From Undaria pinnatifida (taxonomy: Eukaryota; Sar; Phaeophyceae; Laminariales; Alariaceae): a stretch of 64,000 nucleotides of DNA. Position numbers and translations under genes: made by a program. The stretch covers positions 21,360,203 through 21,424,202 of the forward strand of contig JABAKD010000023.1 of assembly GCA_012845835.1 (NCBI GenBank), written 5' to 3'. Under the pieces are notes generated by a model. That model searched no databases. It worked only from the letters and a program-made list of their open reading frames with translations, and was not told the DNA's origin. This document shows, piece after piece, positions 1 through 64,000 of the stretch (position 1 is the first letter of the stretch; each line of letters starts with the position of its first letter).

Positions 1-82
1 TGTCTTATGTGAGGCTTGATTATCCGCCTTTTTCCGTTTAGCTTGCCGTTTATCTGGTGTAAGGTCTCTGCGTTGAAAGTAC

Positions 83-262
83 CAATTGGATCGAGGGCAT
101 TTCTATGTCCCTTTTATTATTTATTGGATCGAGGGCATTATATGTCCCCTTTAGCGCCCCTCTTTAAGTCTGCATAATTGGTTATTAATTTTTGTATATT
201 TTCACCAGTGTAAGTGCGGCGTACATTGAAGTAGCTAATTGAGGGCATGCAGTGTCGTCTTT
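83..262. repeat. Three diverged copies of a short GAGGGCAT motif
   Basis: Near 85-112, 123-152 and 236-262 the sequence repeats a unit containing GGATCGAGGGCAT followed by a TGTCCCTTTT-like tract. Spacing is irregular (about 38 and 113 bp). No gene is visible in 1-334. Confidence 0.5.
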
Positions 263-334
263 TTTAGTTATTTTCTGTGAGTGAATTCGTCGTATATTTT
301 GTAAACAAACATGGTAAGTTCTTCGTCTACTGTG

Positions 335-866
335 GGAGTAAACACCGAGGGGTTTTCGAAGGCACAATCAACGGCGCCTTCCTTTTTTTGCTTCCTTAAA
401 TTCAACATTTCCAACAATTCATTCCGTCCGATATCATTTTATTGATGACATCTCCTCTTTCCTTTTCGCCTTGAAGCCTCGAAGCCAAGCAGGTTCTCAA
501 ATTCTCCTTACGGCATTTCTGGCCTACTTTTGCTTGGCGACGGTTTTAATAACAGTGTTTCGCCTATGCTTGCTTCCTTCGTTTTTATGTTTTCCTTCCA
601 TCAAAGTGAACCTTTAGAACCTCATGTTCGTGTTAAACTCTTGGCATTACTTTAAGCTTCAATTTCTTTATTACTACAACTTATTTCGTCGAGTGCTACC
701 CTTCCTCACCCAAAGAATGGGCGCCATGGAATGTCAAATTATGATCTTTAGAACTTCATATTCGTATTAAACTCTCGGCATTACTTTAAACTTCCAATAA
801 TGTCGAATCGAACAGCCACAACTTTTCGCCCTTTTTTTCCTCGTCCGAGTGCGGAGCCCTTGAGCT
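335..866 (+). repeat. Dispersed repeat, inverted copy of 20998-21583
   Basis: This stretch matches the reverse complement of about 21050-21583 over more than 450 bp, with scattered substitutions. A more diverged copy lies at about 45983-46260. The end at 850-866 reads CGGAGCCCTTG, the same terminus found beside the GC-rich hairpin in the copies at 20998 and 45925, but the hairpin of about 50 nt is missing here. Short ORFs in the stretch have no recognisable domain. Confidence 0.75.
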
Positions 867-1359
867 TTATTGCTATACGTTTGCAATTCAGAATGAGATG
901 TCATACAGAAAACAGCGAAGAAGGAGAAGCAAAGAGAGAACCAGAGAGAGTGCGGGAGACTAGAAAGAGGATAGAGACAAGACACGAACAGCAGAGGAAG
1001 ACATAAACACAGCAACAACACAGATTTCTTGTACCTCACTACACGGCTGCGTGTTGCTGCCGTTGGGTGTTCGGGCGAGTTCGGTGTGCGTGCTCGCTGC
1101 TGCGGTGCGCATCATACCGTACCTGTGGGATGGCCCGGCGCTGATGTGCTCCTGCTCTCCTTTCCGCTTCTTCTTTTTCTGCTGCTGCTACCTTCTGGGC
1201 CTCTGTTCGGCTGATGGCAATCTTCTTCTGCGAGGCCGGATATGTGCTTGAGATCGGTCTGTCCTCTGGTGGTGGTCGTGGCTGGCGTGATGGTGTGTCT
1301 GTTGTCTTCGTGGTTTCTGAGACAAGTTTGAATTTCAATCCAATTTTCCATACAAAGTA
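866..1359 (+). repeat. Left half of a dispersed repeat interrupted by the 1360-19951 insertion
   Basis: This is near-identical in direct orientation to about 43714-44212. In that copy the sequence continues without a break into TGACACGGCTCCCGAG. Here it stops after AAAGTA at 1359, and the continuation is found 18.6 kb away at 19952-20073. The Cys-, Leu- and Phe-rich ORFs in it are repeat sequence and match no family I know. Confidence 0.85.
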
Positions 1360-1374
1360 CAGGGGCTCCGCTCC

Positions 1375-1396
1375 GCGGGCGGCTGACGCCGCCCGC
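1375..1396. other. GC-rich hairpin at the insertion end
   Basis: GCGGGCGGC, loop TGAC, GCCGCCCGC: a perfect 9-bp stem starting 15 bases from the insertion boundary at 1360. It has the same position and flank (CARGGGCTCCGC) as the hairpin at 21008-21039, but a different stem sequence. Confidence 0.7.
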
Positions 1397-1699
1397 TACG
1401 CTCGCGCAAGGCAAGGAAGAATGCAACTAAAAACATGTAAAGGGGGCAGAAAGAAGAGGCGTACGATTTGGTGCGAACATCGCTTTGGTAATGCCAAGAG
1501 CTGCTCGTGCAGAGCAAATTGCCTTGTTGTTGTGCTCAGCTGTGCTGTGTGCTTTTGTTACCGGCGTAACGTTCTGATCGGCAGTACGGGGGTACTTTGC
1601 GTGGGGGAAAAAACAGGGGGCCGTGCGTGATCGAATACATTGTTGTAGATAAAGAAAAAAGAAGAAAAGTAGTACACAACAACACGTATTATACCCTGT

Positions 1700-1885
1700 A
1701 CTGCTCTATGTTCGACAGAAAGGACACAGCGCAGCACGACACAGCACCGCAGCGAAAGGCACACGGCACCGCACCGCACGGCTTCGCACGGCGCTACGCT
1801 GCGCTGCTGGGCTGTATTAAGCCGGACTGATCTGAGCTGGGCGTGCATTGTGATCCAACAGCGTAGTACCTGATGGTATGTACAA
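1700..1885 (+). repeat. Dispersed repeat shared with 19320-19480
   Basis: A run of CACGACACAGCACCGC-like sequence followed by a GACTGATCTGAGCTGGG-like segment recurs in direct orientation at about 19320-19480. The two copies are diverged. No gene is seen from 1400 to 2137. Confidence 0.6.
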
Positions 1886-1929
1886 ACCTGGTGTAGTAGT
1901 ACCGTATGTACTGTAAGCCTCAAGGTCTT

Positions 1930-2080
1930 CTCGTAGGTTCGAATCCCGGTGTCATCGGGGAAAAAAATAATCTTCGTTATAGAATATAATAGATAGATGT
2001 CAATGTGGCTTTGTGGTCTTGTGGTAGATACTGTCCGCTTATAAGCCTGGTTTTCTGTGGCTGAATCCAGGGGTCATATG
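1930..2080 (+). repeat. tRNA-like SINE-type repeat (partial dimer)
   Basis: The sequence GGTTCGAATCC (a pol III B-box/T-loop) followed by a GTCATCGGGG and A-rich tail ends one unit. A second tRNA-like unit follows (about 2000-2077), with an A-box-like TGGTCTTGTGG and a decayed B box. The same two-unit arrangement occurs at 18026-18290. The anticodon stems do not pair well, so these are read as tRNA-derived repeats, not tRNA genes. Confidence 0.45.
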
Positions 2081-2137
2081 AATTTTTCGTTTTGTTTCGC
2101 TTTCTTCTCTTTTCTTTCCTTTCCTTTATCTTCTTTT

Positions 2138-2406
2138 TGAGAAATTAAAGGTGGGGGACACAGAGTGCCCCCTGCAGGTCTGCCAATTGAGCAGGTCCTC
2201 GGAGAGTACTCACTTTCGTTCCTTCGTAGAGATGTAGCTTTATTCGTTTCCACCAGAGCCCGGGATAGCTTCTGAGATCGGAGGCGCGTGCCTCCGATCT
2301 AGTTCCTAACTTCCCCGAATATAATACGCCAACCTTATCATACGAAACCCATCCAAATGATCTTAAATTCGGATACCTGCAGGCCTTTCAAGGCCGTATC
2401 TTAACA
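2138..2406 (-). repeat. 3' LTR of Element 1
   Basis: Minus-strand LTR of about 269 bp. It contains a near-perfect palindrome at 2275-2300 and an AATAAA signal (TTTATT at about 2240 on the plus strand). It is homologous to 17279-17548, 33509-33775 and 61012-61280. Confidence 0.95.
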
Positions 2407-3268
2407 CTAGCCCACCCTGATGAGTCGCATATGCAGAAATATGGGAGATTCGGGGAAAAACCCGGTTCTACGAACTAGACCATGAGTCGAAGATGCGGCT
2501 CCTCAAACCCCACTCCCACACCTCTAACCGTCTGGCTATGGAACCAGGAACATGCGAAGAAAAGCAGTAGAAAGAAAAGCAGACCCTACAGCAAGGCAAT
2601 AATCACCCATCAAAAACCTGCCGCATGCCGCCGGTGTGGCAGGGGGGGCAGAAAAGGCTCTAGAACCTGCCGCATGCCGCCGGTGTGGCGGGGGGGGGCA
2701 GTAAAGCCTCTGCGGCAAACCAACCACAGGAAAAGTACTATGGCGAGGCGAGCCCTCGTCGATATGGAGGGGAACACAGGCGCTAACACAAGGGAGAAGT
2801 CATGCGAAAAACCTCCCGCGGGCCATCGGCAAGGCGGGGGGTTAGACGAGGAAACGACGAATACCCGGGATGGAAGTTGTCAACACTTACAGCCCCGCTA
2901 GGGGAGGAAGTGTTTAGACGACAAAAAAAAAAAAAAAGCAGAACAAATACAACACAAAAAACATAAAAGAAGACACACAGACCCGTACACTGGTCGCCCC
3001 CCGGCTTTGGGCTGAGGAGGGCGTCGGCAGGGCGAAATTGAACAATGACAAAAAGGCGACAGCCCTGCGCCTCAGATAGCGGCGTTTTACCCAAATCCTG
3101 ACCCGGCACTGAGCAGGGGGTTTGGCAGGACAGAAAAGAAAAATGGAAAGAACCGCCCCAAAACTCGATGAAGACCCTCAGGAGACTACGAACGACCCAA
3201 AGACAAAGACGAAAAACTCATACCTCAAACAAATGAAGAACTATCGAGAAGCGGTGGTGGCTTGGAAG
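2407..3268 (-). other. 3' noncoding region and polypurine tract of Element 1
   Basis: On the minus strand CAGGGTGGGCTAG directly precedes the LTR start and acts as the polypurine tract; Elements 2 and 3 have similar purine runs there. The region holds a tandem duplication of about 54 bp (about 2617-2705) containing CCGCATGCCGCCGGTGTGG and G-runs. The duplication is kept in Element 2 (33205-33300) and Element 3 (60715-60805). No coding domain is visible. Confidence 0.8.
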
Positions 3269-6200
3269 TCAACTGGCCACGGCCGCGCCTCGAGGTTCGT
3301 CTACGTTAAGTTGGATTCCCCGAGGAAACGCACTGGCGATGTGAACTTGCAAGCACCAAGAGCCTCGTACGGCTCCCGTTGAAGTCGTGTAGCGCGCCGG
3401 GGGAAGAGCAAGCTTAATCGGTCCCGGGTCGTCCAGAAAGCGGACCAGGTATACCTTGTCCTCGGTAGTGCTCGCGCTGATTTTTCCTAGCCACCATAAA
3501 CCATCGTCTCCCTTGTACCAAAAGTGGGTTCCCTTAGGAAGTACGGTGTCGTGGTAGCGACGGAGCCAATCGGTGCGGGGAACACAGGCGTAGCCCGGCG
3601 CTAGGAAACGTTCCCCGTTGTTGCGGGAGAGCTCACGCTGTGCCGCCCCGATCCGCATTCGGCGGTAAAGGCGGTTGGTTTGGCGGTGCTGGTCCGGGGT
3701 TCCGGCCCAATAACGCAAGATGTGGGGGCGGGAGAGGTGAAGGTCCATTTCCCGCTCCCAGGACGGTTCGGAGAGTCCCGCCCAATGCGTCTTGTATAGC
3801 ACCGCGATGACGCCACCTCGCCCCCGTACCGACTGATGACCAGTGATCTGCTCCACCTCCAGCCGTTGGAGGGGAGTCGAAACGTCGTCTTGAGTGACGT
3901 GGTACGGCGGGGACTTCTTGGAAAATTTGTTGAGCACATACTGTGTCAGCCCCGCGGGTAGGTATTTGGGCATGTCCCCGCTGTCGTGGGGGTTGGCACA
4001 GGGTTTGCAGCGCTCGATGGCCATACGCCGACGAGCGTCCGAACCAGGCAGGTCGGAAGGGAGATCCAAATAAAGGAGGTTGCTCCCGAGCGGCGAGCCG
4101 TCCGGGGTCTCGGCGGCGGAGCAGGGACCGACGGCCAGGACCTTGTATGGGCCCGTCCAGTTAAGCGCGAGTTTGGCCTTGAGTACCTTGGCGTCGGTAT
4201 TCGCCTTCACACCCTGGCGGATGGTAGAGGCAGAATTGTATACCCATGCCCAACCACCCAAAGTGAAGTTAGGTGCTGGACGCAGCGCGTCGGCGAGGGC
4301 GGAGTTTCTGCGGTTAACACGGGAAACGGTGAGGGCGTGGTGTGCGCGGACAATGTCGTTCGCGCGCTTTTGCCGGTCGGTGGCCAAATCGCAATGGGCC
4401 AGGTGGTCACGGGCCAGACTCTGGTGTCCCACGACACCTTTGCGGTCGAAAATCGTCAGGGGGAGCATTGGGAGTCTGCCCATGTGGACCTCGTTGGGCG
4501 CCAAACCCGTCGCCGCGCTGACAGAGTTGTTGTAAGCGAATTCGACGTGGGGCAAATGCAAGTCCCAGTCGTCTTGTCGCTCGTTGACGACCATAGCCAG
4601 CATTTGTGCCATAGTGTGATTTACCCGCTCAACGCCCCCGTTACAGTTGGGATGGTAGGAGCTTGTAGCAAGCTTGTGTACACCCAACAGCTGATATACA
4701 GCTTGTGAAAGCTTGGAGCAGGACTGCAGTCCGTTGTCCGAGAGTATGGTGCGCGGGCACCCCCACAAGGGGATGCATTGGTTCACCAGGATATTGGCTG
4801 TACCTTCCGCGGTGAACTCAGCGGCAGTGACGGGGAACATGTCGGCCCGACAACTGAAGCGATCGGTGAACAGCCGGATGTAGGTGTTGCCTCGTGGTGT
4901 GACCGGAAGGGGGCCGAAGTAGTCAACACTGACGGCGATACCTGGACCTTCCGGCAGAGGCATTGCGATGATGGGCCAGCGGACAGTCAGCCGTGGGGTT
5001 TTCCGCGCTTGGCACTTCAAGCAGTGGCGAAGCCACCACCGGGTACACACACTCATGCCAATCCACCAATAAAAACGCTCCAGCATGCGCAACGTGCGCG
5101 TGGTGCCAAGGTGGCAGGAGGCCGTCGAGTGGCAAGCTTGCATGATCCAAGGGCGCATGAGCAGGGGAACGTAGATGCGAACTGGCTCGTTGTTTAGCAA
5201 GCAAGCAGCTCGCCCCACAGAGTTCGGTTTGGCAGAGCTTGTTGGCGGGAGTGTCGGTTTACGGACGAGTAGGACAAAGTCGTCGTCGGTTGTATGTAGT
5301 CGACCCTTACCCGCCAGTTCCTGGATGTCTGAGAGAGAGGGACGCTTGGGCGAGGGGTAGCATGCCAAGAAGTCCGGTGGCAGGGGCGACGGCCGGCCGA
5401 TAGAGATGTAACGTATCGTGGCGTGGCACGTCGGCTCTGCGTGTTGTTCGCGCGTCCAATCGGCATGTGAATAGCGCGCGACGGAGTCCGCGAATCGCAA
5501 CTCAGCAGCGTCGCCGAGGGCATCCGACCTTGTAAGTGTAGCCGGCGTTTCACCAGGAGGAGGCGTAAGCCGTAGAAGCGGAGTTCCCATAGGCTCTGCG
5601 TGGTCGTGGTCGGACGGAAGTGGTACCGTGCGGGCCGGTGGGTCGGCAAGAGTAGGGGTCGCGGCGACTGGCGGAGCCGGCCGCGGCCGTCGGGCTCGCG
5701 GCGGAGTTGTAGCTCGTCTGGACGATAACTGGGGGACCCCGTCGGGCCCGAAGCCATAGTCGACAGTAGGGGGTGCCTTACCAGCTGCTGTTGCTGAACG
5801 CCGGCGCGTCCGAGTGGAGATGCGGTCCGAAAAGGGCGTCGTCGTCTGGGGCGCCGGGAATCCAGGCGAGGTTGGGACGGACGCGGTCGGGCCCATGGGC
5901 TCGACGGGGTTTGTCCCTTGTACCGAGCTCCGTGAAGGAGTCGGTTGGGCCACTGATGTCGTGGCAGCCGGGGCTTCGGCGGAGTCTTCGTTGGTCACGG
6001 TGGGTACAGCAAAAACCGAAGCGAAATTGTAGTCGGCTGTACGCGAGCCCCCGTCTCGGCCGGGCGAGCTATCGACGGTGGCCGTGGATGCAGAAACACG
6101 AGCGACGAATCTCCTGGAAGGAGTAGGAAGGTCGTTAAGCTTCATACGTGGCCCGTGTGTGCGAAAATCGCAGAAGTCGGCAAGAGTGAGAGGAAGCCCA

Positions 6201-7729
6201 CCCAAGGCATTACTTTCGGTGCGGGGCATTAGCCCACCCAAGCCGACACCCGGTATCGGAGAAGAAGGAGTGTACAGCCCGCAAGCCCGTATGAGGTATA
6301 TACCACCATCCTCAACAGGGGTAAGGCTCGTCGAACCATTGCGGTCGTGTTCCGTGGCAGGCTCCGGCAAGCGAGACAGGAAGTCAGCGTTGCCGTTTGC
6401 GCTTCCTTTTCGGTATTCGAGGGTGTAATCGAATGCGGTGAGGAACTCGAGCCACCTCTGGACTCGGCCGTTGTGATTCCCCACTTTGCCTATGTTTTCC
6501 AGAGCCTTGTGGTCTGAGAATATTCGGAACTTGGTGCCCCAAAGGAAGCCGCGGAGGCGCTTGAGAGCCCAGACGATGCTGCCAGCCTCCAAATCGAGAG
6601 GAGTCCAATGCCTTTCCGAGTCGAGCGTAGCTCGACTGATGTATGCGATGGCTTTTATGGAGCCGTCCGTATGCTCCTGTTCGAGAGCGGCTCCGAACCC
6701 GTCGATGCCGTCATCGCAGTACACGTGGAACGGGCGAGTGCCGTCGGCGACGGCGTCCCAATCAGGGAAAACGAGGACCGGCGGGGTCGTGAGCTCCGCC
6801 AAAATTTCTCTCACCAACTTTTCCATAGCCGGCGTGAAGGCAAACTTTACCCCCTTCCGAAGGAGTGCGTTAATAGGACGAAGTCTCTTCGATAAGTCGG
6901 GCAAAAATTTGCGGTAATAGTTGATACCACCCATGAGTGCGCGCACCTGCTTAACGTCAGTGGGCATCGGCATATTGGTCAATGCCGACACTTTTTCCGA
7001 ATTCGGGCGTAGGCCTGCTGGAGAAATGGAGTGGCGTAGAAAGTTCGCATCGGTAGCGCCCAAACGCGCCTTCGAGGGGGAAAGCTTGAGATTGTGCTTT
7101 CGAAGGCGTTCGAAGAGAGAGCGAATCGTCCGAACATGCGTTACCGGGTCGGAGTCGAACACGATGACATCGTCGAGGTAAGCTGCCACCTGTGTCAAAC
7201 CCTTGATCACCTCATTGATAACCTTGGCGAACCACCCAGGCGAGGCGCTGCTGCCCTGGGGCATAACGAGCCACTCATAAAGGCCCGTGGGTGTGCAGAA
7301 CGCTGTAAGGGGAATTGTGTCCTTTTGTGCCGTTATCTGGTGGAACGAGGAAACCAAGTCGAACAGGGGAAACACCCGACCTGAGCCCAAGGAGTCCAGG
7401 ACCTGGTCCACGCGCGGAATCGGCAGTTGGCTGAGCTTGCTAATTTGGTTGAGCTTCTTGTAGTTCACCGTGATCCTCACACCGCCAGATTTCTTCGGGA
7501 TGACCACCAGCGGGCTCGAGTACGGTGAGGTCGAGTGCTGAATCAGCCCAGCCGCGAGGTACTGGTCAAGGGTCGCGTCCACTTCTCTGGCCAGTATAGG
7601 GTTTATGCGATGGGGCCGTGAAGTGACCGGAGCGCTGCCCTCCGGAACCGAGATTTCAAAGGGCATTGGGGAGCATGACCCAATATCCGTCTTCGAGGTG
7701 GAGAACACGTCAGAAAAGTCGCAGAGCAC
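3269..7729 (-). CDS. pol: Pol: reverse transcriptase, RNase H, integrase, chromodomain, Tudor-like tail (Element 1)
   Basis: Open for 1486 residues. Counting from 7729: RT about 40-250 with YLDD at 184-187; RNase H about 330-450 with D339 in YCDD, E381 and D406 in FSDH, ending ADFLSR; a Pro/Ser/Thr-rich spacer about 460-800; integrase HHCC zinc site (H867, H873, C903, C906) and catalytic D936, D998, E1034 with exactly 35 residues between D998 and E1034; a GPY/F-type segment near 1190 (WTGPYKV); a chromodomain-like segment about 1289-1342 (YKTHWAGLSEPSWE); and a Tudor-like segment about 1400-1440 (FWYKGDDGLWWLGKI). The protein copies element RNA into cDNA and integrates it; the chromodomain probably directs integration to modified chromatin. 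The reading frame continues upstream into PR across one TGA at 7811-7813, which is CGA in Element 3. All catalytic residues I can see are intact. Confidence 0.93.
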   Translation of the reverse strand: MLCDFSDVFSTSKTDIGSCSPMPFEISVPEGSAPVTSRPHRINPILAREVDATLDQYLAAGLIQHSTSPYSSPLVVIPKKSGGVRITVNYKKLNQISKLSQLPIPRVDQVLDSLGSGRVFPLFDLVSSFHQITAQKDTIPLTAFCTPTGLYEWLVMPQGSSASPGWFAKVINEVIKGLTQVAAYLDDVIVFDSDPVTHVRTIRSLFERLRKHNLKLSPSKARLGATDANFLRHSISPAGLRPNSEKVSALTNMPMPTDVKQVRALMGGINYYRKFLPDLSKRLRPINALLRKGVKFAFTPAMEKLVREILAELTTPPVLVFPDWDAVADGTRPFHVYCDDGIDGFGAALEQEHTDGSIKAIAYISRATLDSERHWTPLDLEAGSIVWALKRLRGFLWGTKFRIFSDHKALENIGKVGNHNGRVQRWLEFLTAFDYTLEYRKGSANGNADFLSRLPEPATEHDRNGSTSLTPVEDGGIYLIRACGLYTPSSPIPGVGLGGLMPRTESNALGGLPLTLADFCDFRTHGPRMKLNDLPTPSRRFVARVSASTATVDSSPGRDGGSRTADYNFASVFAVPTVTNEDSAEAPAATTSVAQPTPSRSSVQGTNPVEPMGPTASVPTSPGFPAPQTTTPFSDRISTRTRRRSATAAGKAPPTVDYGFGPDGVPQLSSRRATTPPRARRPRPAPPVAATPTLADPPARTVPLPSDHDHAEPMGTPLLRLTPPPGETPATLTRSDALGDAAELRFADSVARYSHADWTREQHAEPTCHATIRYISIGRPSPLPPDFLACYPSPKRPSLSDIQELAGKGRLHTTDDDFVLLVRKPTLPPTSSAKPNSVGRAACLLNNEPVRIYVPLLMRPWIMQACHSTASCHLGTTRTLRMLERFYWWIGMSVCTRWWLRHCLKCQARKTPRLTVRWPIIAMPLPEGPGIAVSVDYFGPLPVTPRGNTYIRLFTDRFSCRADMFPVTAAEFTAEGTANILVNQCIPLWGCPRTILSDNGLQSCSKLSQAVYQLLGVHKLATSSYHPNCNGGVERVNHTMAQMLAMVVNERQDDWDLHLPHVEFAYNNSVSAATGLAPNEVHMGRLPMLPLTIFDRKGVVGHQSLARDHLAHCDLATDRQKRANDIVRAHHALTVSRVNRRNSALADALRPAPNFTLGGWAWVYNSASTIRQGVKANTDAKVLKAKLALNWTGPYKVLAVGPCSAAETPDGSPLGSNLLYLDLPSDLPGSDARRRMAIERCKPCANPHDSGDMPKYLPAGLTQYVLNKFSKKSPPYHVTQDDVSTPLQRLEVEQITGHQSVRGRGGVIAVLYKTHWAGLSEPSWEREMDLHLSRPHILRYWAGTPDQHRQTNRLYRRMRIGAAQRELSRNNGERFLAPGYACVPRTDWLRRYHDTVLPKGTHFWYKGDDGLWWLGKISASTTEDKVYLVRFLDDPGPIKLALPPARYTTSTGAVRGSWCLQVHIASAFPRGIQLNVDEPRGAAVAS

Positions 7730-9020
7730 ATCCCCCAGTTGCTCAATGGTCGGGGGGTCCCAACCAGGGTCGTGTAAGTCGAACGCAATCTCCCGCAGGT
7801 GCGGTGGGAGTCAGGCCCATACGCGTAGAAATGCAGAACGTTGGACCGGGTTCAAACGTTCCATAAGCGTCGGCGAGGGCGACGGTACGGCGGGAACTAT
7901 CCCCTCCGCGCCGGTCGGGCTCGCGACCGCAGAGACCTGGCTGTCCGAAGTCTGGCCAGGGTGGGGACCCGCAGCCTTGATAGGGTGTTGCAAGGCACCC
8001 AGCGGGATGCGCAAAAGTGGGGCGTCGGCGACTCCGATAAGGTCGCCTGGCTCGAGGTCTGCGACACCTATGACGGGAAGCACCTGTCGTCCTGAAGCAA
8101 CAAAGTGTTTCTGTCCCGAAAGAACATCCGGCTGCGGCAGTATGTCGACAAGATAGTGTCCTGTGAGCTCAGGAGAGCCGTTACTGCGCACCAAGTTGAC
8201 CTCGAGCAGTTGGGGTTCGTCCGACAAAGTGACGCCTGTAGAGCCATCATAGCGAAGGTGGAAAGCACCGTTCGATGCTGCGGGGTCGACGGCATAAGCC
8301 GCTACGCCTGCTGTGGCGTGGTGGGACAACGTCAGCTCGCCCAAAACCCGATTATCGAGAGGACGAGGGGGCAGGGCGCGGTACGAACGGGTGTTGAAGC
8401 GCATCCAACTGTCGCGGCCCAGCAAGACAGCGTGCTACATGACCGAAGGAGGGACCACGCATGCCCACACCGCGAGAGAGCATGTCGGTTCTTTTTCGAG
8501 GAAGAATTGAACGCTCAGACGGATGTGGGTCGCGGTCCGTAAAGGGGCGGATTCGCCAAAGCCACCCCAGGAGCTAGGGCTGCTAGGCCGCTCGCACGTC
8601 GATGAGGCGGCGCCTACCGATAGCATACGATCCAACACGTCACGACGGATGAAGGTTTGGGGGGAGCCAGTGTCAAGCAGCGCTGTACATATGTAGGGCG
8701 CAATAGCGTCCCCTCCGCTATGTATTGCAATATCGGTAGTGAAAGAATCGTCGTCCAGCGTCACGGTACCCCCGACGAGGCAGGGGCCATGTTCCGGCAG
8801 TGCGCGGTCTGAGGCACCGCGAAAAGCTACCGCCAAAACCTCCGGGCTTTGATCGGCGGGTGTACCTGAAAAATAGGCCGAAGGAGGGCCTTGGGCAGCG
8901 CCGACCGCGGTCCCCAAGCGCGACTGCTGAGCGGACGAAATTTCATGGATTCCAGCATTCCCGGTGGGCCTGCGGAATCGACTAGGGGAGGCCGGGTGTG
9001 GCGATCCGTCCTCGCAGTCG
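7730..9020 (-). pseudogene. Retropepsin (PR) region of Pol with two in-frame stops (Element 1)
   Basis: The aspartic protease motif LLDTGSPQTF lies at about 8650-8680. A retropepsin-like C-terminal LLGRDSW lies just after a TAG at 8435-8437, in the same frame. A TGA at 7811-7813 separates it from RT, also in frame; Element 3 has CGA there. Apart from these two stops the frame runs from 9020 to 3269. PR would process the Gag-Pol polyprotein. Its upstream boundary is the MITE at 9021-9264, which cuts it off from NADAR. The first 50 or so residues of the ORF that begins at 9181 are MITE sequence and not protein of the element. Confidence 0.85.
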
Positions 9021-9273
9021 ACTGATTCTACGATAGCCCCCCCCTCAAACCAGCGATGGTCTTTAACGAACGATTCATGGCTGCTCGACACAAGGACGGA
9101 TACAACTGAAAACGGGGTGTCCACATATTTTCTTGGGTGCAAAGGCCTATCGATCGATGACGTCGGGGTGTCGAGGGACACCGTATTTCAGGAGATACGA
9201 CCGGGAGCTGGTTTTGAAACCAGCGATTTCGTTAAAGAAAAGTTGGGGGGGCTACCGTGGAGGGTTGCAGTCG
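9012..9273. repeat. 9-bp target-site duplication flanking the MITE
   Basis: TCGCAGTCG at 9012-9020 and TTGCAGTCG at 9265-9273 match at 8 of 9 bases and bracket the MITE. Element 2, which lacks the MITE at this point (about 28810), reads through without interruption. Confidence 0.8.
9021..9264. mobile_element. 244-bp MITE inserted between NADAR and PR
   Basis: Ends are inverted repeats: one side ACGATAGCCCCCCC, the reverse complement of the other side ACGGTAGCCCCCCC, with a further inverted AAACCAGCGAT/CTTTAACGAA segment inside each end. A second copy is at 19066-19311. The 9-bp target duplications at both copies fit Mutator-like (MULE) transposition. It has no coding capacity and needs a transposase in trans. 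In Element 1 it adds 253 bp (with one duplication), which is not a multiple of three and breaks the polyprotein frame. Confidence 0.85.
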
Positions 9274-10046
9274 CGGATTGCTTCGCGAACGGCAGAGTGT
9301 GCCTCACCGAGCAAATTTTTTCCTCTCCACTTGTGTGGATCCTTGGCGTGGGGGTCGTCCGCCCGGAGACCTATACCCCACACAGTGTCTAGAGGACTGG
9401 CCTCTGCCAGAAATTTGTTGCCAGTTCTCAAAAGGTGATTTTTAATGGCTGGGTTCTGCGTAAATTTGGCATAGTTGCCAGATAACACGGCATTTTGCTT
9501 CTCCCTGTCCCAAACGGCGGCGTCAAAATTGCGCACACCTCGACCGACGCGCTTTTGTGTGCTGGGGTCAGACGATGACATGATGAGCTCCACTGCGCGA
9601 TGGTCTTTAAAAAGCCGAGCCTTTTCAGCCATCATAAACTGCTCCGCGCAAGAATATGAGACGTCGTCGACGACAAACGACGAAGGAGACCACTGCGAGA
9701 AAAAGGACGGCGGTTGCCAGAACAACACTACTTTGTCTGTAGAGTATTCGAGGGAAGGGTCAAAAGTTGACGGTGCCAACCCGTCGGAGGCCGTGTTAGG
9801 CATATGAGCTTGTAATGTCCCCGTCTGGGGACACCAGTCTCTGGCACTTTGGGCCTGCAGCGTCCCCGTCTGAGAACTCCCGGCCTCGGGAGCACGGCGC
9901 GAGCCCGAACCCACGGGTGGTCGCGTCGTGGCCTTGTCGCTCTTTGGCGTAAAATTGCAAGGAACTGCTCTCACTGCACCCGAAGGGACAGGGGGCTCGG
10001 AGCTGTTACTGCTTGACGAGAGGCGCGATTCCTTCCGTATCTTCAC
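9265..10046 (-). CDS. NADAR domain (YbiA-like) within the retrotransposon polyprotein (Element 1)
   Basis: Residues about 105-260 (9283-9734) form a complete NADAR domain. Motifs in order: FWQPPSFFSQWSPSSF, SCAEQFMMAEKA (conserved Glu), GRGVRNFDAAVWDREK, KFTQNPAIKNHLL, AEASPLDTVWGIGL, then DP, a conserved Trp, and GKNLLGEA. NADAR proteins act on ADP-ribose-type N-glycosidic bonds; some family members remove ADP-ribose from nucleobases and YbiA acts on riboflavin-pathway intermediates. The first 100 residues are a Ser/Pro-rich linker containing a twice-repeated TGTLQA motif. Upstream, one extra G relative to Element 2 (about 10028-10034) shifts the frame from the linker ORF. Downstream the MITE interrupts. 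Subtracting both, linker, NADAR, PR and RT share one frame. ATG at 10046 is therefore probably not a real start. A function in protecting cDNA or Gag from host ADP-ribosylation is inference. Confidence 0.88.
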
Positions 10047-10698
10047 GGGAATAGCGTCCAGCTGATCGGGCTGGAGGCCGTGGCGTCACCACTGGCCCGT
10101 TGCGCAGTGTCGGATCTATATCCTGTGCCACTGGGGCAGACGTAGCCTGATGCACGTGGGTTTGCGTGCTTAAAGACGGATCAGGGCCCGTAGACCCTGT
10201 GGGCGTCTTCGAGAGCGGGGCTCGGGCAAGTGGAAATAAATTCTTCGCCCGAGAGGGCTCCTTCCCGTTAGCCCTCTTGAAGGAGAGAGACGAGGTAGCT
10301 AAGCTTGTCGGCTCCTCCTTGATGGGAAAAAGGATAGAGCGCCCGCTACTATCGCGAGGAGACACCGACTCAAATCTTGGAAAAGATCTCGGTGCATATG
10401 GGTTGGCTTTCCCACACCTCAAGCCAACCGCCGCTGTACGGTCAGGAAGAGGTGGAGACGAACCCGCTCGCGTATGGGGGCGACGCGTCGTCGCCGCAGT
10501 CTTCTTGCTGCGCGACGCGTGCCTGAAGGGAGCGTGCAAGGTGCAGGCTCCTGAGTCATGGTTGAGGGGGGCAGCGTTAGGGGCGCGTGCCTCCGTTGTC
10601 GAGCTTGAGCCACGGCAGGGGTTAACGTCGTTGGAAGTACTGGTCCCCATTGCCGAACTCGGACCATGATCGAGGGGGGCGTCACTGTGGGCGCGCAC
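10006..10698 (-). CDS. Linker segment of Gag-Pol, Pro/Ser/Thr-rich (Element 1)
   Basis: A 230-residue disordered-looking segment rich in Ser, Pro, Thr and Arg. It is conserved with Element 2 (27420-27722), including KTPTGST and PVAQ motifs, which shows it was translated. No domain is recognised. Relative to Gag it lies in the -1 frame, overlapping the Gag-frame continuation between 10698 and 10419, so a -1 frameshift between Gag and Pol is possible. It overlaps the start of the NADAR ORF by 41 bp in another frame because of a one-base difference from Element 2. Confidence 0.65.
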   Translation of the reverse strand: MRAHSDAPLDHGPSSAMGTSTSNDVNPCRGSSSTTEARAPNAAPLNHDSGACTLHAPFRHASRSKKTAATTRRPHTRAGSSPPLPDRTAAVGLRCGKANPYAPRSFPRFESVSPRDSSGRSILFPIKEEPTSLATSSLSFKRANGKEPSRAKNLFPLARAPLSKTPTGSTGPDPSLSTQTHVHQATSAPVAQDIDPTLRNGPVVTPRPPARSAGRYSREDTEGIAPLVKQ

Positions 10699-10943
10699 CC
10701 CTTCGTAGAAAAGGTAACCTGGCTGGGGGGGGGCATACTGGGAGCCCTGGTCCCCACCGCCGGCACTGCGCCGTGGAAGTCATCAGGCGACGTAGGAGCC
10801 CTTGGGCTCTTGACAGAAGTAATTTGTGCCGCGCCACGTGTAAGGCGAACGACAGGCACACGAGCATCTTGTGAAATCAAAGGAAGTGTCCCCGACAGTG
10901 CCGTCGGCGTACGGGTCGGGTGTGCCGTACCGCCGTCGCCCTG

Positions 10944-12968
10944 TCAGTTGCCAGTGCGAAAGGTACCTGGTTGGCGCGCGTTGGGGTTTCCGCTCGGATT
11001 GTGGGTTGCCCCGAAACGTTCCCCCGGAGCAGACACGGAAGCCGAGGAGGCTGGCGAGGGCGGGACAGCACCTTGTTGGCCAGGCGTGTATGTGCTGTTG
11101 TTGTTACCGCTGTGGCTGTTTGTCCGTCCCTGGTCCCGTGGGTACCCTCGTGATTGGTTTGAACGATTTCGGCGATTTTTGTTGTACGTTTGCGAGCGAG
11201 AAGAGCGTCCGTCGCGGCGATAGCTAACCATACGTGCTTGCCACCGTCGGAAAAAGTCATCATCGCCAAGTTGACCAAGTTCAGGGTTTAGACAGCCGCT
11301 GGCGTTGATAAAGGGATGCTTACAGTTGCGTAAGGAATGAGTGTATTCGTGACAGTTGAGGCAATGACCCCTGTTTTCTCGGAGAGCCGCGGCGCGGGCA
11401 GAGGGCGTGAGGAGGCCGCTCCAGAGGGGAGGGTCGTCGGTCTTAAACGAGGCACTAACAGCGAAAACTTCTGCATAGTGTTGTTCTTCTAGGGGCCAGC
11501 AGTTGGACATTTTGTCGAGCCAGGGATCGGTGGAAGCAACAATCGGCATGACAATCGGATTATGGCTCGAACCCGTCTGCCAAGAAGGCGACTGGGACAG
11601 CACTCGGCCCTGGCCGCGCCCATGAACGGCGGGCCGGGGCCCCGACGGGGCGGATGACCGCGATCCCGTCGAAGAAACAGGTAGAGAAAAATGTTTTTCG
11701 CCGTTGACGGCAGGTGTCTTATTGTGCGCCAAGTCACTGAACGCTTTCCACATGGCATCAAACGAGGCGTATGGCCGTGGGTCCGTAGCCTTCGAGCCAG
11801 GGTATAACGTAGGCATGAGGGTCGGAAACTGCTCGTTGACCGCCATCCTAACCACCTCCAGTACGACATCCGTCCCCGGGGACAAAACACGCTCACTCCC
11901 CGTGACTGCCGATACTAGCGCACGGAACTCCCGACTGAAATCAGAAAAAGGCGTGCCGTTACACACTCCAAAAGTGTGCAACTTAGTGTAGCCTTCGCTC
12001 GTGTCGACCCGGTCAAAGTGCGTCACGAGCAGGCGTAGCAGGAGGGAGAAAGCCTCGGGCCCAGATGCTCCTCCGTCCAACGCTCTTGACACCTGTCCAA
12101 AAAAATCGTCGATCAAGGTGGTCATGCGAGCGGTCGTGGGCCTGTCAGGTGTTATGGCACGGTTGAATGCCAGGCGGAGGGGGTGGATCCAACCGGGAAC
12201 CCACATGGGGGCACGTACACCCTCTTGGCAACGGTCGTCACAGCGCATGAGTATGTCAGTCATGGCAGACCGAACCGAACGTGTGAGTTGCTGTAGGCCG
12301 TCAGACTTGTTCAAAGAGACGGGGAACGGTAGCACAGACATGCGTGATACGTCCTTGTGGGAGAGCTTAACATAGGCGCGCCTAACCGAGTCATCGAGCG
12401 TGGATTTAGCTAGAGCCGCGGCGGTAGCAAGTTCGGCGGTACGCTCGCGAGCCAAATCCGAAGAAACAGCCTTGGTGTGGTCACCCGACACAGTTAGTTT
12501 GCTCAGCCGGTCGGCGGACGAGGCAATATCCACCAGGGAAGGAGTTACTTGCCTCCTGCCAGCTACCACGGTCACCTCGCCGTGGTCCGTGTTCGAGCTC
12601 GAAGACGAGCGGGAGGACGTTGACGACCCGTCCCACGCTGAGGGCCCTCGTGTGCTGTTTCGCCGTCCTCCGGTGCCTCCTCCCGAGCTGCGACCGCCGC
12701 CCCGGTTGGTTCGGGCCTGGTTGCTCCCTTGGCGGCGCTGTGGGCCACCACCAGTACCCGACGTTCCTCCCGCGCTTCCACCACCGTTGCCACCACCGCG
12801 ACGGTTGTGGTGGCCACCACTCCCACCGTTTTCCCCCTTTCCCCCACTTTGGCCGCCACCACCCCCGGAGTTGCCACCTCCACGGTTGCGGTCCCCCCGA
12901 TCACGGCTGCCACCGCGCCGCTGTTTGGTGGAGCGCCTTTCTCCAGCGCTTCCTTTGGAGTCGGCCAC
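10944..12968 (-). CDS. gag: Gag-like protein, RGG-rich with a CCHC zinc knuckle (Element 1)
   Basis: About 670 residues. The N-terminal 130 are Gly/Arg/Ser-rich (RGG-type, likely RNA-binding and disordered). The middle is a capsid-like helical region, not assignable by eye. A zinc knuckle CX2CX4HX4C (CLNCHEYTHSLRNC) lies near residues 536-549, followed by an Asn/Arg/Ser-rich tail. It packages element RNA in virus-like particles. The codon at 12968 is GTG, with an in-frame TGA just upstream, so this is not a genuine start: translation probably enters from the ORF at 13228, which overlaps in another frame. The terminator is TGA followed by CAG; the same frame then stays open to 10419, so read-through, or decay of a sense codon, is possible. 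Confidence 0.85.
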   Translation of the reverse strand: MADSKGSAGERRSTKQRRGGSRDRGDRNRGGGNSGGGGGQSGGKGENGGSGGHHNRRGGGNGGGSAGGTSGTGGGPQRRQGSNQARTNRGGGRSSGGGTGGRRNSTRGPSAWDGSSTSSRSSSSSNTDHGEVTVVAGRRQVTPSLVDIASSADRLSKLTVSGDHTKAVSSDLARERTAELATAAALAKSTLDDSVRRAYVKLSHKDVSRMSVLPFPVSLNKSDGLQQLTRSVRSAMTDILMRCDDRCQEGVRAPMWVPGWIHPLRLAFNRAITPDRPTTARMTTLIDDFFGQVSRALDGGASGPEAFSLLLRLLVTHFDRVDTSEGYTKLHTFGVCNGTPFSDFSREFRALVSAVTGSERVLSPGTDVVLEVVRMAVNEQFPTLMPTLYPGSKATDPRPYASFDAMWKAFSDLAHNKTPAVNGEKHFSLPVSSTGSRSSAPSGPRPAVHGRGQGRVLSQSPSWQTGSSHNPIVMPIVASTDPWLDKMSNCWPLEEQHYAEVFAVSASFKTDDPPLWSGLLTPSARAAALRENRGHCLNCHEYTHSLRNCKHPFINASGCLNPELGQLGDDDFFRRWQARMVSYRRDGRSSRSQTYNKNRRNRSNQSRGYPRDQGRTNSHSGNNNSTYTPGQQGAVPPSPASSASVSAPGERFGATHNPSGNPNARQPGTFRTGN

Positions 12969-13228
12969 AGGACTGGGTCAGGGGCGTCGTCGTGGGCCAA
13001 TCTTAAGACTTTGACCAAAACGAGGGTAGGTGCTCGCCTCATCTGCCCGAAGGCGGACGAGTTGTCCCGGCGAGCCCAGACTGCTCCGACCGAAAGGTCT
13101 TCCGCCTTGAACGACGACCGTCGCTCTGAAGTTAGAAGGGCCTTGGCCGCTGCTATCACCCCCTCCGCCAGATGCGCCGAGAACTCGACCCTCGGCGTGG
13201 TAGCCATGTACTGGACGCTGCCAGACAT
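12966..13228 (-). CDS. Likely N-terminal part of Gag, now in another frame (Element 1)
   Basis: An ATG-initiated segment of about 87 residues (beginning MSGSVQYMATTPRVEF) runs up to the point where the Gag frame opens. Continued in its own frame it becomes Ala/Val-rich shadow sequence. It is in the same frame as the coiled-coil ORF that ends 27 bp upstream. I read it as the original Gag start, separated from the rest by an indel near 12970-13000 or by programmed frameshifting. No family is recognised. Confidence 0.45.
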
Positions 13229-13255
13229 AAAAACGTCGTCCCCGGGTCGTGTATC

Positions 13256-13894
13256 TTAAGAGGCAACACTCAGCGGGCGCGCCGAGGAAGGGGCAGCTCT
13301 CGCCGGAGTCGATGTAGCTGAGAGGGCAACGGCTTGACGTGCCCTCTCTACCGCGCGGGACGCCTCACGAGCAGCGGCCCTCGCCTGATCGATGGCGTGA
13401 TCCTCACGGCGTCGACGTTCGTTATCTAGCCGTTTGCGTTCCTCTCGTCGAAGCAGGGTTGCGTTGGCTTCGTCGAGAGCTCTTTGGGCCCGAGAAATTT
13501 CAGACTCTGAGTCTGAGGGGCCAGCATGGGAGCGCTGGTCTCCGTAGCTCTGGGGAAGGCACTCTGTCGAGCGCGGAGAGGTCAGATGTCGACGGTGGTG
13601 CTCTGAGGACAGCTGGAGATGCTCCCTCGAGGCGGGGGATATTTGTCGTCGTGATGTCTCCGCGCCCGGTAGGAGTTTTTCCGCCTCGTCGACCGGCGAG
13701 TCGGGGTGGTCGGACGGTGTGCCGTGTTGTTGACTCGTGTTGGAGTCACTATCGTCGTCCAGGTTTTCGGCGCGTCCTCCTCGTCTCGATTCGCGGGACC
13801 TCGAGCGTTCCCGTCCTTCTCCCTGGGCCTCCTGGATGGGGCGCGTGGAGGACCGCAGCCTGCCCGAGTAGCCCCCATCGTCACTGGTGGACAT
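13256..13894 (-). CDS. Charged coiled-coil ORF at the 5' end of the Element 1 coding region
   Basis: 212 residues, ATG start. The N-terminal half is Ser/Arg/Asp-rich and disordered-looking. Residues about 125-190 are rich in Glu, Arg, Ala and Leu with heptad-like spacing (a run such as LLRREERKRLDNERRRRED), suggesting a coiled coil. The ORF ends in TAA and the same frame reopens at once in the next ORF (13228). It is the first ORF after the long leader, so it may be an accessory protein or an N-terminal extension of Gag. No homologue is recognised, and Elements 2 and 3 have lost this region. Confidence 0.5.
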   Translation of the reverse strand: MSTSDDGGYSGRLRSSTRPIQEAQGEGRERSRSRESRRGGRAENLDDDSDSNTSQQHGTPSDHPDSPVDEAEKLLPGAETSRRQISPASREHLQLSSEHHRRHLTSPRSTECLPQSYGDQRSHAGPSDSESEISRAQRALDEANATLLRREERKRLDNERRRREDHAIDQARAAAREASRAVERARQAVALSATSTPARAAPSSARPLSVAS

Positions 13895-14059
13895 GGTGCC
13901 AAGGTGTAGTGAAGGGGGGGGGGGATAGGAACGACGCGTGAAGAAGCTATGGAGACAGATAAATTTTTGTGGTGTTCCTGCTCCAAGGAGCGGTATATCT
14001 GTGTTTCAGCAAACAGCAACAATATGGGCCTTAACGCCGTCCAGCCTTAGTGATGGTAG

Positions 14060-15440
14060 CAGCCACGTCAACTAGCCGTATAAGAGGAGTACAGCAGTAA
14101 CAAGGTACCAATCATCATAACCGCAACATAAGAGCAGCGCCCAGTCTGACCGTAGGGTATATGGGTAACGCCCGCACGAACCGCAGTACAAGGAGCCAAA
14201 ACTGGGCAGCACTGACCCTAACCGCAGTGCAGGGGGTGCAACACAGTAAGGGTACGTCTGCAGCCATCGCACTTGAACAGGCATCATTCGACCTAGGCGG
14301 GGGGAGGTAGCACAGGAAAGCGTCGCCCAAAACGCCCACGCTCATCGGACCAAAACAGGCAGCATTCACCCTAGGTGTAGTGTAGGGGATATCACAAAAA
14401 CGGTTCGCCCAACACGCCGACGCTCATCGCACCAAAACAGGCAGCATTTACCCTAGGTGTAGTGTAGGGGTGGAAGCACAGTGTAAGATCGCCCAACACG
14501 CTGACACTCAGCGCACCAAAACGGGCAGCATTTACCCTAGGTGTAGTGTAGGGGGGGAGCACAGTGAAAGGTCACCCAACACGCTGACACTCGTCGCACC
14601 AAAACAGGCAGCATTTAACCTAGGTGTAGTGTAGGGGGGGGAGCACAGTGAAAGGTCACCCAACACGCTGACACTCGTCGCACCAAAACAGGCAGCATTT
14701 ACCCTAGGTGTAGTGTAGGGGTGGAAGCACAGTGTAAGATCGCCCAACACGCTGACACTCATCGCACCAAAACGGGCAGCATTTACCCTAGGTGTAGTGT
14801 AGGGGGGGGAGCACAGTGAAAAGTCACCCAACACGCTGACACTCGTCGCACCAAAACAGGCAGCATTTAACCTAGGTGTAGTGTAGGGGTGGAAGCACAG
14901 TGTAAGATCGCCCAACACGCTGACACTCATCGCACCAAAACGGGCAGCATTTACCCTAGGTGTAGTGTAGGGGGGGGAGCACAGTGAAAGGTCACCCAAC
15001 ACGCTAACACTCGTCGCACTAAAACAGGCAGCATTTAACCTAGGTGTAGTGTAGGGGTGGAAGCACAGTGTAATATCGCCCAACATGATGACACTCATCG
15101 CACCAAAACGGGCAGCATTTACCCTAGGTGTAGTGTAGGGCGGAGCACAGTGAAAGGTCACCCAACACGCTGACACTGGTCGCACCAAAACGGGCAGCAT
15201 TTACCCTAGGTGCAGTGTAGAGGGGGAGCACAGTGAAGGATCGTGCAGCCAACCGTATAAAAATGGGCAGCATCTGCCCCCACAGTAGTGTAGTGGGGGG
15301 TAGGACAGTATACGTTCGCGCACCAACCGTATTTAAAAAAAAACGGGCATTATAACCCCCCCAAACAAAGTAATTTCCCTCGACCGCACTGAAGGGGGAC
15401 GGTCGCGCCTACAGTAGTGCTGATTGCTGCAGCATCGCTG
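14060..15440. repeat. 84-bp satellite array with alternating unit types in the 5' leader of Element 1
   Basis: Well-ordered units begin at CTAGG: 14371, 14453, 14537, 14620, 14704, 14788, 14872, 14956, 15040, 15124 and 15206, mostly 84 bp apart. Two variants alternate (one with GTGGAAGCACAGTGTAAGATCGCCC-like sequence, one with GGGGAGCACAGTGAAAGGTCACCC-like sequence), giving a 168-bp higher-order unit. Copies decay outward on both sides (14060-14370 and 15206-15440). Because 84 is a multiple of three, the minus strand stays open for 222 codons across the array. Confidence 0.9.
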
Positions 15441-16880
15441 CTGTGTTCACAGGTAACGGCAATTTCAACCGCACCAAGATGGGTAGTGTAGTACCAACAC
15501 CAGCTGTAGAAAAATGTGCACGCCCACAGTCGAATAAAAAGGCTGTTTGCCCCCAAAGGTACCGCATTAAACGGGCTGTTCTCCACTGCACTAGTAAAAA
15601 CTGTGAAGCGCAGTATCTCCGCGAACTGTGTAGTAAGCGCTCTGTAACAGGCAGTAGCTGTCCGAACATGTGCAGAGAAGAAGAAAAAACAAATTCCAGC
15701 GTAGACCCTAGCAATATCGTGAAGGGCAGCACATGTACCGGCAGGAAGACGGCCTAACGCCCGGACAGCTGAAAATAAATCCGTACCCACTCCCACCGAT
15801 AAAGGGACAGTTACGTTGACAGCAGTGCGGAGTGCCGCACGGTCACAGCTGTGCATACACAGAAAGTGGTATTATAGTCCCCGCGTACCCATGAATGGGA
15901 GAATATAGGGAATCGCACACACCAACAGCCTTGCCCAAAAAAAGCCAGCACAGAGTTTCAGCGTTCACTAGGTTCAAGTCCTAGTCACGGAGGGGCCAGG
16001 ACGAAAAAAAAAACTCTCGAATCGAACTTGCAAGGAGCACTCGCACAGCAGTGGGGGGTGTCAGAGCTGCGGTGCTGTAACTGTGGACGCTGGGGCAGTG
16101 AAGGGTCGAGCTATGTGGTGTATGAGCAGGAGCAAAGTAGGCGGCTTGGCTGCTGTACAGTGACTTCTACAGCAGAGAATCCGGCGTTATATGGCAGGCA
16201 TTGACAGCGAGCCCATTGTGCTGCACTGTAGTTGGCACCTCTGCAAAAATGATGGTGGTTGAAGCTACGCGACGGACAGCAGTAGTGGAACGCTGTTGAT
16301 CGAGAAAGATCGGAGAGGGGTCCGAGGTGTGTCAAATTAGTAGCTTGTACTAATTTCGGCAGAAAGGGGGCAGCTGCTTGTTCGACGCACAAGAATGATC
16401 GACGAATGTACTGAAACCCATACGATAACGCGTGTACTGGAAAATTCGCCAAACGAAAAATCCCAAACATTCCACGAGCACCGCCTGTTCCTTCCCAGGT
16501 AGATCACAAGGAAGGAGCCCCGACATGAGCTCCTAGAGCACGGTGCCCGTAGTCCAATGGGGTCCCACGAAGGGCGGTTTGGCTCCGACAGCAAAGGATG
16601 TGCTGGGCGATGGGCTCTCTCAGCGAGCAAAGTCCCCTTCGAAGGTCATTCGAAGGGTTGATTCCAGTATGCTTGTCCGTGGCATGTCGTGCATATGCCT
16701 CCGAGCCCCAAAGCGCGAAAAAAAAGTACGAGTCGATGGCCGATCTTGGGGCTTGTGCTGGCAACTCGCGGATATGCGCTGTGGAACATGCTGGCAGAGC
16801 GCGGAGCAAACAAGTCTGATGGGTGGGGCTCGGGCAGTTCCACTGCGGAGTGGTCTATGACCAGCTGGCGGTGAACTGAT
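15441..16880. other. Long leader of Element 1, no gene recognised
   Basis: Degenerate sequence between the satellite and the 107-bp duplication. It contains an isolated tRNA T-arm-like stem (ACTAGG, loop TTCAAGT, CCTAGT, about 15968-15987) without the rest of a tRNA. The ORFs on either strand show no domain. Confidence 0.5.
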
Positions 16881-16887
16881 GCGGCCA

Positions 16888-17100
16888 AAGGCCGGGACGA
16901 GGGGTGTGCTCCGAAGAGCAGTGTCGTCCGCCCGTACTCGGAAAGTGTCCTCTGTGTGGTGCGTGCCCAGCAACCAACAGGAGGGACCAAAATTCGAGAC
17001 GAGGAGTGTGCTCCGCAGAGCAGTGTCGTCCGCACGTACTTGGAAGATGTCGTCCGTGTGGTACGTGCGCGGCGACCAACAGGAGGGGCCCCTGCCATCT
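16888..17100. repeat. Tandem duplication of about 107 bp in the leader of Element 1
   Basis: Two adjacent diverged copies share GGAGCACAC, CTCGTC, GACGACACTGCTCT and CTCCTGTTGGT in the same order (minus strand). The duplication lies just inside the 5' LTR and primer binding site. Confidence 0.75.
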
Positions 17101-17260
17101 CACTGCTGTTGTGGTCGCCGTTGTAGGAGGAAGGGCGCTCCCTCCATTCAGAAGCCACCCGAGAAGGAACAGGGGTCGTGGGCTCGATGGAAAGCAAAAG
17201 CAAAATCGCTACGAAAAAAAAATCGGAGAGATTAGGAGAACGCTGCCACAATAGCATATC

Positions 17261-17276
17261 AAGCTCGTCGACGCCA
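17261..17276 (-). other. Primer binding site of Element 1
   Basis: TGGCGTCGACGAGCTT on the minus strand, two bases inside the 5' LTR. It starts with the TGG expected of a tRNA-primed site. The primer tRNA is not identified. The TRIM at 61412 has TGGCGTCGTCGGCAGG in the equivalent position. Confidence 0.65.
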
Positions 17277-17278
17277 CA

Positions 17279-17548
17279 TGTGAAATTAAAGGGTGGAGGA
17301 CACAGAGTGCCCCCTGCAGGTCTGCCAATTGATCAGGTCCTCGGAGAGTACTCACTTTCGTTCCTTCGTAGAGATGTAGCTTTATTCGTTTCCACCAGAG
17401 CCCGGGATAGCTTCTGAGATCGGAGGCGCGTGCCTCCGATCTAATTCCTAACTTCCCCGAATATAATACGCCAACCTTATCATACGAAACCCATCCAAAT
17501 GATCTTAAATTCGGATACCTACAGGCCTTTCGAGGCCGTATCTTAACA
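17279..17548 (-). repeat. 5' LTR of Element 1
   Basis: 270 bp on the minus strand, from TGTTAAGATACGG to TTTAATTTCACA. It carries a TATA-like stretch, a near-palindrome at 17417-17442 and AATAAA (plus strand TTTATT near 17381). Confidence 0.95.
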
Positions 17549-17990
17549 TTTTCTTTTCTTTGTTTCTTTTCTCCAATTGACTTACGCCTGTCGTGCGTAT
17601 GCGTAGTGATAGATACTATTAATACGTGTAATATATACGTGGTAGTCTTCCTTGGGTGGCAATCGGAATAGTTGGTTTCTCCAGGCGTGAGTAATGAGAC
17701 GTATGCACCGGTATGGACCTGGCACATCGTAGACTGACTCCCGATTTCACTTTTTTATATGTTTCTGGTGGACGCATGATAATGAATTGCGTCAGCTGTG
17801 ATATATGCGTGTACCACCTTGGGTTGTTTGTGTTGTTTCCCTGGGGTATTCCTCAGCTCCAGACGGTGACTGGAGCCTGTCCTGTGACCACGGACTTGAT
17901 TATGCCAGTTAATGTGAGAACAACAACAACAATGAAAAAAAATGTAATCCTCATTCATAAAAATTTTATATATATATATTTGTAAAAAAT
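17549..17990 (+). repeat. Dispersed repeat flanking Element 1, inverted copy of 47700-48020
   Basis: Matches the reverse complement of about 47700-48010, for example CCAATTGACTT, ATACGTGGTAGTCTTCCTTGG and GGTATGGACCTGGCACAT. It is the target into which Element 1 inserted. The Cys/Tyr-rich ORF here is not a recognised gene. Confidence 0.8.
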
Positions 17991-18025
17991 AGCAGTACTG
18001 GTAGATACACCACCCACTCACTGCT

Positions 18026-18290
18026 GCTGTGACATACCTGGTATTGTGGTCTAGTACATAGACTGTCCGCTTATAATCCTGGTGGCCTTGGCTGGTTCGA
18101 ATCCGGGTGTCATTCATTAAGAAAAAAATATCCTCATGAAAAATCGATATTTTGTGTCAAAGAAAAAAATAGATAGCAATGTGACTTTGTGGTCTAGTAG
18201 ATAGACTGTTTGCTTAAAAGCCTGTTTTTCGTTGGTTGAATCCAGGCGTCATCGGGGAAAAAAATTATCCTCTTGAAAGAATAGATATTT
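18026..18290 (+). repeat. Dimeric tRNA-like SINE-type repeat
   Basis: Two tandem units, each with an A-box-like TGGTCTAGTA and a B-box region (GGTTCGAATCC in the first, GGTTGAATCC in the second). Each ends in GTGTCAT or GCGTCAT plus an A-rich ATATCCTC or TTATCCTC tail. In the first, TGACA near 18030 can pair with TGTCA near 18110. The same dimer is at 1930-2080. Confidence 0.5.
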
Positions 18291-19065
18291 TTTATACTCC
18301 GGAGTATAAAAATTGAAAAACGTCAGCTGTGAGTACGACCGATTGAATGGTTGAAACCCAAAGCAAGAAAGTAAAGAAAAGCTGGACCAATTTTAAATGT
18401 TCAGAAGATGAAAAACGAGTTCGAACGAATCAAATATAAAGGAGATAGTAAAAAATGAGTGAATGAAGAAACTGAAAAACGAAAAAAATACATTAATTGT
18501 CATAATAACTGGCCCACAGCTTCAGCTTGCTCCTGTTGCCTTGTGTTGTGTGCCCTTGGGCACATTATTATGAAAAAGCTCGCATGGACTTCTATTAAAA
18601 TGCAAGTTCAACTCCCTCGCATGGACGTCCATTAACATGAATGTTAAACTCCCGAAAAACCAAAGTTATTGCAAGTTAAACTCCCAAAAACAAAAAAATT
18701 GGAAAAAAATAGTAAAAAAATAAAAAGGGTAAAAAAATGTTCAGAACATGAAAAACGAGTTCGAACGAATCAAATTTGAAGGAGATAGTAGAATATGAAC
18801 GAAGAAAAAACTGAAAAAAAAACGAAAAATGCAATAATTAATTGACGAAATAAATGGAAGAACCAACAAAGCGTGGAAGAAAGCAAAGAAAAGCTGGAGC
18901 GGTGAAATAATGTTGCCAAGAGGTGCTTGTGCAGAGCTAATTGCCCTGCGCTAGAATCTGATGCTTGTTGATGTCACGTTCTGAACGGCAGTACGTGTGA
19001 CGAGAACACGGCACGTACATAATAAATGGTACCTGGTACCTGTATCATACCTGGTACTACTACTG
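18291..19065. other. AT-rich stretch without a gene; internal repeat
   Basis: A segment containing GTTCAGAAGATGAAAAACG at about 18400 recurs at about 18738, with flanking TTCGAACGAATCAAATWTRAAGGAGATAGTA-like sequence, as a direct repeat about 340 bp apart. No coding domain is seen. Confidence 0.5.
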
Positions 19066-19311
19066 ACTGATTCTACGATAGCCCCCCCCAAAACCAGCGA
19101 TTTTGTTTAACCAACGTTTCATGGCTGCTCGACACAAGGAAGGATACTATCGAAAACATACTATCCACACATTTTCTTGTGTGCAAAGGTCTTTCGATCG
19201 ATGACGTCGGGGGGTCGAGGGACACCGTATTTCAGGAGAAACAATCGAGAGCTGGTTTTGAAACCAGCGATTTCGTTAAAGAAAAGTTGGGGGGGCTACC
19301 GTAGAACGACT
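19066..19311. mobile_element. Second copy of the MITE
   Basis: About 246 bp, closely similar to 9021-9264. Terminal inverted repeats: ACTGATTCTACGATAGCC at the left, and AGTCGTTCTACGGTAGCC as the reverse complement of the right end. It is flanked by CTACTACTG (19057-19065) and CTACTGCTG (19312-19320), matching at 8 of 9 bases. Confidence 0.85.
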
Positions 19312-19579
19312 CTACTGCTGTATGTTCAAAAGAGCGCACAGCCCCGCACGACACAACACCGCAAAACGAAGGGCAAGACACGGCACGGCACTATGCCGTG
19401 CTGCACTGCTGAGCTATATATAGCCGGGCTGACCTGAGCTGGGGGTGCGTTGTGATCTAACAACGTAGTATGTACAAATTTATTTATAGTACCGGTACGT
19501 GGGATGATACTGCGAATGAATGTTGCTGGCATGTACGAACTAGTAAAAGTACCGCAAAGCACGCAGGATGGATAAGCAG

Positions 19580-19745
19580 CAAAGCACGTCAAAGCACAGC
19601 GCTGCGCTCTGCTAAGCTAGAGCTGCAGCAGGGCATCGCAGGGCACTGCACGGCGCTGCGTTGCTGCGAGTTATAGTGCTGCGGTGGAGTGCTGGGCGGT
19701 GCGGAGCTGATGAGCCAAGCCCAGATCTCAGCTGACAAAACTCGG
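19580..19745 (+). repeat. Dispersed repeat shared with 47255-47440
   Basis: GCAGGGCATCGCAGGGCACTGCACGGCGC and GAGCTGATGAGCCAAGCCCAGATCTCAGC-like segments occur in the same order and direction in both places. From 19746 to 19951 nothing further is recognised. Confidence 0.75.
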
Positions 19746-19951
19746 AGATGCCGGGGAAGCACCAACCGAGCGCTTTCAGCACGAAGATATTTGTATTTTT
19801 CCCAGCAACTAATTTTCTTAAGGAACTTCGGGACGGTTCTTTTCCCCAGCAACCATTTTTTTCGGCAATTACGGGCTGAGAAGGGCTGAGAGGGGGAAGA
19901 ATATGCCGATCGAGACCTCCGAGGGGGTCGAGAACTAAGTAATTAAGTCTA

Positions 19952-20073
19952 TGACACGGCTCCCGAGAACCAAAAAGGGGACAGGTTAAGGTGTCACCAT
20001 GGGATTTCCACGGCTTGGATGTTTGGGTGGTGGTTCTATTTTGTAACCCATGGGTTAAGATTAGGCGCTCCTG
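19952..20073 (+). repeat. Right half of the interrupted dispersed repeat
   Basis: Starts TGACACGGCTCCCGAG and matches 44213-44330 in direct orientation, continuing the repeat that breaks at 1359. Confidence 0.85.
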
Positions 20074-20089
20074 CACACCGCAGGTTTTA

Positions 20090-20997
20090 AATAAACAAGA
20101 GCGAACAAGGGGTGGGACACAGGGGCCCCCAACACAGAGACACGCGACAACCACAGCCTGCCGTCGATCGCGCAAGTGGCCGGTAGTCCGTGCTTCGGTG
20201 GGTGTATCGGAAGTCGTTCGTACTGCTGTAGAACGTCGAAAACTACGTGGCATTCGTTCTGGTGGCAGACTCGCAAGTAGACCCGAAATTTATTTTTATT
20301 TTTATTTTCTTGGTCCCGTGCACCCCTACCAAAAGATTGCCATGCAAAGGCTATTTGTTTAGTATGGGTGCACCAAAAACGTGACACAAATTACCGACGA
20401 TATCCAACAACTTCGTGACACAAATTACCGACGGCAAGGCGTTTCGTTACAAGAAAACTCCCGAATCATGATATTTTCACGTAACAGAATCTCGAGAGAC
20501 AAAACCAGGCACGTAGAGCCGTCCCTTCGGCCCTTGGTGCTGGCTTTAGCACGGCGGCTGACACTCAGGCAGCCTCTGCTGCAGGCATGAGCGAGTGGGG
20601 TTGATCCGCAGCGAACTATTCCGCTGTGCTCGCTTCTCTGTGGCCATAGTCCACGCCATTTCATGCCACACCTTCCTTCTGTTTTTTTAGCTCGACGACG
20701 TTGTCGTACGTTTGAGGTACGAGGAAACCCGTACGTACGGGGTGTGAACAACACCAGTATGTACGATGAGCACGCTCGCCAACTGACGACTTTGGCAAAC
20801 ACACAACAGCAGGTGTAGCAGCAGTAGCCGTACTCGTAGGGAAAAAATTCTAGTACATGCTGCAGCAACTAGTGGCAACCAGAACCACAGCAGATAGCTC
20901 AAAGTAAGTGCAGTGCGAGTGCCGTTGGCAAGTTTAGTCGCACTCGCATCAATCTATCCGATATAGTCTAGACTAGAACCACCGTTTTATGTTCATA
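20090..20997 (-). repeat. Dispersed repeat, inverted copy of about 48060-49440
   Basis: Two segments (20090-20370 and 20380-20990) are reverse complements of 48060-48290 and 48880-49440. The part at about 20690-20990 also matches 44440-44730 in reverse. No protein family is recognised in its ORFs. Confidence 0.8.
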
Positions 20998-21583
20998 CAA
21001 GGGCTCCGCATGGGCGCCGGCATTTGCCGGCGCCCATGCTTCGGGTAGGGCAGGGCGGCACTCGGACGAGGAAAAAAAGGGAAAATATTGTAGCTGTTCG
21101 ATTCAACATTATTGGAAGTTTAAAGTAATGCCGAGAGTTTAATACGAATATGAGGTTCGAAAGATCATCAATTGACATTCCATGGCGCCCATTCTTTGGG
21201 TGAGGAAGGGTAGCACTCGACGAAATATGTTGTAGTAATAAAGGAATTGAAGCTTAAAGTAATGCCAAGAGTCTAATACGGACATGAGGTTCTAAAGGTT
21301 CACTCTGATGAAAGGAAAACATATAAACGAAGAAAGCAAGCATAGGCGAAACACTGTTATTAAAACCGTCGCCAAGTAAAAGTAGGCCAGAAATGCCGTA
21401 AGGAGAATTTGAAAACCTGCTTGGCTTCGAGGCTGCGAGGCGAAAGGAAAGAGGAGATGTCATCAATAAAATGATATCGGCCGGAATGAATGGTTGGAAA
21501 TGATTACTCGGGTAGTTTACAGAAGAGAAAAAGGAAGGCGCCGTTGATTGTGCCTTCGAAAACCCCTCGGTGTTTACTCCCTG
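20998..21583 (-). mobile_element. Hairpin-ended insertion, left end and repeat body
   Basis: The repeat family at 44420-44460, reversed, reads TTATGTTCATATTATTAATG. Here it breaks after TTCATA and continues CAAGGGCTCCGC, then a 32-nt hairpin, then the body that matches 335-850 in reverse. The right junction was not found. The body also resembles 45983-46260, next to the same hairpin. Confidence 0.6.
21008..21039. other. 32-nt GC-rich hairpin
   Basis: GCATGGGCGCCGGCA, loop TT, then the exact complement: a 15-bp perfect stem, 10 bases from the insertion end. It is almost identical to 45935-45966. Confidence 0.85.
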
Positions 21584-21895
21584 TGAAGGTGTCGTGGTAC
21601 CGGAAGATGGGAGGGAAAGGACGCAGGGGTATCAGCTTAGCTTGGAGACAGCACCGGTTCTTCTTTATAGATTTCTCATTATTGGCATTGAGCTATGACA
21701 AGCTCGAGGAGACATGAAAGTAGAAGGAGGAGGAGGAGGAGAAGGTGGAGAAGGAGGAGTGAGAGCACGGGGGTGGCGTGAAGCTCACAGAGTTCGCTTC
21801 ACCCCAGCATTGCTGCTGTGCTCTCTTCCGGACCTTTACCTATGGAACGTACAAGGAACGTTCTCCCAGATGTTCTATATTCCCTTGAGCGCCTA
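21584..21895. other. No gene seen; GAAGGAGGAGGAGGAG microsatellite-like run
   Basis: An imperfect GGA/GAA run lies at about 21720-21765. The short ORFs are low complexity. Confidence 0.4.
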
Positions 21896-22235
21896 ACGCG
21901 CTTACTTCCATCTATCTTGTCCAGAGGAAGAACGTTTGGTCACCGAGAACGCTCCTGTGGTATAAGCTAGCTAGATTCAACGGTTCATCCGCTCCACTTA
22001 GAATATTCTGTTCATGAGAATCTTCTTGTGGCCAATAGACCATGGCTCTGCGGACTATCTTACTAATCTTTTTCCAGATATACTGACACTCTATTACATT
22101 AGCCCACCCTGAATAATCGTAGATGCAGATCACCTGCCCATCAAAGGATGTAAACAAAACATCCAAAATTGGAAAAGGATTCGAAGATGCGGCTTTTCGA
22201 AACAAACGAAAACAAGGCTATAGATTCCCCCACAC
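21896..22235 (-). repeat. LTR-like end and 3' region of a related, diverged gypsy family
   Basis: On the minus strand TTCAGGGTGGGCTAA directly precedes TGTAATAGAG (LTR start at 22098), as in Elements 1-3, where CAGGGTGGGCTAG precedes TGTTAAG. The adjacent internal DNA (22099-22235) keeps GATTCGAAGATGCGGCT and CCCACACCTC landmarks seen at about 2490-2530. The LTR body has no similarity to the Element 1 LTR and I could not find its other end or partner, so this is a remnant. Confidence 0.45.
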
Positions 22236-25200
22236 CTCGAAATAATGAGGCTTAAACGCCTCAGTGCAAGCTAAACAACCCTATGATGGAGCTCACAACC
22301 GCGAGAGCTCGAGAAAGGGTATGTACCTGCGGTATACCAGTAGCAATCGGCCAACGATAACACGAAGGGCGCGGCCATTGAGCGCAAGGATGCGAAGGGG
22401 GCCAAAGAAGAAGGTATAGACGCGGAAACCGAGTCAGAAGAGAATAAGGGAACACGTGTCACGCTGTGAAGGCCAGACAAGTTTACGGCTTGAAGCGTAG
22501 TGCCGAAAGGCGGACGGTCGGTCCATTTGCCGGAAGATAATAGAGAAATCAAGAAACACTGCCTAACAGAACACCAGGGTCCGCTACGTTAACATGGACA
22601 GCTGACGTGGGGCCATCGATTGGACGGTGAAAGAGAAACAACCAAGACGCGAAGAAGTACGCAAAAATCGGGCCATTAATCGAAAGGTAGAAGAGAAAGA
22701 GCCTACAACGAGAGAAAACAAACAACACTGCCTAAACTAATGTCAGGGTCCGCAATGTTGGACCTGGAATGCTGACGTGGGACCATTGGTCGAAAGGCAA
22801 AACTATAAAAAAAAAAACAGTAGGCTGAGGTGTAACGGAAGCACAGGGGCCGTAATGTGGGACCTAGGAGGCTAGCATGAGGCCCTTGGTCAACCTGTAG
22901 AACGGGAAATCGAGGCTACCAAAACAAATCGCGAAAACGCAGTGAAAGACAACACCTCAACAATGGCACAGACAACACCAAAATGGTGGTACTGGAGGCG
23001 TGTGTGATACGCCGGAAAGCTGAACCGGGGGGCAACAGTGGAGTACCCTAAGAAGCTATCTGGGTACAATACCGGGAAGACGGGAAGAGATAAGTGGTGA
23101 GGTCACCCAGCCAACGCAATACGCAAACAAGGACGAAACTGAAACGTAGACACAGAAAGACGGAGGGTACTATCGGAAGCCGGAAAGAGAGTCGACATAT
23201 GACACCTCAAGAAGCTAACTAATGACGGGAACAATGCCAGCAAACGTAGCGAGGCTATTCAACCATAACAAAGCAAGCCAAAAATGGGGTCAAGAAGACG
23301 ATACTCGTTCAGCTCGAAGCAGCGCTGGAAGTGTCTAGCTCCAGAAAGAATGCAGGGAACAGAGAAGACAATATGAAGAAAGCCGCAGCTAGGCACCATA
23401 CGTCGGGAACACGGGGTCGATAACGTGGAGCAACCCTGAAAAGGTAACCGAGAAAAATGCACGGAGGAACAGGAGGTGAGGAAATCGTGTCAAAGCAACG
23501 TGCTGCAGTCTGACAAAGAAAAAGAGGGTCCATCGAAAGAGACCTTGAAAGGTTACTTTTAGAAAACGAGCAACACTAGGTACTTAGCGAAGGAGTTCCT
23601 CCCAAAACGATTTCGCCGAAAACACAACACGAAAGGGGGTCAACTTGGAAAGCCTAAATGGGCTGCGAAGCCAAACAGGGGTCAAAACATGGGATCGATG
23701 CGACAAGTACACCAACAAGCCAAGAGCAAAACGGGGGCGAAGAGGGGACGGCCTGTGGACTGCACAGTCTGGACGGGCTGTAAACCCATGATTAAGGACG
23801 GTGTAGTTAAACCCTATGGGCAGGTATGCCGAAATGAAACAAGAAAAAGTGGTCGAGAGAAACAAGACCTGTTGACTGCAAAGCCAGCACGGGGGTCAGT
23901 GTCGTTGGACCGTAGGGGCAGCGGTGCCGAGAGAAAAAGGTAAGAAAGAGTGGTCCAGGGGAATGGATCCGCTGACAAAACTAGTACGGAGCCCGACAGC
24001 AAGGGGCTCTTGGGGGCAGGTACAACCAAACAAGAATGTAGAGGCCAGAAGAACCGACAGATGGGCTGGAGCGTCAGCACGGGACCGCTAACGTGGAATC
24101 TAAGGGGGGCTCTCAATGTGAAGCCAGTGGTCGACAACATGGGACCATAGACAATAGCAATAGCTGGAATGCCGTAATACCAAGTGGCTGGGGCTAAAGT
24201 GCAGCGACGTCAGTCGTGGGAAAAAGTACGCCAAGAAGCAAGAAATGTCCAACAACAAAAGGGAAGTATGTCAAGGGGTAAGGAAAGTCCAACAGCAACA
24301 AAAAGAGAGGGGGTAATGCCTAGCAAAAAACCAAGAGAAATAACGCGGAAAGCATCCATGTTGTCACCAAGCGCATAGAGCGCGGTGGACACGAGACGAT
24401 GGAAAACCTCGACATGGTTCGGAAACGCCATGTTTCGTCGGTATGCACGAAACGTGGGTAGGCTGCATAAGCGGTAGAAGGCGGAAGCAAAACCACGAAG
24501 GCGAACACTCGTCTATAGAAAAGTGGAACAACTTGGGCGCGAGTTCAGGATCAAGGCGCCCATGAAGATCACTGAAAAACGAACAAGTGCCATACTTTGA
24601 ATGCGGCAAAGACAGAAGGCATACTACAACATTAAAACGTTGTTGGGGCCTCAATGATACTGCGACTGTAAGGGAATACTTTGGGGGGCCACAAGGCGAT
24701 AACACTGACGATACTGGTAACTACCAGGTAGAATTGTACTGAGACAGTAGGGTCCAAAGCTAATACGCGCACTAAGCGTTCACGAAAAAAAATCTCCCAG
24801 AAGAAAGGAGATAAGGCTACTACGATCGGTCGTTTGCTGCGCACAGCGAAACCCACTAAGGAGCAAGCGTGCCCAGAAATAACAAGAAAAAAAACAAATA
24901 ATACCCGCGTTGCATGGACGCGAAAGCGGAAGGTAAAGTTTCCGAAAAAGTACAAATGCCAGAGTCGGGAGGAAATACATTCCGAAAATGCATACACTGC
25001 AGAGGGGAGAGGGTGTACGTTCCCATCCGGCACATAGTGCAGGGGGGAGGAAAAATCAAGATAGAAAAACCAAGCTAACACGATATTATTTGCAAACTTA
25101 TACCGTGATAGCGGTAAAAACGGGATCTTAACGCAACGGAGGGCTAACAAACTCTGCGAACGAGCACGCACATGGTGCAGACGATATCTCAGCTGAGAAG

Positions 25201-25590
25201 GAATCAGACGAAACTGTTACGATGTCGCGGGCTGATACCGTAAGCCGGACACAGGGAGGGGGCAAGTCACGTACAACTCTGATAATGCTAGCGGCGGGCA
25301 TGCACAGCGTGCAAGCAAAGTTCAGGCTAATAAGGACCAAGCGAAACTGCTATGGTTTCGGGGGTTGATACTATAAAGAAGCCTAGAGGGGGGGTCGTGA
25401 ACAAACGACGGACCCGAAAATACTAGCAAAAAGTTGACGTCGTGAAACTCTGAAAATGTGGCCTACTATAAAGCCATTCCTGTTGGAAACTAAGCCACGA
25501 ACAATCGGGGGAAACACACGCGAAAGCACTTGGATGTCCAATGGAGAAGAGGGGACTTGTGCAGGGCGATACGACGCGGACAAGGTGGAC
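22236..25590. repeat. Decayed tandem-repeat tract, no gene
   Basis: Purine-rich on the plus strand, with loosely repeated phrases such as CAGGGTCCGC, GCTGACGTGGGRCCAT and GGTCGAAAGG at intervals of about 180 bp near 22550-22900, then more diverged variants. The Leu/Phe/Ser-rich minus-strand ORFs are what a pyrimidine-rich strand gives and show no domain. It may be leader DNA of the remnant at 21896-22235. Confidence 0.45.
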
Positions 25591-25930
25591 AACACGCCTC
25601 AACAAGCATCTAGGGCGTGCGTAGTGCAGAAAACCGAGGAAGGGCCAGAGCACATAGCAGGTATACCACAATGGTAACAGAACAAATACGACGCCTCAAT
25701 AAGCACCCAATGACGTACGTAGTGCAAAGAGTTGGGAAAGGGCTAAGACATATATATATATATATGCCATAACGGTAAGAAAACAAATACGACGCCTCAA
25801 CAAGCACCTATGACTTACGTAATGCAAAAAGCAGAAGAATAAGTAAGGTGGGCATACCACAGCGGTGTTGGAGACAATACCATGCCCCAATATGCGCCTA
25901 TTTCGTACTTAGAGCAGAAAGCAAGAGAAA
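25590..25930. repeat. About 100-bp tandem repeat, 3-4 diverged units
   Basis: Units start ACGCCTCAACAAGC or ATGCCCCAATATGC near 25593, 25690, 25790 and 25882, each with ACGTAGTGCA-like and GGTATACCACA-like landmarks. One unit contains a (TA)n run at about 25752-25765. Confidence 0.75.
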
Positions 25931-26129
25931 GGCCAACATAAAAAAATACCACAGCAGGTTCGCGGACTGCGAAACAAGTGTAAGCTAAACCGACGAGAGG
26001 AAACGAAAACACGGCAGGTTTGAGGCCAAGTTACGAAAACGGGGCAGGCTAAACCGGCACAAACAGGAAGACGGAATTATAACAAATTTTCGGCCTGGTT
26101 ACGGAGATGGAGCCAGCTAAATCAGTGGC

Positions 26130-26275
26130 TGGAAGGTCAGGGTAGCACACCGACGCAAGTGCGCAAACATATGTGCTGGTCAAAAGTGGGACAACCCGAA
26201 AAGTCAGGGTAGCACACCGACGCAAACACGCGAACATACGCGCTGGTCAAAAATGTGACAACCCTAAACGTCAAG
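26130..26275. repeat. Tandem duplication of about 67 bp
   Basis: GTCAGGGTAGCACACCGACGC through CGCTGGTCAAAA occurs twice, at about 26138 and 26205. Confidence 0.8.
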
Positions 26276-26509
26276 GCAAAGAAGAGGCACCTTGAAACTA
26301 ACTGAGCAACAAAATCAAACCCAAAAGAGAAAATCAAGAAGCCAATGCGCACAAAACTAATCCCATGGAAAAAAACTCAAGAAGGAACTCGAGAAACATG
26401 GTAAGGGGAGGGACAACAAGACAAAAGGGTAAGTGCGACTCAATGCGATAATGCCCTGGCTGCAGACAGCCTGTCGCGTGGCGCTGTAGGCACGCCGGTC
26501 CGTAGATGG

Positions 26510-26860
26510 TGCTCCGCGAAGATATACAGTAGAGAAGCCGTAGGTTGATCCTGGAACCGGGTGGTGTAGGGTTTGAAGAACGATCCGATGAAACGCGGCT
26601 GGTGGTCGTACTAGGGTGTTCTGCAGCGCTCCGATCGCGAGACAGTTACGTCGTGGTGTTCGCGGAAGATGTGGTAGGAGCGCTGGAGACGGATGATGGT
26701 CCAGTAAAACGCGTTGAAGAGCTCCGAGCTCGAACCAGTGAGGGTGGGGTGTTCGCGGAAGATACGGTGGAGGCTCTTGTGACGAAAGAAGACGAGGCTG
26801 TAGTAGCTCAATATGGTAGGGTGAAGAAGGTGGCGGATAGCGTATGCGGTGGTGGAATGT
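26510..26860. repeat. Degenerate repeats of about 96 bp with GTGTTCGCGGAAGAT
   Basis: GTGTTCGCGGAAGAT occurs at about 26657 and 26753, and a weaker form (GCTCCGCGAAGAT) near 26511. The ORFs across it are not recognisable. Confidence 0.5.
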
Positions 26861-27019
26861 GCGTGTTCCTCAGCGTACATGTAGGTGCAAGCGTTGACGC
26901 TGTAGTAGTCCTTTAAAGTGGGCCCGTGGAGATGCCTGCGGTGCTCGTGGTGTTGGAGTTAGCATTTTACGCAGCGAGGATGACGGCGTGGTTGCTGGAG
27001 TAGGCTGTGGAGAAGGTGC

Positions 27020-27345
27020 GAAGTTGCCGACGATGACGATGACGCCGGGGCGGTTAGTAGCGGACTGAAGGAACAGACTTACCGGCGCGGTGGCTGCAGC
27101 AGTCAGCGAAATATGTCCCAGCTGGTCGGCGCTGACTGTGCGATGATGCCGGAGTTGGTGGTAGTGGCCAGGAAGAGGACGCCTCGCCGCTGGTAGCGGT
27201 TTGAAGCGGCAGGCCCATCGGTGCATGGCTGCAAAAGTCGGTGAAATAATTCCCAGATTGTCGGAGTAGATGGTGGCGACGACGCCGGGGCCGGCGGTAG
27301 TGGCCAAAAAAGAAAAGGTTGCCTCGACGTTGGTAGTGGCTTGAA
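27020..27345. repeat. Tandem repeat of about 136 bp, 2.5 units
   Basis: GGTAGYRGYNTGAAG landmarks near 27055, 27193 and 27327, with CGACGACGCCGGGG-like and AAAATWTCCCAG-like sequence between them. Confidence 0.65.
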
Positions 27346-27419
27346 GGAGAAAGACATCGAATGATGAAGTCGCGGAAGACGGGGGTGGATCTCAGGCAAA
27401 AGGTGGAGCTCTGACGAAG

Positions 27420-28812
27420 GTGTTTTCTCGCGGTAACAGCGGGCGCTCCGTCCTTTTTTTTTCCATCAAGGAGGAGTCGGCAAGATTAGCTACCTCGTCT
27501 CCCTTCTCCAAGAGGCATAACGAAAAAGAGCCTCCTCGGGTAAGAACATTATTACCACTTCCCCGAGCCCCGCTCCAGAAGACGCCCACAGGGTCTACGG
27601 ACCCTGCTTTGTCTTTTAACACGCTAACCCACGTGTTTCAGGCTGCGTCTGCCCCAGTGGCACAGGAAGAAGATTCGACAATGCGCGACGGGCCAGTGGT
27701 GAATCCACGGCCTCCAGCCTGATCAGCTGGACGCTATTCCCGTGAAATGACGGAAGAATCGCGCCTCTCGTCAAGCAGAAACAACTCAGAGCCCCTGCCC
27801 CTTCGGGCGTAGTTAGAGTAGTTTTCTTGCGATTACATGATAAAGATCGAAGAGGCCACGACGCGAGAAACCGTGGGTTCGGACTCGCGTCGTGCTCCCG
27901 AGGCCTGGTGTTCCTGAGGGGGACACTACAGGCCCAAAGAGCCGAGGACTGGTGTTCCCAGAGGGGGACATTGCAGACCCAAATGCCCAACGGGGCTACC
28001 GACGGGTTGGCACCGTCGGTGTTAGACTCTTTTTCGGGTGCAGCGAGGGCGGCTTCTTACGAGGCCTGGTGCTCCCGCCAGGGGACACTACAGGCCCAAA
28101 GAGCCGAAGACAGATGCAGACCCACAAATGTCCAACGAGGCTACCGACGGGTTGGCACCGTCAGTTTTTGCCATTTTTCGGGCGCAGTTAGAGCGCATTC
28201 TCGCGTTTTTCCGCCAACGAGCGAAGAAAGACCCGAGGCGAGATACCACTGGTTCGGATTCACGTCGTGCTTCCGAGGCCCGGAGTTCCTGGACGGGGAT
28301 ATTGCAGGCCCAAATTTCAACACGGCTTTTGACCCTTCTCTCGGATACTCCACAGCCAAAGTGGTGTTATTCTGGCAGCCCCCATCCTATTTTCCACCGT
28401 GGTCCCCTTCGTCGTTTGCCGTGGACGACGTACCATACTCTTGCGCAGAGCAGTACAGGATGGCCGAAAAGACCAAGTTTTTGGAAGACCATCGAACATT
28501 GGGGTCGTCGCCTCGTCCAAGCACACGCAAACGCATCGGTCGAGGCGTGCGCAACTTTGACTCCGCTGTTGGGGACAGGGAGAAGCAAAACGCCGTGTCA
28601 CCTGGCACCTACGCCAAATTCACGCAGAATCCAGCCATAAAGAATCACCTTTTGAGCTCTGACAACAAGATTCTGGCTGAATCCAGGCCTCTGAACCCAG
28701 TGTGGGGCATTGGTCTCCGGGCGGATGGTCCCAGGGCCAACACCCCATGCCAGGGGAGAGGAAAAACTTGCTCGGTGAGGCACTTTCTGCCGTTCGCGAA
28801 GCTATTCGCGAC
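27420..28812 (+). pseudogene. Linker plus decayed NADAR domain (Element 2)
   Basis: The linker (27420-27722) ends at a TGA where Element 1 has CGA. Between about 27795 and 28320 a segment of roughly 140-240 bp carrying a GTLQAQ-type motif is repeated three times; Element 1 has it once. NADAR follows (about 28344-28812). It keeps SCAEQ, GRGVRNFDSAV, KFTQNPAIKNHLL and VWGIGLRAD, but the Trp after FDSAV is Gly, the EASP motif is altered, and a one-base shift just before the KNLLGEA motif (about 28762) breaks it. KNLLGEA and VREAIRD survive in another frame at 28765-28815. The site where Element 1 carries the MITE is uninterrupted here. Confidence 0.85.
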
Positions 28813-30589
28813 AATGAGACCGGGTCGGCGCACCCGGCCTCCCCTAGTCGGTTCCGCACCTGCACTGCGAATGCAAGAACCAAAACATTTCGTCCGCGCC
28901 GCAACCGGGCCGTTAACAGCGGCTAGCGCTCGCAAAACTTCTCCTTCGGCGTTTCCGACCTATTTCTCGGGCGCGTTGGCCAATTCAAAGAAATGGAGTT
29001 TTGGAGATAGCTTCTGGCGTTGGCCCTGACCTTGAGGTATCAGAACACGGCCCAGGTATCAGAACACGGCCCCTGTCTCGTCAAGGGTACTGTGACGCTG
29101 GATGACGTTTTGTTTACTATAAAAATCGCGTATATCAGTCGAGCAACGCTCGACTCGGAGAGGCACTGGAGTCCTCTAGATTTGGCGACCGGCAGCACTG
29201 TTTGGGCTCCCAAACGCATTCGAGGGTACTGTGGGGAACAAAGTTCCGCATATCCTCCGGCCACAAGACACAGGCGAGCATTGGCAAAGTGGGGACCCTC
29301 AATGCACGAGTCCAGCGGTAGCTTGAGTTCGTCACCCCGTTCGATCACACATTCGAGTTCCGCAAAGGCAGCACCAACGGCATCGCCGATTTTCCTGGCC
29401 CGTTTTCCAGAGCCTGCTACGGAGTACAACCGCAGTGGCTTGACAAACTTCAACCCCGTGCGGTTGACAAGCCCCAACCCCGTTGGAGATAGCGGTATCT
29501 ACCTCCTACGGGCCCGCAGGCTGCGCGCTCCCTCCTCGCCGATCCCAGGGGTCGGCTTGGGTGGACTCGCGCCCTCGCCGAAAGCACTATCTTGGGTGGG
29601 CTCGTGCCCCACACCGAAAGCACTGCTTTGGGTGGACTCGAACCCCTCGCTGAAAGCACTGTCTCGGGTGGGCTCGTGCCCCGCACTGAACATGCTGCCT
29701 TGGGTGGGCTCCTCCCTCTCACCTCTACCGCGTTTCACTTTTTTCGCGCACACGAGCCACGTATAAGGATTGATGGCCTTTCTGCTTCTCCGGGGAGATT
29801 CGTCGCTCGTGTTTCTGCCTCCGTCGCCACTACCGAAGGCCGTACCGGCCACGGGTCGATTTCACCTGCCGCTGACACCGTTTTCGCTTCGGTTTTTGCC
29901 ATACCCATCGAGGACGGCACGGGCTCCGCAAAAGCCCTGGCTGCAGCGACGCCCATCGCACAGCCGACTTATCTATCCCGGCATTTTTTACAGGAGACGG
30001 CCCCGGCCACGACCACCTGTTCGACTGTGTCCGTCTCCGCCATGCTCGGCACTCCAGCCCCTCCGCCGTCGACGACGCGCCGACGAACAGCGACAACAAC
30101 GAGTAATGCACCCCCGCTGTAGATTATGGATTCGGGCCCGGCGGGGCCCCTCGGCCATCTTCCAGACGAGGTACAACCCCGTCGCGAGTCCCACGGCCGC
30201 GGCCGACCCCTTTAACCGCCGCGAACCCTGCTCTTGCCTACTCGCCAGTCCGCACGGTGCCACTACCGTCCGACCGCGACCACGCAGAGCCTATATGGGA
30301 ACTCCTCTCTTACGGCTCACGCCTTCTCCTGGTGACACGCCGACTGCATATACAAGGTCGGACGCCCTCGGCAACGTTGCTGAATTGCGGTTCGTTGATT
30401 CCGTCGCGGGTTATTTACATGACGATTGGAAGCGAGAGCAACACGCTGAGCCGACGTGCCACGCCATGATGCGTTATGTTTCTACCGGCCGGCCATCGGT
30501 CCTGCCGCCCGATTGCTTGGCGTGCTACCTCTCGCACAATCGTCCATCCCTCTCAGACCAAGGAGTTGGCGGATAAGGGTCGACTACAT
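28813..30589 (+). pseudogene. PR remnant fused to RNase H remnant by deletion, then Pol spacer (Element 2)
   Basis: PR-upstream sequence (EHGPCLVKGTVTLDD) runs directly into RNase H sequence (AYISRATLDSERHW) at about 29110-29135, so the DTGS active site and the whole RT are missing. RNase H then loses frame. At 29540-29720 the spacer has about four copies of a short unit (CGGGTGGGCTCG-like) where Element 1 has two. Confidence 0.85.
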
Positions 30590-32612
30590 ACAACCGACGA
30601 CGACATCGTCCTACTCGTCCGTAACCCGACACTGCCGCCAACAAGGTCTGACAAACCCAAGTCTGCGGGGCACGTTGCTTGCGTGCTAAACAACGAGCCA
30701 GTTCGCATCTACGTTACCCTGCTCATGCGCCCTTGGATCATGCAAGCTTGTCACTTGACGGCCTCTCGTCACCCTGGCACCACGCGCACGTTGCGCAGGC
30801 TGGAACGTTTCCATTGGTGGGCTGGCATGAATGTGTGCACCCGGTGGTTGCTTCGCCATTGCTTGAAATGACAAGCGCGGAAAACCCCACGGCTGACTGT
30901 CCGCTGGCCCATCATCACAATGCCTCTGCCGGAAGGTCCAGAAGTCGCCGTCAGTGTTGACTACTTCGGGCCCCTTCCGGTCACACCAGGAAGCAACATC
31001 TACATCCTGCTGTTGACCGATCGCTTCAGTCGTTGGGCAGACATGTTCCCCGTCACTGCCGCTGAGTTCACCGTGGAGGATACAGCCAATATCCTGGTGA
31101 ACCAATACATCCCCTTGTGGGGGTGCCCGCGCACCATACTCTCGGAAAATGGACTGCAGTTCTGCTCCAAGCTTTCACAAGCTGTATATCAGCTGTTGGG
31201 TGTACACAAGCTTGCTACAATCTCCTATCATCCCAACTGTAACGGGGGCGTTGAGCGGGTAAATCACCCTATGGCACGAATGCTGGCTATGGTCGTCAAC
31301 GAGCGACAAGACGATTGGGACTTACATCTGCCCCACGTAGAACTCGCTTACAACAACTCCGTCAGCGCGGCGACGGGTCTGGCGCCCAACCAGGTCCACA
31401 TGGACAGACTCCCACGGCTCCTCCTGACGGTTTTCGACCGCACTGGTGTCGTGAGACACCAGAGTCTGGCCTGTGACCACCTGGCTTATTGTGACTTGGC
31501 CACCAACCGGCAAAAGCGCGCAAACGACATTGTCCGCTCACACCACGCCCGCACCGTTCCCATGTTAACCGCATAACTCCGCCCTCGCCGACGCGCTGCG
31601 TCCAGCACCTAACTTCACTGTGGGTGGTTGTCCATGGGTATACAATTCGGCCTCTACCATCCCCCAGGGTGTGAAGGCGAACACCGACGCCAAGGTGCCT
31701 AAGGCCAAACTCGCGCTTAACTGGACGGGACCGTACAAGGTCCTCGCCATCGGTCCCTGCTCCGCCGCCGAGACCTCGGACGACTCGCCGCTCGGGAGTA
31801 ACCTCCTCTATTTGGATCTCTCTTCCGACCTTCCCGGTTCGGACGCTCGTCGGCGTGTGGCCATCGAGCGCTGCAAACCCTGTGCCAACCCCCACGACAG
31901 CGGGGACATGCCCAAATACCTACCCGCGGGGCTGACACAGTATGTGCTCAATAAATTTTCCAAGAAGTCCCCGCCGTACCACATCATTCAAGACGACGTT
32001 TCGACTCCCCTCCAACGGCTGGAGGTGGAGCAGATCACTGGTCATCAGTCGGTACGGGGGCGAGGTGGCGTCATCGCGGTGCTATACAAGACGCATTGGG
32101 CGGGACTCTCCGAACCGTTCTGGGAGCGGGAAAAGGACCTTCACCTCTCCCGCCCCCACATCTTGCGTTATTGGGCCGGAACCCCGGACCAGCACCGCCA
32201 AACCAACCGCCTTTACCGCCGAATGCGGATCGGAGCGGCACAGCGTGAGCTCTCCCGCAACAACGGGGAACATTTCCTAGCGCCGGGCTACGCCTGTGTT
32301 CCCCGCGCCGATTGGCTCCGTCGCTACCACGACACAGTACTCCCTAAGGGAGCCCACTTTTGGTACAAGAAAGACGATGGTTTATGATGGCTTGGAAAAA
32401 TCAGCGCGAGCACTACCGAGGACAAGGTATACTTGGTCCGCTTCCTGGACGACCCGGGATCGATTAAACTTGCTCTTCCCCCGGCGCGCTACACGACTTC
32501 AACGGAAGCCGTACGAGGTTCTTGGTGCTTGCAAGTTCACATCGCCAGTGCGTTTCCTCGGGGGATCCAACGTAAGGTAGACGAATCTCGAGGCGCGGCC
32601 GTGGCCAGTTGA
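30590..32612 (+). pseudogene. Integrase, chromodomain and Tudor-like tail (Element 2)
   Basis: The integrase zinc site, first catalytic Asp (VSVDYFGP) and Glu (GGVERVNH) are present, but the second catalytic motif reads SENG, not SDNG. A TGA replaces the last zinc-ligand Cys codon (about 30868-30870). A stop follows near 31574, and a TGG-to-TGA change lies at about 32385-32387 in the Tudor-like segment. The C-terminal chromodomain-like part matches Element 1 closely. Confidence 0.88.
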
Positions 32613-33508
32613 CTTCCAAGCCACCACCGTTCCTCGATAGTTCTTCATTTGTTTTTAGTTATGAGTTTTGCGTCTTTGTCTTTGGGTTGTTTGTAGTGTC
32701 CTCAGAGTCTTCGTCAAGTTTTGGGGCGGTTCTTCCATTTATTTTTCTTTCTGTCCATCCGAACCCCCTGCTCAGTGCCGGGTCAGGGTTCAGGTAAAAC
32801 GTCGCTATCTGAGGCGCAGGGCTGTCACCTTTTTGTCATTGTTCAATTTCGCCCCGCCGACGCCCTCCTCAGCCCAGAGCGGGGGGGCGACCAGGGTACC
32901 CTGTTAGCGCGTAACGTGGTACTGGGCTATGTACGGGTCTGTGTGTCATATTTTATGTTTTGTGTGTTGTATTTGTTCTGCTTTGTTTTTTTCGTCTAAA
33001 CACTTCCTCCCCTAGCGGGGCTGTAGGTGTTGCCACCTTCCATCCTGGGTATTTGTCGTTTCCTCGGCTAACCCCCCGCCTTGCCGACGGCCCGCGGGAG
33101 TTTTTTTCGCATGACTTCTCCCTTGTGTTAGCGCCTGTGTTCCCCCCCATATCGACGAGGGCTCGCCTCGCCATAGTACCTTTTCTGTGGTTGGTTTGCC
33201 GTAGAGCCTTTCCTGCCCCCCCCGCCACACCGGCGACATGCGGCAGATTCTAGAGCCTTTTCTGCCCCCCCCCGCCACATCGGCGGCATGCGGCAGGTTT
33301 TTGATGGGTGGCTATTTCATTGTTGTAGGGTCCTCGTTTCTTTCTACTGCTTTTCTTCGCGTGTTTCTGGCTCCATAGCCAGACGGTTGGAGGTGTGGGA
33401 GTGGGTTTTGAGGAGCCGCATCTTCGACTCATGGTCTAGTTTGTAGAACCGGGAGTTTCCCCGAATCTCCCATATTTCTGCATATGCGACTCATCAAAGG
33501 TGGGCAGG

Positions 33509-33775
33509 TGTTAAGATACGGCCTCGAAAGACCTGTTATTTTCCGAATTTGAGATTATTTGGATGGGTTTCGTATGATAAGGTTGGCGGTTTATATTCGG
33601 GGAAGTTAGGAATTAGATCGGAGGCACGTGCCTCCGATCTCAGAAGCTATCCCGAGCTCTGGTGGAAACGAATAAAGCTACATCTCTACGAAGGAACGAA
33701 AGTGAGTACTCTCCGAGGACCTGCTCAATTGGCAGACCTGCAGGGGGCACCCTGTGTACCAGCATTAATTTAACA
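33509..33775 (+). repeat. 3' LTR of Element 2
   Basis: Runs from TGTTAAGATACGG to AATTTAACA, about 267 bp, preceded by AAAGGTGGGCAGG. It contains a perfect 26-bp palindrome centred on CACGTG (33615-33640) and AATAAA at about 33673. Confidence 0.95.
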
Positions 33776-34228
33776 TGGAGCTCTGCTCGCGAAGCTCAGA
33801 TGACGACAGGTGACGACGAATTTTCGTGCAGAAGGAGCTGTGGTCGCGAAGCGCAGGTGACGACGAAGCTCTGTCGAAGATGGAGCTCTGAAAAAGGTGG
33901 ATCTCTGGGCTTGAAGCTCGGGTGACGACGAAGCTCTGGTGAAAGGTGGAACTCCGGTAAACGTGGAGCTCTGGTCGCGAAGCTCAGGTAACGGCGAAGC
34001 TCAGGTGGCGATGGAACTCTGGTGGCAAAGCTCTGGTGACGACGAAGCCCTGGTGAAAGGTGGAATTAGGTGGAGCTCTGGTCGCGAAGCTCAGGTGACG
34101 ACGAAGCTCAGGTGACGATGGAGCTCTGGTGACAAAGCTCAGGTGACGACGAAACTCACGTGACGATGGAGCTCTGGTGGCAAAGCTCAGGTGACGATGA
34201 AGCTCTGGTCGCGGTGTTCGCGCGGCAG
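33776..34228 (+). repeat. Minisatellite, unit about 17 bp, directly abutting the LTR
   Basis: Imperfect units of the type GAAGCTCAGGTGACGAC alternate with GGAGCTCTGGTSRCRAA-like units. The array starts at the first base after the LTR. Confidence 0.85.
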
Positions 34229-36840
34229 GGGGGGGGTGTCGATGATCTTGGAAGTGTAGCCACAGGTACTGGTGAGAAGAACCGTAGTCGGAAGGGCAGT
34301 CCACAGTTTTCAGCGGCGGCTGTGGAACGATGACGGCTCCGGGAAAATAATGGTCCGACGAAGGATGAGGAGGGCCAAAAAGGGATGCGCCAATGGTGGG
34401 CGCTGGGGAGAACGAAGGATGGCCTGAAAGCCGACCCAGGAGGAGCACCAGCGTCCTCGGCGCCTTTCTCGGAGCTGACTGGCGAACCGGAGGCGATGTC
34501 ATGGGCCGAAATAGACCCGCCGGAGGTTTTGGCGCGGAGAAGGGGTCGACGGATTGTTTTGGTATGGTCCGCAACGGTGAGTTGCCGAAAGTATTTCCAG
34601 CGAAACGTGGTGCATGGGGCAGGAGGGAGGGGGTTTGAGCCCACCCAAGTCAATGCCTAACAGGAAGGGTGCACGGTTTGCGCGTCGCCGGTAGATGGGG
34701 CGGATAATGATGGCGGGTCGAAAGGGAGGGGGAACTAGTCCACCCAAAATGATACCCGGGATGGGATGCTGACATCTTTCGACGAAGGCAGCGAAGAAGC
34801 CGTGCAAGGGTCCAATTTCTGGCTAAAAAGGTCCCATACGTACCAGGCTCGGGAGGTTCATGAGCCCGAGGCAAAAAAGATAACAAACTCGGAAAAAGAG
34901 GGCGGCGGAATGGTAGAGGTGGGTCGTAGAGGAGAGGTAGCGAGCCCACCCAAACCGATAGTCGGTTCGAAACGCTCATACCCGGAAAAAAAAAATTAAC
35001 TCGAACTCAGAAAATGGGAGCAGCGGGATGTGGTGGTGGGTTGGGAGGGACAGGGGAATGAGCCCACCTAAGCCGATGCTCGGCTCGGAGAGGTCATAAC
35101 CGGAAAGGAACAAAAGCACAGGTTCAGATGGTAAACCTATAGGAATGTGAGGGTAGGGGGGGGGTGGCGACAGTGGCGTCACAGAGATGCCTTCAGGGAC
35201 GGGTAGGGGTTGCCTAGGTTCAGGTGGTGAGTTGTCGAGATAAAAGGGGGGTGGCGGTATTGGTGTCGGATGGGAATTTGCGACCGTTGGGTTGGAGGGG
35301 AACTGTTCGGTGTTCACCGGCAACGGAAACAGAATCAGTCGATGGTCGTCCGTGGTTGTGTCGTCGTAGAAAGCTGAAGGGCCGTTGGTCGCAAGGATAC
35401 GGTTAATTGGGGGGTAGCTCAGGAGCTGGGTCGGGAGCGATAAACCGCGGGTTTGTTGTGATTGGGGAAAACCAGGGCACGCTGGTGGGTAAACGGAAAA
35501 GTTGGCCGGGAGGTTCCGTTGGTGGCCCGGTATAGGCGGGATGGTTTGGGCCAGGGTAGCCGTGAAAAGGGGGCGGTAGGGGTTCCATCGTTTGTCGAAA
35601 TGTTAACTAACCAAACTTTGAGCGGGAGGGCGGTTGCTTCCTCCAGAGGTTCGACGGAGACCGGAGCAATGCGGCTCTGTGGTAACACGTCGAGGTGGAG
35701 AACGGCTTGGGGGATTCGGCAGGTGCGCCTCGGTGGCAATGGAGGGGGCCGGGACAGAGGTTTTCCGTGGAAACCGGTCGCGTTGAAGGGGGGGGCGCGG
35801 CAGAGTTGTTCTGTCGCGTTGGAAAGGGTCGGAACGAGGTCGGTAGCAAGAGGGTTCAGTGAGAAATGCCGAACAGAAAGGGGATGACTCGTTTGCAACG
35901 CGGCGGGTTAGGAGGAAAAGGCGGCTGCCAACCGAATAAAGCGGTTATTGCTTCTGCCTATGGATGGGATTGCCAGTCTCGGGTGTACCGTTGCCGAACC
36001 AAGAGATACAAACTGGGAGGGCGGTGGTAGATTTCGAGGGTCGTTGGGAGGTGGTAGGGGAATATTTTGCGGCGTTTGTCGGCCTCGGAACCATTATCCC
36101 GAGTAGGTAATGAAGGAGCTCCGGCGTTTGTTGGCCTCGGAACCAATGTCCATGGCTGGTCGTAGGAACGGTTCCGATACCTGGTCGAAGCCGGGTGAGC
36201 TACGGAGTCGTTGTGTCGCTCAAAAGGTCGGTCTCGGGCGATGTCGGAAAGTACTCCACACGGTGACAAGAAAAACCCGTAGAAGAAGAATCCAGAAGGG
36301 TAGCAGGGCTAAAGGTTGAACATCTCAGAAGAGGTAGTTCGGTGTAGGCTGGCTGCGGTGAGCCGCCAAGCAGTGGTCAGCTGCGGCTGTCTGTAAGACT
36401 GTCGCGTCGCGATGGCGAGGGTGCAGCTGGCTGATCTAGAAAAAGAGCCGGCTAGGTCCACCTGATCGCAAAGGGAGTCTCGGTATTGTATCACCGAGGC
36501 TCTGGAAGGGTCTCCGTGAATGGCGTTTAATATGAAGCGTGCGGATAACACTTGAGTAAAAACATCCAGAGCCACCACCACCACCTCAACACTCACACCC
36601 TTCCCACCCCCTGGGGCCACGCTCTTCCCACCGTCTGGGGCAAACGGCCGCGACACACCTCAAATGCGAAACGAGTTGAAAGCATGAGACACCGTAACGA
36701 AATAGAGTTAGTGCGTGGCATGTCGTCTCGTGGTATGTCGTTGCGGGTTGTCTTTGCCGGAATTAGTTAAAGCTGAATACGAATATGCACACATCTGTTC
36801 CTGTCTCATATGTTCCTGTCTTGTTCATGGAAAAAAATTA
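34229..36840. other. G-rich decayed repeats, no gene
   Basis: GAGCCCACCCAAR-type phrases followed by GATRCYCGG recur near 34636, 34737, 34941 and 35061. From 35130 to 36300 the sequence is G-rich on the plus strand, with long Pro-rich minus-strand ORFs that look like compositional artefacts. Nothing recognisable is seen between 36300 and 36700. Confidence 0.45.
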
Positions 36841-39800
36841 CTGAAGCAGGTCACTCTCAGGCACGCCAATAGTCACGCCCACCCCTCGTTGCGAAACTTG
36901 AAGCTCGAGCTCAACGACGCCATTGACCGCGAGGCTATGGCGGTGAAAGTGCAGCTGGCTGGAAAGCTCACAGGGGAGATGCAGGGACAAGTGGTAAAGC
37001 TGACTGGTGAGTAAGCAAGACCGCAACAGCAGAACGAATATGTTGTCATAGATGTCGTACTCAATGCCAACGAACATTTAGGCAGCACCCATCAAGTTGT
37101 TGTCCCCCTTCTTGCCGTTAGGTTTTGACGAGGATGTCTCATGTCGTCTCATGTCGTTGTCATGTTTTCACGTTTTACCAGCTGGGGGCATGACGCCCAA
37201 CGCTATCGCGGTGGTACTGGAGAATTTGCACAATGAGCACGTGAACCGTCGCGCTATTCAAAACGCGGTGCAGGCGCAAACGGGAGGGGAGCAGGCGTTC
37301 TATGCTACCGATGTCTACGACGAGGTATGTGGTCAAGTGTGAGGTGACCCCCCCCCCCCCCCGGGCCGTTTGGAAACTCTAGGAGAGGTCTCCGCGGAAG
37401 TATCCCTGTGTGGGGGGGGTTCCAGGCTCGGCGTGTTAGAAGGACACTGCTATCCACATGCCCACTGAACTGACTGTGGTAAACCCGTTCTCACCAGCGG
37501 TGGCTTTGGTATGCAGGGGTTGGCATGGCAGCACAAACAACAACACGACCTATCATAGAAGCATACAAGAACATTATCGAAGGCCCGCAGACCGTCAAAT
37601 GCTTCAAACGTATTGCATTTGTTTTGATGTATCTCGTGGTGCACAGACGGGATACAATCATTGGGTATGCTTTGTCCGACTGCGCATGATCCAGAACTGG
37701 CTGTTTGTCATAAACCCAATACCCTTGCCGCCGCTTGTTTCCAAAAATTCACGCTCTTGGGTCCCAGGTGAAGAGGGAAACTGCGGTCGCGGAGTGTGCG
37801 AGGTGAAGCTTGACGAGGGAGGCCGACTGAGCCATATTTTCTGACAGACGAGGGAGCAGGTACGGACCCAGCGCTCGTAGTGTTCCAACCAGCAATCGGT
37901 GCCCATATGTCGCTGTTTTGCGTCAAGACCGACGGATGCGGCCATTTTGAAAGACGCATATGTCCCCTCAACCGCACCCGCAGGTATCTCTGTGGAATCG
38001 ATATGTGCATGTGGCGTTTTACGACGATACGGCCGTGAAAAACCGGTACCGTATGCCCATCGGTGTGTTCGCCGTCATCGACAATGACTTTCGGACGCGT
38101 ATCGTCGGCCAATCCATCGCAGCGGACACGACGACGGACACTTCCATCCGGATGTTGGAGAATGCCCTTGCGTCCCATCGCGGCAAGCAGCCGGGTATCT
38201 TCATCCAAAACGCCGATGCTGCTATGACGGGGGCAGTCCGACACGTTTTCCTGGATGCGACGGCCAGGCGTTGCTTGTGGCACCTGTACCAAAACATCCT
38301 CAAAGCTCTCTCCAAAGAATTGGGCTCCAGTATGTATGTGTGAACCGGTTTTGGTTGGGGCACGTACAAAATATGACGCATCGTTTATTGGTTTGACGGT
38401 CACTGGACTATGTTGCCTTTAATATTGACTCTCAAAACACACCCATTTACATTTTGACATACCAATTTGTTTTGGCTGTGCGACGGCATATAAATGCTGT
38501 CCCGAACCCAACTTCCTCCTCGCTGTTTTCCCACAGGCCTTCATGGGCGAGTTCAAGGTGGCTCGCCAGCAGACCTCCATGGCGAAGTTCGAGGAGAAAT
38601 TCAAGACCCTCACTGAGAAATACCCCAAGGCAGACCAATACATGGGGGTGATCTACGAAGACCGGACACGGTGGGCCGAGTACGTGTCCCCGCTAGCCTC
38701 CTCTGTGGGTTCGTGGACAACGTCAAGAGTTGAAGTTGTGTTTCTACGTACGTGAATGTTTTTCGCCAGACCATGAGCAACCTCATCGCTGCTTGGTCGG
38801 TAGTGTTGGGATCACGGGGGGAAATGTTGACGTTCATACAAGAGTCTTACATTGGCGTGGTATCGTGTTGCAAGTAAGTGTTGCTGTGCATACCAAAAAT
38901 ACTTTCGTGTTCGTGGTTGGTTCTTTGGTCCTTGGGCATACTCCGCTCACCGGCAACACCATAAATCAGTCAGCCCCGTTCCCTACGCCCCCCCCTGAAC
39001 CATGCTCGGCCATTCATGCACCTTTCCTGGCGGATGTATGGTTGGCTGTGTGATTTGATTCTTCTTCCGCGATATTCGTCTTCGGAGCGCAAGTCTTGTG
39101 CCCCCCCCATAATCGGCATGCTGTTCGTGGTTTTTACGGAGGAGGAAATGAAGGTGTCGCTCAACATCCGTTCCAAACCTCTCTCCGCATCGCTTTAACT
39201 CTCTCCGCATCGCTTTAAATGTTCGCACGTCTCGCTTTTCGGAACGTATCCTTGCAGGGCAAAACGCGCTGATCGAGGAGAAGTGCAATGCTCGCACGTC
39301 TCTCGTAGACGTCGCAACGTGCTTCACGGGCCTCGTCGACAACCAGCGTGACTCTGCAATGCTTTGTGACGCCGTTTAGCACCTGCCACCTGTTCGAATG
39401 GCCGTTCCGGCGACGACTGCGTTCAAGAGCGTGATGGAAGCCTCGGATTTCCCGATCGCCCTGTGGCGGCGGCGATTCATGGAGCAAGAGATGGGTGCGG
39501 CTATTCTGTACTACCAGCTGGGCGGGAAGGAGATCGATGGCCCGGAACGCGCGGAGGCGTTGAAACGCACTTTCGAGTACATCACCGAGAAGCTTTGCGA
39601 CGTCGTCTTCGTCTACCAGGTTTGCGAGTCACGCGACTCTCACACCTACACGTACCTCGTGACGCTCTTCTCCGATGGTAGCCACTTGTGTCAGTGCCGC
39701 ACATTCCAGGTCCCAGGGCTGTGCTGCCGCCATTTCTGGGCGGCCATGATTCACTCGCGACGCTTTCGATTCCACGTTGGGCTCCTACACGAGCACTGGC

Positions 39801-40318
39801 TGGCGGAGAAAGCGAGGGGCACACCAGAGGATGATTGGCCAACTGCTGCCACGCCTGAATGGATAGCGGCCGATCACCACGGAGGAGCAGCCGCAGGAAC
39901 GGATGGCTTCCAAGGAACAGCAGCTTCCAGCGTCGGCGGGGGGTGGAAGGCTTTCGTAGGGAGCAGCCAGACGGTCCAGATGGTTCTGCTAGACTTGCGG
40001 GAGAAGGGCCCAACCGAACAGGATAAGCAAGTGTTGTACGCCGATGTTTCCAAGACACTAGCGCTGACATGCAGTATTCTGTCTGACAGTTTCTCGCCTG
40101 AAGCCGCCAAAGCTCTGGTAAACGATTTTTACGCCTCCGTCCGTACCCAAGCACAGGCGCAGACGGGGGTAGGCGGGGTGGGAGGGTTGACAGCCTTCGT
40201 CGGGAACCTGAACACTCTTCGCCTGCCCCCTAGAGCAGGAATCTCAAGAAAACGTGGTGCGGCGGAAGGAAGGGGCACCAGGGCGGGTAGCAAAAGAACC
40301 GCCATTTCTGGGTCTTGA
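36841..40318 (+). pseudogene. Mutator-like (FAR1-type) transposase with introns, inactivated
   Basis: Exon pieces: about 36841-37006, 37182-37324, a piece ending 37859, 37984-38329/38337, 38537-38747 and 39258-40318. Introns with GT-AG borders and consistent phase include 37007-37181, 37860-37983 and 38748-39257. The MULE transposase core has FYDDTAVKNRYRMP (first Asp) and GIFIQNADAAM followed by ARRCLWHLYQN. A SWIM-type zinc finger CQCRTFQVPGLCCRH lies at about 39690-39735, and a basic Arg/Lys/Gly-rich tail ends the protein. Breaks: TGA where a Trp is expected (HIF-stop-QTREQ, 37842-37844), TAG in frame at 39377-39379, and Asn where the second catalytic Asp is expected. The N-terminal FAR1 DNA-binding part and the exon between 37324 and about 37740 are unclear. 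Terminal inverted repeats were not found. This class of enzyme makes 9-bp target duplications like those of the MITE. Confidence 0.8.
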
Positions 40319-41780
40319 ATGTATGGGTGGTTGTTGTTGTAACTAAATACAACTTCAACCGGCGGGATGAACGTCCTGACGAAGTGCTTTTCGTCTTCGT
40401 TTTTTGTGGTGTTCGTTGGCGCCTTGAGAAAGCCGTTGCGTTCGTCACTAGGCATTCGGTTGTTTGGGTACAACGGTGTTGGTGACAATGTTGTATCCGG
40501 GTTCGTTACAAAGGTGAAACGCAGACGAATGTGATGGAAAAAAAACCAAGCTGTATTTGAATACCTAATATGGGTCGAAATATACCCAATTTAGGCAATA
40601 CGTTGGAATGTTTTGAGATTTGTTTGAGTTGTTTCTTGAGAATGATCAGAACAAGGTATGAAAACGTCCTAGTGCAGCCCCCTGCCTGCTCACTACCCAT
40701 AGGCTCGCCCCCGAGTGCACCCTCACCTCGCCGACGGGGCCCAAAATCGTCTGACGTTTTGCTGAATTTCTGAAAATGAAGACAAACACAACACATAGAC
40801 TATATAGTCTAGTCTATAGATATAGTCTAGTCTATTCCAACACCTTTTCGCCGCTTTTTTCCCCCCGTCGAAGGGGCAAAATACGGCTATTTTTGAGCCG
40901 ACTGTTTTGGCGGGCGTTCCGCGGCATGGGTCAAGCACAGGCTGTCAAAAAACGAGTTTAACTCACACAACGCCGAACAATTCAAGAATACCGTCGAAAA
41001 ACATCGAGAAACAGATCGGACAGCGTAAAGGACCCGTACAAATTTAGGTATCCTCACTTGCGAGACAGACGAAGTTATCACGTAATAATCTGCAATGAGA
41101 AAAGTTCGTTATTATGCTGTTGCAATTCTGGAGCGGTTCTGCAGTTTTCAATTTCCAGCGCACGCAAATACGGAGGGGGGTGTAAGGACCATCCTCGGGG
41201 TTACAGAATAGAATAACGGTTGACATTCCCAAAACAAAGAGCACAATTGAGAGCATATCCAACAAAACAAAACAAATAGACTACGGAAGCGTATCTGACC
41301 GAAACACGCCTCGATAAACACCTATGCTCTGCCCAAAACAAAAAGACAGCACAAAAACATTTACATGTAAGCATACTGTGTAAACGCCTATGTAGCACAA
41401 ACGCACCCATGCACACGCCTCCGCCATATATTCACATTCATGTATCAATCAAGACCGACCGCGCAGGGCGGACCTTCACCGTCCAACGTCGAACCATGAT
41501 GCCTCAACGACCAACATGCCTACTACCAACCCCCAATATTTCAGACCCACCCTGCGCCTACGCCGTCTCTCTCTACGCATTCACCCGTTACGAAGCCATG
41601 ATTTTCGCACCACAGCCAGATAGGGTTGTATTCCTTTGTTCTTGCATCCTAACACTCGAGCCACACCCTGACATCGAAAGGACACCCGTTCAAGGTGGAC
41701 CATTCAAGTACGTCCAATACAGAATACCTCCCAGCGTAAACTAGCGTGAGGGCATCAAAAGGACAATGGTTATATCGCAG
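40319..41780. other. No gene recognised
   Basis: Contains a short direct repeat with TATAGTCTAGTCTA (about 40800-40835). A plus-strand ORF of 111 codons at 41409-41744 has no visible domain. Confidence 0.4.
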
Positions 41781-42090
41781 TCACTCCATAACACCGATGT
41801 CCCGGGGTCTTACGTGCGTGTGCTCGATGAAGACAACGCCGACGTCCCGGCACCAAGTTAGCATCCTGATGTCATTTCGGTCCGCGGCCACATAACCAGT
41901 GATATCCACGCTTTCGTGGCCATTGGAATTGCACCACCGCAACACGTCCATGTGGCCTGATTTAGCGGCATTAAGCACGGTCTAGCAATCCCGTCGATTG
42001 CGCACGCTTCGGCCAAGGGCATATCCTGGCTGTGACACCACTCCAGAACGTTGAAGTTCCCGCCTCGTGCAGCCTCGGTTGCTTACTTCG
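41781..42090 (-). pseudogene. Ankyrin-repeat protein fragment
   Basis: On the minus strand three ankyrin-like units follow one another: EAARGGNFNVLEWCHSQD, then NAAKSGHMDVLRWCNSNG, then AADRNDIRMLTWCRDVG. This is the pattern of algal, protist and giant-virus ankyrin arrays. A one-base shift near 41975-41985 separates the first unit from the others, and the ORF ends at 41781. Flanks up to 42240 show no further clear units. It is a fragment of a protein-interaction gene; the partner is unknown. Confidence 0.6.
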
Positions 42091-42239
42091 ACCCCCAGCC
42101 CAAGCAAAAAGCGCTTCTTGCTAGCCGCACGCAATTAACCGTGCCCGCCCTGGCCGCCACCAACAACGGACTCGGATCATCAGGGCCGGTACCAAGGCCG
42201 CTATCTAGTGCCCATTAGAGACAGGCGGGCGATGCCATG

Positions 42240-42650
42240 GTGTCCACGTGACGAGTCCTCTTGCACTCAAAATCAAACACCGAGTTCCACAACGTATGTA
42301 CTTCACCGAGGAAGATGAATGGAGAGTTCGCTATGAAGGGCAAAACCCCTGCAACAATGTCCTTGCTCTCTGTGAGCGGGTTTCTGGATGCCTTGACGAC
42401 GACGCGAGTATGGCCCGCAAAGTATAAAAAATACGAGGGGTGGGGAGGGGAGGGGTGCGAATGAAGCCTTTTTATGCTGGGTGGACGGAAGCAAACCGAA
42501 TTATTAGCAGGAGACGGCATAGTAGAGCATAGCAGTAGAGCTAGCAGTACGAGCTAGCAGCACGAGCTAGCAGTACGGTGTGTAGTAGCAGACATGTTAA
42601 TGTTTAACCTGGATGTGGACCGAAAAGAAACGAAGATTAACAGCAAGCGG
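42240..42650. other. No gene recognised
   Basis: Overlapping ORFs on both strands with no domain. CAGTACGAGCTAGCAGCACGAGCTAGCAG near 42545-42575 is a short tandem repeat. Confidence 0.4.
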
Positions 42651-42654
42651 CCGT

Positions 42655-43400
42655 ATGAATCGAGCATAGCAGGGAGAGGCGCTCCGATCGCGCCGGCCTG
42701 AACTCCGGCAACAGGGTAAGGGCAACGGCAGCCTGTCAATTACAAGTGCCCTGTAGTTCACATGCTGTGCTGGGACGATGCTCATTAGAGGCGGGGGTTG
42801 CGCTGCGCAGCTGCAGGTGCAGCTCCAGGCGCAGGTGCAGCTCCAGGTGCGGGTGCAGCGCCAGGTGCAGGTGCAGCTCCAGGTGCAGGTGCAGCTCCAG
42901 GTGCAGCCCCTGCAGGGAGAGGCGCTCCGATCCCGCCGGCCTGAACTCCGGCAACAGCATTAAGCCAACAAGCAAAAAACGAAAGGAACAAATCCGAACA
43001 ACTGCTGTCACCTATGATATCTTACGCACGTGTTGGGGTAGACGGAATATGTACCGCGGTAACGCACCCCACATCTTGGCAGTAGTACAGGTACAGGCAT
43101 GGGCTCGTCGATTTACAGTCGACACGGTAGGGGCAACGGCAGCCCGTCATTTCCGAGTGCCCTCTAGTTCACCTGCTGTGCTGGGCCGGCGCTCATTGGA
43201 GGGGTTGCTGCCGCGCAGGTGCAGGTGCAGGTGCAGGTGCAGGTGAAGCTCCTGCAGGGAGGAAGAGGCGCTCCGATCCCGCCGGCCTAAACTCCTGCAA
43301 CAACACCATGCCATCAAGCACCAAGCACAAAAAACGAAAGCAAAAAGTTTGAACAACTGCTGTCACCTATGATATCATACGTACATGTTGGGATGGACGG
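42655..43400. repeat. Complex tandem repeat with GCAGGT minisatellites
   Basis: A block with GAGAGGCGCTCCGATC and CGCCGGCCTGAACTCC occurs near 42671, 42917 and 43267. Between the blocks are runs of (GCAGGT)n and GCAGCTCCAG (42812-42910 and 43214-43250). Translated, the runs give Ala/Pro/Gly or Gln/Val repeats, so the ORFs here are repeat-driven. Confidence 0.8.
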
Positions 43401-43713
43401 GATTCAGCAGAAACAGGTAACGCGCCCCACATACTGACAGTGGTACAGGCGTACAGGCATGGACGGGATATGTACAGTAGCCACGCGCCTCACATCTTTA
43501 CAGCGGTGGTACCGGCAGTGGCAGCGACACAAAACGTGAGGGAAAGCATTTGAACAACTGCTGTCACATATGAAAGCGAGAAAACGAGTACTTGTATGAT
43601 GCAGCAGTCCACCATCTGTAACGCCCGATCTACTGCTCTGTATGATACTGCTGTAGACTATGATGCTTGGTGCCATATACTTGGCATGATGTACAGCAGT
43701 GCAGCAGCATATT

Positions 43714-44335
43714 TCATTGCTATACGTTCGCGATTCAGAATGAGATGTCATACAGAAAACAGAGAAGAGAGAGAAGCAAAGAGAGAACCTGAGAGAATGC
43801 GGGAGACTAAGAAAGAGGATAGAGGCAAGACACGAACAGCAGAGGAAGAGAGAAACACAGCAACAACACATGTTTTTTGTACCTCACTCCACGGCTGCGT
43901 GTTGCTGCTGTTGGGTGTTTGGGCGAGTTCGGTGTGCGTGCTCGCTGCTGCGGTGCGTATCATACCGTACCTGTGGGGTGGCCGGGCGTTGATGTGCTCC
44001 TGCTCTCCTTTCCGCTTTTTCTTGTTCTGCTGCTGCTACCTTCTGGGCCTTTGTTGGGCTGATGGCAGTCTTCTTCTGCGAGGCCGGATGTGTGCTTGAG
44101 ATCGGTCCGTCCTTTGGTGGTGGTCGTGGCTGGCGTGATGGTGTGTCTTTGCTGTCTTCGTGATTTCTGAGAGAAGAAGTTTGAATTTCCATCCAATTTT
44201 CCATACAAAGTATGACACGGCTCCCGAGAACCCAAAAGGGGACAGGTAGATGTGTCACCATGGGATTTCCACGGCTTGGATGTTTGGGTGGTGGTTCTTT
44301 TTTGTAACCCATGGGTTAAGATTAGGCGCTCCCAC
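43714..44335 (+). repeat. Uninterrupted copy of the dispersed repeat ('empty site')
   Basis: Matches 866-1359 followed without a break by 19952-20073. The junction equivalent is 44212/44213 (AAAGTA|TGACAC). It contains a TAACCCATGGGTTA palindrome near 44306. Confidence 0.88.
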
Positions 44336-44770
44336 GGTGTGCTGGATGGTCTCGCGGCAGCAGTACACCGGAACGTCCGCTCGTACGACGTATCATTCTT
44401 TCAGGAAATGTATTATTTTTTTGTGTTCATTAATAATATGAACATAAAACGGTCGTTATAGTATAGACCATATCGGATAGAGTGATGCGAGTACGACTAC
44501 ACTTGCCAACGGCACTCGCACTGCACTTCCTTTGAGCTATCTGCTGTGGTTTTGGTTGCCACTATTTGCTGCAGTATGTACTAGAACTTTTGCCCTACGA
44601 GTACGGCTACTGCTGCTACATCTACCTGCTGCTGTGTGTTTGCCAATGTCGCCAATTGGCGTTCATGCTCATCGTACACACTGTTGTTCTCACCCCGTAC
44701 GTACGGGTTTCCTCGTACCTCAAACGTACGACGACGTCGTCGAGCTTGAAAAAACAAAAAAACAAGGGCC
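44336..44770 (+). repeat. Dispersed repeat related to 20690-20990 (inverted) and 48290-48670 (direct)
   Basis: Shares TTGCCAACGGCACTCG, TTGAGYTATCTGC, GTGTTTGCCAATGTC and TTTCCTCGTACCTC in the same order. The 44420-44460 part supplies the uninterrupted target for the insertion at 20998. Confidence 0.8.
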
Positions 44771-44771
44771 T

Positions 44772-44794
44772 GCATGGGGCCTTCGGCCCCATGC
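44772..44794. other. GC-rich hairpin, 10-bp stem
   Basis: GCATGGGGCC, loop TTC, GGCCCCATGC, just after a poly-A run. It shares the GCATGG...CCATGC outer stem with the 32-nt hairpins but has no CARGGG terminus. Confidence 0.7.
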
Positions 44795-45090
44795 AAGTGG
44801 GATGGGAGGGTGTCGCTCGCCGCAGGCGGTCCCATATTTATATGTGGGGGATGGGATCCCATGGTCATTTGTTGCCGCTCCCACTTTAAAAAATGGGAAT
44901 GGGACCACTCGCGTTTTACTTGGGATGGGAATGGGACGGGAAGTTGGAATGTTTTGCAACGATGGGACCAAATGGGAATCCACAAAAATCGAGATAGGAT
45001 GGGATGGGACTGTTGTGTCGTAGGGGGGATGGCGGAACGCCGCCGGGGAAACGTGGGATTTAAAATGGGATCCAGCATGGGAAAACACCG
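44795..45090 (+). repeat. Degenerate GGGATGGGA-rich tract
   Basis: TGGGATGGGA, ATGGGAATGGGAC and variants recur irregularly. No coding domain. Confidence 0.55.
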
Positions 45091-45350
45091 GGAAAGACAA
45101 TCTGGGAACCTGCGCGGGAGTAGGTAGCCCTTCCCCAGCATACATACTTGTACACTACGTGGACCAAAAGTAGGGCTTGCAAACAGACCAACAGAAGAAG
45201 CACGTTCATGGTCGTCTTATTGCATTATTAATTGATTACCAGGTAATTGGTAGCCCAAAACGAAAACAAAGATATATCAACAACCAACCCCGATCGAAAA
45301 GCACACAATATTTGCAGCGGCGTGTTAACTTGTTGTGTTAACTCCAAGGA

Positions 45351-45545
45351 TCAATGATCATGACAGCCTCCGAAGTGGTTCCAAATGCCTTTTGTCCCTC
45401 CAGCAGCGATTACTTTGCTGGGGTCAGCTCGGACGTACTTCGTCAAGAAGCCGCAGGTCATCTCGCGCGCTAGAACGTTGTCCACCGCGTGAAGTGGAAT
45501 CTTGACCACACACTTGACGTTCTTGCCGTCCCTCGTCGCCGGCAT
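45351..45545 (-). CDS. Small ORF of unknown function
   Basis: 64 codons, ATG start, non-repetitive and of ordinary protein composition (MPATRDGKNVKCVVKIPL at the start, GGCHDH at the end). It lies outside the repeats I could define. I do not recognise it; it could be one exon of a host gene or chance. Confidence 0.3.
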   Translation of the reverse strand: MPATRDGKNVKCVVKIPLHAVDNVLAREMTCGFLTKYVRADPSKVIAAGGTKGIWNHFGGCHDH

Positions 45546-45616
45546 GAACTGTAGACTACGACATGCTGTTGATTGTATGCTTGGATATGATGCGGATACA
45601 ATGACAGTTGACGGGT

Positions 45617-45924
45617 GAGTATGTGGTGAGATTGGGAATTTACTAGCAATTAGTATAGAAAAAGGTTAATTTGTGATTAGACTGGAGACAGAAGGTTTCA
45701 ATTAAGAAGAATTGAATGTTTGATTAGGGAAATTGCAAATTCTTCATGAGCAAGAATTTGGGTCATCCTCTTTGTTCATTCAGGTGTTTTATGACGGAAT
45801 TTAGTTCATGAGGAATCCCAGGTTTTACCGAAATAAGGCAGGAAGAGATTAATTATGAACTGAGAGGAACCAACGGGAAAATGTACACTAAAACTCAGTA
45901 GTTTGTTGATATTTTCATGGGTTA
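45617..45924 (+). repeat. Left block of a two-block repeat, interrupted at 45924
   Basis: Near-identical in direct orientation to 50586-50894. There it runs straight into TTGCACAGAG; here it ends GGGTTA and the hairpin-ended insertion begins. Confidence 0.88.
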
Positions 45925-45934
45925 CAAGGGGTGC

Positions 45935-45966
45935 GCATGGGCGCCGGCATTCGCCGGCGCCCATGC
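45935..45966. other. 32-nt GC-rich hairpin at the insertion end
   Basis: GCATGGGCGCCGGC, loop ATTC, exact complement: a 14-bp stem starting 10 bases from the insertion boundary. It is almost identical to 21008-21039. Confidence 0.85.
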
Positions 45967-46260
45967 TTCGGGTAAGGCAGGGCAGCACTTCGACAACTTA
46001 AGGTGTAGCTGTCCGATTTGGCATGCATTAAAGTAATGCCAAGAGTTTAATACGAACATGGGATTATAAAAGTCGTGCTTTGACGAAAGAAAAAACGTAA
46101 TATTATACAACAATGAAGGCAAGGATAGGCGAAACAAACTATGTTAAATGCGCCGTCAAGTAAAAGTTGGCGTCTATCAAACAAAAATACCGAAAAGAGG
46201 ATTATTGAGAACCTGCGTCGCCTCTAGGCGAAACAAAAGAGGCCGTGGCATTAATGAAGA

Positions 46261-47219
46261 GACTGCACTGCTGTCCCCGTGGCAATGGAGGTTCGAAGTC
46301 GACAGGATGCAAAGTCGGTTTGCATCAAACGTCGACATGGGGACATGTCAGCCGGCGAGGTTTTGGAAGAAAATTGCTTGGTTTGTTACGTGAAGGCTGT
46401 CGCATTGATTGGTCTGCGTGGTCGCGGGCGAGGAGGAAAACGTAGAAGAGGAGGGCGATCTCTCGTTGAGGCGGCGTTGTCTAAGATTGGTGCGGAGGTG
46501 GCTTTGCTCGTACGGGAGGTTGGCGTAGCGCTTCTTCTCTGTTTTTTCTCGGAAAGGCGGGATATGTGTGTCTGCTGTCTTTTCTTCGTGGGTGCTTTCA
46601 CGTTGTCAAAATCAATCGGACGCGTCCCCTCAATACATAATATCCGGAGTGTCTCTAGCATGACGACTGCTGAAAGCGCCGTACGTATTTCCTAGAGACT
46701 GACATATTTTTTACTGGTAGTAATAATAATATACGTTTGCAACATTTTTTTTTCTTCATCCCATTTGTTATCGCCGCATCACTCTCGCGCTCCCTCCCAG
46801 TAGTAACTCAGATCCGGGGTCACATAGCGGGCCCTCCTCCTCCCTCCCCATTTAGTCACGTGCTTTCATTTTTACCGCGAGGAGAATCCAGCATTTTCTT
46901 CCCTCGTCGAGTCGCGTCGAATTGTACCTACCCACGCTGCTAGGCGCTCTCAGCAGTTGATCCTTTTTTTTTTTGCATTTTTGCAAATAAAGTCAAATAT
47001 CATCGTGGTGGGTGTCGAACTCAAGGACAACCAAACGTTAGTAGTATTCGAGGGTAAAACCACAAGACCACCGGGGCGGCCGGCTGACAATTGATTAAAA
47101 CAAAACAGGATCTTTGCATAGAGATTATATTCCCTCCCCCATATTGTATGATATTACGATGGTTGACGCGATATGTATAGCATAAAGCGCCATATACCTA
47201 AATATCAGCGTACGCGGAG
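46261..47219. other. No gene recognised; tRNA-like remnant
   Basis: A 138-codon plus-strand ORF (46279-46695) has no visible domain. On the minus strand at about 46990-47080 a TGGTCTTGTGG A-box-like and a GAGTTCGACACCC B-box-like sequence suggest a tRNA-derived repeat. Confidence 0.35.
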
Positions 47220-47254
47220 TTTTAGATATCATGAATAACGAACGACCGCGACGG

Positions 47255-47445
47255 CAGAGCACGGCAAAGCATAGCGCTTCGCTCTGCTAGCACTGCGCTG
47301 CGGTGCGCTGCTGAGCTGAGCCGCAGGGCATCGCAGGGCACTGCACGGCGCTTCGTTGCTGTAAGCTATAGCGCTGCGATGGGGTGCTGGGCGGTGTCGA
47401 GCTGATGAGCCAAGCCCAGATCTCAGCCGATGAAGCTTCGTCAAG
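47255..47445 (+). repeat. Dispersed repeat shared with 19580-19745
   Basis: Same order and direction of GCAGGGCATCGCAGGGCAC, CTGGGCGGTG and CTGATGAGCCAAGCCC landmarks. Confidence 0.75.
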
Positions 47446-47699
47446 TACAAAACAAATGGTGCGAATCAAAGAAAAGCTAAAGCTGGACCGTTCCGCAACT
47501 AATGCACAGGCGGCAAATTAGCGGTAAATGGTAGGAAGTTCAACTTACTAGACAAACAGGAAGAAAAAATCGCGAAAAAGTTCAAAATCGTGTTGGCAGA
47601 AAAACCAAATTTGCAGGAAGCAGCTGAACGGTCAAGAAACAGGCAATATTTCAGTTGTTGTTGTCGTTCTTATATTAACTCGCATAATTAAGTCCATGG

Positions 47700-48056
47700 T
47701 CACAGGACAGGCTTCAGTCACTCTGGAGCTGAGGAATACCCTAGGGGAAAAACACAAAAAACCCAAGGTGATACACGCATAAATCACAGCTGACGCAATT
47801 CATGCCTCCACCAGAAACATATAAAAGTGAAATCGGGAGTCAGTCTACCATGTGCCAGGTCCATACCGGTGCATACGTCTCATTACTCGCGCCTGGAAAA
47901 ACCGACTATACCGCTTGCCACCCAAGAAAGACTACCACGTATATATTACACGTGGTATCTATCACTACACATACGCACAACAGACACAAGTCAATTGGAA
48001 AAAAGAAACAAACAAAAAGAGAAAGGAAAGGAAATGGGTGCATGGGGCCAAGAAAA
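47700..48056 (-). repeat. Dispersed repeat, inverted copy of 17549-17990
   Basis: Reverse complement of the sequence flanking Element 1 on the right. It also continues in a purine run resembling the left flank of Element 1 (about 2100-2137), so it approximates the unoccupied target of Element 1. Confidence 0.8.
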
Positions 48057-48059
48057 AGA

Positions 48060-48409
48060 GAAGGTGAATAAATTTTGGGGGGTCCAGTGGCAAGTCTACC
48101 ACCAGAACGGGATGCCACGTGGTTTTTCGACGATCTACAGCAGTACTACGAACGACTTCCAAATACACCCACCGAAACACGGACTACCGGCGAATTACGC
48201 GATCGACAGCTGGCCGTGGTTGTCACGTGTCTCTGTGTTGGGGGCCCCTGTGCGCTGCATCTTGATGGCTCTTGTTCGGCTAAAACATGCGGTGTGCTCG
48301 ATGGTCTCACGGCAGCAGCACACCAGAATCAGAACGTCCGCTCGTACGACGTATCATTCTTACAGGAAATGAAATATTTTTTCTCTTTCAATATGAATAT
48401 AAAACGGTT
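48060..48409 (+). repeat. Dispersed repeat, inverted relative to 20090-20370
   Basis: CTACCACCAGAACG, CCAAATACACCCACCGAAACACGG and GGGGGCCCCTGTG segments occur in reverse at 20090-20290. The following CACCAGAATCAGAACGTCCGC resembles 44360-44400. Confidence 0.75.
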
Positions 48410-49335
48410 GTTATATATTGGACAGAGTGATGCGTGTACGACTAAACTTGCCAACGGCACTCGTACTGCACTTTGAGTTATCTGCCGTGGTTCTAGGTGC
48501 TACTAGTTGCTGCAGTATGTGCTAGAAGTTTCGTCCTTCGGCTACTGCTGCTGCGCCTGATGTTGTGTGTTTGCCAATGTTGTTAATTGGCGTTCATGCT
48601 CGTCGTACATACTGCTGTTCTCACCCAGTACGTACGGGTTTCCTCTTACCTCGACGGCACGACGACGAGCTCAAAACAGAAGGGAGATGACATGAAATGG
48701 CATGGGCAATGACTACATAGAAGCGAGCACAGCGAGATAGTTCGCTGCGAATCGACCGCACTCGTTCATGCCTGCAGCAGAGGCTGCTTGGAGTGTCAGC
48801 GGCCGTGCTAAAGCCAGGGCCAAAGGCCGAAGAGACGGCCCTTCTAACTGCTTGGTTTTGTCCCGAGATTCTGTTATATATTGGACAGAGTGATGCGTGT
48901 ACGACTAAACTTGCCAACGGCACTCGTACTGCACTTTGAGTTATCTGCTGTGGTTCTGGTTGCTACTAGTTGCTGCAGCATGTGCTAGAAGTTTCGCCCT
49001 TCGGCTACTGCTGCTGCACCTGATATTGTGTGTTTGCCAATGTCGTCAGTTGGCGTTCATGCTCGTCGTACATACTACTGTTCTCACCCAGTGCGTGAGG
49101 GTTTCCTCGTACCTCGACGGCACGACGACGAACTCAAAACAGAAGGGAGGTGACATGAAATGGCGTGGACAGCGGCCACATAGAAGCGATTACAGCGGGA
49201 TAGTTCGCTGCGAATCGACCGCACTCGGTCATGCCTACAGCAGAGGTTGCCTGGAGTGTCAGCGGCCATGCTAAAAGCCAGAGCCAAAGGCCGAAGAGAC
49301 GGCTCTACCTGCTTGGTTTTGTCTCGAGATTCTGT
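48410..49335 (+). repeat. Tandem duplication, unit about 463 bp
   Basis: GTTATATATTGGACAGAGTG opens units at 48410 and 48873. The units are highly similar through to GTTTTGTCYCGAGATTCTGTTA. The segment continues to 49440 with homology to 20380-20500 in reverse. Confidence 0.88.
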
Positions 49336-49933
49336 TACGTGAAAATATCATGATTTGAGAGTTACTTTGTCACGAAACGTCTTGCGGTCGGTAATTTGTG
49401 TCGCGAAGTTGTTGGATATCGTCGGTAACTTGTGTCACGTTTTAGATGAACCCACACTGAAAAAATGAATTCCCAGCTGGCCAAACGAGCAGAAACAAAT
49501 ACAATAAAAAGGTCGGGCAAGAAACCAAACGAACTAGTAAAAAAGTACAGCAAAGAAACTAACGCTCGAGAGTATGCAACCGCAAAATTCCAAACACTAT
49601 CAAGTACCGTTTGGAAATGATGCCAATTTCGTAAATCATCCAGGCGTTGCAGACATAGTCTAAAGATACATCCGAAATCTCCGAAATTCCTTCTCGACAT
49701 GCGGTATTTTTGCAACTTCTCGCTTGTCTCGCTCGGCATCCGTCCGCGTTTACGTCGATGTGCGGAACGGACACGGAAGGGCGAGGGGCGTTGGAGCCGC
49801 CCCCCGAAGGCGGCGCTCGAATCAATCTATGTTCGACCGAGAATTCCAGTTCCGCGAATCGCATACTTCGGCCGAGACAAAAAAATCCTTACCGAATACC
49901 TGACACCAAGGAAGGATTTCATATATATATATT

Positions 49934-50390
49934 CATTGCACAGAGAAAATAAGATAATCTCAAAGAGAGGAAAATACAAGTGTCATTTGGAGACGAAAGT
50001 AGCAAGGCTAGACAAAGCAAGGACAGAGGAGTCACGGGAAGCTTAAGAACAAGTGAGTCTTTGCTAGTGAAGGTGGTCTATGTAGGCGTTAAATAACAGT
50101 TATCTGAGGAGAGCCTGCTTTTCCTACTACAGGTACTGTTGAAGTACTGCTGTCGTGTTCTTGAAAAAAGGAAGAGTTATGTAGCAATTTGAAGCAAAAT
50201 GAGCAAGGAAAACGAGCCACATCGGATCAGTCTCGTCATTTCCCTGCTCTCAACCATTGCTGTAAGGACACCAATAAAAGTAAATTCTCCTTGATCTTGA
50301 GCCACTGTACCGACACCACGAACATCAGCAACCAGTACGCATATCGGCATCAACGAAGGAGTCAGCGAGCACGCCATCTCCTTTCAGTGG
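49934..50390 (+). repeat. Right block of the two-block repeat
   Basis: Begins TTGCACAGAGAAAATAAG and matches 50895-51355 in direct orientation. From 50391 to 50585 the sequence is unique here and has no gene. Confidence 0.88.
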
Positions 50391-50585
50391 CGTCGCAGAC
50401 AGGATGTAAAATTAGCTCGGAAGAGACCTTTTTGAGATAGAAATTGTAGAGTAAATTTTATGATTTTATTACTAGTGAATTTGAGTGCTATACTAGTCAG
50501 AAATTTTGCAGCAATCTCAGACTGGAAGAGTATAATTTCCTTGCACACCTTGTTCTGTGAGAGGTAGCAATGAACTTAGGGGGGC

Positions 50586-51355
50586 GAGTGTAGTGAGATT
50601 GGGAATTTACTAGGAATTAGTATAGAAAAAGGTTCATTTGTAATTAGACTGGAGACAGAAGGTTTCAATTAAGAAGAATTGGATGTTTGATTAGGGAAAT
50701 TGCAAATTCTTCATGAGCAAGAATTTCGGTCATCCTCTTGGTTAAGGTGTTTTATGACGGAATTTAGTTCATGAGGAATCACAGGTTTTACTGAAATAAG
50801 GCAGGTCCTAGGAAGAGATTAATTATGAACTGAGAGGAACCAAGGGGAAAATGTACACTAAAACTCAGTAGTTTGGTGATATTTTCATGGGGTATTGCAC
50901 AGAGAAAATAAGATAATCTCAAAGAGAGGAAAATACAAGTGTCAGTTGGAGACGAAAGTAGCAAGGCTAGACAGAGCAAGGACAGAGGAGTCACGGGAAG
51001 CTTAAGAACAAGTGAGTCTTTGCTAGTAGTGAAGGTAGTCTATGTAGGCGTTAAATAACAGTTATCTGAGGAGAGCCTGCTTTTCCTACAGGTACTGTTG
51101 AAGTACTGCTGTCGTGTTGTTGAAAATAGGAAGAGTTATGTAGTAATTTGAAGCAAAATGAGCGAGGAAAACGAGCCACATCGGATCAGTCTCGTCATTT
51201 CCCTGCTCTCAACCATTTATTGCTGTAGGGACACCAATAAAAGTTAATTCTCCTTGATCTTGAGCCACTGTACCGACACCACGAACATCAGCAACCAGTA
51301 CACGTATCAGCATCAACGAAGGAGTCAGCGAACACACACGCCATCTCCTTTCAAG
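50586..51355 (+). repeat. Uninterrupted two-block repeat (second 'empty site')
   Basis: 50586-50894 equals 45617-45924 and 50895-51355 equals 49934-50390. The junction reads GGGGTA|TTGCAC at 50894/50895. Two variant indels show the copies have diverged independently. Confidence 0.88.
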
Positions 51356-52600
51356 TATTGTAGGGGTTTCCAGTGATAAGTTGGCTACATGATAGCGAGA
51401 TATCGGGATGGTGGAAATACTCCGCCTATTTAGCCGCCTTTCTTCCTGGCGAGCGCACTCCACGCTGCGCCTTGGCTAGAAGCAACTTAATACTCTTTCT
51501 TATAATTAGCGATTTCAGAAAATAATTGTATCTACATGATTGTACCTATCGATTGAAATATTCCATCTTTCGATCCATGTACAATAACAAATTATGAAGC
51601 TTTTAACACGTTGTTTACTACTCCCATGTAACATCAAACCTTCTAGAAAAATATGCATTACCAGGCGGGTGATATAAAGGGGTGTCTTTTTGCTGCAACC
51701 GTCAGATTCGTCCCCTTCAAGGGTTTACAGTTTCCGCGCACATATATTATATTGAAATGCTCGCCCCCCCGCCCCCCCTCTTGTTTAAACGCACCATCTA
51801 AAATCGAAATCCACCAGAGTAGTAGTAAACATTACCAGCCAGCTGATACACTGCGTGCTGGTACCTGGTAATAATATGCCAAAAAACCAAACCTGAACAT
51901 GGTTCAGCAAAAAAAACGAAACCCAAAAATAGTCACGAACTGCTGTCATTAATAGATTATTAGCAGAAATGCGACGGGATGACCAAAATTAGGAGAGAGA
52001 ACAAGGGCGAGTTGTTGCATTCATCCGAAGCGCGCAACTCGTACTCGGGGGGGTTGTCGTAGGGCAAACTATTGCATGTACCCCTATTCCATAGCGACAC
52101 GGTACAGCAGTAGTAACGTGTGGTGCAACGGAGCCGGCCACTCGAATTAGTCGAGTGCAAACAGCTCACAGGGTTCCAACCGCTATTTTTTTTCACAAGG
52201 TGTTATTAACCTGGCGGGGTATTCTTCTGGACAGGACTCCCAACATGGGCACAAACCACTTAGAATTAGTCTAGACTAGCAACCCTTTTGGAGTGGGAAA
52301 AGAGGTAAAGACAAGTATATATAGCAATAAATATATATTATAAAAAATGAAAATACACTCCAGCTGTGAGATCGAAGATTTCGTCGAAACTCATCTTTGC
52401 AAGCTGTGTGTGATACTCCGATCGCGCGCATTACGAGTTGTGTGTCCTCATTAAGGATATAGGTCGGCGACTCCCCTTACAACTACAGTGTAGCTGTCAG
52501 GGTCAACAGGATGATTTTAGTCAGTCTGTGCGCGGAAACTATAAAACCCGTTTCTGAGAGGGACAAAATCTGACAGCTGTGAAGGGGAAGGGGGCCTGGT
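51356..52600. other. No gene recognised
   Basis: AT-rich with short C-runs (51768-51779) and a TATATA-rich patch (52315-52340). A 72-codon ORF at 51653 has no domain. Confidence 0.4.
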
Positions 52601-52617
52601 TTTGATCAAAAGCGAGC

Positions 52618-53004
52618 GGGTTTGGAGGGGGGGAGGGGGGCGGGAAAGGGGGCAATTTGTGCATGTAAGCTATAAATCCTTTCGAGGGGATAAATCTGAC
52701 GGTTTTGGCACCAGTATATTATTGGGGGCGGGGGGGGGGGGGGGGGGGGGGGCGGGGGGGGGTTGGGGCGGGGGGGGGTTGGGGCGGGGGGGGGGGGGGG
52801 CGGGGGGGGCAGCTCAATATGTGCCTGGAAACTATACATTGTTTTGAGGGGATAAATGTGACGGTTTTGGAAAAAATACATCCGTTTATCATGTATATCC
52901 TGGGGTAAGTCGTACAATCAGTGAGTAAAGAGAGGGTGGAGTGTTCGAGGGGGTGGGGTTGGGATTGGTTGGGGGGGAAGGTGGGGGGTGGGGGCGGGGG
53001 GGGG

Positions 53005-53036
<32 letters not shown>

Positions 53037-53045
53037 GGGCTTCAG
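52618..53045 (+). repeat. Long G-tracts, potential G-quadruplex cluster
   Basis: Near-continuous G-runs with occasional C or T at 52726-52811 and 52978-53037. A flanking unit with GAGGGGATAAATCTGACGG at about 52685 recurs as GAGGGGATAAATGTGACGG at about 52847, so the G-tract lies inside a tandem repeat of about 160 bp. Gly- or Pro-rich ORFs over it are artefacts of the tracts. Confidence 0.8.
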
Positions 53046-53665
53046 GTGAGGGGTTTGTTATACGTGTGGTGCTAGGTCTAGGCGATGGTGCGGGTGATGG
53101 GGAATATATCATGGGAGCACTTCCTTTGTTCGATTGTCATAGTAGTGCCCCACGAAGAGAGAGCACGGGAAGACAATATATCAAAAAGCTACTGCTGCAA
53201 ATCCATGGTAGCTGCAGACTCAACGTGTCAGTCGCAAAGCAGAGGCCCAGAGAGGCCCGTGGTTTACGGATAGGAGACAGAAGGATAACCAAGCTCGCTA
53301 CTGGATGAAAGGGACTATGTTAAAAGGCGACAGGAAAAAAGTAAAAAAAAAATAACTACCTGAAAAAAACGGAGAAAAAGTGAAAATTCACAGCTATGCA
53401 AGGCGAAAAGAGCTTGCCTTGGGGAGAGAAGAGCACCGGGGAGAAGGTCGTGCAGCCCAAGGTCGACACGTTCACTGCTCCGACGACATCAATTGTTGTT
53501 GTACTCCGAGCGGGGGATGCGTGGTTGGTCGGTGTTGGGAAGCGTGCTCCTCATGAGTTCCGGTGTCCTTGTTTGGTATCTCCTCATGGCTCGCTGGATA
53601 GACTCCATAGCTTATTCGCATTATTTCCCTAAAGAGGATACTACAAGACAGACATAACAGACCTA
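53046..53665. other. No gene recognised
   Basis: A 78-codon ORF at 53396-53632 has ordinary composition but no recognisable domain. Confidence 0.35.
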
Positions 53666-54035
53666 TGTTAAGGTATTAGTGGGGTATTAGTCCGTTTGAC
53701 CACTTGCAAAGGTTAACCGATAGCTTACCCAAACTAAGCCTTATAGCACTCTCCCCTCGTGAAACGGCGGGATAGCAGGTCGGCCGGATATACGGCGCAC
53801 CTCTGTCAATATCCAAGCCGTTTCATTTCCTGGGGATACCAGGGAAAGTATTTTTCAAGTTCGACATGGGGAAAATCTGAAACGTTTATTGTTGTGGATG
53901 GTGGAGATCGAACGCACGACCCAAAAACCCATGGTCTGTCGACGACGATATTTTTTAAGGTATTAGTGGGGTATTAGCCCGTTTGACCACTTGCAAAGGT
54001 TAGCCGATAGCTTACCGAAACTAAGCCTTATAACA
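53666..54035 (-). mobile_element. TRIM A: miniature LTR element
   Basis: Terminal direct repeats of 83 bp (53666-53748 and 53953-54035), each TG to CA or nearly so. CCTA directly flanks both ends (possible 4-bp target duplication). On the minus strand a purine tract GAGGGGAGAG abuts one LTR, and a decayed primer-site-like ATCGTCGTCGACAG follows the other. The internal DNA of about 200 bp has no coding capacity but includes a tRNA T-arm-like B-box region. Confidence 0.85.
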
Positions 54036-54734
54036 CCTAGGCGAGGTAGTGTGGGGTAACGCAGGGAAACGCAGGGTAGAGCAGGAAGAGCAGGTAGAGC
54101 AGGTAGTGAGATGTGGGGCGTCCTGCTTGTCCCATCATCGTCACCTACATTATGGCCCGTCTATGATGGCCTTGACGTGAATGTGACATATAATGTCAAG
54201 TGATTTCCCCTCAACCATGGCCATTACAAAGTGGTCAAACGGACTAACACCCCACCAGACTAGTACTTTAACAGTATGATAATCATGGGCGAGTTACTGG
54301 ACTTAGTATTCAAGTACCAAGAAGCAAAGGACGGTTCCACATCGATGTACATTATGGGTTCAAAAGTTATGAAAAGGAACAAAGATCAACAACACACACT
54401 AGTCTCCTGACCCTCCTGTAAATGCTGATGAAAAGGCCAACAATAAAAAGAAATTAATATCGGTCGAGCTAAACTGTGTGAATGGATGAAGGGTTCGTAC
54501 AATTTTGAGGAGTGGTATATATGCAATTTGTTTGATATCTTTCGAATTACTTGGTTGTTATTGTGTCTGTGACTTGGAAGGGAGAGCACCCCGAGAGACC
54601 AATCTACCGCAACCAACCTTGACGGTATTCCACTGGTGGTCTCTACTCTAAATCCCGTCTCTCCCTCCGTTAACCACTAGCCAGGTCCCAACCGAAACCC
54701 ATGCAGTCTAAGACGACTGAGTCCCACCCACGGT
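54036..54734. other. No gene recognised
   Basis: Short imperfect repeats AGCAGGTAGAGCAGG at 54080-54105. At about 54220-54260 TGGTCAAACGGACTAACACCCC is a fragment of the TRIM LTR. Confidence 0.45.
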
Positions 54735-55113
54735 ACGATACCGTTGAAACTCCTCCAAACACGAGGTCGCCGATTACTGTACGGTTTCCCCCATATAGTG
54801 CCTTGGCCTGGCTGTCTCTGGCCCTTTCCTGCTACCGCTAGTTTGCGAGAGACTTGTCCTGCGTCCTCTACGTTATTGCGAGTGTATACTTGTAAGCACC
54901 AGACTTCCAACGTCATTCGCGCTGGAATACTCGCTCGGGCACGTCGCCTCCCGCCGCGAGCACGGACGCACCTCCTATACGGAGAGAGTGTAGTGCAAAC
55001 TCGTCGGGGTTGCGTCCCGACTGCGCCACAATCTCTCTCAACGCTCGCATCGCTTGGCCATATCCCCATACTCTCCCTCCGTTGTCACTACGATACGAGG
55101 CGAGGGGGGCCAC
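54735..55113 (-). pseudogene. Tyrosine recombinase (integrase), C-terminal remnant
   Basis: On the minus strand the ORF reads FALHSLRIGGASVLAAGGD (the His-x-x-Arg box at about 54970-54993), then ERVFQRE, TGA at 54913-54915, RWKSGAYK, and after a one-base shift VYTRNNVEDA with the likely nucleophile Tyr (about 54884). This is the catalytic end of a phage-integrase-type recombinase as carried by Crypton or DIRS-like elements of protists and algae. The upstream part is missing because gypsy Element 3 sequence starts at about 55109. Downstream, past about 54740, similarity fades. It is inactive. Confidence 0.75.
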
Positions 55114-55714
55114 AGCAGGCGTAGAGGCTTATGCCGTCGACCCCGCACCATCGAACGGTGCTTTCCACCTTCGCTATGATGACTTTACAGGTGTCACTTT
55201 GTCGGACGAGCCCCAACTGCTCGTGGTCAACTTGGTGCGCAGTGACGGCTCTCCTGCGCTCACAGGACACTATCTTGTCGACATACTGCCGCAGCCGGAT
55301 ATTATTTCGGAACAGAAACACTTTGTTGCTTCAGGGCGACAGGTGCTTCCCGTCATAGGTGTCGCGGACCTCGAGCCAGGCGACCTTATCGGGGTCGCCG
55401 ACGCCCCACTTTTGCGCATCCCGCTGGCTGCCTTGCAACACCCCATGAAGGCTGCGGGTCCCCACCCTGGCAAGACTTCGGACAGCCAGGTCTCTGCGGT
55501 CGCGAGCCCGACGGACGCGGAGGGGATAGTTCCCGACGTACCGCCGCCCTCGCCGACGCTTATGGAACGTTTGAACCCAGTCCAACGTTCTGCATTTCTA
55601 CGCGTCTGGGCCCGACTCCCACCGCACCTGCGGGAGATTGCGTTCGACTCACACGACCCTGGTTGGGACCTCCCGACCAGAGCAACTGGGGGGTGTGCTC
55701 TGCGACTTTTCTGA
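55109..55714 (+). pseudogene. C-terminal PR and connector of Pol (Element 3)
   Basis: Matches the Element 1 segment between LLGRDSW and RT (AYAVDP through FLRVWARLPPHLREIAFD). The DTGS active site is absent because of the truncation. A 2-bp deletion at about 55680 shifts the frame relative to RT. Element 3 has Arg (CGA) where Element 1 has the TGA at 7811-7813. Confidence 0.8.
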
Positions 55715-55721
55715 CGTGTTC

Positions 55722-58700
55722 TCCACCTCGAAGACGGATTTTGGGTCATGGTCCCTAATACCCTTTGAAATCTCGGTTCCGGAGGGCAGCGCTCCGGTCA
55801 CTTCACGGCCCCATCGCATAAACCCTATACTGGCCAGAGAAGTGGACGCGACCCTTAACCAGTACCTCGCGGCTGGGCTGATTCAGCACTCGACCTCACC
55901 GTACTCGAGCCCGCTGGTGGTCATCCCGAAGAAATCTGAAGGTGTGAGGATCACGGTGAACTACAAGAAACTCAACCAAATTACCAAGCTCAGCCAACTG
56001 CCGATTCCGCGCGAGGACCAGGTCCTGGACTCCTTGGGCTCAGGTCGGGTGTTTTCCCTGTTCGACTTGGTTTCCTCGTTCCACCAGATAACGGCACACA
56101 AGGACACAGTTCCCCTTACAGCGTTCTGCACACCCACGGGCCTTTTTGAGTGGCTCGTTATGCCCAAGGGCAGCAGCGCCTCGCCTGGGTGGTTCGTCAA
56201 GGTTATCAATGAGGTGATCAAGGGTTTGACACAGGTGGCAGCTTACCTCGACGATGTCATCGTGTTCGACTCCGACCCGGTAACGCATGTTAGGACGATT
56301 CGCTCTCTCTTCGAACGCCTTCGAAAACACAATCTCAAGCTTTCCCCCTCGAAGGCGCGTTTGGGCGCTACCGATGCGAACTTTCTAGGCCACTCCATTT
56401 CTCCAGCAGGCCTACGCCCAAATTCGGAAAAAGTGTCGGCATTGACCTGTATGCCGATGCCCACAGACGTTAAGCAGGTGCGCGCACTCATGGGTGGTAT
56501 CAACTATTACCGCAAGTTTTTGCCCGACTTATCGAAGAGACTTCGTCCTATTAACGCACTCCTTCGGAAGGGGGCCAAGTTTGCCTTCACGCCTGCTATG
56601 GAGGAGTTGGTGAGAGAAATCTTGGCGGAGCTCACGACCCCGCCGGTCCTCGTTTTTCCTGATTGGGACGCCGTCGCCGACGGCACACGCCCGTTCCACG
56701 TGTACTGCGATGCCTGCATCGACGGGCTCGGAGCCGCTCTCGAACAGGAGCAGACGGACGGCTCCATAAAACCCATCGCATACATCAGTCGAGCTACGCT
56801 CGACTCGGAAAGGCATTGGACTCCTCTCGATTTGGAGGCTGGCAGCATCGTCTGGGCTCTCAAGCGCCTCCGCGGCTACCTTTGGGGCACCAATTTCCGA
56901 ATATTCTCAGACCACAAGGCTCTGGAAAACATAGGCAAAGTGGGGAATCACAACGGCCGAGTCCAGAGATGGCTCGAGTTCCTCACCGCATTCGATTACA
57001 CCCTCGAATACCGAAACGGAAGCGCAAACGGCAACGCTGACTTCCTGTCTCGCTTGCCGGAGCCTGCCACGGAACACGACCGAAATGGTTCGACGAGCCT
57101 TACCCCTGTTGAGTATGGTGGTATTTTCCTCATACGGGCTTGCGGGCTGTACACTCCTTCTTCTCCGATACCGGGTGTCGGCTTGGGTGGGCTAATGCCC
57201 CGCACCGAAAATAATGCTTTGGGTGGGCTTCCTCTCACTCTTGCCGACTTTTGCGATTTTCGCACACACGGGCCACGTATGAGGCTTGACGACCTTCCTA
57301 CTCCTTCCAGGAGATTCGTCGCTCGTGTTTCTGAATCGACCGCCACCGTCGATAGCTCGCCTGGCCGAGGCGGGGGCTCGCGTACAGCCGACTACGATTT
57401 CGCTTCGGTTTTTGCTGTACCCGCCGTGACCAACGAGGACTCCGCCGAAGCCCCGGCTGCCACGACATCAGTGGCCCAACCGACTCCTTCCCGGAGCTCG
57501 ATACAAGGGACAAACCCCGTCGAGCCCATGGGCCCGACCGCGTCCGTCCCAACCTCGCCTGGATCTCCGGCGCCCCAGACGATGACGCCTTTTTCGGACC
57601 GCATCTCCACTCAGACGCGCCGGCGTTCAACAACAGCAGCTGGTAAGGCACCCCCTGCTGTCGACTATGGCTTCGGGCCTGGCAGGGTCCCCCAGCCATC
57701 ATCCAGACGAGTTACAACTCCGCCGCGAGCCCGACGGCCGCGGCCGGCTCCGTCAGTCGCCGCGACCCCTACTCTTGCCGACCCGCCGGCCCGCACGGTA
57801 CCACTTCCGTCCAACCACGATCACGCAGAGCCTATGGGAACTCCGCTCCTACGGCTTAGGCCTCCTCCTGGTGAAACGCCGACCGCATATACAAGGCCGG
57901 ATGCCCTCGACGACGCTGCTGAGTCGCGGTTCGCGGATTCCGTCGCGCGTTATTCACATGCCGATTGGAAGCGCAAACAACACGCAGAGCCGACGTGCCA
58001 CGCCACGATACGTTACATCTCTATCGGCCGGCCGTCGGCCCTGCCACCCGACTTCTTAGCATGCTACCCCTCGCCCAAGCGTCCCTCCCTCTCGGACATC
58101 CAGGAACTGGCGGGTAAGGGTCGACTACATACAACCGACGACGACATCGTCCTATTCGTCCGTAACCCGACACTCCCGCCAACAAGATCTGACAAACCGA
58201 AATCGGTGGGGCGAGCTGCTTGCTTGCTAAACGATGAGCCAGTTCGCATCTACGTTCCGCTGCTCATGCGCCCTTGGATCATGCAAGATTGCCACTTGAC
58301 GGCCTCCTGCCACCTTGGCACCACGCACACGTTGCGCATGCTGGAGCGTTTTTATTGGTGGATTGGCATGAGTGTGTGCACCCGGTGGTGGCTTCGCCAC
58401 TGCTTGAAGTGCCAAGCGCGGAAAACCCCACGGCTGACTGTCCGCTGGCCCATCATCACAATGCCTCTGCCGGAAGGTCCAGGTATCGCCGTCAGTGTTG
58501 ACTACTTCGGCCCCCTTCCAGCCACACCACAAGGCAACATCTACATCCTGCTGTTCACCGATTGCTTCAGTCGTCGGGCCGACATGTTCCCCGTCACTGC
58601 CGCTGAGTTCACCGCGGAAGGTACAGCCAATATCCTGGTGAACCAATACATCCCCTTGTGGGGGTGCCCGCGCACCATACTCTCGGAAAATGGACTGCAG

Positions 58701-60155
58701 GTCTGCTCCAAGCTGTCACAAGCTGTATATCAGCTGTTGGGTGTACACAAGCTTGCTACAAGCTCCTACCATCCCAACTGTAACGGGGGCGTTGAGCGGG
58801 TAAATCACACTATGGCACAAACGCTGGCTATGGTCGTCAACGAGCGACAAGACGACTGGGACTTGCATCTGCCCCACGTCGAATTCGCTTACAACAACTC
58901 TGTCAGCGCGGCGACGGGTTCGGCGCCCAACGAGGTCCACATGGGCAGACTCCCACGGCTCCCCCTGACGATTTTCGACCGCAAAGGTGTCGTGGGACAC
59001 CAGCGTCTGGCCCGTGACCACCTGGTCTATTGTGATTTGGCCACCGACCGGCAAAAGCGCGCAAACGACATTGTCCGCTCACACCACGCCCTCACCGTTT
59101 CCCGAGTTAACCGCAGAAACTCCGCCCTCGCCGACGCGCTGCGTCCAGCACCTAACTTCACTGTGGGTGGTTGGGCATGGGTATACAATTCTGCCTCTAC
59201 CATCCGCCAGGGTGTGAAGGCGAATACCGACGCCAAGGTACTCAAGGCCAAACTCGCGCTGAACTGGACGGGCCCATACAAGGTCCTGGCCGTCGGTCCC
59301 TGCTCCGCCGCCGAGACCCCGGACGGCTCGCCGCTCGGGAGCAACCTCCTTTATTTGGATATCCCTTCGGACCTGCCTGGTTCGGACGCTCGTCGGCGTG
59401 TGACCATCGAGCGCTGCAAACCCTGTGCCAACCCCCACGACAGCGGGGACATGCCCAAATACCTACCGGCGGGGCTGACACAGTATGTGCTCAGCAAATT
59501 TTCCAAGAAGTCCCCGCCGTACCACGTCACTCAAGACGACGTTTCGACTCCCCTCCAACGGCTGGAGGTGGAGCAGATCACTGGTCATCAGTCGGTACGG
59601 GGGCGAGGTGGCGTCATCGCGGTGCTATACAAGACGCATTGGGCGGGACTCTCCGAACCGTCCTGAGAGCGGGAAATGGACCTCCACCTCTCCCGCTCCC
59701 ACATCTTGCGTTATTGGGCCGGAACCCCGGACCAGCACCGCCAAACCAACCGCCTTTACCGCCGAATGCGGATCGGGACGGCACAGCGTGAGCTCTCCCG
59801 CAACAACGGGGAACGTTTCCTAGCGCCGGGCTACGCCTGTGTTTCCCGCACCGATTGGCTCCGTCGCTACCACGACACAGTACTCCCTAAGGGAGCCCAC
59901 TTTTGGTACAAGGGAGACGATGGTTTATGGTGGCTAGGAAAAATCAGCGCGAGCACTACCGAGGACAAGGTATACCTGGTTCGCTTTCTGGACGACCCGG
60001 GACCGATTAAACTCCCTTTTCCCCCGGCGCGCTACACGACTTCAACGGGAGCCGTACGAGGCTCTTGGTGCTTGCAAGTTCACATCGCCAGTGCGTTTCC
60101 TCGGGGAATCCAACGTAACGTAGACGAAGCTCGAGGCGCGGCCGTGGCCAGTTGA
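55722..60155 (+). pseudogene. pol: Pol: RT, RNase H, integrase, chromodomain, Tudor-like tail (Element 3)
   Basis: RT with YLDD, RNase H with YCDA and FSDH, and the integrase HHCC site are all present. The first integrase Asp and the Glu are intact, but the second catalytic motif is SENG, as in Element 2. One TGA at 59664-59666 replaces a Trp in the chromodomain (EPSWE in Element 1); the frame continues unbroken to 60155 with the Tudor-like FWYKGDDGLWWLGKI. RT and RNase H look functional, so it could supply RT in trans if expressed, but it lacks an upstream LTR promoter. Confidence 0.9.
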
Positions 60156-61011
60156 CTTCCAAGCCACCACCGCTTCTCGATAGTTCTTCATTTTGTTGAG
60201 GTATGAGTTTTGCGTCTTTGTCTTTGGGTCGTTCGTAGTGTTCTGAGGGTCTTCATCGAGTTTTGGGGCGGTTCTTTCCATTTTTGTTTCCTGTCCTGCC
60301 GAACCCCCTGCTCAGTGCCGGGTCAGGGTTTGGGTAAAACGCCGCTATCTGAGGCGCAGGGCTGTCGCCTTTTTGTCATTGTTCAATTTCGCCCTGCCGA
60401 CGCCCTCCTCAGCCCAGAGCCGGGGGGCGACCAGTGTACGGGTCTGTGTGTCATATTTTATGTTTTGTGTGTTGTTTTTGTTCTGCTTTGTTGTTTTTTC
60501 GTCTAAACACTTCCTCCCCTAGCGGGGCTGTAGGTGTTGACACCTGCCATCCCGGGTATTCGTCGTTTCCTCGTCTAACCCCCCGCCTTGCCGATGGCCC
60601 GCGGGAGGTTTTTCGCATGACTTCTCCCTTGTGTTAGCACCTGTGTTCCCCTCCATATCGACGAGGGCTCGCCTCGCCATAGTACCTTTTCTGTGGTTGG
60701 CTTACCGTAGAGCCTTCCCTGCCCCCCCCGCCACACCGGTGGCATGCGGCAGGTTCTAGAGCCTTTTCTGCCCCCCCCGCCACACCGGCGGCATGCGGCA
60801 GGTTTTTGATGGGTGACTATTGCCTTGCTGTAGGGTCTGCTTTTCTTTCTGCTGCTTTTCTTCGCGTGTTCCTGGCTCCATAGCCAGACGGTTAGAGGTG
60901 TGGGAGTGGGGTTTGAGGAGCCGCATCTTTGACTCATGGTCTAGTTCGTAGAACCGGAGTTTCCCCGAATCTCCCATATTTCGGCATATGCGACTCATCA
61001 GGGTGGGCTAG
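60156..61011 (+). other. 3' noncoding region and polypurine tract of Element 3
   Basis: Colinear with 2407-3268 reversed. It includes the duplicated CCGCCACACCGG block at 60715-60805 and CAGGGTGGGCTAG just before the LTR. Confidence 0.85.
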
Positions 61012-61280
61012 TGTTAAGATACGGCCTCGAAAGGCCTGTAGGTGTCCGAATTTGAGATCGGATGGATGGGTTTCGTATGATAAGGTTGGCGGTTCATATT
61101 CGGGGAAGTTAGGAATTAGATCAGAGGCACGCGCCTCCGATCTCAGAAGATATCCCGGGCTCTGGTGGAAACGAACAAAGCTACATCTCTACGAAGGAAC
61201 GAAAGTGAGTACTCTCCGAGGACCTGCTCAATTGGCAGACCTGCAGGGGGCACTCTGTGTCTCCCACCATTAATTTAACA
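61012..61280 (+). repeat. 3' LTR of Element 3
   Basis: Runs from TGTTAAGATACGG to AATTTAACA, 269 bp. The palindrome at 61118-61143 has lost two pairs, and the polyadenylation signal reads AACAAA. Confidence 0.95.
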
Positions 61281-61411
61281 CTCATGGATTCGAGCTAGCC
61301 GGTAAGGGTGTGTAGACTACGTATGCTGTTCTTCTGGGTGTTTGTGGGTTAAGAAACGGGTGTATGTGAGTATGGAAGCGTATGTGGACCGTGTATGTTG
61401 AGTTGTGGGTG

Positions 61412-61734
61412 TGTTAAGGGATTAGTGGGGTATAAGTATGTTTGACCACCTGCAAAAGGATAACCAATAGGTTACCCAAACTAAGCCTTATAACACTCTC
61501 CCCCCCTGAAACGGCGGGATACCAGGTCGGCCGGATATACGGGCGGACCTGTCAATTATCCAAGCCGTTTCATTTCCTGGGTATACCGGGGAGAGTATTT
61601 CTCAAGTTCGATATGGGGAAACTCTGAAAACGTTTATTATGATGGATGTGGGAGTTGAACCCAAGACTCAAAAAACCCATGGTCCTGCCGACGACGCCAT
61701 TTGTTTAAGTATTAGTGGGGTATTAGTCCGTTTA
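61412..61734 (-). mobile_element. TRIM B: miniature LTR element, one LTR truncated
   Basis: Left LTR 61412-61495 (TGTTAAGG to TTATAACA) and a partial right LTR 61702-61734. On the minus strand the primer-site-like TGGCGTCGTCGGCAGG follows the 5' LTR, then a tRNA-like GGGTTCAACTCCCA T-arm; a purine tract GGGGGGAGAG abuts the 3' LTR. It lies head to head with TRIM C. Confidence 0.8.
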
Positions 61735-61736
61735 AG

Positions 61737-62156
61737 TGCTATAAGGCTTAGTTTGGGTAAGCTATCGGTTAATACTTTGCAAGTGCTATAAGGCTTAGTT
61801 TGGGTAAGCTATCGGTTAACCTTTTGCAAGTGGTCAAACGGGCTAATACCCCGCCAATACCTTATCAAATAGCGTCGTCGACAGACCATGGGGTTTTGGG
61901 TCGTGGGTTCGATCCCCACCATCCACAACAATAAGCTTGTCAGATTTTATCCACATGTCGAAGTTGAAAAATACTCTCCCTGGTATCCCCAGCAAATGAA
62001 ACGGCTTGGATATTGACAGGTCCGCCGTATATCCGGCCGACCTGCTATCCCGCCATTTCAGGGGGGGAGAGTGCTATAAGGATTAGTTTGGGTTAGCTAT
62101 CGGTTAATCTTTTTGCAAGTGGTCAAACGGACTAAAACCCCACTAATAGCTTAACA
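61737..62156 (+). mobile_element. TRIM C: miniature LTR element with duplicated LTR start
   Basis: The first 47 bp of the LTR occur twice (61737-61783 and from 61784). LTRs are 61784-61867 and 62072-62156. The primer-site region reads AGCGTCGTCGACAG (decayed). T-arm GTGGG, loop TTCGATC, CCCAC lies at about 61904-61920. Polypurine tract AGGGGGGGAGAG immediately precedes the 3' LTR. Confidence 0.82.
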
Positions 62157-62973
62157 GGTGTTTACAGGTTGGAGAGCGGGTGTATATAAGCATGGGAGTG
62201 TTTAAGCTACGCACGTACGTTACAAGATCTTTGTTAAATAAGTGACCGAAGACGTCACGATACACCTGAGAATTACAACAATGTTGATTATAAGTGTGGT
62301 GTTCGCTTTTAATATTGTTATGCACCAGGTATAGGTTATTTTGTCTTCTCGATGAAGTCCATTGAGGAATGAGATTATGACTATGAATGCGGCTCGTAGT
62401 TATACCAACCCAAAATGTTCATGATTCGTATAAACATCAAACACGTTACCTAGGACCGAAGTGTTTTTGAAAAATGAACAACGCCGAAAACCATTCTAAA
62501 CTTGAGAAGTGAACAGAAACAACGAACGTTACTGAGTCAATATCACGCCGAAATGCAATACTTACACGGTACAACTAGGGTACCATGTGATGCTAATCCG
62601 CCTCGTGACCCTACTGTTGTGGTAGAAAGAGCTGGCCGCCGGCTTTACACCCAATCATTTAATACATATCTGTCGCGTTTAACCTCCCACAACTCATCAC
62701 ATGTCACCCGCCAATATGTCGGGATCCAACGATCACACTGATGAATGAACCGGTATCCAAGGTTGAGTGGGTTTCCCAACCCTTAGCCCAGATCCGAAGA
62801 AACACTTACTACTTCGTCCACATCAATGTACTCAATAAGCGTGTATAAAAACTTTCTCGTTAACTTTCATTTCAAGGCTTGAACCCTAGCCTCGTTCAGT
62901 ATTTGTATTCAACCCACCTTGTTTATTCAAAATAATGTATACAAACATAGTCAAACGATGAACAGTAACGGTA
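62157..62973. other. No gene recognised
   Basis: A 79-codon ORF at 62502-62741 has no domain. No repeat shared with the rest of the window was noticed. Confidence 0.35.
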
Positions 62974-63843
62974 TTATATATGTATCATGATACCGCTATA
63001 ACCCACAGCTGTCAAGGATGGTCGTTGCATGTTTATCCTCAGCAATAACCATTTCAACCATACGTGACAAAAGCCGCGAGGGGTGCCGTGAAATTCCCAA
63101 ACGTCCCTTGAACCTTCATTCCTAGCCCCCCGAAACAGTTTTCTCGGCGTACACATATACGTATTGCAGATATACGCAACAAGCCCCGCAACCAACATAA
63201 AAACAATATGTATTCGAGAACACCATTCATTCTGAAACAACACGTCAACGAAATCTAGAAAATCAACCAAAACATACACATGTAACAACAACCACCCGGA
63301 CACAAAATTCTCATATCATAACGATGGTCGCACACGAAATCACACGAAATTCCGTCAAAAGATGGAACCCATATACCCTGGGTTTCCAAACTAAGATATC
63401 TATGCGTCAGAAACATCACATAGTCTACATAATACTATGTATCTGGTATAGCTTTTTGCACAAACCTGAAATGCGCTAAAACTGCTCGTTGCAAAAAACA
63501 TGTTCGTCGAGAACGCAAGAACAAACAGACCGAGAGACGGGGTAATCACAGCAGCGCATTTCATTGTATCATTTGCCCACCTTACCACCTCCTTGCAATT
63601 AGTTTTCGGCATCAGTCAACTGGGTCCAACGCATGTCCGTAGTGTCTTAGGTTGAGTGAGGAGCGGTAGTAAAAAACAAGTACGCTGCTCGATAACCTGA
63701 TCCTGACCGTCGGTATACTGAGCAATCTCCGGGCCGCGTCTCCTCTGTATCAGGTGTGTGGAGAATTTCATTGCCTTTTTCAAGAAAGCGGTTGCGTTGA
63801 CATAATATGCTACCTGGTTTGATGTAGAGGAAAGGAGCACCAC
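62974..63843 (-). CDS. Possible exons of an unknown, partly hydrophobic protein
   Basis: Three consecutive minus-strand ORFs (63843-63616, 63612-63400, 63303-62974) have ordinary protein composition, and the last two contain hydrophobic stretches long enough for membrane segments (for example TPSLGLFVLAFS). They may be exons of one gene, but I could not fix splice sites and recognise no family. It may equally be chance. Confidence 0.22.
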
Positions 63844-64000
63844 TCAGCGATCACCCACTACACGCTAGGGCATGTTTTCGTGAGCACCACTAACACCAGC
63901 ACCAGGCGTTGATGTGATATCTACAGAACCGCAACACCTTCGACGACATCTGGGGGGGGGGGGGCGAAAAAAACGGGGCGTATAATCGTACATTAGATAA
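63844..64000. other. Window end, poly-G run
   Basis: A run of 13 G at about 63951-63963. No gene. Confidence 0.5.

What the first reader, a model, noticed from the sequence alone, without database searches (positions are those of the whole stretch)
9265..10046. A NADAR domain is built into the polyprotein of a gypsy retrotransposon, directly before the protease
Seen: all main NADAR motifs (CAEQ, GRGVRNFDAAVW, KFTQNP, EASPLDTVWGIGL, GKNLLGEA) in one ORF between the Gag-side linker and PR. Subtracting the 244-bp MITE plus one 9-bp duplication, NADAR is in the same frame as PR-RT; without the one extra G near 10030 the linker also joins this frame. Established: NADAR/YbiA-family proteins act on ADP-ribose-type N-glycosidic bonds, some reversing ADP-ribosylation of nucleobases. 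Inference: the element carries an ADP-ribosylation-reversing activity that could protect its RNA, cDNA or Gag from a host ADP-ribosyltransferase defence. I know of no described LTR element with this architecture, but I could not search.
Basis: partly seen in the sequence, partly recalled or inferred. Interest (0 to 1): 0.95.

Follow-up and report, generated by a model that had tools for sequence, protein, structure and literature searches.

The report
ADP-ribose-removing enzyme inside algal retrotransposon
A jumping gene, most likely of a brown alga, carries in the same long protein as its copying enzymes a domain related to enzymes that strip ADP-ribose from DNA and RNA; this combination was first reported in 2025, and here its key residues look preserved in copies with their copying enzyme and partly lost in copies without it.

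Summary
Window 9252-10046 (minus strand) encodes a YbiA-type NADAR domain (Pfam E 8.2e-50) in a Ty3/gypsy element, between a Gag-side linker and the protease. The window copy is broken by a MITE and a linker frameshift. In 29 close copies of the same 511-Mb genome, NADAR and protease share one open frame in 29, the linker too in 27. The architecture is not new: PMC12477816 (2025) reports NADAR at the N-terminus of Pol in one Ectocarpus Gypsy lineage. Added here: purifying selection (dN/dS 0.13 at dS 1.6); catalytic K50, R79, W89, E125, D130, W133 kept in 20 of 20 long lineage proteins but decaying in RT-deleted copies; NADAR and RT distances agree (Mantel r 0.91); one gain fits the RT tree; Gag and NADAR-Pol share a frame across a UGA (24 of 24 copies with Gag in that frame). 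Most likely it is a particle-borne Pol enzyme that removes ADP-ribose from guanines of element RNA or cDNA. Substrate and host defence are untested; no DarT match was found in the host.

The parts
17279..17548 (-). 5' LTR of element A
   Evidence: 97.4% identical to 2138-2406; TG...CA ends and a 4-bp TTTT flank on both sides read by eye (weak, low complexity)
2138..2406 (-). 3' LTR of element A
   Evidence: LTR-end matches also at copies B and C (33313-33771, 60813-61276)
10944..12968 (-). Gag-like ORF, 674 aa, CCHC zinc knuckle at about 11322-11363
   Evidence: ORF; CLNCHEYTHSLRNC; no Pfam match
10944..10946 (-). UGA stop between Gag and Pol; probable leaky stop
   Evidence: window; in the 24 of 29 copies whose Gag end is in the NADAR frame, UGA and the same following 15 bases in 24, and Pol open from there to the protease in 23
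10047..10943 (-). Gag-Pol linker, frame-shifted in this copy, in the NADAR frame in 28 of 29 other copies
9252..10046 (-). NADAR ORF, 264 aa (last few residues come from the MITE)
9273..9722 (-). NADAR domain; residues at E43, K50, K75, R79, W89, E125, D130, W133 (8bau numbering) all present
   Evidence: Pfam stretch 109-258; residue mapping
9021..9266 (.). MITE insertion plus short target duplication, separates NADAR from protease in this copy
   Evidence: absent from the 5 copies aligned; second MITE copy 19065-19305
8435..9181 (-). Protease part of Pol, LLDTGS at about 8663-8680
   Evidence: no Pfam match
7811..8425 (-). Conserved Pol stretch between protease and RT, no Pfam match
3269..7729 (-). 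RT, RNase H and integrase ORF, 1486 aa
   Evidence: PF00078, PF17917, PF17919, PF17921; PF00665 below its cut-off; YLDD
28322..28768 (+). NADAR of a second, RT-deleted element (copy B), 69% identical
55109..60152 (+). Third element (copy C): Pol from before RT to integrase; no NADAR found and no DNA match to element A before 55109

Best explanation
The NADAR domain is a further enzyme of this gypsy lineage's Pol, next to protease, RT, RNase H and integrase. Shown here: it is in frame with Pol, conserved, with its pocket residues kept. Inferred: it is made only when ribosomes read through the UGA at the end of Gag, so it enters particles at Pol-like, low amounts; it is freed or held by the protease; and it removes ADP-ribose from guanine bases of the element's RNA or cDNA, so that reverse transcription is not blocked by adducts set by host (or microbial) ADP-ribosyltransferases. 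The confidence given is for this whole chain; for 'a domain with an intact hydrolase pocket, selected as part of Pol' alone it is about 0.9.
For: One frame: NADAR and protease open together in 29 of 29 copies, linker too in 27; 16 of 150 scored NADAR copies (of 1,830 candidates) lie in open frames of at least 2,000 aa, nine of exactly 2,473; a second family has five copies at 2,371 aa. Order NADAR-protease-RT in all 20 proteins where all three were found, among the 75 of 120 printed. Selection: NADAR dN/dS 0.13 at dS 1.63 for window A against L052; in the same pair RT 0.09, protease 0.20, conserved Pol stretch 0.18. Pocket: K50, K75, R79, W89, E125, D130, W133 in 20 of 20 long lineage proteins, E43 in 19 of 20 (residue roles from PMC11543638). 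Contrast: in 11 RT-deleted copies W89 is lost in 11, E125 in 4, D130 in 6, and within-group dN/dS has median 0.84 (10 copies). RT and NADAR distances correlate, r 0.914, 0 of 9,999 permutations, n 16. UGA and the same following 15 bases in 24 of 24 copies with Gag in frame. NADARs reverse guanine ADP-ribosylation in DNA and RNA.
Against: No assay, no structure (the prediction machine was busy at every attempt), no expression or particle data. No DarT match in the host, and the PARP evidence is one exon of 33.6 bits. The sequence after the UGA does not fold clearly better than shuffles (z -1.26 and -0.73), so readthrough rests on frame and conservation alone, and copies of one young family share bases by descent; in 3 of 29 copies Gag is in another frame and in 2 no Gag match was found. 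Two ADP-ribose contacts of the oomycete structure are changed: D86 is variable, R93 is K, R or C. YbiA is also described as an N-glycosidase of riboflavin intermediates (PMC9303266 passages). Several of the 20 proteins and of the 16 Mantel rows are near-copies.
Confidence: 0.4

Rival explanations
1. NADAR acts on small molecules or RNA intermediates (free ADP-ribose derivatives, riboflavin-type or RNA-repair intermediates) rather than on modified bases, i.e. RNA processing in a broad sense, as proposed in PMC12477816 and discussed for viruses in PMC9503650.
For: YbiA N-glycosidase on riboflavin intermediates; RNA-processing hypothesis in print; the host has a Tpt1/KptA-like gene.
Against: NADARs were inactive on 5' and 3' phosphate-end ADP-ribose; a small-molecule enzyme need not sit in Pol (inference).
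Confidence: 0.22
2. NADAR removes ADP-ribose from proteins, such as Gag, integrase or chromatin at the insertion site, much as viral macrodomains do.
For: The virus survey notes NADAR inside RNA-virus polyproteins, largely exclusive of macrodomains; a PARP-like exon exists in the host.
Against: The activities seen in the passages read on NADARs concern guanine bases; protein activity was not seen in them.
Confidence: 0.15
3. NADAR is a non-catalytic RNA- or ADP-ribose-binding part that helps package RNA.
For: The NADAR protein SNA-3 works with an RNA-protein complex in nematodes.
Against: Catalytic residues are kept in the long lineage proteins and several are lost in RT-deleted copies; in SNA-3, too, mutation of homologous residues impairs function.
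Confidence: 0.1
4. NADAR is a host gene fragment or a separate gene that happens to lie between Gag and Pol.
For: In the window copy NADAR forms its own ORF.
Against: In one open frame with protease in 29 of 29 copies, in the same order in 20 proteins, and RT and NADAR distances agree.
Confidence: 0.02

Closest known systems
NADAR-bearing Gypsy lineage of Ectocarpus, e.g. Gypsy-12_Ec32 (PMC12477816; section 5 part 1 and passages read)
   Same: [quoted passage not shown] Ectocarpus proteins with RT and NADAR (P0130, P0142) fall in the same RT clade as the window.
   Different: Another genome (511 Mb against 200.2 Mb); families with frames of 2,473 and 2,371 aa; a UGA between Gag and Pol; an RT-deleted derivative. 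The sequence of Gypsy-12_Ec32 itself was not seen, nor the paper's supplements, so readthrough or selection may be treated there.
NADAR in ORF1 of Tx1 LINEs of Crassostrea gigas (PMC12477816)
   Same: NADAR in a retroelement.
   Different: LINE, ORF1, called divergent there; not compared here.
NADAR in polyproteins of nidoviruses, hepe-like and picorna-like viruses (PMC9503650 passages)
   Same: NADAR embedded in a polyprotein with the polymerase.
   Different: RNA viruses with an RNA-dependent RNA polymerase; not compared by sequence here.
Myxobacterial YbiA, antitoxin of YarT (PMC11125620 passages), and Nannocystis NADARs
   Same: Nannocystis NADARs are among the most similar bacterial proteins, 53 to 59% identical; the one mapped (P0092) has the same catalytic set.
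   Different: Stand-alone; linkage to YarT in the Nannocystis loci was not examined.

Membership tests
NADAR superfamily, YbiA family | Significant match to PF08719 over the whole domain | tested here: met
   E 8.2e-50, profile 2-163 of 163
NADAR superfamily, YbiA family | Glutamate (not D or H) at the E125 position | tested here: met
   E in window A and in 20 of 20 long lineage proteins; criterion from PMC11543638 and PMC11125620
NADAR superfamily, YbiA family | Guanine-ADP-ribose hydrolase activity | not testable with these tools
   needs an assay
NADAR superfamily, YbiA family | YbiA fold | not tested
   Structure prediction was busy at all 16 attempts; sequence match to solved NADARs 8bau and 2b3w only
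Ty3/gypsy LTR retrotransposon | Two LTRs, Gag with zinc knuckle, and order protease-RT-RNase H-integrase | tested here: met
   that this order marks Ty3/gypsy against copia is recalled
Ty3/gypsy LTR retrotransposon | RT nearest to named Ty3/gypsy RTs | tested here: inconclusive
   the 120 RT relatives listed (of 403) carry RT or RNase H Pfam domains, many with integrase, but few have names
NADAR-Gypsy lineage of brown algae | RT in one clade with Ectocarpus proteins that carry NADAR, NADAR before protease | tested here: met
   56-row clade, SH-aLRT 96; order. That those Ectocarpus proteins are the published lineage is inferred
DarT-NADAR toxin-antitoxin pair | ADP-ribosyltransferase gene beside NADAR | tested here: inconclusive
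   no ART in Pfam for the six element ORFs scanned and no DarT match in the host genome; PF01129 did not complete

The most novel reading that the evidence does not exclude
Brown algae use ADP-ribosylation of nucleic acid guanines as a defence against mobile elements, and one gypsy lineage captured an algal or bacterial NADAR once, long ago, as a counter-defence packed in its particles; RT-less derivatives that are mobilised in trans no longer need their own copy and lose its active site.
Probability: 0.3. Interest if true: 0.88.

Novelty: new member of a known kind. Interest (0 to 1): 0.45.

Why it matters
NADARs of eukaryotes have, by the papers seen here, no agreed role. A retroelement that keeps the catalytic residues across deep branches, and loses several of them where its own RT is gone, is a natural experiment: what the domain does should help the element. 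If the substrate is guanine-ADP-ribose, then ADP-ribosylation of retroelement nucleic acid should occur in these algae, which would point to an unknown host enzyme. It also parallels polymerase-linked NADAR and macrodomains of RNA viruses.

Tried and rejected
Separate-gene reading: rejected on continuous frames. Direct bacterial transfer as sole origin: not settled. In the tree of 86 NADARs 29 element NADARs, two stand-alone NADARs (P0085 of Ectocarpus fasciculatus, P0080 of an unnamed EukProt source) and P0074 (unnamed, 210 aa) form one supported group (95/97) apart from the bacterial and viral rows. This fits capture of a host gene, or the reverse, but the tree is unrooted, its bootstrap had not settled, four bacterial rows (three of them Nannocystis) sit on a very long branch, and the best match to P0085 among 150 scored in the host (of 1,658 candidates) was 56%; one such match, fetched as L141, proved to be another element copy. 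NADAR kept for a cis-role in RT-deleted copies: rejected, near-neutral there, with the caveat that those fetched were picked for having no stop inside NADAR. Structured readthrough signal: not found. DarT in host: none.

Rows dropped: NADAR domains with under 130 profile columns or more than 3 X were left out (203 kept), 86 of these used in the tree; one search printed 75 of 120 proteins; the RT tree used 72 rows, 28 of them too short upstream of RT to tell whether NADAR was there. Three proteins of the close RT group with at least 600 aa before RT lack NADAR: P0141 and P0171 sit inside the NADAR clade, P0159 outside it. The first count of frames went by frame alone; one search added the check for stops and is the one cited.

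Full report
What is there. Window 9252-10046, minus strand, encodes a 264-aa ORF. Its C-terminal part is a NADAR domain: PF08719, E 8.2e-50, residues 109-258; TIGR02464, E 6.1e-43; in the PDB, NADAR chain 8bau at E 2.3e-13 and E. coli YbiA 2b3w at 6.2e-4. Chance is excluded. The ORF lies in a Ty3/gypsy element: LTRs 2138-2406 and 17279-17548, 97.4% identical, a Gag-like ORF with a CCHC knuckle, an LLDTGS protease, and RT, RNase H and integrase.

The window copy is a damaged one. A MITE of about 246 bases with its short target duplication sits just after NADAR and supplies its stop codon; it is absent from five other copies compared, and a second MITE copy lies at 19065-19305. The linker upstream is out of frame. 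The window holds two more copies: B, with NADAR at 28322-28768, and C, whose 5' part with NADAR is not there.

Other copies settle the architecture. The window lies in a genome of 511,146,479 bases in 68 contigs. That size is near the 511,280,173 bases of the Undaria pinnatifida scaffolds (PMC7058681, passages), but the published scaffold number is 114, and I do not claim the species; the named relatives with NADAR and RT are Ectocarpus, so a brown alga is likely. A search with NADAR gave 1,830 candidates, 150 of which were scored; 16 of the 150 lie in open frames of at least 2,000 aa, nine of these of 2,473 aa. In the 29 closest other copies, NADAR and protease share one open frame in 29; the linker is in that frame in 28 and without a stop in 27. 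A second family, about 48% identical in NADAR and 76% in RT, has five copies at 2,371 aa. In the protein collection, NADAR, protease and RT were all found in 20 of the 75 proteins printed (of 120), each time in that order. So intact frames exist, and NADAR belongs to Pol.

Gag and Pol. In 24 of 29 copies the Gag end is in the NADAR frame; in 3 it is in another frame and in 2 there was no Gag match in the stretch held. In 24 of the 24 the Gag ends in UGA followed by the same 15 bases, and from there to the protease the frame is open in 23. The window has the same UGA at 10944-10946, and its Pol also ends in UGA, so UGA is not generally recoded. Readthrough, as recalled for murine leukaemia virus, is the simplest reading. 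The RNA after it does not fold clearly better than shuffles (z -1.26 and -0.73). If right, NADAR is made at Pol levels and packed with RT; that is inference. The 2,371-aa family was not examined for this.

Selection. By Nei-Gojobori counting, window A against the diverged copy L052 gives NADAR dN/dS 0.13 at dS 1.63; the same pair gives RT 0.09, protease 0.20 and the stretch between them 0.18. Between the two families dS is saturated in most pairs. Less diverged older copies, which include decay since insertion, give NADAR values of 0.18 to 0.65 against window A (L038-L042, L044-L046, L057). Against a group of RT-deleted copies (copy B and ten others, 11 in all; NADAR kept, the stretch from protease to about RT residue 360 missing) window A gives 0.21 to 0.32 for 10 of them and 0.35 for L043. 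Within that group, 10 copies compared, the median is 0.84. The 29 young copies are too alike to judge (0.22 to 0.76 on under 15 changes each).

Active site. Residue roles are from the ADP-ribose-bound oomycete NADAR and E. coli C7 mutants (PMC11543638, section 12 read). In 20 of 20 long proteins of the lineage K50, K75, R79, W89, E125, D130 and W133 are kept, E43 in 19; 16 of these 20 have RT in their Pfam list, the other four (P0246-P0248, P0251) do not, and several are near-copies. Window A has all eight. Y84 is F, D86 varies, R93 is R or C (K in the window). In 11 RT-deleted copies W89 is lost in 11, E125 in 4, D130 in 6. In 14 other own-genome copies each of the eight is kept in 12 to 14 (RT was not found in the fetched stretch of two of these, L046 and L057). 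The older copies were picked for having no stop inside NADAR, so decay is if anything understated. Thus the pocket is kept where the element has its own RT and partly lost where it does not.

History. Of 120 listed RT relatives (of 403 found), 29 carry NADAR, all among the 64 with at least 47% RT identity, none of the 56 others. Of 12 close ones with at least 700 aa before RT, 10 have it. RT and NADAR distances correlate at r 0.914, 0 of 9,999 permutations, n 16; some rows are near-copies. In the RT tree NADAR is spread over both halves of a 56-row clade (SH-aLRT 96), and P0159, which has room but no NADAR, branches outside it with P0147, where it cannot be told; branches there are long, and 28 rows could not be scored. 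One gain at the base of that clade fits. In the NADAR tree element NADARs group with stand-alone NADARs, P0085 of Ectocarpus fasciculatus and P0080, apart from bacteria; among bacteria, myxobacterial ones are most similar by identity (Nannocystis 53 to 59%). This qualifies the suggestion in PMC12477816 of transfer from bacteria: capture from, or gift to, an algal cellular gene is as likely. Direction is open.

Mechanism. NADARs remove ADP-ribose from guanine in DNA (PMC11543638, PMC11125620; passages and one section) and RNA, and not from phosphate ends (PMC11833690, passages). An enzyme of this kind in Pol would meet the element's RNA and cDNA in the particle. The host has a PARP-like exon (33.6 bits) and a Tpt1/KptA-like gene seen as three exon matches, but no DarT match; the ART family PF01129 did not complete. 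Tpt1-type phosphate-end marks would not be a substrate by the published data. So the activity is likely, the substrate plausible, the host defence unproven.

Known or new. In the listings of three paper searches (NADAR with retrotransposon, 20 of 104 listed; with brown alga, 10 of 80; NADAR domain with reverse transcriptase, 6 of 6) I saw no other report of it. Added here, as far as those searches and the parts read go: the selection and active-site contrast, the UGA, the RT-deleted derivative and the relative without NADAR.

A lead. P0254, 1,432 aa from an unnamed contig, has NADAR at its N-terminus (E 2.7e-39) and further on a YTDD motif in what looks by eye like an RT, with no other Pfam match. 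It may be a NADAR in a further kind of retroelement.

Noticed in passing
window 27420-33771; loci L043, L047-L051, L053-L056: RT-deleted derivative of the same family: NADAR kept but decaying, protease-to-RT stretch missing at about the same point, integrase up to 96% identical to copy A although NADAR is mostly about 70 to 74%, which suggests recombination with or mobilisation by A.
   Followed up: partly
protein P0254: NADAR in a 1,432-aa protein with an RT-like YTDD motif and no other Pfam match; possible further retroelement class with NADAR.
   Followed up: partly
proteins P0085 and P0080: Stand-alone NADARs (Ectocarpus fasciculatus and an unnamed EukProt source) that group with the retroelement NADARs; no close ortholog among the scored matches in the window's genome.
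   Followed up: partly
window 14300-15227: Tandem array of an 84-bp unit, about 11 units by span, between the 5' LTR and Gag of element A.
   Followed up: no
window 39398-40318: 306-aa ORF with a sub-threshold SWIM zinc-finger match (17.2 bits, cut-off 19.6), outside the elements.
   Followed up: no
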